A stretch of 31,888 nucleotides of DNA. It comes from a virus. The notes under the pieces were generated by a model, which saw nothing but the letters and a program-made list of their open reading frames with translations, made no database searches and was not told the origin of the DNA. The DNA lies in IMG/VR virus record IMGVR_UViG_3300020478_000036, positions 1 through 31,888 of that record, one strand, 5' to 3'. Positions 1 through 31,888 of the stretch are shown here, in pieces. Numbering within the stretch: the first letter of the stretch is position 1; each line of letters starts with the position of its first letter. Position numbers and translations under genes: made by a program.

Positions 1-230
1 CCTATCCTTACCTATCCTAACCTACCTATCCATCCTTACCTATCCTTACCTATCCTTACCTATCCTCCAGTTACCTTTATTTATTTTTATTTTACCGTTA
101 GCTGACCACTGAGTGTATCCTTATCCATCTTCCACCTACCTTACCTATCCTCCAGCTATCCTCACCTATCCTACCGATACCTTCCTTATCCTTCTTCCTA
201 ACCTACCTAAAGTCCATTTACAAACTTAGG
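1..230. repeat. C-rich degenerate tandem repeats upstream of terL
   Basis: The first 66 bases are a nearly continuous run of CCTATCC units joined by TTA, TAA or A, and the + strand has no G until position 70. After a T-rich break at about 71-100 and a short mixed stretch, more units (ACCTATCC, CTATCCTC, CCTTATCC) continue to about 210. No convincing ORF lies here. The strand asymmetry and the place directly upstream of the terminase gene are compatible with a packaging, terminal or replication-linked site, but the function is not shown by sequence. The window starts inside the repeats, so the true length is unknown. Confidence 0.8.
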
Positions 231-277
231 GGGTTAGCAAAACTATTATATATATAAATACTATCATATATTTTAAA

Positions 278-305
278 TTGATTCACACTCTAAGAGTCCT
301 ATAGT
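278..305 (+). promoter_or_regulatory. Candidate sigma70-like promoter for the late region
   Basis: A TTGATT hexamer at 278-283 and TATAGT at 300-305 are separated by 16 bases, matching 4 of 6 and 5 of 6 positions of the -35 and -10 consensus. It lies in the non-coding leader about 90 bases before terL. The surroundings are very AT-rich (TATATATAAATA at 249-260), so chance matches are likely. A phage-polymerase promoter in this stretch cannot be excluded. Confidence 0.35.
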
Positions 306-338
306 TATATATAGAGATGTATTTGGCGCCCCTCTTAT

Positions 339-366
339 AGGAGACATTTAAATTTAAATGTCCCCT
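339..366. promoter_or_regulatory. Long palindrome 30 bases before terL
   Basis: Bases 343-362 are a perfect 20-base palindrome, GACATTTAAA/TTTAAATGTC. It extends by three more pairs on each side past a single A:C mismatch, giving a 28-base element. It could be an operator for a dimeric protein or an RNA hairpin in the terL leader. No T-tract follows it, so it is not a classic intrinsic terminator. Confidence 0.7.
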
Positions 367-395
367 TAAAGTTATAAATATGAGGATATAGAAAG

Positions 396-2063
396 ATGAG
401 TAGTAAAAAAGACTTATTGAAACTTCTTGAAGAAAAGAAGAAACGTGAAAACCTCATAGAATATGAAAAAGATTTTTCAAAGTTTGCTAATGATAATCTA
501 AAGATCATTACTAAAGATGCTAAGAAGGGGTTTGTCAATTTTAATTTCAACGACTGTCAAAATTTAATAACAGAAATTTTAGATAAACAGTTAGAAGAAA
601 CTGGTAAGGTTAGAGCAATTATATTAAAAGCTCGACAGCAAGGTATTAGTACCTACTGTGCAGGAAGAGTATTCTGGAAAACATATTTTACTCCACATGC
701 TCGTTCAGTTGTTATGGCTCATGACAGTGCAACATCAGACGCACTTTTTAATATGAGTAGAAACCTTATTAGAAATATGGAAAAGATTTATAAACCAAAA
801 GAATTAAAATCAAATGCTAAAGAGATTGTTATATCATCTCCACATTTTAAAAAAGATGAGGTTGGTGAAAAACCCGTAGCATCATACAGATTATATACAG
901 CGGGTTCTCCTGAAGCTGGTAGAGGTACAACCCCAACAATTGCACATTTATCTGAGGTTGCATTCTGGCAGCATGATGAAAAGATATTAGCTGGTTTGTT
1001 CCAGGGTATATCCGAAGCTGAGGGTACTGAAGTTATACTTGAGTCAACAGCTAACGGTGCAACAGGAGAATTTTATAGATTATGGAGAGGAGCCTTAGAA
1101 GGTGAAAATGAGTATACACCAATATTTTTACCTTGGTTTGTTACAAAAGAATATTACAGGGATCCTCCAGAAACATTCGAACGTTCCTCAGAGGAGGAGC
1201 TACTAGTAGAGCAATACGATCTAAATGACGGTCAACTCTACTGGCGTCGGTTGAAGATAGCTGAAGGTGGGGAACTTAAGTTCCGCCAGGAATACCCAGC
1301 AACTCCCGATGAAGCTTTTATTACGGCTGGCTCTTCAGTATTTGCATTGGACAAGTTAAATGAACTTGAACCTATAGCGCCTGAAAAAAGAATGCGCTTT
1401 GACTTTAATGCAAGTATGTGGGAAGATTCCACTGAAGGTAATTTCTATATATGGGAATATCCGGATTGGGATAGTAATTATGTAGTAGCTGCTGATGTAT
1501 CCTTAGGGGTAGGTCAAGATTATTCAGCAGCTGTTGTTATGAATACAGATAGGAAAGTAATTGGTTTGTTTAGAGACAACCATTTAGATCCGAGTAAGTT
1601 TGGTGATTTATTATTTTATTTAGGAAGATACTATAATAATGCATTGTTGACTGTTGAAAGTAATTCTATGGGGATAGCTACATTATCACGGCTTACTCAA
1701 ATGAATTATATAAATTTATATAAACAAACTAAAATCGCTGCTATATCTAAAGAGGAAGGTTTAGTTCCAGGTTTTAGAACAACACAATCAACGAAGCCTC
1801 ATATTATAGGTAACCTTAAAAATGCTGTTGAGAATGATGATATATGGATAGGTTCTCATATTATTATTCAGGAATTAAAAGATTATATATCAACAGAGTC
1901 AGGGAAAACTGAAGCTGCACCTGGGTGTCATGATGATACTGTTATGGCAATGGCAATTGCTTTAGAAACTCTACGAACACATTATGATAAATTAACAAGA
2001 GATAAAGTCCCGTGGTCTCAGAGAGCTGGTCAGTTTACACAAGACCAGACTGAGTGGATTTAA
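396..2063 (+). CDS. terL: Terminase large subunit
   Basis: This 555-aa protein is the ATPase-nuclease motor that packages DNA through the portal into the prohead. A Walker-A-like loop KARQQGIST is at residues 78-86, a Walker-B-like stretch TIAHLSEVAF at 181-190, and a coupling motif LESTANG at about 215-221. The C-terminal RNase-H-fold nuclease shows its acidic residues at AADVS (D367), VESNS (E421) and HDDT (D513/D514). Length is normal for the family. The ATG has a GAGGATAG-type SD. It is the first gene after a 395-base non-coding leader, and no small terminase subunit is recognisable in the window. A stretch around 1140-1430 is visibly richer in GC than the flanks, which hints at mosaicism. 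Confidence 0.95.
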   Translation: MSSKKDLLKLLEEKKKRENLIEYEKDFSKFANDNLKIITKDAKKGFVNFNFNDCQNLITEILDKQLEETGKVRAIILKARQQGISTYCAGRVFWKTYFTPHARSVVMAHDSATSDALFNMSRNLIRNMEKIYKPKELKSNAKEIVISSPHFKKDEVGEKPVASYRLYTAGSPEAGRGTTPTIAHLSEVAFWQHDEKILAGLFQGISEAEGTEVILESTANGATGEFYRLWRGALEGENEYTPIFLPWFVTKEYYRDPPETFERSSEEELLVEQYDLNDGQLYWRRLKIAEGGELKFRQEYPATPDEAFITAGSSVFALDKLNELEPIAPEKRMRFDFNASMWEDSTEGNFYIWEYPDWDSNYVVAADVSLGVGQDYSAAVVMNTDRKVIGLFRDNHLDPSKFGDLLFYLGRYYNNALLTVESNSMGIATLSRLTQMNYINLYKQTKIAAISKEEGLVPGFRTTQSTKPHIIGNLKNAVENDDIWIGSHIIIQELKDYISTESGKTEAAPGCHDDTVMAMAIALETLRTHYDKLTRDKVPWSQRAGQFTQDQTEWI

Positions 2064-2082
2064 CAGAATCCCGTTGTCCTCA

Positions 2083-2114
2083 CTGCTCCGGCGGAAGCAG
2101 GGGATATATCCGCC
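2083..2114 (+). promoter_or_regulatory. GC-rich alternative hairpins between terL and lysozyme
   Basis: The 67-base gap after terL is much richer in GC than its surroundings and contains three competing pairings: CTGCT (2083-2087) with AGCAG (2096-2100), GGCGGA (2090-2095) with TCCGCC (2109-2114), and the palindrome GGATATATCC (2102-2111). The SD for the lysozyme (AGGAG, about 2121-2125) follows. This could be an RNA processing or translation-control element. It lacks the T-run of an intrinsic terminator. Confidence 0.5.
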
Positions 2115-2130
2115 ATTTATAGGAGTTAAA

Positions 2131-2574
2131 ATGAATATTGAAAAATTAAGGGAAGAATTAAAAATTGATGAAGGTTGTGTTAATGAAATATATAAAGATC
2201 ACCTCGGTTATCCTACTTTTGGGATTGGCCACCTCATTACTGACTCCGATCCTGAGTATGGTTTAGAAGTTGGTACTGAGATTGGAGAAGAAAGAGTTAA
2301 TGATGTTTTTGAACAAGATATAAAAACAGTTATTGATGATTGTGAAAATGAATATGTATTCTTTAATGATCTTCCTGAAGAAGCTCAACATATAGTTGCG
2401 AATATGATGTTTAATATGGGTAAACCTCGAATGCAGAAATTTCTTAAGTTTAAAGTAGCTCTTGCAGAACATAACTGGGAGAAAGCTGCAATAGAAATGG
2501 AAGATAGTTTATGGCATAAACAAGTAACTAATCGAGCTAATAGACTTATTGAAAGAATGAAAAATGTCGCATAA
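2131..2574 (+). CDS. Endolysin, T4-type lysozyme (GH24)
   Basis: This 147-aa muramidase would cleave the glycan strands of peptidoglycan at lysis. It aligns along its length with T4 lysozyme: IDEG with catalytic Glu14, YKD with Asp23, the PTFGIGH stretch with Thr29 (equivalent to T4 Thr26), a central NMMFNMG, and C-terminal NRANRLIERM. It lacks a signal peptide or signal anchor, so release should depend on a holin. I chose the ATG at 2131 because AGGAG lies just upstream. An upstream TTG at 2074 would add 19 residues with no SD and run through the structured GC-rich gap. It is shorter than T4 lysozyme (164 aa). Confidence 0.93.
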   Translation: MNIEKLREELKIDEGCVNEIYKDHLGYPTFGIGHLITDSDPEYGLEVGTEIGEERVNDVFEQDIKTVIDDCENEYVFFNDLPEEAQHIVANMMFNMGKPRMQKFLKFKVALAEHNWEKAAIEMEDSLWHKQVTNRANRLIERMKNVA

Positions 2575-2716
2575 GAAGATAAGACGTGCTGCTATACGTT
2601 ATCAGAATAGTCAAGCTCGTAGAGGAAATTATATACCGTCAATTGAGGAAGCTATACAAGAGGTTTTAAAAACTCAAAATGACAACAAAGAAACTACAAC
2701 CAGAATCAAAGTATAA
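2564..2716 (+). CDS. Small basic protein overlapping lysozyme and the next gene
   Basis: This 50-aa ORF begins in the last codons of the lysozyme gene, fills the 104-base gap and runs 38 bases into the next gene in another frame. The product starts MSHKKIRRAAIRYQ and ends KETTTRIKV; it is strongly basic at the N terminus and has no membrane segment. The purine-rich GAAAGAATGAAAA before the ATG is only a modest SD. It is supported mainly by coverage of an otherwise empty gap and by the tight packing of the operon. I do not recognise the family. Confidence 0.55.
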   Translation: MSHKKIRRAAIRYQNSQARRGNYIPSIEEAIQEVLKTQNDNKETTTRIKV

Positions 2717-2987
2717 TGAATATGATGAGGATGGAGATGGTATAGTTTCAGATTCTGAACTAGCGCATGTAAAAGAAATAAAGGAAACAGAAACTGCTTT
2801 GAGAAAACATTTAGCACAATTACGTATGGCAAGATATACATTAATAGGAATGGGTGTTTTTACTGTTGCAATGTTTTTTGTTCCTTTAGAAAGAGTTGAA
2901 GCATTATCTGATTTATCTAATTTGTTTTATATTTCAGGTGCAGGTATTGTTGGTGCGTATATGGGATTTAACAAAATTAAAAAATAA
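2679..2987 (+). CDS. Two-TM membrane protein with EF-hand-like loop, candidate holin
   Basis: This 102-aa protein has an acidic calcium-binding-like loop DEDGDGIVSDSE at about residues 16-27, a charged helical linker (about 30-50), then two hydrophobic segments (about 53-68 and 83-98) separated by a short charged turn, and a basic tail KIKK. The order lysozyme, small gene, small membrane protein suggests a holin or another lysis component. I recall similar EF-hand-plus-two-TM proteins in marine phages, but none with an established function. The EF-hand loop fits the D-x-D-x-D-G pattern and ends in Glu at position 12, so metal binding is plausible. Holin activity is inferred from context only. 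Confidence 0.75.
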   Translation: MTTKKLQPESKYNEYDEDGDGIVSDSELAHVKEIKETETALRKHLAQLRMARYTLIGMGVFTVAMFFVPLERVEALSDLSNLFYISGAGIVGAYMGFNKIKK

Positions 2988-2996
2988 GAGGATGAT

Positions 2997-3200
2997 ATGA
3001 TAATGTTTTTTGTTTTTGTTGCCACAATGGTTGGTGTAAATAATGCAGAGTTTATTGATACTGCTAAAAAAGAAATGACAAGTGGTCATGAATGGGCGTA
3101 TGTTGGGAAGAAAGAACCTAATGGTAAAGTACCAGCATTAACTATAAAACCAACAGTTGGTAATGAATATATTCTATTTAAATTAAAAAAAGATTTTTAA
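2997..3200 (+). CDS. Small secreted or membrane-anchored hypothetical protein
   Basis: This 67-aa protein has a hydrophobic N terminus (MIMFFVFVATMVGVNNA) that could be a signal peptide or anchor, followed by a short polar domain with the pattern GHEWAYVGKKEP and ending ILFKLKKDF. AGAGG at 2987-2991 supports a start at 2997, although the ATG at 3003 is also possible. Related short proteins with an 'xWxYVGK' core occur in marine podoviruses as far as I recall, without known function. It lies between the EF-hand membrane protein and the DUF1289-like gene. Confidence 0.7.
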   Translation: MIMFFVFVATMVGVNNAEFIDTAKKEMTSGHEWAYVGKKEPNGKVPALTIKPTVGNEYILFKLKKDF

Positions 3201-3494
3201 ATGGAATGTCAAGGCATCTGTACTTTAAATGAAGACGACTATTGTATAGGATGTGGTAGATCTATTAAAGAAATTATATTAACAGGGGAAAGATATAAAA
3301 TGAGAGACAAGTTATTAAAAGCATGGCAACTTTATGCCGAAGGAAATAAGCAAAAGCATTTAGCAAATATAGAAGTATATTTAAATCAATCTGTAGGTAT
3401 TGGTGAGCATAGTGATATTTTAGAGGCTTTAGAACAAGAAGCTGAAAAGGTATCTTACTGGGATGATCAATTACATGTGATAAGTAAATTATGA
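3201..3494 (+). CDS. DUF1289-like Cys motif joined to a phage hypothetical domain
   Basis: This 97-aa ORF appears to be two domains. Residues 1-28 carry C-x3-C-x8-C-x2-C with GCGRSIKEI, the signature of DUF1289, a small bacterial Cys family of unknown function that may bind metal. From Met34 (RYKMRDKLLKAWQLYAEGN) it continues as a helical phage protein with VGIGEHSDILEALE, a pattern I recall as a free-standing hypothetical protein in marine phages. The second domain has its own start: the ATG at 3300-3302 is preceded by AGGGGAAAG, so a shorter 64-aa product may also be made. The start at 3201 directly abuts the previous stop and has only a weak SD (AAAAAAAGA). Confidence 0.75.
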   Translation: MECQGICTLNEDDYCIGCGRSIKEIILTGERYKMRDKLLKAWQLYAEGNKQKHLANIEVYLNQSVGIGEHSDILEALEQEAEKVSYWDDQLHVISKL

Positions 3495-3495
3495 A

Positions 3496-3792
3496 ATGTT
3501 ATACACACATAAAAATAATAGGTTGCTTATAGAAGGTTCTACAGGAAAAGTTTATAAAGATAATGAACTATTATTTAAAGGTAACAGTTATGTTGCTATA
3601 AAGTTATTTATTAAGAACTCAGATAATAATGAGAACGTATTAAAAATGTTTGAAGCACAATTAACAATGCGTGAGCAATGTAGATTTGATGCACAAACAA
3701 AGAGTGAACGATTGAACCCAGGAGCGGATCATGAACGAGAGATACATTCAGCGACCAAAGGAAGTAAAAGTAAAACCCGTAAAAGAAAATAA
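3496..3792 (+). CDS. Small hypothetical protein with basic tail
   Basis: This 98-aa ORF starts two bases after the previous stop. The first ~35 residues (RLLIEGSTGKVYKDNELLFKG) look like a small beta-rich module with a glycine turn. The middle is helical and charged, and the tail is Lys/Arg/Ser-rich (KGSKSKTRKRK). Its last 62 bases overlap the next gene in another frame, so the tail composition may partly reflect that overlap. No family is recognised. The position before the portal suggests a head-assembly or DNA-binding accessory role, which is inference only. Confidence 0.65.
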   Translation: MLYTHKNNRLLIEGSTGKVYKDNELLFKGNSYVAIKLFIKNSDNNENVLKMFEAQLTMREQCRFDAQTKSERLNPGADHEREIHSATKGSKSKTRKRK

Positions 3793-3892
3793 AAAGGAAG
3801 AAAAAAGAGAACTTCCTAAAGCGGGTAGTTATACTGTTGCTGATTTAGAACAATCAAAAAAGATATATTCAAGTACTGGAGGTAAATACTAA
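3731..3892 (+). CDS. Small charged protein directly upstream of portal
   Basis: This 53-aa ORF begins with ATG preceded by AGGAGCGGATC, a good SD inside the preceding gene, and ends in a TAATG overlap with the portal start. The product (starts MNERYIQRPKEVKVKP, ends SSTGGKY) is rich in Lys and Glu in its first half and has the short segment SYTVADLEQSKKIY near the end. It explains the otherwise empty 3793-3891 stretch. Short proteins at this position occur in other podoviruses. The function is unknown. Confidence 0.7.
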   Translation: MNERYIQRPKEVKVKPVKENKKEEKRELPKAGSYTVADLEQSKKIYSSTGGKY

Positions 3893-6054
3893 TGGCATCT
3901 CCAGGTTATAAAGAAGTAGTTACTGATGAACAATTAATTAATTTAATTGAAACAGGTGTACATAATTCTTCAGGAGATTGGTTAAATGCAACTGATTTAG
4001 CTAGAGAAAGATTAAAAGCTACTTATGAATATGCAGGATTAGCAAATTATCATTTAGCACCACAAGGTGTTAGTACTATTGTTGATACAAGTACAACAGA
4101 AGTAATTGAAGCTTATACTGCAGTTATATCTGATTTGTTTTTAGCGAATAATAAGTTAGCTCGTTTTGTTCCGTATGATGAAAGTCCAGGTTCATTTAAA
4201 GCAGCAAAAGATGGTTCTGCTTTAGTTAATTACTGTTTATTTAAAAAGAATAGTGGGTGGGAAATTTTACAACAGTGGATTAAATCTTCTTTGTTATGGA
4301 AGAATGCAATCTGTCGTTGGTATTATGTAGAAGATACTCAATATGTTTTTGAAGAGTATGAAAAGATTTCTCAATCAGCTTTAGATGAAATATTAGCTGA
4401 TGATAATACAGAAATTGTTGGAAGTTTAGAATTTGAAAATCAATTTAGTAATGTTGATCCATTAGCAGGTAGTCAACCTGAAGCTGAAATGGTATATATT
4501 AATGTAAGAATAAAAAAGAAATTAGATAAGTCAAGAGTTAAAATTGAAATAGTTCCACCAGAAAGTTTTCGTATTTCAAGGGAAGCAACTTGTATTACTG
4601 ATGCTTCTTTTGTTGGTATCCAAACTGAAATGACACGTTCTGAAATAAGACAATATTATCCGGAAGCTGCTGATAGTATTGATAACTGGGATGAACTTAA
4701 AGGTAGTGAGTCTTGGTTTGGTGCATCATCATACTCAGAAGATGTTGCTGCACGTAAACTTGTAACAGGTCAAGAGTATCATGACGGTGCATTATTACAT
4801 GAAGATAATCCGTTAGAAGCTAATAGATCAATTACAGTTACAGAATCTTGGTTAAATGTTGATCGAGATGGTGATGGTATTGCTGAATTAAAACATTTTA
4901 TTACTGTTGGTAAAAATATATTAGCAGAAGAAGATGTTGAATCAATACCTTTAGCAAGTATTGTTCCAATAGATATTCCACATGAATTCTTTGGATTATC
5001 TATGGCAGACTTTACACGTAGTAGTACATTAGCAAGTACAGCAATATTAAGAGGATTTGTTGAAAATACATATTTAACAAACTATGCACCTAAGTTAGCT
5101 GATCCTAATATTGTAGACTTCAGTGCATTACAGAATATGAAGCCTAAGCAAATCATTCCTACAAATGGTAATCCAACACAAGCTGTTGCACCATTAACAC
5201 CTGATACAATTTCTTCAGGTACAGTACCGTTGCTAGAACATTTACAATTAATAAAAGAACAAGCAACAGGAATGTCTAAAGCTGCACAAGGTTTAAATGA
5301 TACATTATATATCTCAGGTAACTCAGAACAAAAGTTACAAGCAGTACAATCTGCTGCTCAAAAGAGAATCCAGCATATTGCAAGACGATTTGCTGAAACC
5401 GGATTTAAGAGATTAGTTCAAGGTATCTATGAAACTATGCACAAGAATATGAAAGGTAAAATTAATTATAACCTTGATGGTGTATATGGTACTATAGATA
5501 TGTCAACACTTCCATCGAAGATGGATGTGGAAATTTTGTTAGATATTGGAGAAAATTCAAATTCAAATACTATTAGTAAGTTATCTAAGATAGGTGCAGA
5601 AATATTACCTGCATTAAATCAGCAAGGTGCAGGAATGGTAATACGTCCTGAGGCTCCAGCTGTCTTAGCAACTAAATTAATAGAATCAATGAATCTAGAT
5701 AGTAATGATTTCCTAGAAGATTATACAACAGATGAGTTTAAGCAGAAAGCTGTTAAAGCATTACAAGAACAGTCTCAAGCTGCTGAAGTTAAGAAACAAG
5801 CAGAGCAAAAGAAGCTACAAGCTGATGCCGCTTTAGCGGAGGCGAACGTAGCGTTCACAGGTGCTCAAACAAAGAATACATTTGATGATAATGCAAAACA
5901 ATTGGCTATATCAATTGATAGGCATTTTCAAGAATGGGCAGACCTTACTATTAAGGCGACTAAGGAAGGAACGGAGTTACCTCCGCATCCTAACTATGGT
6001 GAAATAATACAAATGGCCAGAGGGTTGTTGCAAATGTCAAAACCTCAAGGCTAA
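3892..6054 (+). CDS. Portal protein, P22/N4-type
   Basis: This 720-aa protein would form the dodecameric ring at the capsid vertex through which DNA is packaged and ejected. Recognisable parts are a mixed N-terminal region, a central segment with DRDGDGIAELKHF and PHEFFGLSMADF followed by the helical stem region typical of large podovirus portals, and a C-terminal Gln/Ala/Lys-rich helix (about residues 620-665), as in the barrel of P22 portal. Length matches the P22-type group. It overlaps the upstream gene by one base (TAATG) with SD GGAGGT at about 3879. Confidence is high from sequence pattern and position between terminase and scaffold. Confidence 0.9.
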   Translation: MASPGYKEVVTDEQLINLIETGVHNSSGDWLNATDLARERLKATYEYAGLANYHLAPQGVSTIVDTSTTEVIEAYTAVISDLFLANNKLARFVPYDESPGSFKAAKDGSALVNYCLFKKNSGWEILQQWIKSSLLWKNAICRWYYVEDTQYVFEEYEKISQSALDEILADDNTEIVGSLEFENQFSNVDPLAGSQPEAEMVYINVRIKKKLDKSRVKIEIVPPESFRISREATCITDASFVGIQTEMTRSEIRQYYPEAADSIDNWDELKGSESWFGASSYSEDVAARKLVTGQEYHDGALLHEDNPLEANRSITVTESWLNVDRDGDGIAELKHFITVGKNILAEEDVESIPLASIVPIDIPHEFFGLSMADFTRSSTLASTAILRGFVENTYLTNYAPKLADPNIVDFSALQNMKPKQIIPTNGNPTQAVAPLTPDTISSGTVPLLEHLQLIKEQATGMSKAAQGLNDTLYISGNSEQKLQAVQSAAQKRIQHIARRFAETGFKRLVQGIYETMHKNMKGKINYNLDGVYGTIDMSTLPSKMDVEILLDIGENSNSNTISKLSKIGAEILPALNQQGAGMVIRPEAPAVLATKLIESMNLDSNDFLEDYTTDEFKQKAVKALQEQSQAAEVKKQAEQKKLQADAALAEANVAFTGAQTKNTFDDNAKQLAISIDRHFQEWADLTIKATKEGTELPPHPNYGEIIQMARGLLQMSKPQG
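5828..5856. repeat. Pair of GC-rich inverted repeats inside portal gene
   Basis: CCGCTTTAGCGG (5828-5839) and GAACGTAGCGTTC (5844-5856) are two back-to-back 5-bp stems with 2- and 3-base loops, forming a GC-rich island within an AT-rich gene. They encode the Ala-rich helix ALAEANVAF. They may be a mobile or recombinogenic palindromic element, or an mRNA structure. I see no other copy in the window. Confidence 0.55.
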
Positions 6055-6080
6055 TCTTGCTTTTAAAAGGAGAAGCTATT

Positions 6081-6479
6081 ATGGTTAATATAGACCAACT
6101 TATGCCTTATACGATAGGCTTTGATCGTATGTTTAATATGTTAAATAGAGACTTTGTTCCATCAACATATCCACCTTATAATATTAGAAAGGTAGGTGAA
6201 TATAATTTTTATATTGATATGGCATTAGCCGGATTTAATAAAGATGATATTGAAGTTAAAATTGCTGATGGAGAACTTTCTGTTAAATCTAAAGTTAAGA
6301 ATAATGATAAAGAAGAAACTTTATATAAAGGAATAGCACAACGTAGTTTTAATAAACTATTTACATTAGCTGATGATGTTGAAGTTAAAGATGCTGAGTT
6401 AACTAATGGAATGCTTACAATTAGTCTGGAAAAAATTGTTCCAGATGAAAAGAAACCTAGAGTAATTAAAATTAATTAG
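6081..6479 (+). CDS. hsp20: Small heat-shock protein Hsp20 (IbpA-like)
   Basis: This 132-aa chaperone has the IbpA layout: an N-terminal FDRMFNML segment (residues 14-21), an alpha-crystallin domain with YNFYIDMALAGFNKDDIEV and LTNGMLTISLEK, and the C-terminal IxI anchor as VIKI. AAAAGGAGAAG upstream supports the ATG at 6081; starting at 6057 would add residues that overlap this SD. Hsp20 genes are known in marine cyanophages and other marine phages. Its place between portal and scaffold suggests it protects capsid or tail subunits from aggregation during assembly rather than serving the host, which is inference. Confidence 0.92.
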   Translation: MVNIDQLMPYTIGFDRMFNMLNRDFVPSTYPPYNIRKVGEYNFYIDMALAGFNKDDIEVKIADGELSVKSKVKNNDKEETLYKGIAQRSFNKLFTLADDVEVKDAELTNGMLTISLEKIVPDEKKPRVIKIN

Positions 6480-6490
6480 GGAGATATAAT

Positions 6491-6796
6491 ATGGCTGTAG
6501 GAACAGTAACAATGTCCGTAGCAGGTGTAGGTGGTGCTCAATCAGGTACTATTACTACTGGTGCGGGAACAGGTGCAGGCGTGATTATGGTTTGTAATGA
6601 TACAGATTCACCTATCACATATAATGTAGCAACAGCAGGTACTGATGTACAGACTGGTTTAAAATTAGATGCAAAAGCATTTACTAGAATAACAGGTCTT
6701 AATAATGGTGCACAAACTTTAACTAGTGTTAAAACTGCACATGGTACTGCCGCACAGAATGGTGAAATTGTTTACATAACATTAGCGAGTGCATAA
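6491..6796 (+). CDS. Gly/Thr-rich small structural protein, candidate decoration protein
   Basis: This 101-aa protein is made of Gly, Ala, Thr and Val in a beta-rich pattern (AGVGGAQSGTITTGAGTGAG near the start, EIVYITLASA at the end). Charged residues are few and there is no membrane segment. This composition and its place in the head module fit a capsid decoration or stabilising protein. SD GGGAGA lies 6 bases before the ATG. It overlaps the next gene by one base (TAATG). No specific family is recognised. Confidence 0.75.
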   Translation: MAVGTVTMSVAGVGGAQSGTITTGAGTGAGVIMVCNDTDSPITYNVATAGTDVQTGLKLDAKAFTRITGLNNGAQTLTSVKTAHGTAAQNGEIVYITLASA

Positions 6797-7173
6797 TGAC
6801 AAAAGATGAGGATAAACCTTATCGTAAAATGATTAAGGAAAAATATAGACAGGTAGCTGAGAAGAGGCTAGGTAACGATAAATCCTACGGCAATCATAAA
6901 ATTCATCCAGACGAATTAGCGCGACGTGCCCATGTTCAAGGGCACTTCGCAGCAAAAGAAAGAGATGCATTTTTTGATGAAGTATATGGAGAAGTGTTAG
7001 TTGATTTGTTTTGTGAATGGTTAAAGACAGATTCACATGAAACTAAGTCAAGAGAATTCCTATACTCAACAGCTATGGCTTTAGGAAGTGTAAAAGAAAA
7101 AATGATACATTTTGAAACTTATGGAAAGAATGTTCCACATTTAAAAGAGGACAACGAGAATGAGACAAATTGA
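6796..7173 (+). CDS. Hypothetical head-module protein
   Basis: This 125-aa hydrophilic, largely helical protein starts in a TAATG overlap and ends with an overlap onto the next gene. It shows ELARRAHVQGHFAAKERDAFF in two pieces around residues 39-59 and DLFCEWLKTDSHETKSREFLY later, which is reminiscent of small helical phage proteins near scaffolds. No catalytic motif is seen. It is part of a head operon between the Gly/Thr-rich protein and the scaffold. Confidence 0.75.
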   Translation: MTKDEDKPYRKMIKEKYRQVAEKRLGNDKSYGNHKIHPDELARRAHVQGHFAAKERDAFFDEVYGEVLVDLFCEWLKTDSHETKSREFLYSTAMALGSVKEKMIHFETYGKNVPHLKEDNENETN

Positions 7174-7357
7174 TAACGATCAGTTAGTAAATAATATTAA
7201 AGAAATGATTAACACATTAGAATATGATTCTAGTAGAAGCCCAGGTAAAGCTAAAGTTAATTCGCAAACATTAATTAATTTACATAACTTATTAGAAATT
7301 TATACAAAGAATTCAAAAAAGCCTACACCTAAAAAGGAGGTAAGCAACAATGGATAA
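7160..7357 (+). CDS. Small helical hypothetical protein
   Basis: This 65-aa protein begins 14 bases before the previous stop, with SD AAAGAGGA about 8 bases upstream. It contains a two-helix pattern (LVNNIKEMINTLEY and TLINLHNLLEIYT) and a Lys-rich tail KKPTPKKEV. The tail codons AAGGAGG provide the SD of the scaffold gene, whose start lies inside this ORF. I do not recognise the family; similar small helical proteins often precede scaffolds in podoviruses. Confidence 0.7.
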   Translation: MRQIDNDQLVNNIKEMINTLEYDSSRSPGKAKVNSQTLINLHNLLEIYTKNSKKPTPKKEVSNNG

Positions 7358-8453
7358 TACCGCAGCAATACCAGACTCTACCCCTCGGGATGACTCTGTA
7401 GCTACCGGTGGTCAAACGGAAGAGAAACTGCTGGCTGACATTATTAGTAATTCACAATTTGTGAAGAACGAAGAATCTCTACCCACAGAGCAAGTTCCTA
7501 AGTTAGACCCGGAAGAATCAGATACACAAGACCCAGAATCTGAAGAAGCCGAAAGTGAAGAAGTTGAAGAAGAGACTAATGAAGAAGAAGTAGAAGCTAC
7601 TGAGGAGGATGCCGCTGAAGAAGTCGCTACCCAACCTGAAGTTTTTACAACTGATGATTTAGATCTAGATGCTAAAGTATCCGTTAAGATAGACGGTAAA
7701 GATACTGAAGTTTCTTTTAATGACCTGATTAAAGGTTATTCTACTGAACAATCTCTTTCTAAAAAGGGTCGTGAACTAGGTGATCAGAGGAAAAATCTAG
7801 AGGAAGAATATAATAAAAGACTAGAAGAAGTACGTCAATTAGGTAGTGCTTCAGCTGCTATATTATATTCGGAAGAGCAAGCCCTCTCAAAAAAGTACCA
7901 TGATCTTGAAGCTCAAATTGATGAAGCTAGAAAAGAAAATGATACTTATAAAATGGGTGAGTTGAAAGATGAACGAGAACAAGCTCAACAAGCATACTGG
8001 AAAGCAAGAAATCAAAGAGAGTCTGTTGTAAAGAATATTCAAGCGAATAATCAAAAACAGATAAAAGAAAATTGGGATAAACAAATTAAACATTTTAATG
8101 ATAATATTAATGAGTTGATTCCTGATTATAATGAAAGTACTGCAACATCTATAAGAGAATTCGCTATTAGTGAAGGGATGAAACCCGAAGTTATAGATAT
8201 GATTACTGATCCAGCAATTGTTAAGTTTGTAGATGATTATAGAAGATTAAAGCAAGGTGTTACTAAAGGAACTGTTAAAAGAAAAGCAGTACCTGCTAAA
8301 CGAGTACCTACACGAAAAACTAAATCAGCTAATGAAAAGAAAAATCAAAAGGCTGCTGATTTAAGAACTCGTGCTTTAAGTGCTAACTCATCTAAATCTG
8401 ATCAAGATGCTTTTCTAAAAACTCTAGCCGAAAGATCCCTAAGTAAAGTATAA
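7350..8453 (+). CDS. Capsid scaffolding protein
   Basis: This 367-aa protein has the classic scaffold composition: an acidic Glu/Asp-rich N-terminal region (about residues 25-95), a short domain VSVKIDGKDTEVSFNDLIKG (about 109-128), a long charged coiled coil (about 130-240) and a basic C terminus with Lys/Arg clusters (TKGTVKRKAVPAKRV) that could dock to the capsid protein. It directly precedes the major capsid gene. SD AAGGAGG is at about 7334-7340. It would guide capsid assembly and then leave or be degraded; no protease domain is visible within it. Confidence 0.88.
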   Translation: MDNTAAIPDSTPRDDSVATGGQTEEKLLADIISNSQFVKNEESLPTEQVPKLDPEESDTQDPESEEAESEEVEEETNEEEVEATEEDAAEEVATQPEVFTTDDLDLDAKVSVKIDGKDTEVSFNDLIKGYSTEQSLSKKGRELGDQRKNLEEEYNKRLEEVRQLGSASAAILYSEEQALSKKYHDLEAQIDEARKENDTYKMGELKDEREQAQQAYWKARNQRESVVKNIQANNQKQIKENWDKQIKHFNDNINELIPDYNESTATSIREFAISEGMKPEVIDMITDPAIVKFVDDYRRLKQGVTKGTVKRKAVPAKRVPTRKTKSANEKKNQKAADLRTRALSANSSKSDQDAFLKTLAERSLSKV

Positions 8454-8484
8454 TAACTTATGGAACCTTTGGAGGGTTTAAAAA

Positions 8485-9663
8485 ATGGCGACTACAATCG
8501 GTGTGCGTCACGTAGAAGGACCAGGTGGTCCAGCTCGTGGTACTAGCACAAACGAGACCGTCTCTCAAAGAGAAGATCTCGCTAATTTTATTTCCATGAT
8601 TACAAGAGATGAGACACCATTTCTTGCAGATATTGGAAGTACTAAAGCAACTGCGATTTATCATGAATGGCAGACAGATGAACTAGATACTCCAGGCGAT
8701 TCAAGAATTGCTGAAGGTCAAGACTATGTAGAACCAGCAGGATCTGCACATTCTTTATCACCAGCAGTTGGTGCAAAGTTTGGCTTATCAGGACCAACCA
8801 GAACCAGACTTGGAAACTATACACAGATAAATGGTAAGACTATTGCTGTGTCTGGTACAAGAAGAGCTGTTGATCAAGCAGGTGTTGCAGACGAATATGC
8901 ATACCAGCTTAAGAAGCGTGGAACTGAAATGAGACGTGACCTTGAGTTTGATATGGTTCATGCTCATAATATTTCTGCTGCTGTTGGGGCTCAAGCTAAT
9001 GCTGCTAGATCAGCTGGTGGAGTTTCAGCTTTTGTTAATGGTACAGCAACTTGTAATTATGTAGGTCAATGGGAAGCTCCTTCTCAAGCTACTACTGGTG
9101 CTGGTACTGATAATAATGGTACTGCTATTCCTAGAGCTAGTGTGAATGCTTCATCTTCAGCTGCTCCTAATAGAGGAGCTTTAGCATTAACTGATATTGA
9201 TGCAGTTATGCAGAAGATCTATGAAGAAGGTGGAAAGGCAACTAAGATTATGTTATCACCAAAATTAAGAAGGGATTTCTCCGACTTAATGGTAAGTGAT
9301 ACTGGTGTTAGACGTAATATGGATGCTAACGGTGCGCTAAGGCAATCTGTTGATGTTTATATGTCTGACTTCGGAGATATTATGGTTGTACCAAACTATA
9401 TTATGGGATTAACTAATAACCATGCTGCTATACTTGGTGATGGTCATGCATCAACTAAGTTTACTAGTAGTGGTATTCCAAATCTAGCGGACTTTGCTGC
9501 ATATATTTATGACCCAATGTGGTTTAATATTGCTACGCTAAGACCTCTACAAGAAGTAGATGTTGGACAGAAAGGTGACTCAACTGTCGGTATGATGGTA
9601 GAAGAGTGTACTCTTGAAGTTAGAAATCCAAAAGGTTGCGGAGCAATCTACGGTCTTAACTAA
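8485..9663 (+). CDS. Major capsid protein, SU10-type HK97 fold
   Basis: This 392-aa protein matches the SU10/DUF5309 group of HK97-fold capsid proteins: near residues 33-67 it reads NFISMITRDETPFLADIG and ATAIYHEWQTDEL, both typical of that family, followed by TRTRLGNYTQI and GTEMRRDLEFDM. The end contains DPMWFNIATLRPLQEVDVG and a Gly-rich tail. A strong SD (GGAGGG at about 8470) is consistent with high expression. The gene is followed immediately by an intrinsic terminator, as expected for the most abundant virion protein. GC is slightly higher than in the neighbours. Confidence 0.93.
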   Translation: MATTIGVRHVEGPGGPARGTSTNETVSQREDLANFISMITRDETPFLADIGSTKATAIYHEWQTDELDTPGDSRIAEGQDYVEPAGSAHSLSPAVGAKFGLSGPTRTRLGNYTQINGKTIAVSGTRRAVDQAGVADEYAYQLKKRGTEMRRDLEFDMVHAHNISAAVGAQANAARSAGGVSAFVNGTATCNYVGQWEAPSQATTGAGTDNNGTAIPRASVNASSSAAPNRGALALTDIDAVMQKIYEEGGKATKIMLSPKLRRDFSDLMVSDTGVRRNMDANGALRQSVDVYMSDFGDIMVVPNYIMGLTNNHAAILGDGHASTKFTSSGIPNLADFAAYIYDPMWFNIATLRPLQEVDVGQKGDSTVGMMVEECTLEVRNPKGCGAIYGLN

Positions 9664-9670
9664 AGATCTT

Positions 9671-9703
9671 AAGGGAAGGTTAAAATTAATCTTCCCTTTT
9701 TTT
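9671..9703 (+). terminator. Intrinsic terminator after major capsid gene
   Basis: AAGGGAAG (9671-9678) pairs perfectly with CTTCCCTT (9691-9698), and the inner GTTAA/TTAAT extends the stem. Seven T residues follow (9697-9703). It lies 8 bases after the capsid stop codon, and the next gene's SD (AGGGAGA) begins within 5 bases of the T-run, so no new promoter fits between. Downstream genes therefore depend on read-through or on internal promoters. Confidence 0.92.
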
Positions 9704-9717
9704 ACAGGGAGAATGTA

Positions 9718-10068
9718 ATGCCAAAAAAGAAAAAAGACAAATATCAGGAATTAATGTTAAAAGGTCTAAAAGATCTTCAGATTAAACTCGGATCGGGCGC
9801 AGGACCTACCATACCTACTAACCCATTAAAAAATCGAAAGTATACAGTTGATAAATCAGGTCATGTACAATTTCAAAACTCAGGTGGCAAAATATATAGA
9901 CCTATATTAAAAGTTAATAAAGAAGGTAAAATTGTAGACTCTGGTAAAATTAGACAACCTGATGGTACTGTAAAAATTAATCCTAAAACTTATAAATTTA
10001 AAAACTCAGGTGGCAAGATTTCTAAATACTATGCCGGCGGTGGAAACGTAATAACTGGGAGAGACTAA
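9718..10068 (+). CDS. Small basic protein 1 with shared C-terminal TGRD tag
   Basis: This 116-aa protein has a very basic start (MPKKKKDKYQELML) and ends with the tag GGKISKYYAGGGNVITGRD (residues 98-116). A second SGGKI occurs internally (about residue 57), within a beta-like repeat region (QPDGTVKINPKTYKFKNSGG). The next two genes end in close variants of the same tag while their N-terminal parts differ. SD AGGGAGA follows the terminator. The final codons contain GGGAGAGA, the SD of the next gene, and the stop overlaps its start (TAATG). It may be an internal-head or capsid-targeted protein; the function is unknown. Confidence 0.8.
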   Translation: MPKKKKDKYQELMLKGLKDLQIKLGSGAGPTIPTNPLKNRKYTVDKSGHVQFQNSGGKIYRPILKVNKEGKIVDSGKIRQPDGTVKINPKTYKFKNSGGKISKYYAGGGNVITGRD

Positions 10069-10313
10069 TGCCAATTAAAATAGTACCAAAAAATAAAAAG
10101 AAATCAAAATCAGCTAAGCTAGCTGAAAAAAGTTTTAGTGAAACATATAAAGAAAGAATGCCAAGTGGTACTCCTTCACTTTCTGAAGCTATATTAGCCG
10201 GTGGTAAAATGGCTTGGAGAAAAGGTAAACATGCTTTAGGTTATAATAAAGGTGGAAAAGTTTCTAAGAACTGGTCATCATGTGGAGCTAACATAATAAC
10301 TGGGAGAGACTAG
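10068..10313 (+). CDS. Small basic protein 2 with shared C-terminal TGRD tag
   Basis: This 81-aa protein starts with a Lys-rich stretch (MPIKIVPKNKKKSKSAK), has a helical middle (ERMPSGTPSLSEAILAGGK) and ends GGKVSKNWSSCGANIITGRD, the shared tag with one extra residue. Its start codon overlaps the preceding stop, and the SD is carried by the preceding gene's TGRD codons. Its own TGRD codons (ACTGGGAGAGAC) serve the next gene. The net charge is strongly positive, suggesting nucleic-acid or acidic-scaffold contact. Confidence 0.8.
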   Translation: MPIKIVPKNKKKSKSAKLAEKSFSETYKERMPSGTPSLSEAILAGGKMAWRKGKHALGYNKGGKVSKNWSSCGANIITGRD

Positions 10314-10314
10314 T

Positions 10315-10539
10315 ATGAAAAATTCTGTTTTAAGTAAAATAGCTCCACAACATAAAAGACCACCTAAGATTAAAAAAGGTCCCCTTGATGATGGTTTAGG
10401 TCATGGATGGTTTGGAACTTTATATCGCGCAAATAAACATAATAGACGTAAAAAGATTGCACCAATTACTAGACAAAAAGGTGGAAAGATTTCTAAGTAC
10501 TACTCTGATGGTGGTAATGTAATAACTGGAAGAGACTAA
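10315..10539 (+). CDS. Small basic protein 3 with shared C-terminal TGRD tag
   Basis: This 74-aa basic protein (KHKRPPKIKKGPL-like N-terminal half, GLGHGWFGTLYRANKHNRRKK middle) ends GGKISKYYSDGGNVITGRD, almost identical to the first copy. Here the Gly codon is GGA instead of GGG and the next gene has its own SD (CGGGAGGG) downstream of the stop, so the tag is kept without an SD role. That argues for selection on the peptide. Confidence 0.8.
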   Translation: MKNSVLSKIAPQHKRPPKIKKGPLDDGLGHGWFGTLYRANKHNRRKKIAPITRQKGGKISKYYSDGGNVITGRD

Positions 10540-10556
10540 CATAACGGGAGGGAACA

Positions 10557-10802
10557 ATGTACGTTATAAAAGCGGCAAACGGTAATATATATCCAGTAGA
10601 AAAGTGTGTCTACAGAATAGGAGCAGCAACAGGCGGTGGTTATAAATTAACTCATTTATCACTTATAACTGTTACTGAATCAGCAGGTGCTGAACCAAAT
10701 CCTGGATTAACTGATAATCCAGCAGCAGCAACAGCTGGAGACTTACTAGGTTATATAGGTAAATCAGGTAGATTTATTGCTATAACAGAACCTGCTACGT
10801 AA
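10557..10802 (+). CDS. Small hypothetical structural protein
   Basis: This 81-aa protein is beta-rich and nearly uncharged, with IKAANGNIYPVEKCVYRIG at the start, GGGYKLTHLSLITVTE in the middle and YIGKSGRFIAITEPA at the end. SD GGGAGGG is 6 bases upstream. The composition fits a small head or tail surface protein. No family is recognised. Confidence 0.7.
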   Translation: MYVIKAANGNIYPVEKCVYRIGAATGGGYKLTHLSLITVTESAGAEPNPGLTDNPAAATAGDLLGYIGKSGRFIAITEPAT

Positions 10803-10814
10803 AAGGAGTAGGGG

Positions 10815-11159
10815 ATGTCGAAACAATATGAATTTAATTTTGAGAGTGCAACAGTAAAGCCTAAAGAAAATATTAAAGCTAAATTTGATTTGCAGTCCGG
10901 TAGTTGGGCTGCAGAGCAAGATGTTACACATTTTAAAAAACATATCGATAATGAAAAACAAAGACAAGAATATTTTGGTCTTAATAAAAGTAGTGGTTAT
11001 AGAAAGATGGCAACTATCCCAGATATTATTGCAATAGCAATTAAAGAAAAATATGGGATAGATTTACATGATCCTACATTTATGCATGATATAGATAAGA
11101 AGGCAAAGTTTAAACAGATATTAACAACTGAATATCCACATCTTATGTATAGTACTTAA
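10815..11159 (+). CDS. Hypothetical protein, candidate head-completion factor
   Basis: This 114-aa soluble, charged protein has an N-terminal beta-like segment (QYEFNFESATVKPKENI) and a helical C-terminal half with KMATIPDIIAIAIKEKYGID and KFKQILTTEYPHLMYST. Proteins of this size and style are common between capsid and adaptor genes in podoviruses and often bind the portal-adaptor region; here that is inference. SD AAAGGAGTAGGGG precedes the ATG. Confidence 0.72.
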   Translation: MSKQYEFNFESATVKPKENIKAKFDLQSGSWAAEQDVTHFKKHIDNEKQRQEYFGLNKSSGYRKMATIPDIIAIAIKEKYGIDLHDPTFMHDIDKKAKFKQILTTEYPHLMYST

Positions 11160-11171
11160 AGGGAGATTATA

Positions 11172-12245
11172 ATGGCTTTAACATATACGGAGCTAACGAC
11201 TTTAGTTAGGACTTGGTGTAATAGGGATGAAGAAGTAGTTTCTGATAGTGTTATACAAGATGCTTTACAATATGCAGCAGATAAAACTTATAGAACTTTA
11301 AGGGTTCCTCCTTTAGAGAATGTAGCGGTTTTTGTTAATACTGATAGTGAATTAGATAATGCAACAGTAGCAGCTACAAATATTAATCCAAGTAAAACTG
11401 AAATACAAGTACCTCAAGATTTAGTAGAAATTATTGCAATAAAAGAAACTGATTCAGCTGGTAATACAATAAGAGTATTTAATGAAAAGTTAGATGTAAG
11501 AACTTTTAATGATCCATTTGCAGAACGTTATACTAATAATAACTATTTTACTAGAGAAAGAAATGTTATATTTTTAAGTCCTGGATTTGGTTATTCTAAT
11601 TTAGGAACGGCAGCAAATATAGAAGTATATTATTATAGAAGACTTCCTGCATTAAATGCAAAGTATGCAGTTACAGAACTTAATTATGCTGCAGGATTAT
11701 TAACAACTTCAGGTGGGACTACCCCTTTATATTTTGTTAATGGAAATACAACGACGGCTTATGAAACTTTAGCTAAAGCTGAAACTGCTGATACAGGAAA
11801 AGTTACAGCTAAGGTAAATGGTGCAGTAAGTAACTCAACAGCTTTAACTAATGATACACGATCAGGTACTGTTGTTAATGGAATGCAAATATCTGGAACA
11901 GGAATTAGTGGTGTACCTACAGTATCAAATGCTTCTAATCAAAATAGTATTGTTATGTCCGCAGCACAAACAATTGCTGATGATGTTGATTTAATATTTT
12001 CTAATACAAATACTGCAAACTATATAGGTATAGATGTACCACATTGGTTAAGAGATGAAAATGAACGAATATTGGTTTACGGAGCATTGGCTCAAATATA
12101 TGCATTTACCCAAGATGATATTCAAGCGGCTAAGTTTGATAAATTATTTTACTCGGAAATAGCAGAACTAAATACAGCTGATAGACAAAGACAAGCATCA
12201 GGTGGTAATGTACAAATGAATTTTAACGGAAGAGGTATGATATGA
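11172..12245 (+). CDS. Head-to-tail adaptor protein (gp4/gp11-like) with inserted domain
   Basis: This 357-aa protein begins with the helical pattern typical of podovirus adaptors (YTELTTLVRTWCNRDE, VIQDALQYAADKTYRTLRVPPL, residues 4-48), continues through a beta region (PQDLVEIIAIKE, about 81-92) and YYYRRLPALN, and resumes near residue 285 with PHWLRDENERILVYGALAQI and a final helix. Between about 176 and 280 lies a Thr/Ser/Asn-rich beta insertion containing GMQISGTGISGVPTVS, a motif repeated in many phage surface proteins, so this copy likely carries a decoration domain. It would dock on the portal ring and hold the nozzle. SD AAGGGAGA supports the start. Confidence 0.82.
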   Translation: MALTYTELTTLVRTWCNRDEEVVSDSVIQDALQYAADKTYRTLRVPPLENVAVFVNTDSELDNATVAATNINPSKTEIQVPQDLVEIIAIKETDSAGNTIRVFNEKLDVRTFNDPFAERYTNNNYFTRERNVIFLSPGFGYSNLGTAANIEVYYYRRLPALNAKYAVTELNYAAGLLTTSGGTTPLYFVNGNTTTAYETLAKAETADTGKVTAKVNGAVSNSTALTNDTRSGTVVNGMQISGTGISGVPTVSNASNQNSIVMSAAQTIADDVDLIFSNTNTANYIGIDVPHWLRDENERILVYGALAQIYAFTQDDIQAAKFDKLFYSEIAELNTADRQRQASGGNVQMNFNGRGMI

Positions 12246-13366
12246 CAACTCCAGCAAGACCTGGGAAATTTACAGGAGCTACAGATACTGCCTCAGCAGG
12301 TAGTTATTTTGGAACAACACTACTTAGTGGAATATCAGACTTAGTTGCAGCTGATGTATCTTCTGCACAAACTTCAGCTACTAATGCAGCTACTAGTGAA
12401 ACTAATGCATCAACAAGTGCAACAACAGCAAGTACTCATGCAACAACGGCACAAAAGTTTGCTACTAATCCACATAATACACAATTTACTCATGATTCTA
12501 GTAACTACTATTCAGCATTACATTATGCTACTGAAGTATCGAATCAAACTACTTTAGCAACAACTGCAAGGACTGATGCACAAAAGTTTGCTACTAATGC
12601 TGCTAACTCTGCTTTTACATATAGTGGAAGTAGTTATTATTCAGCATTACACTATTCAGCAGCAGCAAGTACTTCTGCAACTGCAGCCGCTAGTAGTGCG
12701 ACTACTGCAGCAGGTCATGTTACTAGTGCAACTACTCAAGCAAATAATGCAGCTACAAGTGCGACTGCAGCTGGTAACAGTGCAAGTACTGCAAGTAGTC
12801 ATGCGACTACTGCAAGTGATAAAGCAACCCTTGCAACTAACTGGGCTACTAAGACAAATGGTGAACCAGAAACTGGTCAAGGTTATTCTGCTAAAGCTTG
12901 GGCTATAGGTGGTACAGGTGTAGATCATGCTTCAGGTGCTGGTAATGCTAAAGACTGGGCAATCGAAACAACAACAACTGCAGATAATACAGAGTATAGT
13001 GCTAAAGAATATGCAATAGGAACTCAATCAGGTCAAAGTGCTGGATCAGCTAAACAATGGGCTATTGGTGGTGGTTCTGGATTTACTACAAGTACAGCAG
13101 TGGCTGGAGGTTTATATTCAGCTAAGTATTATGCAGAACAAGCAGCAGCTTCAGCAGATAGTTTTGATGATGTTTATCTTGGTCCAAAGAGTTCTGATCC
13201 TACACAAGATAATGATGGAGATGCTTTAACATCTGGAGATTTATATTATAATACTGGAAGTAGTGAATTAAAGGTTTATAGTGGATCAGCTTGGGAAACT
13301 GCAGCAGTAAGTACATCAGGATTGCCAACTGCAGGTTTTACAATCGCAATGGCAATAGCCTTATAG
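12242..13366 (+). CDS. Tail fibre protein with Ala/Ser/Thr coiled-coil repeats
   Basis: This 374-aa protein overlaps the adaptor stop by four bases (ATGA). After a short N-terminal segment it has long Ala/Ser/Thr-rich stretches interrupted by two repeats of AQKFATN followed by YYSALHY (about residues 75-100 and 118-143), then a series of AKxWAIG / SAKEYA / AKYYAEQ units (about 215-300), then FDDVYLGPKSSDPTQDNDG and YYNTGSSELKVYSGSAWE near the end. This module order is typical of trimeric marine-phage side fibres. The low-complexity codon pattern makes long open frames in other phases; these are shadows. It is likely the main fibre shaft, linking tail to the mini-fibre modules downstream. Confidence 0.85.
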   Translation: MTTPARPGKFTGATDTASAGSYFGTTLLSGISDLVAADVSSAQTSATNAATSETNASTSATTASTHATTAQKFATNPHNTQFTHDSSNYYSALHYATEVSNQTTLATTARTDAQKFATNAANSAFTYSGSSYYSALHYSAAASTSATAAASSATTAAGHVTSATTQANNAATSATAAGNSASTASSHATTASDKATLATNWATKTNGEPETGQGYSAKAWAIGGTGVDHASGAGNAKDWAIETTTTADNTEYSAKEYAIGTQSGQSAGSAKQWAIGGGSGFTTSTAVAGGLYSAKYYAEQAAASADSFDDVYLGPKSSDPTQDNDGDALTSGDLYYNTGSSELKVYSGSAWETAAVSTSGLPTAGFTIAMAIAL

Positions 13367-13376
13367 GGAGAAAGGA

Positions 13377-13748
13377 ATGGCACAAAATTTTAGAAGGTAT
13401 GCATTAAGAAGTATAGGTACAACAGCAGCAGATGCTCCTGATGGTACTGATTTTAATTCATATGATACAATAATAGGAATACATTTAGCAAATAGAACAA
13501 CTAATACAATTAATGCTACTGTATTTATCACAGACTATAATGACGATGCAGATGATGATCCAACAAATAATGCTGCTAATACGTACTACTTATTAAAAGA
13601 TGCACCTATACCAGCAGGATCTGCATTACAAGTAATGGATGGTGGAGCTAAGATCGTTGTTCAAGATGGTGATCGATTATGGATTCAATCTGATACAGCA
13701 AGTTCATTAGACGCATGGGTTTCTGTTGTAGATGCAATAAGTACATAG
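13377..13748 (+). CDS. Fibre-associated virion protein
   Basis: This 123-aa beta-rich protein (FRRYALRSIGTTAADAP at the start, YYLLKDAPIPAGSALQVMDG and KIVVQDGDRLWIQSDTA later, ending VSVVDAIST) belongs to a type I recall beside fibre genes in many marine podoviruses and myoviruses. It probably forms a small beta-sandwich attached to the fibre or tail. SD GGGAGAAAGG precedes the ATG, and it is the first small gene after the shaft protein. Confidence 0.75.
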   Translation: MAQNFRRYALRSIGTTAADAPDGTDFNSYDTIIGIHLANRTTNTINATVFITDYNDDADDDPTNNAANTYYLLKDAPIPAGSALQVMDGGAKIVVQDGDRLWIQSDTASSLDAWVSVVDAIST

Positions 13749-13757
13749 GAGAGTTAA

Positions 13758-14258
13758 ATGGGATATGTAGGAAATCGAGCAAGTAGTTCCTTTAATAGTA
13801 TGACTAAACAAGATCTTACAGGTGCTAGTGGTAGTTCATTAACTTTATCAAATGTAGTAGCTAATGAAAATGAAATAGAATTATTTATTAATCATGTTAG
13901 ACAAGAACCAACAACATCTTATACAGCAAGTGGAACTACTGTTACATTGCAAGGTTATTCTGTAGCAGCAACTGATGATATATATGTAATATATGCAGGT
14001 AAAGGTCAACAAACTACAGTAACACCAGATGGCTCTGTAACAAGTGCTAAGCTAGGTAGTGGCGTTGTACATGGTTTAGGAATATTTAAAGGTGATACCT
14101 CACAAGACTTAGGTGCTATTATAAGAGTACATGAAAATGAATTAAATTCAAATGTAACTATTGATGCTAATACAAATGGAATAGCAAGTGGACCATTGAC
14201 AATAGCTAGTGGTGTTACATTAACTATAACTAGTGGAGGAGCATTGTCAATCGTATGA
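13758..14258 (+). CDS. Mini-fibre module with 'GVTLT..SGG.L.IV' C terminus
   Basis: This 166-aa protein is beta-rich (LTGASGSSLTLSNVVANE, SVTSAKLGSGVVH) and ends NGIASGPLTIASG followed by VTLTITSGGALSIV, a parallel-beta-like tip shared with the genes at 16140 and 18526. All three are followed at once by a gene with an MS(S/T)-x-L type start. Its last codons contain GGAGGAG (SD), and the stop overlaps the next ATG (ATGA). It would be a fibre or adhesin component; the receptor is unknown. Confidence 0.8.
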   Translation: MGYVGNRASSSFNSMTKQDLTGASGSSLTLSNVVANENEIELFINHVRQEPTTSYTASGTTVTLQGYSVAATDDIYVIYAGKGQQTTVTPDGSVTSAKLGSGVVHGLGIFKGDTSQDLGAIIRVHENELNSNVTIDANTNGIASGPLTIASGVTLTITSGGALSIV

Positions 14259-14902
14259 GTACATTAAAAGTTAATACAATACAAGATACAGCTACTAATA
14301 ATGCTATGACTATTAGTGGTGGTGTTGTTACATTTCCTAATAAACCATCAGGAACAACTTCATTAGAGTTAATTGCTAGTGATACCACAGGTGGTAGTGG
14401 TGCAACTATTGAATTTGATTTATCTACAAATACTAAATACTTTTCACAAAAATTAATAATTTGGGGAGTATACAGAACTGATGGTTCTGATGGTGATCTT
14501 TATGGGTCAGCAAGAAATGATGCTGATAACTCTTATATTGGTAGTGGATATTATACCAGTGTAGTTGGTTATCATTCCCAAGGTAGTGGTGGCAGAACTA
14601 ATTCAAATGCAGGTGATTGGAATGCAACTTATTTCAGAATTGGTGGTTACAATATTGGAGACAGTGCAGAACATGAAGATAATGTATGGGAATTTGATTT
14701 TTATAATTCTATAGGTACTACAAAAAGAATGTCTTACATCGGAAGAAGAATTGGACACAGTTCTGATGCTACACTTGCAGTAGAAACTTTTGGTGGAAGA
14801 TTATTACATACTGCTCAAATTGATAGATTTAAATTAGAAAATGGTTCTGGTGCAACTACAGGTTACGCAGGCTATCAGCTTTACGGATTATTAAAAGCAT
14901 AA
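14255..14902 (+). CDS. Mini-fibre protein, MSTLKV-type N terminus, jelly-roll-like
   Basis: This 215-aa protein is the longest module of the array. It begins MSTLKVNTIQDTATNNAM, the short connector found on most members of the array, followed by a Gly/Ser/Asp-rich beta domain (TTSLELIASDTTGGSG, FSQKLIIWGVYRTDG) and ends AGYQLYGLLKA, the end strand typical of beta-jelly-roll phage tip proteins. It starts in an ATGA overlap. The domain after the connector differs from that of the tandem family at 15215-17666, as expected for exchangeable receptor-binding tips. Confidence 0.8.
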   Translation: MSTLKVNTIQDTATNNAMTISGGVVTFPNKPSGTTSLELIASDTTGGSGATIEFDLSTNTKYFSQKLIIWGVYRTDGSDGDLYGSARNDADNSYIGSGYYTSVVGYHSQGSGGRTNSNAGDWNATYFRIGGYNIGDSAEHEDNVWEFDFYNSIGTTKRMSYIGRRIGHSSDATLAVETFGGRLLHTAQIDRFKLENGSGATTGYAGYQLYGLLKA

Positions 14903-14917
14903 ATAAAGGAGATAGGT

Positions 14918-15211
14918 ATGCCAAGATTTAAAATGGTAAATGGAGAAAGAATCCAGCTTACATCAGAAGAAGAAAAAGAAGTAGATGCGAAGATAAAGGC
15001 ATGGGCTGATGGAGCTCCTTCTCGTAGAATGTCTGCCTTAAGAGAAAAACGAAATAGATTATTAGCAGAAACAGATTGGATGGCTAATTCAGATGTAACG
15101 ATGAGTGCCGATTGGAAGACATATAGACAAGAACTTAGAGATATTACAAAACAAACACCAACTGATGATGACCTTAGTAATATTAAATTTCCAGCTAAAC
15201 CTAAGGAGTAG
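14918..15211 (+). CDS. Tail-fibre assembly chaperone-like protein
   Basis: This 97-aa charged helical protein carries RNRLLAETDWMANSDVTMS and DWKTYRQELRDITKQTP (about residues 45-82), the hallmark of the phage tail assembly chaperone family (Phage_tail_APC type), in which 'LLAETDW...YRQALRDIT' is conserved. Such proteins help fibre tips trimerise. It has its own SD (AAAGGAGA) and lies among mini-fibre genes, as chaperones usually do. The N-terminal 45 residues (MPRFKMVNGERIQLTSEEE) are a short beta-like start plus a charged helix. Confidence 0.88.
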   Translation: MPRFKMVNGERIQLTSEEEKEVDAKIKAWADGAPSRRMSALREKRNRLLAETDWMANSDVTMSADWKTYRQELRDITKQTPTDDDLSNIKFPAKPKE

Positions 15212-15214
15212 ATA

Positions 15215-15679
15215 ATGGGTACATTAAGATTAAGCGAAATACAAAACCCTAGTGGTACAAGTGCTATAACAGTAAATGAAAGTACTGGTATTACTGGTTT
15301 TCCTGCAGGTTTATCAGGTAGTATTACTGTACAAGGAGAAGGTAGTAATAATACTAATCTTCAACAAGGATTAACAAAACATTGGGTATATTTTAAAGGT
15401 ACAACTACAACTGAAATAAAAGATAGTTTTAATTGTTCTAGTTTAGGGGATAATGGAACAGGTGATACTACAACTAATATGACAACTGCCTTTAATAGTG
15501 CTTTTTATTGTGGTGCATCTAATGCAGCTTATGGTAGTACAAATGGTGGTAGAGGTTTAAGTGCTCCACATAATGATGCTATAAATACAACATATATACG
15601 AATAAACTCTCACTCAGGAACTAATACTGCAACTGATTTATTATATAATATGTTTTCTATTGATGGAGATTTAGCATGA
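15215..15679 (+). CDS. Mini-fibre protein, tandem family copy 1, GDLA end
   Basis: This 154-aa protein starts MGTLRLSEIQNPSGTSAITV (connector), then VQGEGSNNTNLQQGLTKHWV and a domain with DSFNCSSLGDNGTGD, and ends SIDGDLA. It is the first of five adjacent paralogs (15215, 15676, 16349, 16789, 17253) sharing K-x-W, DS-x-N-x-(S/A)S and D-x3-G signatures and, in most, the NNM element. The codons of the final GDLA (GGAGATTTAGC) are the SD of the next gene, whose ATG overlaps the stop. It is probably a fibre tip or virion adhesin. Confidence 0.82.
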   Translation: MGTLRLSEIQNPSGTSAITVNESTGITGFPAGLSGSITVQGEGSNNTNLQQGLTKHWVYFKGTTTTEIKDSFNCSSLGDNGTGDTTTNMTTAFNSAFYCGASNAAYGSTNGGRGLSAPHNDAINTTYIRINSHSGTNTATDLLYNMFSIDGDLA

Positions 15680-15687
15680 GTACATTA
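15665..15687 (+). repeat. Gene-junction repeat, exact copy 1
   Basis: A 23-base junction, GGAGATTTAGC followed by ATGAGTACATTA, spans the end of one mini-fibre gene and the start of the next. It is identical to 16778-16800. It encodes GDLA and stop in one frame and MSTL in the other, and holds the SD. A copy with two mismatches lies at 17242-17264 and a half copy at 17652-17666. Confidence 0.9.
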
Positions 15688-16122
15688 AAAGTCGGTGCAA
15701 TACAAAGCACAACAGGTAATGCAGCAGTAACAGTTGCAGCTAATGGTAATCTCACTATTCCAGGAGCTACTAGTATATCTAATACTTCTACATATAATTC
15801 AGATGGAGGAGCAGTCAATCAAAATCTTGTACAAGCAATAGTTAAGGTCTGGAGAAAGTTTAATGGCAGTGATGCAAGCTCTTATGATTCATTTAACATC
15901 TCATCAGGTACAGATAATAGTACTGGTAATTATACTCATACCTTTTCTAGTAATATGAGTGCATTACATTATTCAAATACTTTAGGAAATAACACAAGTG
16001 GAAACTATATAATTACAGTAAATGGTACTGCTACAAGTTCTTTAACAACTAAATCAATGAGTGATAGTACAGCTGCACATGATGACGATGGTGCATTAAC
16101 ATTACATGGAGACCTCGCATAA
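15676..16122 (+). CDS. Mini-fibre protein, tandem family copy 2, GDLA end
   Basis: This 148-aa protein starts MSTLKVGAIQSTTGNAAVTV in an ATGA overlap. It has NLVQAIVKVWRKFNGSD, DSFNISSGTDNSTGN and a beta region, and ends TLHGDLA. Its GDLA codons are GGAGACCTCGCA and the overlap has been lost: the stop is TAA and the next gene uses a separate SD (AGGAGATT) 18 bases later. The GDLA residues are kept although they no longer supply the SD, so they probably matter in the protein. Confidence 0.82.
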   Translation: MSTLKVGAIQSTTGNAAVTVAANGNLTIPGATSISNTSTYNSDGGAVNQNLVQAIVKVWRKFNGSDASSYDSFNISSGTDNSTGNYTHTFSSNMSALHYSNTLGNNTSGNYIITVNGTATSSLTTKSMSDSTAAHDDDGALTLHGDLA

Positions 16123-16139
16123 ATAAATAGGAGATTAGT

Positions 16140-16352
16140 ATGCCAAGAAGTACAATAAGTGTAGGATACTTTCAGGGAGATGGAGGTACTGCAGTAGGTG
16201 ATAAAGCCAATATATTTAGGACAGTCGAAAAGACTTTAAACACAAATACAACAATAGCAGCGACTGACAACTCTTATGCTCCAGGTCCAATTACAGTGGC
16301 AAATGGAGTTACACTAACAGTTGCAAGTGGTGGGAGGCTCGTAATAGTATGA
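16140..16352 (+). CDS. Short module ending 'GVTLTVASGGRLVIV'
   Basis: This 70-aa protein (starts MPRSTISVGYFQGDGG) is mainly the beta tip seen on the 13758 and 18526 products: NTTIAATDNSYAPGPITVAN then GVTLTVASGGRLVIV. It looks like a minimal or shortened version of those genes, keeping only the end module. Its last codons GGGAGG act as the SD and overlap the next MSTL gene (ATGA). It has its own SD AGGAGATT. Confidence 0.75.
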   Translation: MPRSTISVGYFQGDGGTAVGDKANIFRTVEKTLNTNTTIAATDNSYAPGPITVANGVTLTVASGGRLVIV

Positions 16353-16792
16353 GTACATTAGCAGCAGATACAATTACAAATGTCGCTGGGAGTTCAGCAG
16401 GAACTACTATCACCATAGATAAAGACTCTACATTTAATTCTGAAGGTACAGCAGTTACACAGAATCTTATAACAGGAGTCAATAAGCAGTGGATAAATTA
16501 TAGTATGCACGATGCATCAATTAGGGATAGCTTTAATACAACTAGCATTACAGATAATACAACTGGTGATTTTTCAATTACTATTGCAAACAATATGGCT
16601 AATACTACTTACGTAACAGCAGTAGATGGTAATTATAATTTAGCTAATGGAAACTATACTGCTGGTAGTGCCAATGGTTTAGAAATATATAGACAAATGA
16701 CAACAACAGCATATGATCATATTGCCGCTTCTTCAGGAAGCACATACGATTTTAAATGGGTATTAAGTTGTAATCTAGGAGATTTAGCATGA
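16349..16792 (+). CDS. Mini-fibre protein, tandem family copy 3, GDLA end
   Basis: This 147-aa protein begins MSTLAADTITNVAGSSAG and has NLITGVNKQWINYSMHD, DSFNTTSITDNTTGD, an ANNMANTTYV element and the ending SCNLGDLA. It overlaps both neighbours by ATGA. The K-x-W, DSFN and NNM signatures align with copies 1, 2, 4 and 5, while the region after NNM is highly variable, consistent with a shared scaffold and a changeable surface. Confidence 0.82.
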   Translation: MSTLAADTITNVAGSSAGTTITIDKDSTFNSEGTAVTQNLITGVNKQWINYSMHDASIRDSFNTTSITDNTTGDFSITIANNMANTTYVTAVDGNYNLANGNYTAGSANGLEIYRQMTTTAYDHIAASSGSTYDFKWVLSCNLGDLA

Positions 16793-16800
16793 GTACATTA
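16778..16800 (+). repeat. Gene-junction repeat, exact copy 2
   Basis: This is the same 23-base junction as 15665-15687 with no mismatch. It joins copy 3 and copy 4 of the tandem family. The identity exceeds that of the flanking coding DNA, so it may be a recent recombination product or a preferred crossover site. Confidence 0.9.
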
Positions 16801-17256
16801 GTAGTAGACCAATTACAAGGTGCAACAAATAATACAATTACAATACCAGCAGGAACAACGATAACAAATAGTGGAACAGCTAATAACTTTGGTGTATCAG
16901 ATCCTAATGCAAGTTCGTCTACATTAGTTAAACAATGGATAAACTATAAAGGTAGCTCTACTAATGAGATTAGAGATAGTATTAATTGTTCATCAGTTAC
17001 AGATAGTTCTGCTGGAAATTACAGACCTGTCTTTACTAATAACATGGATAATACTACTTATGCTTTATATGGTTGTAGTGATGGCAGAGGAAGTGGGGAT
17101 ACCCCAGATGATGGAATGTTTGTTTTAGGAACAACTAGTACATATAGTATTGCACAAGCTACTAATACTTATGGTATACTTTGTGGAACTTATCAAAATG
17201 GATCAAGATTGGATATAGATAATGTTCATATACACATAAATGGAGATTTAGTATGA
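16789..17256 (+). CDS. Mini-fibre protein, tandem family copy 4, GDLV end
   Basis: This 155-aa protein starts MSTLVVDQLQGATNNTITI. It contains STLVKQWINYKGSSTNEI, DSINCSSVTDSSAGN and FTNNMDNTTYALYGC, then a variable region and HIHINGDLV. It has ATGA overlaps at both ends; the junction with copy 5 differs from the exact repeat at two bases (GTATGA and ACACTA). It is likely an adhesin or tip subunit. Confidence 0.82.
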   Translation: MSTLVVDQLQGATNNTITIPAGTTITNSGTANNFGVSDPNASSSTLVKQWINYKGSSTNEIRDSINCSSVTDSSAGNYRPVFTNNMDNTTYALYGCSDGRGSGDTPDDGMFVLGTTSTYSIAQATNTYGILCGTYQNGSRLDIDNVHIHINGDLV

Positions 17257-17666
17257 GTACACTAGCAATTAACACATTAACAGGACAATCTTCAGCTTCA
17301 AGTATTAATGTAAGAGGTGAAGGTAGTGCTAATACAAATCTTCAGCAGGGATTGGCTAAATTTTGGCATCAAACAAATGCAAGTAGTGGTACTCCTGCTA
17401 CCCAAGATTCACTTAATTTAGCTAGTATAACTGATAATGGAGTAGGAAACTTTACTTTTAATTTTACAAATAACATGGGTAATAATGATTATTCTTTTAC
17501 TCATTATGCAATAACAAGTGGATACTACTCATTATATCATGGTGCTAGTTTATCTGTAGGCACATCATCTTTACAGCTTAGAGATAATCATACTCCTAAT
17601 TTGTCAAGTGCTGACGTAATAGACCATACACATATTAATGATACTATACACGGAGACCTAGCATGA
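17253..17666 (+). CDS. Mini-fibre protein, tandem family copy 5, GDLA end
   Basis: This 137-aa protein starts MSTLAINTLTGQSSASSI. Its VRGEGSANTNLQQGLAKFW closely resembles VQGEGSNNTNLQQGLTKHW of copy 1 although three paralogs lie between, which suggests copies 1 and 5 are sisters or exchanged this segment. It also has DSLNLASITDNGVGN and FTNNMGNNDYSF, and ends TIHGDLA with GGAGACCTAGC as the SD for the next gene (ATGA overlap). Confidence 0.82.
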   Translation: MSTLAINTLTGQSSASSINVRGEGSANTNLQQGLAKFWHQTNASSGTPATQDSLNLASITDNGVGNFTFNFTNNMGNNDYSFTHYAITSGYYSLYHGASLSVGTSSLQLRDNHTPNLSSADVIDHTHINDTIHGDLA

Positions 17667-18130
17667 TTCAAACACCAAAGTTTAAAGGAACACATTTATT
17701 CGCAAGACTAGGTTGGGCTAAAGAAAATCTAGAACCTTTTCAATCAGATATAAGAGTTGTATATGAAGACGGACTAGATGACCCTGCAAAGATATTAGTA
17801 CCAGATCCTAATTGGATGGCTTGTGCCTTACAAGGTGGCATATTACCTCCAGTAGAATCTTATTGGGAATTAGCTAAAGATGAAGCTAAACCTGATTTTA
17901 AAAGACACACAAGAGGATATCTGTTACACGATACAGAACCTGTTGGACCAATGACAGAAGAAGAAGCTATTGAATATCTAATCAAAAAAGATATTCCAAG
18001 TCATATATGGAAAACATGGAATGATGGCAATAAACCTAAAATGGTTATATGTCGTACACACCAGTTACCAAGCAATCGTGAGTGGCGAAATGCTTGGAAA
18101 ATTAATGAAGATATAGAACTAGCAGCATAG
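17663..18130 (+). CDS. Fibre-region accessory protein with 'PSNR.WRNAW' end
   Basis: This 155-aa soluble, charged protein is unlike the fibre modules. It contains VYEDGLDDPAKILVPDPNWM, EEEAIEYLIKKDIPSHIW and a C-terminal LPSNREWRNAWKINED. The next gene begins with a related PSDRHFRNAW segment. Proteins with this 'xRxFRNAW' element are common beside marine-phage fibre genes and may be assembly or chaperone factors, though I cannot name a characterised one. Its start lies in the last ATGA junction of the five-copy array. Confidence 0.72.
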   Translation: MIQTPKFKGTHLFARLGWAKENLEPFQSDIRVVYEDGLDDPAKILVPDPNWMACALQGGILPPVESYWELAKDEAKPDFKRHTRGYLLHDTEPVGPMTEEEAIEYLIKKDIPSHIWKTWNDGNKPKMVICRTHQLPSNREWRNAWKINEDIELAA

Positions 18131-18140
18131 GGAGAACTTA

Positions 18141-18515
18141 ATGACAAAAGTACATATCACAGATAAAAACGGTGCTTCGATAGAACAAACTGAAAAACTA
18201 TCAAAGCCATCAGACAGACACTTTAGAAATGCATGGGTAATTAGCAGTGGTGCTATAACCGAAGACATGACTGAAGCAAAGAAAATATTTCAAAATAAAA
18301 TTAGAGAAGTTAGAGAACCTCTATTAGCAGCAGAAGATGTTGTATATATGAAAGCAATAGAAGCTGATGATTCATCTGCAAAGTCTGCAAGTGCAGCTAA
18401 GAAAAAGAAACTTAGAGATGCTCCAGCAGCAAGTGCTATTAGCAGTGCAGATACAATAACAAAACTAAAAGCAGCTTGGGATGAAAGTATATTAGGAAAA
18501 AGTCCATACGCATAA
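18141..18515 (+). CDS. Helical fibre-region accessory protein, chaperone-like
   Basis: This 124-aa protein starts with PSDRHFRNAWVISSGAITED (residues 23-42) and continues as an Ala/Lys-rich helix with KIFQNKIREVREPLLAAED, a segment SAAKKKKLRDAPAASAIS and IDT-like end TKLKAAWDESILG. The pattern 'DM..A..I...KIR..R.PLL...D..YM.A.E' followed by 'LRD.PA...I' recurs in phage proteins next to fibres, similar in logic to tail fibre assembly chaperones. SD GGGAGAAC precedes the ATG. Confidence 0.75.
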   Translation: MTKVHITDKNGASIEQTEKLSKPSDRHFRNAWVISSGAITEDMTEAKKIFQNKIREVREPLLAAEDVVYMKAIEADDSSAKSASAAKKKKLRDAPAASAISSADTITKLKAAWDESILGKSPYA

Positions 18516-18525
18516 GGAGGTTTAA

Positions 18526-18990
18526 ATGCCATATATAGGGAAAGAACCATTACATGGTGAATATATAAAGTTAGATAACATTACAGCCTCTGCAACAGCA
18601 ACTTATAACCTTTTAAGAGGTGGAGCAGCATTTAGTCCAGGAACTGCAGAACAATGTATTGTTAGTCTTAACGGAGTTACACAAGCTCCAGGAGATGCTT
18701 ACACTATAAGTGGAAGCCAAATAACATTTAGTGAAGCATTGACAAGCAGTGATGTTATTAATTATATATTAGTCATGGGTAATAACTTATCTACTGGTAC
18801 ACCTTCTGCTGGATCTGTAACAGGTGCTCAACTAGCTAATACATTATTTAGAGATCCATTGAGAATAAATGATGCATCTATTGATGCAAATATTACAATA
18901 GCAAGCACAGAGAGAGCCATGGCAGCTGGAGATATTTCAGTGGCTAATGGTGTAACATTAACAGTTAACGGAGTATTGACCATTGTCTAG
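18526..18990 (+). CDS. Mini-fibre module with 'GVTLTV.GVLTIV' C terminus
   Basis: This 154-aa beta-rich protein starts MPYIGKEPLHGEYIKLDNI, an N terminus common among marine-phage fibre proteins, has EQCIVSLNGVTQAPGDAYT and ISGSQITFSEALTSSDVIN in the middle (like the 13758 product), and ends DASIDANITIASTERAM then GVTLTVNGVLTIV. It is the third [IV-ending gene]+[MS-start gene] pair. A very strong SD AAGGAGG precedes it. Its last codons (GGAGTATTG) supply the SD of the next gene, which starts with TTG inside this ORF. Confidence 0.8.
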   Translation: MPYIGKEPLHGEYIKLDNITASATATYNLLRGGAAFSPGTAEQCIVSLNGVTQAPGDAYTISGSQITFSEALTSSDVINYILVMGNNLSTGTPSAGSVTGAQLANTLFRDPLRINDASIDANITIASTERAMAAGDISVANGVTLTVNGVLTIV

Positions 18991-19435
18991 TAAATTATAT
19001 GTGGACTCGATAGAGCCAAAAACAACAGGTGGTAGTATAAGTATTTCTAATGCTGTAGTTAGTCAACCAACTAAACCTTATTGGGTATTAGGCGTAACTT
19101 CATCAGGGCAAGTAGAAGGCGATATAGCTTTTGATAATGAGCATGTAGTTAGAGGAGTAACTCATTCTAGTGGAAATGTTACAATACTTACTGCTGGTTT
19201 ATATTTATGTACATTTATGACTAATGCAGATGGAACTGCAACTTATAAATATATAAGAAAGAATGGTACGCAAATGTATAATCCAATGACTCAATGGCAT
19301 AATGGAGCTGATAGTAACACTTTAATTCTTCCTATTGATTGTGAAGTAAACGATGTACTTGATTGTTATCATCACACTGCTGGAAATGGAACTTGGGGTC
19401 ATAATACTTTATTTACAGGAGTACTAATGGGATGA
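18983..19435 (+). CDS. Mini-fibre protein, C1q/TNF-like jelly roll, TTG start
   Basis: This 150-aa protein starts at TTG (18983), 9 bases after GGAG, giving SSKLYVDSIEPKTTGGSIS, which matches the connector of the MSTL family. The rest resembles a C1q/TNF-like jelly roll: ILTAGLYLCTFMTNADGT, KYIRKNGTQMYN and LPIDCEVNDVLDCYHH. No ATG alternative keeps the connector. It ends GVLMG with an ATGA overlap. The fold assignment is by pattern, not alignment. Confidence 0.75.
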   Translation: MSSKLYVDSIEPKTTGGSISISNAVVSQPTKPYWVLGVTSSGQVEGDIAFDNEHVVRGVTHSSGNVTILTAGLYLCTFMTNADGTATYKYIRKNGTQMYNPMTQWHNGADSNTLILPIDCEVNDVLDCYHHTAGNGTWGHNTLFTGVLMG

Positions 19436-19932
19436 GTGGAGTAATAACAGCAACGAATTTGCAAACAACTAATATAAAAAATACAAGTGGTACTACTTAT
19501 AACTTTATTAAGCAAGTTGTCCAACCAGCAAAACTTTCAAACACTGGTTCAAGTACACAAACAACGCCTACTGGTAATGCTACATGGTCTGACACTGGTT
19601 TAACAGCAGCAATAACACCTAGTTCATCTTCAAGTAAGGTATTAATCTTTTGTAATGGTTTATTTTATTTGAGAAGAAATGAAGAAATTAGATTTAGATT
19701 TATGAGAGATAGTACAGCTATTTTGACAATGTGTGGTTATGCAGAAACATCAGATGGCTTTTTCACAATGACAGCACCATCTGGTTATATGGATTCTCCA
19801 AGCACTACTAGTGCAACAACATATAAATTACAGTTTTATGCACAATCAGAATATGCATCAATGAGATTTAACTATAGTGGTACTTCTTCACTTGGTGAAG
19901 CATCAATAACTTTATTAGAGGTAGCTGGATAA
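19432..19932 (+). CDS. Mini-fibre protein, 'ITPSS..SKVLI / LDSP.TTSA.TYK' family
   Basis: This 166-aa protein starts MSGVITATNLQTTNIKNTSG. Its main domain has TPSSSSSKVLIFCNGLFYL, FRFMRDSTAI, YMDSPSTTSATTYKLQFYAQ and the end ASITLLEVAG. The gene at 20496 carries the same set of motifs, so the two are paralogs separated by one unrelated module. These elements are common in marine-phage tip proteins as I recall. It has ATGA at the start and TAATG at the end. Confidence 0.8.
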   Translation: MSGVITATNLQTTNIKNTSGTTYNFIKQVVQPAKLSNTGSSTQTTPTGNATWSDTGLTAAITPSSSSSKVLIFCNGLFYLRRNEEIRFRFMRDSTAILTMCGYAETSDGFFTMTAPSGYMDSPSTTSATTYKLQFYAQSEYASMRFNYSGTSSLGEASITLLEVAG

Positions 19933-20492
19933 TGACAAGCATATTAAAAGTAAATAACATACAAAGTAGTGCAAGTAATGCTGCTATAACGATAAGTAGC
20001 AGTGGGGTTATATCACAACCTACCCTACCTATATTTAATGTAACGAAGACTGCAGATCAAAGTGGTATTGCTGATGCAACTGCTACATTAGTAACATTTG
20101 ATTCAATAACAGATGGAAGTAACGGAGGAAGAACAATTAATCAAGGTGGATTATGGGCTAGTAATAAATTAACAGTAACTGCTGATACTACTGGTTATTA
20201 CTGGGTTTATACTAATCTTTTTTGGGAATCTACTCAGGCTGTCGGTGGAGAAAACTATGGATATTGGAGAAAAAATGGCTCTATTATTCAAACGTATGTT
20301 TACTCAAATAGTTTAAATACAGCTCAAACTTCTGGATGTTTACAAGTTAATCAAATAGTTGATTTAACAACTACTGGAGATTATCTTGAACTATTTATTT
20401 ACTTTGATAATTCTAGTAGTGGTACAACTAACTTAAATCAAAATTCATTAGAGGCACAAAGAACAACTGCAGGAGGCTGGAAAGTAGGATAG
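19932..20492 (+). CDS. Mini-fibre protein, C1q/TNF-like jelly roll
   Basis: This 186-aa protein starts MTSILKVNNIQSSASNAAI (connector), then ISSSGVISQPTLPIFNVTKT, and has a jelly-roll-like domain with VTADTTGYYWVYTNLFWES, YGYWRKNGSIIQTYV and DYLELFIYFDNSSSGTTN, ending TAGGWKVG. Its connector end ISxxxVxSQPTxP matches the 18983 product, suggesting a common origin of these two. It is likely a receptor-binding or virion-surface subunit. Confidence 0.78.
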   Translation: MTSILKVNNIQSSASNAAITISSSGVISQPTLPIFNVTKTADQSGIADATATLVTFDSITDGSNGGRTINQGGLWASNKLTVTADTTGYYWVYTNLFWESTQAVGGENYGYWRKNGSIIQTYVYSNSLNTAQTSGCLQVNQIVDLTTTGDYLELFIYFDNSSSGTTNLNQNSLEAQRTTAGGWKVG

Positions 20493-20495
20493 ACT

Positions 20496-21056
20496 ATGGC
20501 ACTTACAAAATTAAATTTCGGTGGGAAACAGCAAGCTCTTGTCGCTGCTAATGTTCCTACTCTTACTAGTACTCAAATGCCTGCTGGTACAGTATTACAG
20601 ACCAAACAAGTTAGTGTTACAGATGTATTTAGTACACAAAGCCAATCATACGTTGATATTACTGGTTTAACTATATCTATTACACCCAGTTCAACTAGCA
20701 ATAAGATATTAATAACTGGAGCGTTGGCTCTTGGAAGTAGTAATTATTATATCTATGTAAATTTAATGAGAGATAGTACAGAGATAGCTCATGGTGCAAC
20801 TGCTAGTAACAGACCAAGAATGTGGTTAGGAACTCCATACTTTGGATCTAGTAATGATGATTATTCTCTAATGATTTACTCTCCAAATTTTTTAGATTCT
20901 CCAAATACCACAAGTGCAATAACTTATAAGTGTCAAATGAGAACATATGATGGTTCTGCATATGGATATCTTAATAGATCACATCAAGATAGAGATACTG
21001 CTCATTATGAACCTCGTGGTAGATCAAACTTAACTGTTCAAGAGATTAAAGGCTAA
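20496..21056 (+). CDS. Mini-fibre protein, paralog of the 19432 product
   Basis: This 186-aa protein begins MALTKLNFGGKQQALVAANV rather than with the MSTL connector, then AGTVLQTKQVSVTDVFSTQ, ISITPSSTSNKILITGAL, NLMRDSTEIAHG, FLDSPNTTSAITYKCQMRTY and NLTVQEIKG. The second half parallels the 19432 product motif by motif. The SD is weak (GGATAGACT) and close to the upstream stop. It is the last member of the array before the membrane/lysis cluster. Confidence 0.8.
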   Translation: MALTKLNFGGKQQALVAANVPTLTSTQMPAGTVLQTKQVSVTDVFSTQSQSYVDITGLTISITPSSTSNKILITGALALGSSNYYIYVNLMRDSTEIAHGATASNRPRMWLGTPYFGSSNDDYSLMIYSPNFLDSPNTTSAITYKCQMRTYDGSAYGYLNRSHQDRDTAHYEPRGRSNLTVQEIKG

Positions 21057-21250
21057 TGAAAATGGAAATGAAGCCTGAACTCAAGGTACAAATGGAACTT
21101 GATGCACATGAAAAAGAGTGTGCAATAAGATACGAAGCTGTTAATGAAAAATTAGCTGCATTAGATAAACGTATGTGGCGTATAGAAGCTATGTCTATGA
21201 TTGGTACATTAGGTATAGTAGCGTTAGTTATAACAATCGTTATGAAATGA
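21056..21250 (+). CDS. XhlA-like small membrane protein, lysis candidate
   Basis: This 64-aa protein has a charged coiled-coil-like N-terminal part (RYEAVNEKLAALDKRMWRIE) and one C-terminal membrane segment (MSMIGTLGIVALVITIVMK). This architecture matches XhlA-type proteins that accompany holins. It starts in a TAATG overlap with the fibre array. It could be a holin, antiholin or tail-associated membrane protein; its position at the start of a cluster that ends with a 3TM holin favours lysis. Confidence 0.75.
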   Translation: MKMEMKPELKVQMELDAHEKECAIRYEAVNEKLAALDKRMWRIEAMSMIGTLGIVALVITIVMK

Positions 21251-21262
21251 GGTTTAATATAA

Positions 21263-21403
21263 ATGGAAAAACTTTCAAAATTAATTGAAAAAGTTTTAAG
21301 AAAATTTATTGACTTTAAAGAAGGACCAGCTTACTTAACTGGTAAAGGAAAAAAGAAAGATGGAATTAGTGTTTGCTCTGATAACTTATCTGGGAGCCAA
21401 TAG
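21263..21403 (+). CDS. Small basic hypothetical protein
   Basis: This 46-aa ORF starts at ATG after TGAGGTTTAATATAA (GAGG with a longish spacer). The product MEKLSKLIEKVLRKFIDFKE begins with an amphipathic helix, followed by Lys-rich TGKGKKKDG. The last 44 bases overlap the next gene in another frame, and its codons AAAGGAAAAAAGAAAG hold that gene's SD. It fills the otherwise empty gap between two better-supported genes. Confidence 0.6.
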   Translation: MEKLSKLIEKVLRKFIDFKEGPAYLTGKGKKKDGISVCSDNLSGSQ

Positions 21404-21560
21404 AGTAGACATAAGTTATTTTAGAAATATTGACAGTTGTTTTTATTTTGCAGAAAGAATAAATAAAAACGTATCTGTACCGAGAGTAGAAGGAGAAGTA
21501 AGATATACTGCAGTTTGTCAACCTAAGAAAATAAATATTAAAAAGGAAAAGATATATTAG
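21360..21560 (+). CDS. Small protein with hydrophobic N terminus
   Basis: This 66-aa protein begins MELVFALITYLGANRVDISY, a short hydrophobic start that could be a signal peptide or anchor, and has RNIDSCFYFAERINKNV and VRYTAVCQPKKI with two Cys that could pair outside the membrane. Similar short proteins with 'CLYFAERLN...YTAVC.P' occur in marine podoviruses as I recall, without function. It ends 9 bases before the next gene. Confidence 0.72.
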   Translation: MELVFALITYLGANRVDISYFRNIDSCFYFAERINKNVSVPRVEGEVRYTAVCQPKKINIKKEKIY

Positions 21561-21569
21561 GAGATTGCA

Positions 21570-22307
21570 ATGGACCCATTAACAATAACTGCTGCTGTTA
21601 GTGTGGCTTCTAAAGCATTTGATGCAATTAAAAAAGGATTCCAAATTGGACGTGATATGGAATCAATGGGTAAAGACGTGTCGAGGTGGATGTCTGCAGT
21701 AAGTGATGTTGATAATGCGGAGAAGATGGCAAAGAATCCACCGTTATTTAAAAAATTATTTGCAGCAGGATCTGTAGAAGAAGAAGCTATGCAAGCATAT
21801 ATCGCTAAAAAGAAATTACAAGAACAAAGACAAGAATTAAAAACCTGGTTAAATTTATCTCAGGGACCTAATGCTTATAATGAGTTACTTCAAATGGAAG
21901 GAAAAATTCGTAAGCAACGCCAAGATGCAATTTATGCTCAACAACAACTTAGAAGAAAAGTTTTAGAATGGATTGGTATAGGTTTATTAACTATAATAAT
22001 TGTATCTTTTATACTATTCCTTGCATACTTATATGGCAATAGAGCACACGCTGCAGAATGGACTAATCAACAAAAAGTATGGCAGGGTATAAGTCCAGAA
22101 AAAAAATATACTACATGTCGATTACTGAAAAGAGTTAAGTCACGTGTAACTAGAAGGCAGGCTTGTATATATCTTGGTGGAAATAAAACATATACATTAA
22201 TGTATGAAGATACTTGTCCAAGATCTTATAAGTGTATTTATAATCCTGGCGGTACAGAACCAAATATAGATGATGTAATTGAAAGTTTAAACGCAATAAA
22301 AAAATAG
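21570..22307 (+). CDS. Membrane protein with N-terminal helical domain and Cys-rich C terminus
   Basis: This 245-aa protein has a helical cytoplasmic-type N-terminal part (DPLTITAAVSVASKAFDAIK, ENPPLFKKLF-like AKNPPLFKKLFAAGSVEEEA), a coiled charged region (about 80-130), one membrane segment (WIGIGLLTIIIVSFILFLAY, about 134-153), then AHAAEW and a C-terminal domain of about 85 residues with four Cys (TCRLLKRV, ACIYLGG, TCPRSYKCIYNPGG). The parts resemble recurring proteins of marine T7-like phages, function unknown. The layout suits an inner-membrane protein with an exported disulfide-bonded tail, perhaps for lysis or superinfection exclusion. SD AGGAGATT supports the start. Confidence 0.78.
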   Translation: MDPLTITAAVSVASKAFDAIKKGFQIGRDMESMGKDVSRWMSAVSDVDNAEKMAKNPPLFKKLFAAGSVEEEAMQAYIAKKKLQEQRQELKTWLNLSQGPNAYNELLQMEGKIRKQRQDAIYAQQQLRRKVLEWIGIGLLTIIIVSFILFLAYLYGNRAHAAEWTNQQKVWQGISPEKKYTTCRLLKRVKSRVTRRQACIYLGGNKTYTLMYEDTCPRSYKCIYNPGGTEPNIDDVIESLNAIKK

Positions 22308-22316
22308 GATATAGAT

Positions 22317-22421
22317 ATGGATTTAATATTAATAAAAGAAACAATTCTATATAAACTAAAAGAATTATTAAAATATAGAATAAGATTATGCAAATGCAAT
22401 TGCAGTTGTAAGAAGGATTAA
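22317..22421 (+). CDS. 34-aa peptide with Cys-rich tail
   Basis: This tiny ORF starts at ATG with AGGA seven bases upstream and ends two bases before the holin start. The peptide has an amphipathic helix (MDLILIKETILYKLKELLKY) and a tail RLCKCNCSCKKD with four Cys alternating with other residues. The spacing and SD match its neighbours, so translation is plausible. The C-x-C-x-C-x-C end could bind a metal ion. No family is recognised. Confidence 0.6.
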   Translation: MDLILIKETILYKLKELLKYRIRLCKCNCSCKKD

Positions 22422-22423
22422 AT

Positions 22424-22819
22424 ATGTTAACAGCTTTAATAGGACCCGTCTCAAATCTTTTAGGAAAGTTTATAGAAGATAAAGACGTTAAAAATAAACT
22501 CGCTCATGAGTTATCAACAATGGCAGAACGCCATGCTCAAGAATTAGCTAAAGGCCAATTAGAAATTAATAAAGCCGAAGCAACACATAAGTCTATATTT
22601 GTTGCAGGTTGGCGTCCATTTATTGGATGGACTTGTGGTATTGCTTTATGTTGGCATTTTGTTATTGCACCATTTACAATGTTTATATGTGCATATCTTA
22701 TGGTAGCAATACCAGAACTACCAACCTTTGATATGGGATCATTAATGACTGTTCTCATGGGAATGCTTGGCCTCGGTGGGCTTCGTAGTTTTGAAAAATA
22801 TAAAGGTTTAACAAAGTAA
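22424..22819 (+). CDS. Holin of the 3TM superfamily
   Basis: This 131-aa protein has an N-terminal charged helix (KFIEDKDVKNKLAHELSTM, AERHAQELAKGQ) followed by VAGWRPFIGWTCGIALCWHF (first membrane segment), a second around FTMFICAYLMVAI and a third around LMTVLMGMLGLGGLRSFEK. This order and the WRPFIGW and GLGGLRSFEKYKG motifs are typical of the 3TM holin family (GTA_holin_3TM type). It would permeabilise the inner membrane to release the lysozyme encoded at 2131, far upstream. SD AAGGATTAAAT is weak. Confidence 0.9.
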   Translation: MLTALIGPVSNLLGKFIEDKDVKNKLAHELSTMAERHAQELAKGQLEINKAEATHKSIFVAGWRPFIGWTCGIALCWHFVIAPFTMFICAYLMVAIPELPTFDMGSLMTVLMGMLGLGGLRSFEKYKGLTK

Positions 22820-22872
22820 AATGTCCCCTATAACAATGGAAGAATTACAACTATTATTATAGGGAGATATTA

Positions 22873-24648
22873 ATGCGTAATATAGAGTATACTGGTCCAG
22901 ATAAAGATATTTCCAAAGAAATCGATATGATGAAATATCGACAGAAAGATGAAAGCTTTGATGAGAAAATAAAAAGAATTGCAAGAACGTTAAGTGATGA
23001 TGATCAGCATCAATATGAATTAGAGGATATATTAGGTAACATGAGATTTCTACCTGCTGGTAGAGTTCAAGCCGCTATCGGATCTCAAAGAATTACAACA
23101 GCTTATAACTGTTTTGTATCAGGTGAGATTGAAGATAGTATGGATAATATAATGGAGAAAGCCGGTGAAGCAGCTGAAACAATGCGTAGAGGGGGTGGGA
23201 TTGGTTATGACTTTAGTAAGATCCGACCAAGAGGCAACAAAATTAAATCGCTCGATAGCCAGGCTAGCGGCCCTGTATCCTTCATGGGTATCTTTGATGC
23301 TATCTGTCAAACCATCGCTAGCTCAGGACACCGCCGTGGGGCGCAAATGGGTGTCCTCCGGGTCGACCACCCGGACATTGAGGAATTCATTACTGCTAAA
23401 CGTAATACTCATAATCTTACTGGGTTTAATATTAGTGTAGGTGTAACCGATAAATTTATGGAGGCTTTGACAAGCGATGTGGGGGACGATTTTGATTTGG
23501 TGTACGAGGGCAAAGTGCATAGAACCATATCCGCCCGAAAACTATGGGATGATATTATGGATAGCACGTGGGATTGGGCTGAGCCTGGTGTTTTGTTTAT
23601 TGATAGAATTGCTGAGATGAATAACCTGTGGTATTGTGAAGAGATCAATGCTACAAATCCTTGTGGTGAACAACCACTACCAGCTTATGGTGCATGCTTA
23701 TTAGGTTCATTTAATTTAGCTGGTTACTTAGAAAAAGATCATGAGATAATGGGTGGTGATAAAATTCAGTATACTTATCTATTTAACTTTAAAAGATTTA
23801 AAGATGATATTATGCATGTTGTTAGGGCAATGGATAATGTTATAGATAGAACTATATACCCATTAACTAAACAGCAAGATGAAGCTAAAAATAAAAGAAG
23901 AATGGGGTTAGGTGTTACTGGCTTAGCTAATGCTGGAGAAATGTTAGGACATCAATATGCTTCTGAAGATTTTATGAAGTGGGCAGAAAAAGTATTTGCA
24001 TGTTTAAGAGATACTACTTATAAAGCATCTGCTTTAATTGCAAAAGAAAAAGGACCATTCCCATTATATAGAGAAGATTATTTAAAATCAAATTTTGTTA
24101 GAACATTACCAGCTTCTGTTAAAAAATTAATCAGAGAGCATGGTATACGTAATAGTCATCTAACATCTATAGCACCTACAGGAACGATAAGTATAGTTGC
24201 TAATAATGTTAGTGGTGGTATTGAACCTGTATTTAGTCATTATTACGACCGTACTATTCAAACTTTTGATGGACCAAAAACAGAGAGAGTTGAAGATTAT
24301 GCTTATACTCAAGGTGTAGAAGGCCGTACTGCAAACGATATAAGTGTTCAAGAGCACTTAGCTGTTTTATTGTTAGCACAACATTATATAGACAGTGCTT
24401 GTTCTAAAACCTGTAATGTAGGTGATGATGTTACTTATGAAAGTTTCAAACAAGTTTATGTTGATGCCTGGAAAGGCGGGGCGAAAGGATGCACTACGTT
24501 TAGACTTAGTGGTAAAAGGTACGGGGTACTACAAACCGTGGAAGAGAAAGAGAAAGTATCTAGCGAGACTGAGGAGATGGTTAAAGAAGAAGGAAAGATT
24601 GAGGCTTGCTTTATCGACCCAAACACTGGCCATAAAGAATGTGCTTAG
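22873..24648 (+). CDS. nrdJ: Ribonucleotide reductase, class II (adenosylcobalamin-dependent)
   Basis: This 591-aa enzyme would reduce ribonucleotides to deoxyribonucleotides for phage DNA synthesis, using adenosylcobalamin to make a thiyl radical. Key positions: Cys80 in AYNCFVSG and Cys275 in GACLLGSF (reducible pair), Asn262, Cys264 (thiyl) and Glu266 in TNPCGEQPL, a phosphate-binding APTGTIS at 434-440, and C-terminal Cys579 and Cys590 in CFIDPNTGHKEC that could re-reduce the active site. SKTCNVGDDV and GCTTFRLSGKR are class II features. It is shorter than many bacterial NrdJ proteins. Strong SD AGGGAGAT. The DNA from about 23225 to 23400 is markedly GC-rich against AT-rich flanks, suggesting recombination. 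It sits among late genes. Confidence 0.93.
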   Translation: MRNIEYTGPDKDISKEIDMMKYRQKDESFDEKIKRIARTLSDDDQHQYELEDILGNMRFLPAGRVQAAIGSQRITTAYNCFVSGEIEDSMDNIMEKAGEAAETMRRGGGIGYDFSKIRPRGNKIKSLDSQASGPVSFMGIFDAICQTIASSGHRRGAQMGVLRVDHPDIEEFITAKRNTHNLTGFNISVGVTDKFMEALTSDVGDDFDLVYEGKVHRTISARKLWDDIMDSTWDWAEPGVLFIDRIAEMNNLWYCEEINATNPCGEQPLPAYGACLLGSFNLAGYLEKDHEIMGGDKIQYTYLFNFKRFKDDIMHVVRAMDNVIDRTIYPLTKQQDEAKNKRRMGLGVTGLANAGEMLGHQYASEDFMKWAEKVFACLRDTTYKASALIAKEKGPFPLYREDYLKSNFVRTLPASVKKLIREHGIRNSHLTSIAPTGTISIVANNVSGGIEPVFSHYYDRTIQTFDGPKTERVEDYAYTQGVEGRTANDISVQEHLAVLLLAQHYIDSACSKTCNVGDDVTYESFKQVYVDAWKGGAKGCTTFRLSGKRYGVLQTVEEKEKVSSETEEMVKEEGKIEACFIDPNTGHKECA

Positions 24649-24665
24649 ATTAAAGGAGATTTAAA

Positions 24666-27600
24666 ATGGATCCAAATGAAGTAGTAACGATAACTGATTT
24701 GGCATCTAAAGGAGTAGTGATTGATACTCCACCAGCAGCTTTACCATCTAATATATTTACTGATGTAAGGAATGTTAGATTTAAAGATGGTGCTGTAAGA
24801 AAGATTGAAGGAGAAGTTTTATTAAATGATATAGATTTAAGTGCTACTAATTACGGAAAAGTTAGATATTTAGCTTATTGGCCGAATCCAAATAGGAGCC
24901 CACTGGGAGGCTATTATATTTTTGTTATAGATTATGTCAGTAGTGGTATTACTATAGGTCAGAGGGTCTTTATACAAGACCACACGGGTACCAGAAGAGA
25001 CATTACTCCTACTTCTTTAAATAGTAACAACGGATTTAACTATACTGCCTCAGGTTGGCAGCATACTTTATTCGCTGGAGGATTTGCTTTTGTTATAAAT
25101 AATGGTATTGATAAGCCACATTATATATTAGATGACGAAGGTAATACCGATATTAATAATATTGTTTTAGCACAACTTCCAGGATGGGATAGTTATAATT
25201 CTTTTACAGAAGTCTTTAATGAAACATGGTATTCTGCTACAATGTCATTAGTATTTGACTTAGCAAAGAAAGTTGACTTTACTGTTGAAAAGATTACTGT
25301 AAAAATAAATGCAAGTACAACAACTTTTACTTCAGCAACAACAACTAATAACATACAATTAGCTTTAGATTCAACAACTAATACTCATGTATTAACTTTT
25401 AATTCTGGAGGAACAGTTTTAAATAATGAAGATCTTGTAGAAATTAAATTTGAATCAGTAAATGTAGTAGCAGTAAGAGCTGCTGTTGTAAGATCTTTTA
25501 AGAATTATTTAATTGCTGGGGATTTAACTGAAGTTGATTCAACAAATAATGCTAAAGTAGTTCGTAGACTTTCTGGTGTAGTAAGAACTTCAGACTCAGC
25601 TGCTCCTGGTAGTATTCCAAATAACTGGAATCCTTTTGCTGCAGGTGTAAATACTGCAGACGAATTTACTTTATCTGAAACTTATATTGTTAAAGATATT
25701 GTTTCTATGCAAGGTAGTTTATTTGTATATACTACACAATCTATCCATCAAATACAAGAAACAGGGTTAGCTCAAATACCTTTTTCTTTTACACCAGTAA
25801 CAGATTCTTATGGAACTATCTCAACTAATATACCAATTGAATATGAAGGAAAACATTTTGTTGTAGGTTCTAATGATATTTATTCTTTTCAAGGGCATCC
25901 TGGAAATATACAGTCAATTGCTGATGGAAGAATTAGAGAATACTTTTTTAATAATGTAAATCCAATTTATGAACAACAAATATTTACATTACAAAATACA
26001 GGACAGAATGAAATATGGTTATGTTATCCTACAAATCAATCTAAGTTTGGGGAATGTGATGAAGCATTAATATGGAACTATAGAAATAATACCTGGACTA
26101 TAAGAGATTTAGATAGTGTTACTTCAGGTGATGTAGCACCTGTTAAAGGTGGAGGAGTACCCTCTGCAACTTTAACTATTACTGGTAACTCTGGAAACTT
26201 TGGTTATACTAATAGAGGTAAAAGAGAAGTACAAAGAATTACAGTTAATGGACATGCTGCTAAACAACATATAGGTGTTAAAGAAAAACAAACTATAACA
26301 GTAGGATCATTTAGTAACTTTACTGCGACTGGAGAAATAACTCTTACAGTTAATTTTCCTGATGGTACAAGTGCTTACTCTTTATTAAATGGAACATATA
26401 GTGTTACACTTATAAGAGATGAAATTAAAAGTATTATAGATAATAGTAGTTCTTGGACTACTGCAGATAGTTCAACTAATGCAGTTATATGTACAGCACC
26501 AGCTGTAGGTCCACAAGATGCTTATAGTGTTACAATAGTAAGTAGTGGAACGTTACCTACAGGTGTTACTAATAGTTCTTTTACTGTCAGTGAAACTAGA
26601 CCTGGACTTGCTGCATCTACAGATGAAGATGTATTAGTATTAACTCCACCTTCTGGATTTGGTACTGCATTAAATGTAACTTTAACTGCAGGTACAGGTA
26701 ACTCAAATACATTTGATATTGATAGTGGTACTGGATATAGTACTACTCCTCATATTACTCCTAATGAAATTGCTACATTAGTTTATAATGCATGGCAAGC
26801 TGGAAGTAACTCAGATAACCAAGCTATATGGACATTAGCAAATCCTGGAGGATCAAGTGCAAACTTAGATTTTACTGCAGTAGATAGAGCTGCTGTATCT
26901 GGAACATTTACATATACAATAACTCAAGGTACAACTAGAACTGGATATACAGGTGGACAAACACTTATTAGTGATGCAAATGGTTCAGCAACTACTGAAG
27001 GTGTTACTCCAACATTTGCTAGAGGAACACGTGTTACTTTAACATTAAATGGTGGAACTGTTATATTTGATAGACATTATGGTGAAGGACCTGGAAGAAT
27101 ATTAGATAGTACATTTGTACCAGCTGCAAATGATAGACACTATGGATCTGTAACAGGATGGGATAGTACAACATTAGATAATACTAGAAGTACTTCAAAT
27201 GATAATGCATATAGAGCTTTATTTTATAATCCTGATGCAACACAAAATACTGCTGAAACAAATAAATCAAATGGATTATCAGTTGATATGACTTTACATA
27301 CTGCAACAAATAATACAACATCAACATTAATTGATTTAAGTGGAACTAATGTATTAAAAGATATGTTAGCAGTAATTGATTCTAATGAATTGATTAATGT
27401 TACTGCAGACAGTACAAGTGATCCTACAAATTTAGTAGTTACTTCAAGTCAGTTCTCAAGTGATGCAAGTTATGTAGAAACTTACAATCCTTTTAGTGCA
27501 CAAGTTGTAGCAGCTCGTGTAGCACCAACAACAAGTGCTCTTACTTCTGCTAGTGAAGGAGCTACTGTTTCAGATAGTGCACCTACACAAGCAACAGGTG

Positions 27601-28172
27601 GTACAAGTATATCAACAACATTTGATATTGATAGACCTTGGAGTAGTAGCAATTTAAATCCAAATAAATTATTTCCTATCTTTTCAGAAAGTGGGTATAT
27701 TACTGGAACTCTATTTAATAGAATAAGAGCCGCAGATATTAGTTATAAATTTGGTGCATCTTATTATGTTTCTTATGCAGAGAGAACTCAAGTATCTATT
27801 AATCCTGATTTTGATACTGAGCATTTAGAATCAATGGCTTTATGGGGAGATGGTGGCACTGTAGTAACTGTAGGTGGAGAACCACAACCAGCTACGTTAA
27901 GAGTCAGAGCTAGAAGCACAAATAATTCTGGACAACTAGCTTACCTAACTACTGCTGAAGATAATACTGAATCAAATGCTAAAGCTAATAAACTTGTTGT
28001 AAATGATTTTGTAGTTGGCAGTGATCATAAAGTAGACTTAAGAGTATTTGGTAGATTTTTAAATTATAGAATTGATGATGCAAATGCTTCAGGTAGTTAT
28101 GTTACTACAAGTAATAAAGGATGGAATATATCTGGGTTGCAGCTTCATGTAAAGAAAGGAGGTGTAAAGTAA
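24666..28172 (+). CDS. Tail nozzle protein (T7 gp12/tail tubular B-like) with beta insertions
   Basis: This 1168-aa protein would form the distal nozzle of the short tail. N-terminal NIFTDVRNVRFKDGAVRKIEG (split around residues 29-49) and ETYIVKDIVSMQGSLFVYTT (about 338-357) are typical of the family, as is the C-terminal VDLRVFGRFLNYRIDD and WNISGLQLHVKKGG. Between roughly residues 500 and 900 it carries Thr/Ser/Gly-rich beta material (ATGEITLTVNFPDGTS, NTFDIDSGTGYSTTPHITP) that looks like inserted Ig-like or adhesion domains, making it longer than T7 gp12 (about 790 aa). It starts with SD AAAGGAGATT. The terminal GGVK codons (AAGGAGGTG) are the SD of the next gene. Confidence 0.85.
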   Translation: MDPNEVVTITDLASKGVVIDTPPAALPSNIFTDVRNVRFKDGAVRKIEGEVLLNDIDLSATNYGKVRYLAYWPNPNRSPLGGYYIFVIDYVSSGITIGQRVFIQDHTGTRRDITPTSLNSNNGFNYTASGWQHTLFAGGFAFVINNGIDKPHYILDDEGNTDINNIVLAQLPGWDSYNSFTEVFNETWYSATMSLVFDLAKKVDFTVEKITVKINASTTTFTSATTTNNIQLALDSTTNTHVLTFNSGGTVLNNEDLVEIKFESVNVVAVRAAVVRSFKNYLIAGDLTEVDSTNNAKVVRRLSGVVRTSDSAAPGSIPNNWNPFAAGVNTADEFTLSETYIVKDIVSMQGSLFVYTTQSIHQIQETGLAQIPFSFTPVTDSYGTISTNIPIEYEGKHFVVGSNDIYSFQGHPGNIQSIADGRIREYFFNNVNPIYEQQIFTLQNTGQNEIWLCYPTNQSKFGECDEALIWNYRNNTWTIRDLDSVTSGDVAPVKGGGVPSATLTITGNSGNFGYTNRGKREVQRITVNGHAAKQHIGVKEKQTITVGSFSNFTATGEITLTVNFPDGTSAYSLLNGTYSVTLIRDEIKSIIDNSSSWTTADSSTNAVICTAPAVGPQDAYSVTIVSSGTLPTGVTNSSFTVSETRPGLAASTDEDVLVLTPPSGFGTALNVTLTAGTGNSNTFDIDSGTGYSTTPHITPNEIATLVYNAWQAGSNSDNQAIWTLANPGGSSANLDFTAVDRAAVSGTFTYTITQGTTRTGYTGGQTLISDANGSATTEGVTPTFARGTRVTLTLNGGTVIFDRHYGEGPGRILDSTFVPAANDRHYGSVTGWDSTTLDNTRSTSNDNAYRALFYNPDATQNTAETNKSNGLSVDMTLHTATNNTTSTLIDLSGTNVLKDMLAVIDSNELINVTADSTSDPTNLVVTSSQFSSDASYVETYNPFSAQVVAARVAPTTSALTSASEGATVSDSAPTQATGGTSISTTFDIDRPWSSSNLNPNKLFPIFSESGYITGTLFNRIRAADISYKFGASYYVSYAERTQVSINPDFDTEHLESMALWGDGGTVVTVGGEPQPATLRVRARSTNNSGQLAYLTTAEDNTESNAKANKLVVNDFVVGSDHKVDLRVFGRFLNYRIDDANASGSYVTTSNKGWNISGLQLHVKKGGVK

Positions 28173-28552
28173 TGAGACCCCCTATTACTGATAATGCAGC
28201 TTTAAATTCTTGGTTAACAGAAGCTACAAGAAATATTTTTTTATTAGAACAAAAACAAAATAGTTCTAAATTAGGTGAAGACCAGAGATGGCAAACTTTA
28301 ACAACAAGCAGATCTAAAGGAACCTTATATAAAAATGATACAGGTAAACCTATTATGATTTGTGTTACTGCTTCTGGTAATGCAGGAGCTAGATTTAGAA
28401 TTGTTGTTAATGATGTTAAAGTTGTTACACCTCAAATACATGCTAATAGTTATTATAATTCAGCAGAAATAATTATACCTAATGATGCTAATTATAAAAT
28501 GGAAGATGATAATGGAACAACAACTTTACAACTCTGGACAGAATTGAGGTAG
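28172..28552 (+). CDS. Small structural protein after nozzle
   Basis: This 126-aa protein starts at 28172 (TAATG overlap, SD AAGGAGGTG). It has a helical start (ALNSWLTEATRNIFLLEQKQ) and a beta-rich remainder with GTLYKNDTGKPIMICVTAS, RFRIVVNDVKVVTPQI and EIIIPNDANYKMEDDNGTTT, resembling a single beta-sandwich domain. It may be a nozzle or tail surface protein. An open frame extends 17 codons upstream inside the nozzle gene but has no SD. Confidence 0.75.
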   Translation: MRPPITDNAALNSWLTEATRNIFLLEQKQNSSKLGEDQRWQTLTTSRSKGTLYKNDTGKPIMICVTASGNAGARFRIVVNDVKVVTPQIHANSYYNSAEIIIPNDANYKMEDDNGTTTLQLWTELR

Positions 28553-28555
28553 TCT

Positions 28556-29047
28556 ATGATAAGAAAGTTACATAGTAATGATACTATTAAAACTATTACA
28601 TTAATGAATGAGTATATAGAAGCTAATAAAGATTCTCCTTCTATCAGTATGTTAGATAGAAAAGAATCTGTTTGGGTTTCTTATTTTGTTAATGCTATAC
28701 ATGAACAATTAAGTAATAACCCACACTATATTGTAGTAGGGGATTTTGATAATAATAATGATTTAAATGGTTTTATATTAGCCACATCTTTCCAATCGTA
28801 TTATAATAATAGTACAATCATGGATATAAAAGATTGCGTTGTTAAACCAGGATATAAAAATGGTGCTTATGTTGTTGTAAGATTATTTAACGAAGTTATG
28901 AATCATATAAAACAACATGGCGGTAAACATTGGAGGGCAGACTCTATACGAGTTAATGAGGATTCACTTAAGTATGGAAAGTTTTTACAAAAGAAATATG
29001 GAGGTATACTACATTTTTCTGTAAACGGAATTATAAAGGAGACTTAA
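28556..29047 (+). CDS. Putative GNAT-like acetyltransferase
   Basis: This 163-aa protein has an order of elements like a GNAT fold: helix 1 (IKTITLMNEYIEANKD), a beta pair ending IVVGDFDNNNDLNGFILAT, a strand IMDIKDCVVKP followed by GYKNGAYVVVRLFNEVMNHI in the place of the acetyl-CoA loop and helix, then RVNEDSLKYGKFLQKKYGG as the usual 'N..A...Y.K.GF' end. The canonical Q/R-x-x-G-x-G/A loop is weak (GYKNGAYVV). GNAT-like proteins occur beside internal virion genes in marine podoviruses as I recall; the substrate is unknown. The SD is weak (TTGAGGTAG). Confidence 0.55.
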   Translation: MIRKLHSNDTIKTITLMNEYIEANKDSPSISMLDRKESVWVSYFVNAIHEQLSNNPHYIVVGDFDNNNDLNGFILATSFQSYYNNSTIMDIKDCVVKPGYKNGAYVVVRLFNEVMNHIKQHGGKHWRADSIRVNEDSLKYGKFLQKKYGGILHFSVNGIIKET

Positions 29048-29590
29048 ATGGCGAAAGGTGGTGGAGGAAGCGGCACACAAACGGTGGGTATTGATCCAGA
29101 GTTTAAGCCGTATTTAGTAGATACATTAGCTGATGTTACTGCAAAGTATAAAGCAGATAGAGCAGCTGGACCTACTAGTATTGTAGCAAAAATGCATCCA
29201 GATCAAATAGCTGCATTAGAACATGGAAGAAATCAAGCTAGAGATATGATGTTAGGTAGAGGTCTGTATGATGATAGAACAATGGTCAGTAGAGATCTAC
29301 AAAATTTAGCTGGTACTAAAGTTGGTGAAGCTGGTAGAGCAGGACATTTAGGATCTGCAAGATCTCAAAGAGCTATGCAAGGGGCTCTAGCTGATAAAGC
29401 AGATCAATGGAATATTAATAGAAGACAAGTATCCACTGCAGGTAGAGACTTACTTGGTAAGACGGGTAGTGCATGGCAACAATACGAACAATCTTTAATG
29501 GACGCACCACATACTGCGGCGTCTCGATACTTTGGTTACTTAGGTAATGCACCACAACAAACTAAAACAGAAAAATCAGGAGGGAAGTAA
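29048..29590 (+). CDS. Ejection/internal virion-like protein
   Basis: This 180-aa protein has a Gly-rich start (MAKGGGGSGTQTVGIDPEF), then a helical, Ala/Arg/Gln-rich body (DQIAALEHGRNQARDMML, GEAGRAGHLGSARSQRAMQG, ADQWNINRRQVSTAGRDL) and an end AASRYFGYLGNAPQQTK. This pattern is typical of small podovirus proteins that precede the large ejection proteins. SD AAAGGAGAC. Its tail codons (AGGAGGGAAG) supply the SD of the next gene and account for the SGGK end. Confidence 0.7.
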   Translation: MAKGGGGSGTQTVGIDPEFKPYLVDTLADVTAKYKADRAAGPTSIVAKMHPDQIAALEHGRNQARDMMLGRGLYDDRTMVSRDLQNLAGTKVGEAGRAGHLGSARSQRAMQGALADKADQWNINRRQVSTAGRDLLGKTGSAWQQYEQSLMDAPHTAASRYFGYLGNAPQQTKTEKSGGK

Positions 29591-30138
29591 TGATTCGATT
29601 AGCAAGACCTGCTGATGATATGCAAGCAGGACCATTACAACAAAGAAAAAGATATGGTGGACCACCACAAGCAATGCAATTTCAACCTGGCGCTATGTCA
29701 CAATTTGGTGATGCGATGAAAAATAGAATGCTTGAAGAAGGTATGAAAAAGATGGCAGTTAAACAAGGATTAAAAACTGCTGGGGCTGCTGCAGGTGGAC
29801 CTATGGGGATGATGGCTGGTGAGGTAGCTGGTGAACTTTTACCTGCATTACTTAGTAGTTATTTTGATGATGGCGGTGAAGTAGCTTCATTAAAAGAATA
29901 TTTAAAAGAATTACAAGCTAGAGCTGATTATGGTGAAGGCTGGGCTAATGATGAAATAGAATCTACAATAATAAAAATAAAAGACTTAGAAGCAAAAGGT
30001 TTTAATCAAGGAGGTATGGCTGGTATGTTAGGACCTCTATCATTAGAAAGAATTAATAAAGTAAAATATAAAAGAACTGGCGGGAAAGCTTCAGAAGAAA
30101 TCGAAATAGGATTAGGTCCTTTAGCACAAGGAGAGTAA
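29590..30138 (+). CDS. Hypothetical internal/ejection protein with Gly-rich hydrophobic helix
   Basis: This 182-aa protein has a polar start, then KTAGAAAGGPMGMMAGEVAG followed by ELLPALLSSYF (about residues 64-92), a weakly hydrophobic segment that might insert in membranes, and a charged helix (SLKEYLKELQARADYGEGW). DGGEVA and NQGGMAGM resemble short glycine motifs common in marine-phage structural proteins. Together with its neighbours it fits a set of ejected proteins, but no enzyme motif is seen. TAATG overlap at its start. Confidence 0.65.
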   Translation: MIRLARPADDMQAGPLQQRKRYGGPPQAMQFQPGAMSQFGDAMKNRMLEEGMKKMAVKQGLKTAGAAAGGPMGMMAGEVAGELLPALLSSYFDDGGEVASLKEYLKELQARADYGEGWANDEIESTIIKIKDLEAKGFNQGGMAGMLGPLSLERINKVKYKRTGGKASEEIEIGLGPLAQGE

Positions 30139-30139
30139 T

Positions 30140-31729
30140 ATGGCAGCACCATACCAACCAGGATATTCACAGTTAAACTCTGGGAGATTTGGATTTAGAT
30201 TTAAGCCAGAACCTTTTGTTGATAATATTACGCCTGCTTATGGCATGGATGCAGACAAGAATGTTTCGCCACCACCTAACATGAATGTCAATCCAAACCA
30301 ACAATCACAAACTATGCAATTTCAAAATCCAGGTGATAATAATGATGATGATAATTATCAACAAGCAGCTAACCAAAATCGTTTAGCAGTTGCAAGTAGT
30401 TATGGATATGATGAAGTAGGTAAATCAAATCCAATGGGAGTATTACCTGGTGGATCTTTCTTAACTAACTTTTTATATGGTAAAGATGCTAAATTTAATT
30501 TTGGACAACCAGGAACAACTGATACTGCTGGTAATATATTTGCAGAAAGTCCTGCCTCAGGAATAAATCGTTCTTATGATCCTATAACTGGAGCACCAGT
30601 GGGTTATAAAGATCCTAGTGATTGGGGTAAAAGTTGGACTGGACTTGGAACAGAAGAAGGTTTAGGAGGTCCTAGTAGTAGCTATGGACAATTAAGAGCA
30701 GCAGGAGTAAATCCAATTGCATCTGCTTTAGGAAGTTATGAAGATTCTTCTTATTATATTCCATGGGAAGATAGACAATATGGAGTAACTCCAGCAAACT
30801 TAGCGGGAATAAATGATACTGGTGCAAGACTAAGATATAATACTTACTTACAAAATCCGGATTTAATTCCAAATTTTGAAGGAGCACCTTGGACTGATGA
30901 ACCTTATGATGAGACACCTTATAATATATCAAAAGAACAATTAGGTTTTGATGGTTCAAGAATGGAAGGATCTGGTTTAAGAAATTATGATCCTGCTACT
31001 GCACAATTTATGGATAGATCTTTACTTGGAACTCAAGACGCAATTCCAGGTAGAGTTGTTCAACTTAGAGATGGTAGATATGGAGTTGTTAATGAAGATG
31101 GTACTGTTCAAACATCAACAGGTACTCTCATTCAAACTGGTGGAACTTGGAATCCTGATTTACTAGATGATGAAGGTAATAAATCAGGAGGATGGGAGAA
31201 TAGAATTTCTTTATTAGGTAGTCGTGATCCTAATAAAATTACTGGGGAAATAGATAGTGGGTTCGATCCTAATACAATAAATAATAAACCAGGAGGTATT
31301 GATCCATTAGATGAAGGATTTCTACCAGATGAAATTATTTATGATCCTTGGAATAATATGTATGGTGATGGTAGAGGTTATGAAGATACTTTTAATCCAA
31401 CAAATATAGGTCAACATCCTAGCCAATATATTGAAGATAGTTGGATTAATCCGACAGAAGATATATATTCAACTAGTAATATAGATACAACTATAGATGA
31501 TTATAAAGCAGATACAACCTCTGATGGTTGGACTGATGAACCAGGTTATGATACTGAATCAAGTTCTGATCTTAGTAGTAGTGTTAATGAAGGTGCTGAA
31601 GGTGATGTAGTAGGCGGTAGTGATTCAGTTAGTTTTTCAGATGATGCACAATATACAGATCCTTGGGGTGGAGATGAAGGCTGGTGGAATAAAGGTGGAC
31701 AAATACCTAATAGAGCAGGAGGTAAATAA
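30140..31729 (+). CDS. Large acidic hypothetical structural protein
   Basis: This 529-aa protein is rich in Asp, Asn, Gly, Tyr and Pro, with disordered-looking stretches (NPGDNNDDDNYQQAANQ near residue 62; long Asp/Ser-rich C-terminal part) and one compact beta-like segment (PGRVVQLRDGRYGVVNEDG, about 302-320). No membrane segment and no catalytic motif is visible. It ends NKGGQIPNRAGGK, where AGGAGGTAAA is the SD of the next gene. It could be an ejection or internal core protein. Tandem-like phrases with YDPWNN, DDY and GWTDEPGYD suggest local repetition. Confidence 0.65.
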   Translation: MAAPYQPGYSQLNSGRFGFRFKPEPFVDNITPAYGMDADKNVSPPPNMNVNPNQQSQTMQFQNPGDNNDDDNYQQAANQNRLAVASSYGYDEVGKSNPMGVLPGGSFLTNFLYGKDAKFNFGQPGTTDTAGNIFAESPASGINRSYDPITGAPVGYKDPSDWGKSWTGLGTEEGLGGPSSSYGQLRAAGVNPIASALGSYEDSSYYIPWEDRQYGVTPANLAGINDTGARLRYNTYLQNPDLIPNFEGAPWTDEPYDETPYNISKEQLGFDGSRMEGSGLRNYDPATAQFMDRSLLGTQDAIPGRVVQLRDGRYGVVNEDGTVQTSTGTLIQTGGTWNPDLLDDEGNKSGGWENRISLLGSRDPNKITGEIDSGFDPNTINNKPGGIDPLDEGFLPDEIIYDPWNNMYGDGRGYEDTFNPTNIGQHPSQYIEDSWINPTEDIYSTSNIDTTIDDYKADTTSDGWTDEPGYDTESSSDLSSSVNEGAEGDVVGGSDSVSFSDDAQYTDPWGGDEGWWNKGGQIPNRAGGK

Positions 31730-31888
31730 TGAAAGTTAAAAAGTTTACTAAGAAAGATAGATATGGAAATATGATGTCTTTTGAATTTGATGTAGATAGT
31801 GAGCTAAACGTTCAGCAAGTTCCTCCAATGGGTATGGGTATACCACGTTATAAAGCTGTAGGTGGAATGGAAAGTAATCATCCAGGTG
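31729..31888 (+). CDS. Partial CDS, hypothetical, cut by window end
   Basis: Fifty-three codons are visible from an ATG in a TAATG overlap with SD AGGAGGT. The start MKVKKFTKKDRYGNMMSFEF is basic and continues with VPPMGMGIPRYKAVGGMES. Too little is present to assign a family. By position it may be another internal or ejection protein. Confidence 0.7.
   Translation, partial: MKVKKFTKKDRYGNMMSFEFDVDSELNVQQVPPMGMGIPRYKAVGGMESNHPG

Follow-up and report, generated by a model that had tools for sequence, protein, structure and literature searches.

The DNA analysed here, referred to as the window, is a stretch of 31,888 bases that carries an SU10-type virion gene block, in which SU10 portal, major capsid protein (MCP) and adaptor genes are syntenic; a terminase-like gene is also present in this genome (Table 1). 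The MCP gene forms the conserved upstream border of a cassette of small genes, an 81-aa beta protein forms the downstream border, and the order MCP – cassette – adaptor is anchored by the adaptor gene. The 81-aa protein gave no fold match in PDB or BFVD and is a possible capsid accessory protein. Between MCP gene and cassette lies an intrinsic-terminator-like hairpin followed by a T-run, and a comparable site (T5 run, MFE < −7 kcal/mol) was found 3′ of the MCP gene in 82 of 86 relatives, so that cassette transcription would be expected to be lower than that of the MCP gene. Elsewhere in the window, the product of 6057-6479, between portal and scaffold genes, looks like an Hsp20-like small heat-shock protein by sequence appearance only, a ribonucleotide reductase is encoded in the late gene block at 22873-24648 (Pfam Ribonuc_red_lgC 4.5e-109, with a weak match to the class II insertion domain), and a long tandem run of small similar-looking ORFs, many starting with MSTL, occupies 14255-20492, 3′ of the adaptor gene; these are possibly of fibre or appendage type.

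Table 1. Features of the window around the cassette between the MCP and adaptor genes (SD, Shine-Dalgarno sequence).
Feature	Position	Strand	Remarks
Sampled DNA (window)	IMGVR_UViG_3300020478_000036, positions 1 to 31,888		Virus record, 31,888 bases
Lysozyme gene	2074-2574		Part of SU10-type block
SU10 portal gene	3892-6054		Pfam 3.7e-129
Scaffold-like gene	7350-8453		Part of SU10-type block
MCP gene, SU10 type, HK97 fold	8485..9663	+	Pfam SU10_MCP 1.2e-68; PHROG major head protein 1.1e-69
Intrinsic-terminator-like hairpin and T-run	9671..9698	+	12-bp stem; fold z-score −2.05
Tagged cargo gene 1	9718..10068	+	116 aa, Lys-rich; internal NSGGKI repeat also present
Tag 1	10009..10065	+	GGKISKYYAGGGNVITGRD
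SD for gene 2	10057..10062	+	GGGAGA = G-R codons of tag 1
Tagged cargo gene 2	10068..10313	+	81 aa, Cys-variant tag; relatives in L003, L004
Tag 2	10251..10310	+	GGKVSKNWSSCGANIITGRD
SD for gene 3	10302..10307	+	GGGAGA = G-R codons of tag 2
Tagged cargo gene 3	10315..10539	+	74 aa; AlphaFold2 model disordered, pLDDT 59.5, pTM 0.13
Tag 3	10480..10536	+	GGKISKYYSDGGNVITGRD; GGA codon
Displaced SD for the conserved downstream 81-aa gene	10546..10552	+	GGGAGGG
81-aa beta protein, conserved	10557..10802	+	Downstream cassette border; alignment of 51 sequences; AlphaFold2 pLDDT 88
SU10-type adaptor (head-tail connector)	11172..12245	+	Pfam SU10_adaptor 3.5e-15

Three adjacent ORFs 3′ of the MCP gene share the ending GGKISKYYxxGGNVITGRD, hereafter the tag, one of them in a Cys variant. 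These ORFs, their coordinates and their tails are exactly those of a preliminary description of this DNA, with one correction; the endings stand as it quoted them, but the tag of copy 2 is a distinct sub-type (SKNWSSCGANIITGRD), one residue longer and with a Cys, that recurs in the close relatives L003 and L004. By BLASTP, the match between copies 1 and 3 spanned the last 31 residues only (E 5e-10), and a search with copy 3 matched the tails of the other two copies at E 3.5e-7 and 7.4e-4. With its tag removed, copy 1 gave nothing significant against tagless copy 2 or copy 3, so the similarity is confined to the tail, as had been claimed; for tagless copies 2 and 3 the comparison was a global alignment only, with 27% identity over 44 codons. 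None of the three proteins matched Pfam or PHROGs, tblastn against GenBank phages gave no match to gene 1 or to the bare tag (which the low-complexity filter may hide), a PDB search with the tag profile gave no match, and narrow word searches of the literature found no description of the tag. The AlphaFold2 model of the gene 3 product was of low confidence, with just a two-residue pairing within the tag. At the DNA level, the overlap of TGRD codons and SD noted earlier was seen in copies 1 and 2, ahead of the following start codon ATG, and in copy 3 the Gly codon is GGA, as had also been noted, because the SD sits downstream of the tag.

The frequency of the tag was evaluated with a degenerate DNA pattern for KYYxxGGx(V/I)xTGR, using as chance control the same pattern with the spacer one base short and thus of identical information content. 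The pattern was found in 87 IMG/VR stretches versus 0 for the control, which occurred once in 257 billion bases of genomes; the relaxed pattern YxxGGx(V/I)xTGRD-stop gave 51 versus 0, and the sister ending YKxxGGxV(F/Y)KGR-stop 34 versus 0. Practically all tagged stretches belong to one marine SU10-like lineage and lie in the MCP-to-adaptor slot: among 81 distinct ORFs with a TGR-type C-terminal tag, 76 are found no more than 2.2 kb 3′ of an SU10-type MCP gene, three directly follow a terminase-like gene (L015, L118 and L155) and two (L096 and L165) are at the start of the available sequence. The post-terminase site indicates that adjacency to the capsid gene is not required. Scanning of long relatives with the tag profile gave no strong match beyond these two kinds of site. 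The conserved terminal peptide on divergent cargo that the preliminary description reported beside one capsid gene is therefore found, in IMG/VR, across a phage lineage and not in unrelated contexts. Resemblances to the tag end were observed in small genes just 5′ of the portal gene that end in (I/L)YTGRG... (L015:3189-3443, L155:3167-3325, L118:2441-2599 and window 3731-3892), which occur in genomes with a post-terminase tagged gene. Related motifs were also seen in two late genes of the window, 29590-30138 and 30140-31729, with SSYFDDGGEVASL internal and WWNKGGQIPNRAGGK C-terminal, and the YxxGGxV core may occur more widely as a motif of virion proteins.

The interval between the MCP gene and the 81-aa gene measured 60-2333 bases (median 695) and held 0-5 small genes. 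In a set of 136 cassette ORFs, which comes partly from loci found by the tag itself, the strict tag was present in 57, versus 1 of 905 other ORFs on the same contigs, and the YxxGGxV motif occurred in the last 40 residues of 98, versus 42 of the 905; Lys+Arg content was 21.7% in cassette ORFs versus 11.7% in the others. Of the loci chosen by MCP similarity alone, 55 with distinct MCPs extended far enough downstream; in 31 of these the first ORF after the MCP gene had a TGR-type tag at its end, and in 14 it had another YxxGGxV ending. Slots carried one to three strictly tagged genes, and the strict tag was absent from 33 of 86 closed intervals, with the slot of L009 reduced to one 19-aa ORF, showing that the system is dispensable. 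In Roseobacter phage CRP-7, the closest isolate identified (MCP 52% identical), the slot likewise contains no tagged gene.

Other contents of the slot were also observed. Bmp/PnrA-like ABC-transporter substrate-binding genes adjoin tagged genes in four genomes (L018:7807-8838, L019:3302-4333, L115:2761-3792 and L147:3058-5087); their products have signal-peptide-like N-termini, two that were scanned matched PF02608 (E 1.7e-55 and 2e-35), and they are apparently host-derived genes amid head genes. At L012:9236-10591 and in L013, tagged genes are replaced by a gene for a 451-aa metalloprotease-like protein with RHELDHYADD and no Pfam match. In four further genomes (L026:9494-9838, L063:9356-9685, L071 and L005:9599-9901) a tag-like KYYxxGGxVxxGR is internal, not terminal, and is followed by a conserved extension, NLPDxLKKKIIxxKKKK or TAAQKTLPDFLQKKI. 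A second terminal peptide, an amphipathic helix (such as YESFGEFLKTMGLGK, FAAFLKSLGLGK or FDLAKFFGK), ends other cassette proteins (L022, L042, L045, L067, L068, L069, L089, L106 and L154, e.g. L154:1451-1978). Since the scaffold protein ends in AFLKTLAERSLSKV / MAFLRGLAERSL, this F..F(L/M)K..GLGK-like ending may, judging by sequence, imitate the C-terminus of the scaffold and serve as a second code alongside the tag.

Selection on the peptide was assessed in loci selected by MCP, the sole criterion for the ORFs being YYxx(G/A)G close to the C-terminus. In the tag part outside the SD, differences amounted to 0.58 at third positions and 0.25-0.27 at first and second positions, versus 0.61 and about 0.70 in the cargo part. 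Third positions are thus saturated while residues are conserved, indicating that the peptide is selected and that the tags are not merely recent copies; a coding relic, or an SD only, was rejected for the same reason. The Gly codon of TGR was GGG in 28 of 28 tags with an abutting next gene, and GGA or GGT in all five tags retained without one (window copy 3, L003, L007, L008 and L011); these counts come from MCP-chosen loci, as tags found by a residue-fixing pattern would be partly circular. Six related small proteins without an abutting next gene have lost TGR and bear CGPAxNN-type ends instead. The SD accordingly accounts for the TGR codons and perhaps in part for the persistence of TGR, but not for GGKISKYYxxGGxV. 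One DNA stretch here holds two codes, a conserved peptide and the ribosome site of the next gene, and the tag codons switch as the ribosome-site constraint comes and goes.

The cargo ahead of the tag is interchangeable, being mostly Lys-rich and disordered and in some cases carrying a LysM peptidoglycan-binding domain. By phmmer (E<1e-3), 79 distinct tagged proteins of about 56 to 240 aa fell into about 35 cargo clusters, a count that is approximate because the largest cluster, that of LysM proteins (Pfam 2.5e-15), also joins some non-LysM proteins. Ordinary homology among the cargos, which would have spoken against the preliminary description, is not what is seen. Turnover is visible between the window and L003, whose flanks on both sides are 94-95% identical in DNA and whose slot contents differ: the gene 1 cargo has a homolog of 71% identity, the gene 2 cargo has been largely replaced (43% identity), and one gene of each has no counterpart in the other.

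Tag variants track the capsid lineage more than the cargo. Tags on different cargo in the same genome differed at 2.0 of 15 positions, and where MCPs were <75% identical the tags differed at 3.55 of 15 positions on the same cargo and at 3.78 on different cargo; same-cargo pairs within one lineage had tags closer still. In a regression of tag differences, MCP distance and cargo identity both mattered (0/500 permutations reached either coefficient). Some cargo clusters unite homologs across lineages, and one cargo, for instance, has ITGRD at its end in L005 and L017 but FTGR in L092, L102 and L131; L018 and L019 have the form CGATVITGRG. That homologous cargo in a distant lineage bears the tag of that lineage fits recognition by a lineage-specific partner, and gene conversion between neighbouring tags could be an alternative source of the coupling.

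The tag is thus real, lineage-wide and under selection as a peptide, and what it does we infer: in this group of ocean phages, it is probably the means by which interchangeable cargo is attached to virus particles. The position of the genes, the basic composition of their products, lineage specificity, dispensability and cargo swapping suggest that [GGK(I/V)S]KYYxxGGxV(I/F)TGR(D) might well be a C-terminal docking or targeting signal of one marine SU10-like podovirus lineage, recruiting accessory proteins, small and mostly basic, to the head as the virion is assembled; we favour the interior, though tentatively. Gene position, lineage coupling and cargo swapping point to sorting to the prohead or capsid lattice, where the binding partner would be MCP, scaffold or portal. 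The tagged proteins would be recruited via the terminal peptide and loaded preferably into the head interior, would be packed amid the DNA and exit together with it in the manner of T4 internal proteins, and, once ejected, might serve in entry or counter-defence. A bolder reading is conceivable, although we hold it with less confidence: throughout a lineage of ocean phages, the region behind the capsid gene would be a dedicated plug-in slot, such that any small protein gaining a C-terminal KYYxxGGxV(I/F)TGR(D) is loaded onto or into the head. Such a C-terminal loading code would have no relation to the signals of T4 or encapsulins, would carry LysM and basic proteins to hosts, and would evolve through the exchange of cassettes.

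Alternatively, the tag could bind the outer capsid lattice and present cargo such as LysM or basic tails at the surface of the head. LysM suits such display, and in SU10 gp10, encoded between MCP gp9 and adaptor gp11 in the same slot as the cassette, may be a capsid protein that is bound only loosely (PMC9509320). Nevertheless, an exterior location is unlikely, as most cargo looks disordered and poly-Lys without a display fold, and the decoration protein could instead be the 81-aa beta protein from the same slot. A little less probable still is a role confined to the infected cell, in which the peptide would never enter virions but would mediate binding to a phage or host protein for late-stage takeover, assembly chaperoning or lysis. 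Tagged genes directly after the terminase gene, and a downstream slot that can hold clearly non-structural genes such as those for the Bmp/PnrA-like binding proteins, would agree with such a role, whereas the tag occurs in a single lineage and only within the head/packaging block, and varies with capsid lineage, which argues against such a role.

We also considered that there is no true swapping, and that a single family of disordered proteins keeps its C-terminal motif while the N-terminal part drifts fast. Many cargos are indeed short and Lys-rich, where homology fades fast, and some clusters join homologs across lineages; however, the LysM-domain cargo, the very different lengths, the presence of up to three strictly tagged genes per slot and the replacement between phages with nearly identical flanks make this explanation improbable. 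Conservation of the tails mainly as DNA, as a recombination target for cassette exchange plus SD with the peptide as a by-product, is highly improbable, since the GGG codon in every abutting case, the cassette junctions common to several genomes and the loss of TGR in the MPKVGDKEF... family, which lacks an abutting next gene, are outweighed by the saturated third positions outside the SD, which largely refute it, by the five non-abutting genes that retain [TK]GR with GGA or GGT, and by GGKISKYYxxGGxV, which neither SD nor recombination need explains.

Should the tag indeed be a head-loading signal, it would provide a sequence handle for virion-delivered accessory proteins in uncultivated marine phages, which carry no Pfam or PHROG annotation (T4 internal proteins were likewise found by their signal), as well as a short C-terminal peptide for putting foreign cargo into a phage head.

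As a terminal targeting peptide on variable phage cargo, the tag would be of a kind already known. T4 internal proteins are small, basic, non-essential and poorly conserved between relatives, with several per genome and a short shared terminal peptide, and their capsid targeting sequences are believed to permit the loading of diverse proteins into T4-like heads (PMC9026906); after injection, they inhibit host restriction enzymes (PMC12373910). The comparison with them in the preliminary description is apt as an analogy: like T4 IPI, IPII and IPIII, the proteins here are small, basic, accessory and variable between close relatives, as seen in their Lys+Arg content, their 35 clusters and the replacement between 94-95% identical flanks. 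The T4 signal, however, is N-terminal, of 10-19 residues and cleaved by the gp21 protease, whereas the N-termini here differ and the signal is C-terminal, of about 20 residues and unrelated in sequence; hence this is not a member of the T4 system. No prohead protease stands out among the annotations of the window. Furthermore, packaging is proven in T4 and proposed for the tagged proteins.

In SU10, heads contain five ejected proteins and show no visible decoration density, in a study where mass spectrometry covered cut major protein bands only, and gp10 is predicted to be Ig-like and similar to minor capsid and head-fibre proteins (PMC9509320). The cassette shares with gp10 the position between MCP and adaptor (PMC9509320), but where SU10 has one predicted Ig-like protein, the cassette has 0-5 small ones that are exchangeable, mostly disordered and alike in their tails; the three proteins of the window had no Pfam match and the copy 3 model is disordered, which does not fit an Ig-like fold. 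The five ejected head proteins, together with gp10 in the syntenic slot, make placement both inside and outside the head possible. Encapsulin cargo peptides are short, C-terminal and Gly-containing with hydrophobic and Arg anchors, occur on unrelated cargo and are recognised by an HK97-fold shell encoded nearby (PMC7925596). The tag resembles them as a C-terminal peptide conserved on unrelated cargo, but their motif is of the LTVGSLRR/GSL type (PMC7925596) and not KYYxxGGxVxTGR, their cargo is usually a folded enzyme, and their shell is cellular and has no portal or terminase, whereas the genome here encodes SU10 portal, MCP and adaptor and a terminase-like protein. On the best reading, by analogy, the tag would work like T4 capsid-targeting sequences or encapsulin targeting peptides while being homologous to neither.

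What the first reader, a model, noticed from the sequence alone, without database searches (positions are those of the whole stretch)
13758..21056. Array of twelve small fibre or adhesin modules with chaperones embedded
Twelve beta-rich genes (70-215 codons) follow one another, most starting with the same short connector (M-S/T-S/T-x-L-x-V-x-x-I-Q type) followed by different C-terminal domains of at least four kinds: the K-x-W/DSFN/NNM family, C1q-like jelly rolls, the LDSP-TTSA family and the GVTLTV-SGG-IV tips. Accessory chaperone-like genes are at 14918, 17663 and 18141. Fibre genes with many domains are known; splitting the domains into so many separate overlapping genes with a common connector looks like a modular display system. 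I infer that the connector docks to a common site and the variable domain faces the host.
Basis: partly seen in the sequence, partly recalled or inferred. Interest (0 to 1): 0.8.

Follow-up and report, generated by a model that had tools for sequence, protein, structure and literature searches.

The report
Plug-and-swap phage tail-fibre head array
A marine phage encodes its host-recognition tips not as one long fibre but as about ten small proteins in a fixed order, each made of a position-specific plug and an exchangeable tip, and relatives swap the tips between plugs, which suggests how an abundant ocean virus group could change what it binds.

Summary
Window 13758-21056 holds 16 overlapping genes: 13 small beta-rich proteins and 3 helpers. 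It is not a broken gene. The isolate HMO-2011 has the same array, and F-gene relatives occur in at least 595 viral stretches. Each position has its own connector, and the C-terminal domain is exchangeable. Across 153 family-A heads the connector names the slot in 148 cases; the cargo does so in 48 (chance 16%). Mean cargo identity is the same within and between slots (0.33). In L001, whose capsid gene is 98.9% identical to the window's, three of four comparable heads keep the connector (81-100% aa) but carry a different cargo (20-46% aa). HMO-2011 itself carries a swapped cargo. Genes ending in a B-type tip are followed by exactly three heads before gene F in 52 of 54 loci. Stand-alone A heads follow a tip gene in 267 of 280 cases, fused A domains in 2 of 34. 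Best reading: a branched receptor-binding system cut into plug-plus-tip cassettes, with F, G and the APC-like gene as assembly factors. It is a new variant of multi-receptor-binding-protein phages. Docking and stoichiometry are inferred, not shown.

The parts
12242..13366 (+). Long fibre stem gene (family I), repeat-rich, ends in ...GFTIAMAIAL
   Evidence: phrog_38058 and phrog_3279 tail fiber hits; HMO-2011 gp43 has the same C-terminus
13377..13748 (+). H: small protein always just before the first B gene
   Evidence: family in 79 loci; HMO-2011 gp42 'putative structural protein'; HTVC019P 'virion structural protein'
13758..14258 (+). B1: fibre segment with N-terminal beta domain and C-terminal tip (SGVTLTITSGGALSIV)
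   Evidence: phrog_18673, phrog_5342; B profile hits PDB 9k4a 2.7e-8 and 8i4m 1.3e-5
14255..14902 (+). Head 1 after B1 (C2 cargo; connector MSTLKVNTIQ)
   Evidence: connector 96% aa, rest 46% aa identical to L001
14918..15211 (+). e: tail-fibre assembly chaperone of the APC type
   Evidence: PF16778 48.9 bits above cut-off 26.6; e follows only non-A heads, 0 of 298 A heads
15215..15679 (+). Head 2 after B1 (A cargo; connector MGTLRLSEIQ)
   Evidence: phrog_11355 E 1.8e-11
15676..16122 (+). Head 3 after B1 (A cargo; connector MSTLKVGAIQSTTG, which carries other cargos in L001, L003 and L013)
   Evidence: phrog_11355 E 1.6e-7
16140..16352 (+). B70: short B-type gene consisting mainly of the tip
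   Evidence: phrog_5342 C-terminus; tip HMM
16349..16792 (+). Head a1 after B70 (A cargo)
   Evidence: phrog_11355 E 4.3e-10; connector 100%, rest 32% aa identical to L001 over the part held
16789..17256 (+). Head a2 (A cargo)
   Evidence: phrog_11355 E 1.5e-11
17253..17666 (+). Head a3 (A cargo); AlphaFold model made
   Evidence: phrog_11355 E 1.8e-15; pLDDT 80, beta fold 35-133; cargo 87% identical to a head in slot b2 of L165
17663..18130 (+). F: very conserved single-copy protein after the third head; probable assembly factor
   Evidence: 82% mean column identity; directly follows the A head(s) in Nostoc, Microcystis and SI2 phages; no known fold found
18141..18515 (+). G: probable fibre-assembly factor, weakly APC-like
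   Evidence: phrog_20196, phrog_8746; APC-type HMM hits Nostoc and Microcystis G at about 2e-7
18526..18990 (+). B2: second full-length B fibre segment with tip
   Evidence: phrog_18673 E 9.3e-36
18983..19435 (+). Head b1 (C cargo), TTG start overlapping B2
   Evidence: iterative C family HMM
19432..19932 (+). Head b2 (D cargo); L003 has a near-identical connector with C cargo
   Evidence: phrog_6942 C-terminal part
19932..20492 (+). Head b3 (C cargo; connector MTSILKVNNIQ)
   Evidence: iterative C family HMM
20496..21056 (+). Head b4 (D cargo; connector MALTK, the X-slot type)
   Evidence: phrog_6942 E 6.2e-16; M[AP]L[ST] starts 40 of 40 X-slot genes
15663..17668 (+). Junction word GGAGA(T/C)(T/C)TAG(C/T)ATGA at about 15665, 16778, 17242 and 17652: codes GDLA or GDLV plus stop and holds the ribosome-binding site of the next gene
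   Evidence: GDLA ends 301 of 366 A genes, junction counts; window copies

Best explanation
This is the receptor-binding head array of a marine podovirus related to HMO-2011 and CRP-7. Each B gene makes a fibre segment whose C-terminal tip is followed by three (block 1) or three plus one (block 2) small head genes. A head is a short N-terminal plug, fixed for that position, joined at a sharp boundary (the K-x-W motif in family A) to a C-terminal tip domain that can be exchanged. Translation of each head is coupled to the gene before it; in family A the last codons GDLA also form the next ribosome-binding site. Helper proteins F, G and, for some non-A cargos, an APC-like chaperone act in folding or attachment. 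Plugs hold each head at its own place on the B tip; cargo contacts the host surface; recombination in the plug and junction sequences replaces cargo without disturbing assembly. Shown here: order, number, slot-specific plugs, cargo exchange, coupling signals, and the match of heads to fibre C-termini elsewhere. Inferred: virion location, docking on the B tip, receptor binding, chaperone roles of F and G.
For: (1) Slot plugs: connector identity within slot 0.645, between slots 0.338; cargo 0.329 and 0.326; nearest-neighbour slot, 153 from connector, 48/153 from cargo. (2) Swaps: 14 cross-slot pairs with cargo >=80% and connector <50%; in seven pairs tested, DNA identity 0.85-0.99 in cargo and 0.57-0.69 in connector; HMO-2011 gp32 cargo 83.5% identical to a head in another slot of L102, connector 15%; window 17253 against L165 slot b2, cargo 87%, connector 57%. 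(3) L001 against window: capsid DNA 98.9%, stem, H, B and B70 91-100% DNA, three heads with plug kept and cargo replaced, sharp edges. (4) Same plug on different cargo families: X slot M[AP]L[ST] 40/40 over A, C, D and others; MSKAAELA on A, D and 330-370 aa cargos. (5) Number: 3 heads between B1 and F in 52/54 loci; 4 after B2 in 22/27. (6) Stand-alone A heads follow a tip gene 267/280, fused A 2/34. (7) Heads equal fibre C-termini elsewhere: phrog_6942 from 531 of 708 on, phrog_5342 3236-3319/3319, phrog_4492 775-1096/1096; SI2 has A fused to its main fibre followed by F and G; Nostoc phage has the tip fused to its main fibre followed by A, A, A, F, G. (8) A fold: many viral fibre proteins; best PDB second-look matches are phage tailspikes, phiAB6 Z 7.6 and Pam1 Z 6.8.
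Against: No virion proteomics was available. Docking on the B tip rests on gene order only. The plug part of the A model has low confidence (pLDDT about 59-69). PDB fold matches are under Z 8. Connector covariation holds in block 1 (r 0.43-0.66) but not in block 2. Slot prediction from 10 residues for non-A cargo is 52/74 and fails for all four heads of the window's own block 2. Outside the HMO-2011-like loci the head number varies from 1 to 3. Most swap cases come from metagenomic contigs.
Confidence: 0.66

Rival explanations
1. Heteromeric tip: the three heads after each B gene are three different chains that assemble one copy each, so each fibre end shows three different binding domains. 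This is a special case of the best explanation.
For: Exactly three heads in 52/54 block-1 loci; distinct plug per position and position-specific clades (9 changes among 117 block-1 tips); block-1 plugs co-vary; A-A-A also follows the tip in Nostoc and Microcystis phages.
Against: C1q domains are usually homotrimers (general knowledge) and occupy the same slots; block 2 mostly has a fourth head; distant phages have 1-3 heads; no complex was predicted.
Confidence: 0.22
2. One reading: all heads use one common connector and compete for one docking site, giving a mixed display.
For: Connectors share a loose pattern; relaxed motif in 9/16 array ORFs against 1/35 others.
Against: Connectors are slot-specific and name the slot in 148/153 cases; fixed head number and order.
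Confidence: 0.12
3. Cargo differs only because it evolves fast in place; there is no exchange between slots.
For: Same-slot cargo is as diverged as cross-slot cargo, as strong diversifying selection alone might give.
Against: Cross-slot pairs with cargo DNA up to 99% identical and unrelated plugs; one case involves the isolate HMO-2011, so chimeric contigs alone do not explain it; same plug on unrelated cargo families.
Confidence: 0.05
4. The products are not fibre heads but capsid decorations or secreted, non-virion proteins.
For: No proteomics seen here for any head.
Against: Same domains form C-termini of long tail fibres; stem, APC chaperone and tip genes adjoin.
Confidence: 0.06
5. A single fibre gene broken by sequencing or assembly errors.
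For: Fused forms exist (SI2, pelagiphages).
Against: Isolate HMO-2011 and dozens of contigs have the same breaks; every new start has a ribosome site and there are separate chaperone genes between the parts.
Confidence: 0.01

Closest known systems
Puniceispirillum phage HMO-2011 genes gp43-gp28 (NC_021864)
   Same: Same order of stem, H, B, heads, APC-like gene, head, F, G, X head, B, heads; heads annotated one by one as tail fiber or C1q proteins
   Different: In the open papers consulted the array, slots and swaps are not described; the window carries an extra tip gene (B70), an empty X slot and other cargos
Anchor-branch multi-RBP systems of Klebsiella and E. coli phages (K1-5, G7C, KP32 and KP34 groups, Menlow, PhiK64-1; PMC6872550)
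   Same: Each receptor-binding protein has a short conserved N-terminal attachment peptide and an exchangeable C-terminal part; several per virion
   Different: There the proteins are mostly about 500-1300 aa spikes with depolymerase domains and number varies by group; here heads are mostly 110-220 aa, translationally coupled, in fixed sets of three, carry unrelated folds, and are swapped between slots
Pelagiphages HTVC019P and Lederberg EXVC029P
   Same: Stem, H, B-type N-terminal domain, C1q or D cargo, MAITK-type head, APC chaperone
   Different: Cargo is fused to the B domain, with no tip and no trio of separate heads
Nostoc phage Nsp-JY18, Microcystis phage Mel-JY33 and Dunaliella virus SI2
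   Same: A domains followed by F and G; A-A-A trio after a tip in the first two
   Different: Tip (first two) or A domain (SI2) is fused to the main fibre; one block only
Metaviromic islands of host-recognition genes in marine phages (PMC3909814)
   Same: Tail fiber and C1q genes are the most variable loci of abundant marine phages
   Different: That paper, in the passages read, reports variability but no slot plugs or cargo exchange

Membership tests
Anchor-branch multi-RBP system | Conserved N-terminal peptide on each RBP with variable C-terminal part | tested here: met
Anchor-branch multi-RBP system | Anchor protein with a T4 gp10-like branching domain | tested here: inconclusive
   B profile against T4 gp10 P 0.027, against CBA120 orf213 N-terminus P 0.0087, E 0.36 to 7rej; 9k4a depolymerase 2.7e-8
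Anchor-branch multi-RBP system | Large spikes with depolymerase domains | tested here: not met
   window heads are 137-215 aa with no Pfam enzyme domain
Anchor-branch multi-RBP system | Physical attachment of the extra RBPs to the anchor protein | not testable with these tools
   needs virion structure or pull-down
HMO-2011-type head array (as in NC_021864) | Gene order H-B-heads-F-G-B-heads with homologous families | tested here: met
phrog_11355 tail fiber family (A heads) | Profile match | tested here: met
   five window genes, E 1.6e-7 to 1.8e-15
Phage_tail_APC (PF16778), gene 14918 | Score above the Pfam cut-off | tested here: met
   48.9 against 26.6 bits
Phage_tail_APC (PF16778), gene 18141 (G) | Score above the Pfam cut-off | tested here: not met
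   13.1 against 26.6 bits; weak profile match P 0.0016
C1q (PF00386), genes 18983 and 19932 | Score above the Pfam cut-off | tested here: inconclusive
   no direct hit; same-family relatives pass, such as HMO-2011 gp31 40.4 bits
Diversity-generating retroelement | Reverse transcriptase plus template and variable repeats | not tested
   no reverse transcriptase among the window proteins scanned with Pfam, but the record is probably a partial genome

The most novel reading that the evidence does not exclude
Each fibre tip is capped by three different head chains, one from each slot, whose plugs pair in a fixed order (a heteromeric receptor-binding tip), so a virion shows up to about ten distinct binding domains at defined places, and the phage changes binding by dropping cargo domains of unrelated folds into a constant set of plugs. 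To my knowledge phage fibres and spikes are as a rule homotrimers.
Probability: 0.25. Interest if true: 0.85.

Novelty: new variant of a known kind. Interest (0 to 1): 0.64.

Why it matters
[quoted passage not shown] A plug-and-cargo array would explain how such phages can alter binding without changing the rest of the virion, gives a simple rule for annotating many small 'hypothetical' or 'tail fiber' genes, and makes host-range prediction testable: read the cargo, ignore the plug. The fixed number of three heads per tip is a sharp structural prediction.

Tried and rejected
Assembly error or broken single gene: rejected (isolates, overlaps, embedded ribosome sites). One common connector: not supported. 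Solved-structure search with the A profile: no match. Foldseek of A against PDB: nothing at E <= 0.001; second-look matches to tailspikes are under Z 8. F against PDB by sequence and fold: only chance-level myosin hits and nothing convincing, so its chaperone label stays an inference from position. F and G share only a 22-residue motif (P 1.2e-4). T4 gp10 or CBA120 branching domain in B: inconclusive. Direct tblastn of the window's A head 17253 in phage isolates: no match at E 1e-3. Block-2 connector covariation: not significant. The Fisher test treats related loci as independent, so only its direction and size are used. A paper search for small shuffled fibre cassettes found nothing. A PHROGs call failed through my wrong coordinates and was rerun.
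Full report
What was checked. The window is a whole IMG/VR virus record of 31,888 bases, probably part of a genome. It is from a marine podovirus-like phage: SU10-type portal and adaptor, capsid protein 52% identical to roseophage CRP-7. Between the fibre stem gene (12242-13366) and 21056 lie H, three genes with a B-type tip, ten small heads and three helper genes. All are on the + strand, mostly with 1- or 4-base overlaps.

Not an artefact. HMO-2011, a cultured SAR116 phage, has the same array, annotated gene by gene as tail fiber or C1q proteins. I called ORFs in 233 sequences and built iterative HMMs for the families. The conserved frame is H-B-head-head-head-F-G-[X head]-B-head-head-head-(head).

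Coupling. Of 366 A-family genes, 301 end in GDLA, mostly written GGAGA(C/T)... directly before ATGA or ATAATG. The end of one protein is therefore also the likely ribosome-binding site of the next. The Leu codon varies (CTC, TTA, CTA, CTT) while the residue is kept, so the protein sequence seems selected too.

Slots and cargo. Position-specific groups are clear on the A tree: nine changes among 117 block-1 tips, on a short alignment with many unresolved forks. Splitting A heads at the K-x-W motif separates two histories. Connectors are 0.645 identical within and 0.338 between slots. Cargo is 0.329 and 0.326. The nearest neighbour by connector names the slot in 148 of 153 cases, by cargo in 48. 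The same plug carries unrelated cargos: all 40 X-slot genes start M[AP]L[ST] over A, C, D and other cargos, and MSKAAELA starts A, D and 330-370 aa heads. For non-A cargo, slots predicted from ten residues are right in 52 of 74 (shuffled mean 18.5, highest 30). The misses include all four heads of the window's own block 2.

Exchange. Fourteen cross-slot pairs have cargo >=80% and connector <50%; in the seven pairs tested the DNA is 0.85-0.99 identical in cargo and 0.57-0.69 in connector. Two cases touch the material at hand: the isolate HMO-2011 (gp32 cargo 83.5%, connector 15%, against L102) and the window itself (17253 against L165, 87% and 57%). L001, 98.9% identical in the capsid gene, keeps plugs at 81-100% aa in three heads while cargo falls to 20-46% aa. 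The edges are sharp, near residues 25-40 of each head, and identity returns by the next gene.

Number and tip. In 52 of 54 loci exactly three heads lie between B1 and F; in 22 of 27 exactly four follow B2. Stand-alone A heads have a tip gene upstream in 267 of 280 cases, A domains fused to long fibres in 2 of 34. Outside this group the number of heads varies from 1 to 3.

Fused relatives. Dunaliella virus SI2 has an A domain at the end of its main fibre, followed by F and G. Nostoc phage Nsp-JY18 and Microcystis phage Mel-JY33 have the tip at the end of the main fibre, followed by A-A-A-F-G. Pelagiphages HTVC019P and Lederberg have the B domain fused to one C or D cargo. The D, tip and MSKAAELA-type cargos match the C-terminal ends of long fibre families. 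The heads are thus detached fibre ends, and F and G stand where fibre chaperones stand. The APC-like e gene follows non-A heads only (0 of 298 A heads).

Structure. The A head model (pLDDT 80) is a beta domain with an uncertain N-terminal plug. It matches many viral fibre proteins and, weakly, tailspike C-termini in the PDB. The F model (pLDDT 77.5) has no convincing match. The B N-terminal domain matches K1 depolymerase 9k4a and cyanophage fibre 8i4m by sequence profile.

Mechanism. Best reading: plugs hold heads at set places near B tips, cargos bind the host, and recombination in plug and junction DNA swaps cargos. Serial stacking of heads on each other's cargo is unlikely, because cargo changes freely while order and plugs stay. 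Shown: order, number, plug specificity, exchange, coupling signals. Inferred: virion location, docking, receptor binding, chaperone roles. Exact threes and block-1 plug covariation leave room for a heteromeric tip.

Comparison. It works like anchor-branch receptor-binding systems (PMC6872550): conserved N-terminal peptides with exchangeable C-termini. The gp10-like branching domain test is inconclusive and window heads show no depolymerase domain, so membership is not claimed. The open papers read on HMO-2011-type phages do not describe slots. The original HMO-2011 paper was not read.

Noticed in passing
window 9718-10539: Three consecutive small genes after the capsid gene end in the same C-terminal tag (GGK-x-SKYY..GGNVITGRD and variants); 20 sequences held here have one to three such ORFs.
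   Followed up: partly
window 1-172: Pyrimidine-rich tandem repeats (unit CCTATCCTTA) before the terminase gene; the word CCTATCCTTACC is in no other locus held.
   Followed up: partly
window 22873-24648: Ribonucleotide reductase gene (PF02867) sits inside the structural module, between the head array and the 1168-aa structural protein.
   Followed up: no
window 6057-6479: Hsp20-type small heat shock protein (PF00011, 66 bits) next to the portal gene.
   Followed up: no
window 22424-22819: Three-TM holin of the gene-transfer-agent type (PF11351, 79.6 bits).
   Followed up: no
window 13758-14258 and 18526-18990: The B N-terminal domain profile matches twice in tandem near the N-terminus of the K1-specific depolymerase 9k4a: possible shared attachment domain between marine and Klebsiella phages.
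   Followed up: partly
L235 5391-7719 (Dunaliella viridis virus SI2): A record filed as an alga virus carries A, F and G genes and a phage-like gene set, so it may be a phage of a bacterium in the algal culture.
   Followed up: no

Follow-up and report, generated by a model that had tools for sequence, protein, structure and literature searches.

Adhesin swapping in the distal tail fibre of T-even phages, reportedly described by Tetart in 1998, concerns one adhesin gene that contains repeated glycine-rich motifs and not an array of slots such as the one analyzed here. Related swapping is already known in the tailspikes of Kuttervirus (Ackermannviridae), where several spike genes (TSP1, TSP3 and TSP4) are clustered, their N-terminal parts are conserved, one receptor-binding module is found on different spike types, and a conserved boundary motif, GTTAVSL, was proposed as a recombination site (PMC8432352). 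In the portion of that report considered here, the proteins are large beta-helix spikes encoded by up to four genes and only an upstream motif is described (PMC8432352), whereas the arrays presented below carry bodies of ~100 residues in several slots whose order is fixed, and their right edge doubles as the Shine–Dalgarno sequence (SD) and start codon of the next gene. Conserved DNA also flanks the exchangeable region of E. coli phage receptor-binding protein genes; these proposed recombination hotspots include a downstream motif with a second role, that of a terminator (PMC10408124). According to the same part of that work the downstream motif is noncoding, while ours combines coding sequence, SD and start codon, and here exchange occurs both among the slots of a single array and from one phage to another. 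In the metaviromic islands of marine phages host-recognition genes vary strongly, their C-terminal parts most, and the section of the study cited here describes under-recruiting islands without a unit or edges (PMC3909814). HMO-2011-type phages were reported to be some of the most abundant marine phages, and their tail-fibre variation was linked to host adaptation, in the part of the source used here without cassettes (PMC6918029). A literature search by titles and abstract openings returned no description of the junction or cassette reported below.

The window is the complete 31,888-nt stretch of viral DNA in IMG/VR record IMGVR_UViG_3300020478_000036. Its gene content comprises structural, lysis and RNR genes. 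Comparison of its DNA with GenBank phages gave no match, and no polymerase was detected among the window proteins scanned, a DNA polymerase with a DnaJ central domain being a feature of HMO-2011-type phages. The array and its junctions are listed in Table 1. A family of the MPYIG type also precedes the arrays in relatives, and the 155-aa gene matches at least 595 stretches of viral contigs but has no match in PHROG, Pfam or NCBIfam. Puniceispirillum phage HMO-2011 (NC_021864), which is cultured, shares the gene array, the junctions and the 155-aa gene with the window, but there the genes are annotated only as tail fiber proteins. The five window modules all match phrog_11355 (tail fiber protein; E 1.6e-7 to 1.8e-15).

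Table 1. Features of the array in the window.
Feature	Position	Strand	Basis
MPYIG-type tail-fibre protein, upstream flank, begins array	13758..14258	+	phrog_18673 tail fiber, E 1.3e-6
First small fibre gene, MSTL tag, not GDLA type	14255..14902	+	ORF
Tail-fibre-assembly-like gene	14918..15211	+	phrog_4912, E 1e-16
GDLA module 1	15215..15679	+	phrog_11355 tail fiber, E 1.8e-11
Junction block: GDLA codons, SD and next start	15665..15679	+	GGAGAYYTAGYATGA scan
GDLA module 2	15676..16122	+	phrog_11355, E 1.6e-7
Uncoupled terminal-block copy GGAGACCTCGCATAA	16108..16122	+	pattern scan
Small fibre gene, own SD	16140..16352	+	phrog_5342, E 3.5e-6
GDLA module 3	16349..16792	+	phrog_11355, E 4.3e-10
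Junction block	16778..16792	+	GGAGAYYTAGYATGA scan
GDLV module 4	16789..17256	+	phrog_11355, E 1.5e-11
Junction block, GDLV variant	17242..17256	+	GGAGAYYTAGYATGA scan
GDLA module 5	17253..17666	+	phrog_11355, E 1.8e-15
Left cassette edge in module 5, GLAKFW codons	17349..17366	+	motif position; shared-segment left ends cluster there
Junction block before conserved 155-aa gene	17652..17666	+	GGAGAYYTAGYATGA scan
Conserved 155-aa gene closing array	17663..18130	+	75% identical in phage HMO-2011

The original prediction held that four ATGA junctions share a common block, that two of them are identical over 23 bases, and that the block is at once GDL(A/V)-stop codons, SD and next start. These statements were borne out. 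A scan of the window located exact copies of GGAGAYYTAGYATGA at the four junctions, all on the + strand (Table 1); with two or fewer mismatches, six matches were found against 0.49 expected, and six or more occurred in 0 of 100 shuffles. The 23-base identity, GGAGATTTAGCATGAGTACATTA, lies between 15665-15687 and 16778-16800. Every GGAGAYYTAGYATGA block encodes GDL(A/V) followed by TGA in one frame and includes the ATGA start of the next gene, whose N-terminus is MSTL at 15676, 16789 and 17253 and MIQT at 17663. A fifth copy of the GDLA end, GGAGACCTCGCATAA, is uncoupled, the next gene starting 17 nt downstream with its own SD; the CTC codon in this copy accounts for 2% of the Leu codons counted in the window genes.

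The junction block is not peculiar to the window and recurs in loci fetched by protein similarity, in which GGA codons were counted. In these loci GGA encodes the terminal Gly of 257 of 265 GDLx-type ends, compared with 741 of 3114 internal Gly codons; at internal Gly before Asp the figure is 63 of 182. A profile built without the GDLA end recovered 268 distinct family ORFs, 260 of which end in GDLx; for 261 the overlap with the start of the following gene is -4 or -1. The larger count, 681 GGA of 699, is biased because loci L140-L320 were fetched by the junction pattern, and the codon claim therefore rests on the protein-fetched and profile-found sets. Genes with no near next gene numbered 34 in the first stop-class list, mostly through missed gene calls, and 12 of 699 once an overlapping start was forced. 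Since the terminal Gly codon is fixed to GGA, conservation of GDLA for the protein only is an insufficient explanation. Its conservation for the SD only stays in contention, almost no uncoupled members being available for comparison.

It had also been proposed that whole modules could be exchanged between junctions. Only pairs of modules with different N-terminal tags were used as evidence; when all matching segments are taken together, their raw ends are likewise concentrated at the junction and around AKxW, a pattern that can stem from slowly evolving tags. In 60 different-tag pairs the bodies are at least 80% identical in DNA, and up to 99%, while the tags are unrelated, so that, as in Kuttervirus, the same C-terminal module stands behind different anchors. 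In 52 of the 60 pairs the shared segment begins between -45 and +25 nt relative to AKxW, and 44 of 58 right ends lie between -9 and +10 nt relative to the stop, where ~5% would be expected from length alone; the other 14 right ends lie far inside the body (4 pairs) or beyond +10 (10 pairs). With one pair per linked group the values are 34/39 for the left edge and 27/37 for the right. In 36 pairs the body identity is ~0.9 and drops to near the random-pair level outside both edges. Different junction types (TGA vs TAA) are carried by 21 pairs at ≥85% identity; the stop codon tracks the downstream gene and not the body. Different slot classes are represented in 48 of 75 body pairs at ≥80% and in 22 of 22 at 60-80%, the classes being regular expressions set by the analyst that left 157 of 699 modules unclassed. 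As modules were gathered by the GDLx-end pattern, exchanges into other kinds of gene ends are under-counted.

Breakpoints are therefore found at the junction block, as anticipated, and are not evenly spread. The junction was right as a boundary, but the usual exchanged unit is not the whole gene: the left edge is intragenic, at the boundary of tag and body (AKxW), and the mainly mobile part is the C-terminal folded body. The AKxW and GDLA/SD blocks correspond to the conserved boundary motif of Kuttervirus. The SD and the peptide already account for conservation at both edges; the crossover can therefore be placed only to within ~15-20 nt, and exchange need not be caused by the blocks.

The tags hold a fixed order, and the bodies move between positions and phages. 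Tag A is followed by B in 78/100 cases, B by C in 87/130, C by the 155-aa gene in 84/109, E by F in 62/64 and F by G in 51/56, with exceptions that are mostly unclassed tags. The arrays thus combine conserved N-terminal anchors with variable C-terminal modules. The module number is for the most part fixed, at three in most arrays (31/43 of the first type, 25/38 of the second). In 5 of 130 cases slot B is immediately followed by the 155-aa gene, and loss of a complete module with the junctions left intact seems to be the less common outcome.

Body replacement was shown in two near-identical cultured phages, Nsp-JY18 and Mel-JY33. They are 95.6-95.8% identical on both sides of the array, their alignment breaks off where the first module encodes SKAW and resumes at the 155-aa gene, and inside the unalignable stretch tag 3 is kept at 96% over 53 nt. 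One HMO-2011 body shares 81% identity with a body at another place in the array of locus L073, while its tag matches a different L073 gene. Relative to the nearest relative of the window, L001, the body of module 2 (15751-16127) was replaced, and in module 3 identity stops at 16468, beside a GVNKQW motif (~16475, a position read from the translation). L001 is without the tail-fibre-assembly-like gene at this place, and its similarity breaks at 14556, in the middle of the first small fibre gene. The break at 15750 lies in the tag, 85 nt before an AKxW-like motif. The breaks at 14556 and 15750 count against a cassette that runs from AKxW to GDLA.

In the structural model of module 5 (mean pLDDT 81.2), residues 1-34 form the tag and residues 35-133 a predicted beta body whose strands span that whole range, so the cassette edges coincide with the ends of the predicted beta domain. 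The body model resembles the C-terminal part of the phiAB6 tailspike (Z 9.0, the best; 93 residues, rmsd 2.8) and the receptor-binding domain of the Pam1 tailspike (Z 7.0; 70 residues, rmsd 2.1), a moderate resemblance to solved structures. Foldseek against the PDB gave no match at E 0.001, and Pfam and solved-structure sequence searches gave nothing usable. The PHROG matches and this fold resemblance are the basis on which the array genes are considered probable tail-fibre, that is, surface, parts.

The block, its codon constraint, the bodies behind different tags, the breakpoint positions and the fixed tag order, all directly observed, were interpreted as an array of fixed sockets with exchangeable tips in which body cassettes extend from AKxW to the GDLA end, a reading to which we assign a probability of roughly 0.8. 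A slot-specific N-terminal tag of ~25-50 residues would presumably dock to the fibre or baseplate, and a beta-sandwich body of ~100 residues would, judging by fold resemblance, presumably be the receptor-binding tip. Body cassettes would be exchanged between slots and between phages, possibly during co-infection, with short identity at the two edges assisting recombination and the downstream gene of the recipient supplying the stop codon. Because the block combines the last residues of the body, the SD and the start, any such body fits before any next gene and coupling is kept. Homologous recombination, as originally suggested, is a plausible driver. A reading without exchange, in which bodies change rapidly where they stand and tags and junctions only slowly, would account for same-slot bodies that are often wholly different behind matching tags; this was rejected as highly improbable because bodies up to 99% identical in DNA are found behind unrelated tags and bodies are unalignable between two isolates ~96% identical on their flanks. 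Recent tandem duplication of whole genes, of which the junction identity would be a remnant, was likewise given hardly any credence. The window does have five paralogues in a row, the most modules among the 43 arrays counted, but their pairwise DNA identity is 62-73% against a shuffled baseline of 63-68%, with 25-43% in protein (six genes, the five GDL-ending ones and that at 14255), and no same-locus body pair reaches 80% identity. Chimeric assemblies, fused at the conserved blocks of 15-20 nt, had to be considered, the sequences being mostly assembled contigs and the blocks short repeats. They are unlikely: several joints recur in other contigs at 87-97%, not 100%, identity, as for MASELRV plus body in L081, L115 and L247 versus MSTVKTN plus a related body in L070 and L097, from different metagenomes, and the pattern is also present in the cultured phages Nsp-JY18, Mel-JY33 and HMO-2011. 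Both left joints were seen in another locus for only 18 of 56 pairs, some loci being overlapping cuts of one contig.

Within the reading of fixed sockets and exchangeable tips, short homology at the blocks may drive exchange, or selection may keep only clean joints. Illegitimate recombination anywhere, followed by selection, would make the blocks the places where survivors join with fold, frame and SD kept, and not ports; we put this at somewhat under even odds. It agrees with blocks that are constrained anyway by translation and protein sequence, with edges that equal domain ends, with a few imperfect joints (window 16108-16139, L184, L202), and with a short left block at which random pairs are only 61-68% identical over the 12 best bases. 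It fits less well with joints that are nearly all clean (261/268 overlap by exactly -4 or -1) and with tags that stay put in many phages, an arrangement that joining at random would often upset. It is rather doubtful that the two edge blocks evolved as recombination ports, with one standard joint conserved among many marine phages and receptor-binding tips from a shared pool entering any slot, where the recipient provides the stop codon and coupled start; if they did, a fibre tip would be a gene not tied to any one place, and the array would act as a rack that carries several specificities simultaneously. As for dedicated machinery, a reverse transcriptase (as in diversity-generating retroelements) was absent among the proteins scanned, a subset of the ORFs; no recombinase was identified; and one strand carries all the window modules, which bears on an invertase cassette of the Mu G segment type.

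The array represents one variable region of HMO-2011-type phages. If tags stay and bodies travel, host-recognition parts in metagenomes could be read as tag plus body and not as unrelated hypothetical genes, receptor change could be counted as body replacements per slot, and it would become testable, at two defined sites of 15-20 nt, whether such joints promote mosaicism or are simply what selection leaves. The junction pattern had 10 matches in bacterial genomes; only L323 has a next gene that appeared module-like by eye, and the rest look like chance.

The four ATGA junctions at 15665-17666 of the window, a virus record of 31,888 bases, have the sequence that the original prediction described, in which one block encodes the GDL(A/V) end and stop of a gene and supplies the SD and start of the next. 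The run of small genes that holds them begins after an MPYIG-type fibre gene (13758) and extends to a conserved 155-aa gene at 17663. Five genes of the run, each with a GDLA or GDLV end, matched PHROG family 11355 (tail fiber protein), and profile matches among the other window proteins included terminase, portal, scaffold, major head protein, holin and an adenosylcobalamin-dependent ribonucleotide reductase. The 155-aa gene shares 75% identity with its counterpart in the SAR116 phage HMO-2011, whose array has the same junctions. This gene (17663-18130) is very widespread, with at least 599 matching stretches, and had no family match in PHROG, Pfam or NCBIfam. A tail-fibre-assembly-like gene lies between modules at 14918-15211 and is absent there in the nearest relative, L001 (93% identical); similar small genes occupy varying array positions in HMO-2011 and others. 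Four consecutive genes at 28556-31729 (163, 180, 182 and 529 aa) had no PHROG match at E 0.001.

The junction end is a feature of the whole family. Among 265 genes ending in GDLx, GELx or GNLx, which come from the window and from 135 loci retrieved through protein similarity, the terminal Gly is GGA in 257; in 256 distinct modules, internal Gly is GGA in 741/3114 codons and, when it precedes Asp, in 63/182. A body profile lacking the last six residues, run on the protein-fetched loci, recovered 268 distinct ORFs. The GDLx end is present in 260 of them, and an overlap with the start of the next gene, at -4 (ATGA) or -1 (TAATG), in 261. The 8 ORFs without GDLx keep a similar end, and all overlap the next start. 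Constraint thus acts on the module end at the DNA level in addition to the peptide level, as it should if the next gene uses GGAGA as its SD. The type of overlap depends on the next gene; MASE starts, for instance, are at -1 (65/65) and MSEI starts at -4 (50/50). An apparent imperfect joint is found at 16108-16139, where the terminal GDLA block and SD are followed by 17 nt, a second SD and the next gene. The CTC codon in this block is a rare one (2% of the 402 Leu codons counted in window genes).

Each module consists of an N-terminal tag and a body running from an AKxW motif to the GDLA end, and bodies are found behind different tags. We compared 699 distinct modules from 256 loci, some of them overlapping cuts of one contig; in 570 of the modules, pattern matching recognised a left-edge motif. 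In 60 pairs with different tags (at most 7 of the first 14 residues equal), the bodies have in common a segment of 100 nt or longer at 80% identity or more. Its left end falls -45 to +25 nt from the AKxW motif in 52/60, and its right end -9 to +10 nt from the stop in 44/58, bearing out the predicted clustering of breakpoints at the junction. With one pair per linked group, 34/39 left ends and 27/37 right ends lie within those ranges (binomial p below 1e-20 against uniform ends, from a model of length alone). For the 36 pairs at 85% or more, identity averages 0.83-0.96 between a point 6 nt past the start of the motif and the junction. Upstream of the motif it is 0.31-0.55 and beyond the stop 0.26-0.45, both close to random different-tag pairs. 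The two modules carry different junction types in 21 pairs at this threshold; therefore, a body moves without its stop codon. At least 41 transfers, a lower bound derived from 38 groups, are represented.

Close relatives show individual breaks. The window matches L001 at 93.7% identity in 10479-14556, at 93.3% in 15214-15750 and at 95.3% in 16128-16468, and their bodies between these stretches are unrelated; module 2 of L001 has a body of another kind, without GDLA. Position 16468 adjoins the AKxW-like motif in module 3, and position 16128 closely follows the stop of module 2. Two breaks are contrary to the rule: 15750 is within a tag, 85 nt upstream of that module's motif, and 14556 is within a gene not of GDLA type. 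The cultured cyanophages Nsp-JY18 and Mel-JY33 are 95.6% similar up to the first module's SKAW codons, and 95.8% similar again from the 155-aa gene; between these points only tag 3 gives a close alignment (96% over 53 nt). At two places where Mel-JY33 has GDLA/ATGA junctions, Nsp-JY18 has other ends.

An AlphaFold2 model was obtained from an alignment of 110 modules picked by diversity from 696 profile hits (mean pLDDT 81.2). Strands run through residues 35-133 and no element is predicted in the tag (1-34), so that, in the model, the exchange edges are domain edges. Comparison with viral predicted structures gave 63 matches at E 0.001 or better, many to unnamed phage proteins. The best PDB chain in a further comparison was the phiAB6 tailspike (Z 9.0, 93 residues, rmsd 2.8), followed by the Pam1 tailspike receptor-binding domain (Z 7.0, 70 residues, rmsd 2.1); snail agglutinins and pyocin fibre tips were also present (Z 4.5-5.4). 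These predicted likenesses fit a fibre-tip or sugar-binding role of the body, short of proof.

Most likely, the tags would dock and the bodies would bind. Given uniform ends on either side, a body could be replaced without changing the frame, the fold edge or the translation of the next gene. During co-infection, short homology at the two blocks would help the exchange of bodies, a reading to which we assign a probability of about 0.55. Bodies might instead be joined at random, with selection then cleaning up the joints; we consider this a tentative but serious alternative. Random pairs agree at the blocks too, which limits the resolution of the crossover to the block.

Tags, classed by regular expressions (157/699 modules remained unclassed), follow the orders A-B-C-155-aa gene and E-F-G-MSKAAEL gene.

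Succession of tag classes along the arrays
Succession	Count
A to B	78/100
B to C	87/130
C to 155-aa gene	84/109
E to F	62/64
F to G	51/56
G to I	37/49

The two bodies of a pair belong to different slot classes in 11/22 cases at 95% identity or more, in 10/16 and 14/23 in the successive lower ranges, in 13/14 at 80-85% and in 22/22 below 80%. The proposal that junctions are boundaries for changes of whole modules held only in part: skips, such as B straight before the 155-aa gene in 5/130, suggest occasional whole-module loss at junctions, but modules are mostly three per array in both types (31/43 and 25/38). The window array, with five, is the largest of its type.

In Kuttervirus, receptor-binding modules are swapped between paralogous spikes at a conserved motif (PMC8432352), a likeness to the array here in both the swapping and the boundary motif; conserved DNA motifs flanking receptor-binding genes of E. 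coli phages have been put forward as recombination hotspots (PMC10408124). What appears new is a multi-slot array with fixed tags, a stop-less cassette and a right edge acting as peptide, SD and start all together; the literature search, of partial texts, returned no description of this arrangement.

Similar junctions occur elsewhere. A second small array with the same arrangement (window 9718-10539; L001 3604-4759; about 8640-9392 in the fetched locus L005) encodes lysine-rich proteins of differing length and N-terminus ending in GG(N/A)(V/I)ITGRD. At the first such end in the window, and at several in relatives, the codons (GGGAGAGACTAATG) also provide the SD and start codon of the following gene, and 21 distinct ends of the wider type were found among the fetched loci. 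At about 3440 (- strand) of a Methylocystaceae MAG contig (L323), a GDLA/ATGA junction precedes a gene whose start, MSNITVTNVNGRDVDAGQAKAWGSF, resembles a module tag with an AKAW edge; this region of a bacterial genome is possibly a prophage.
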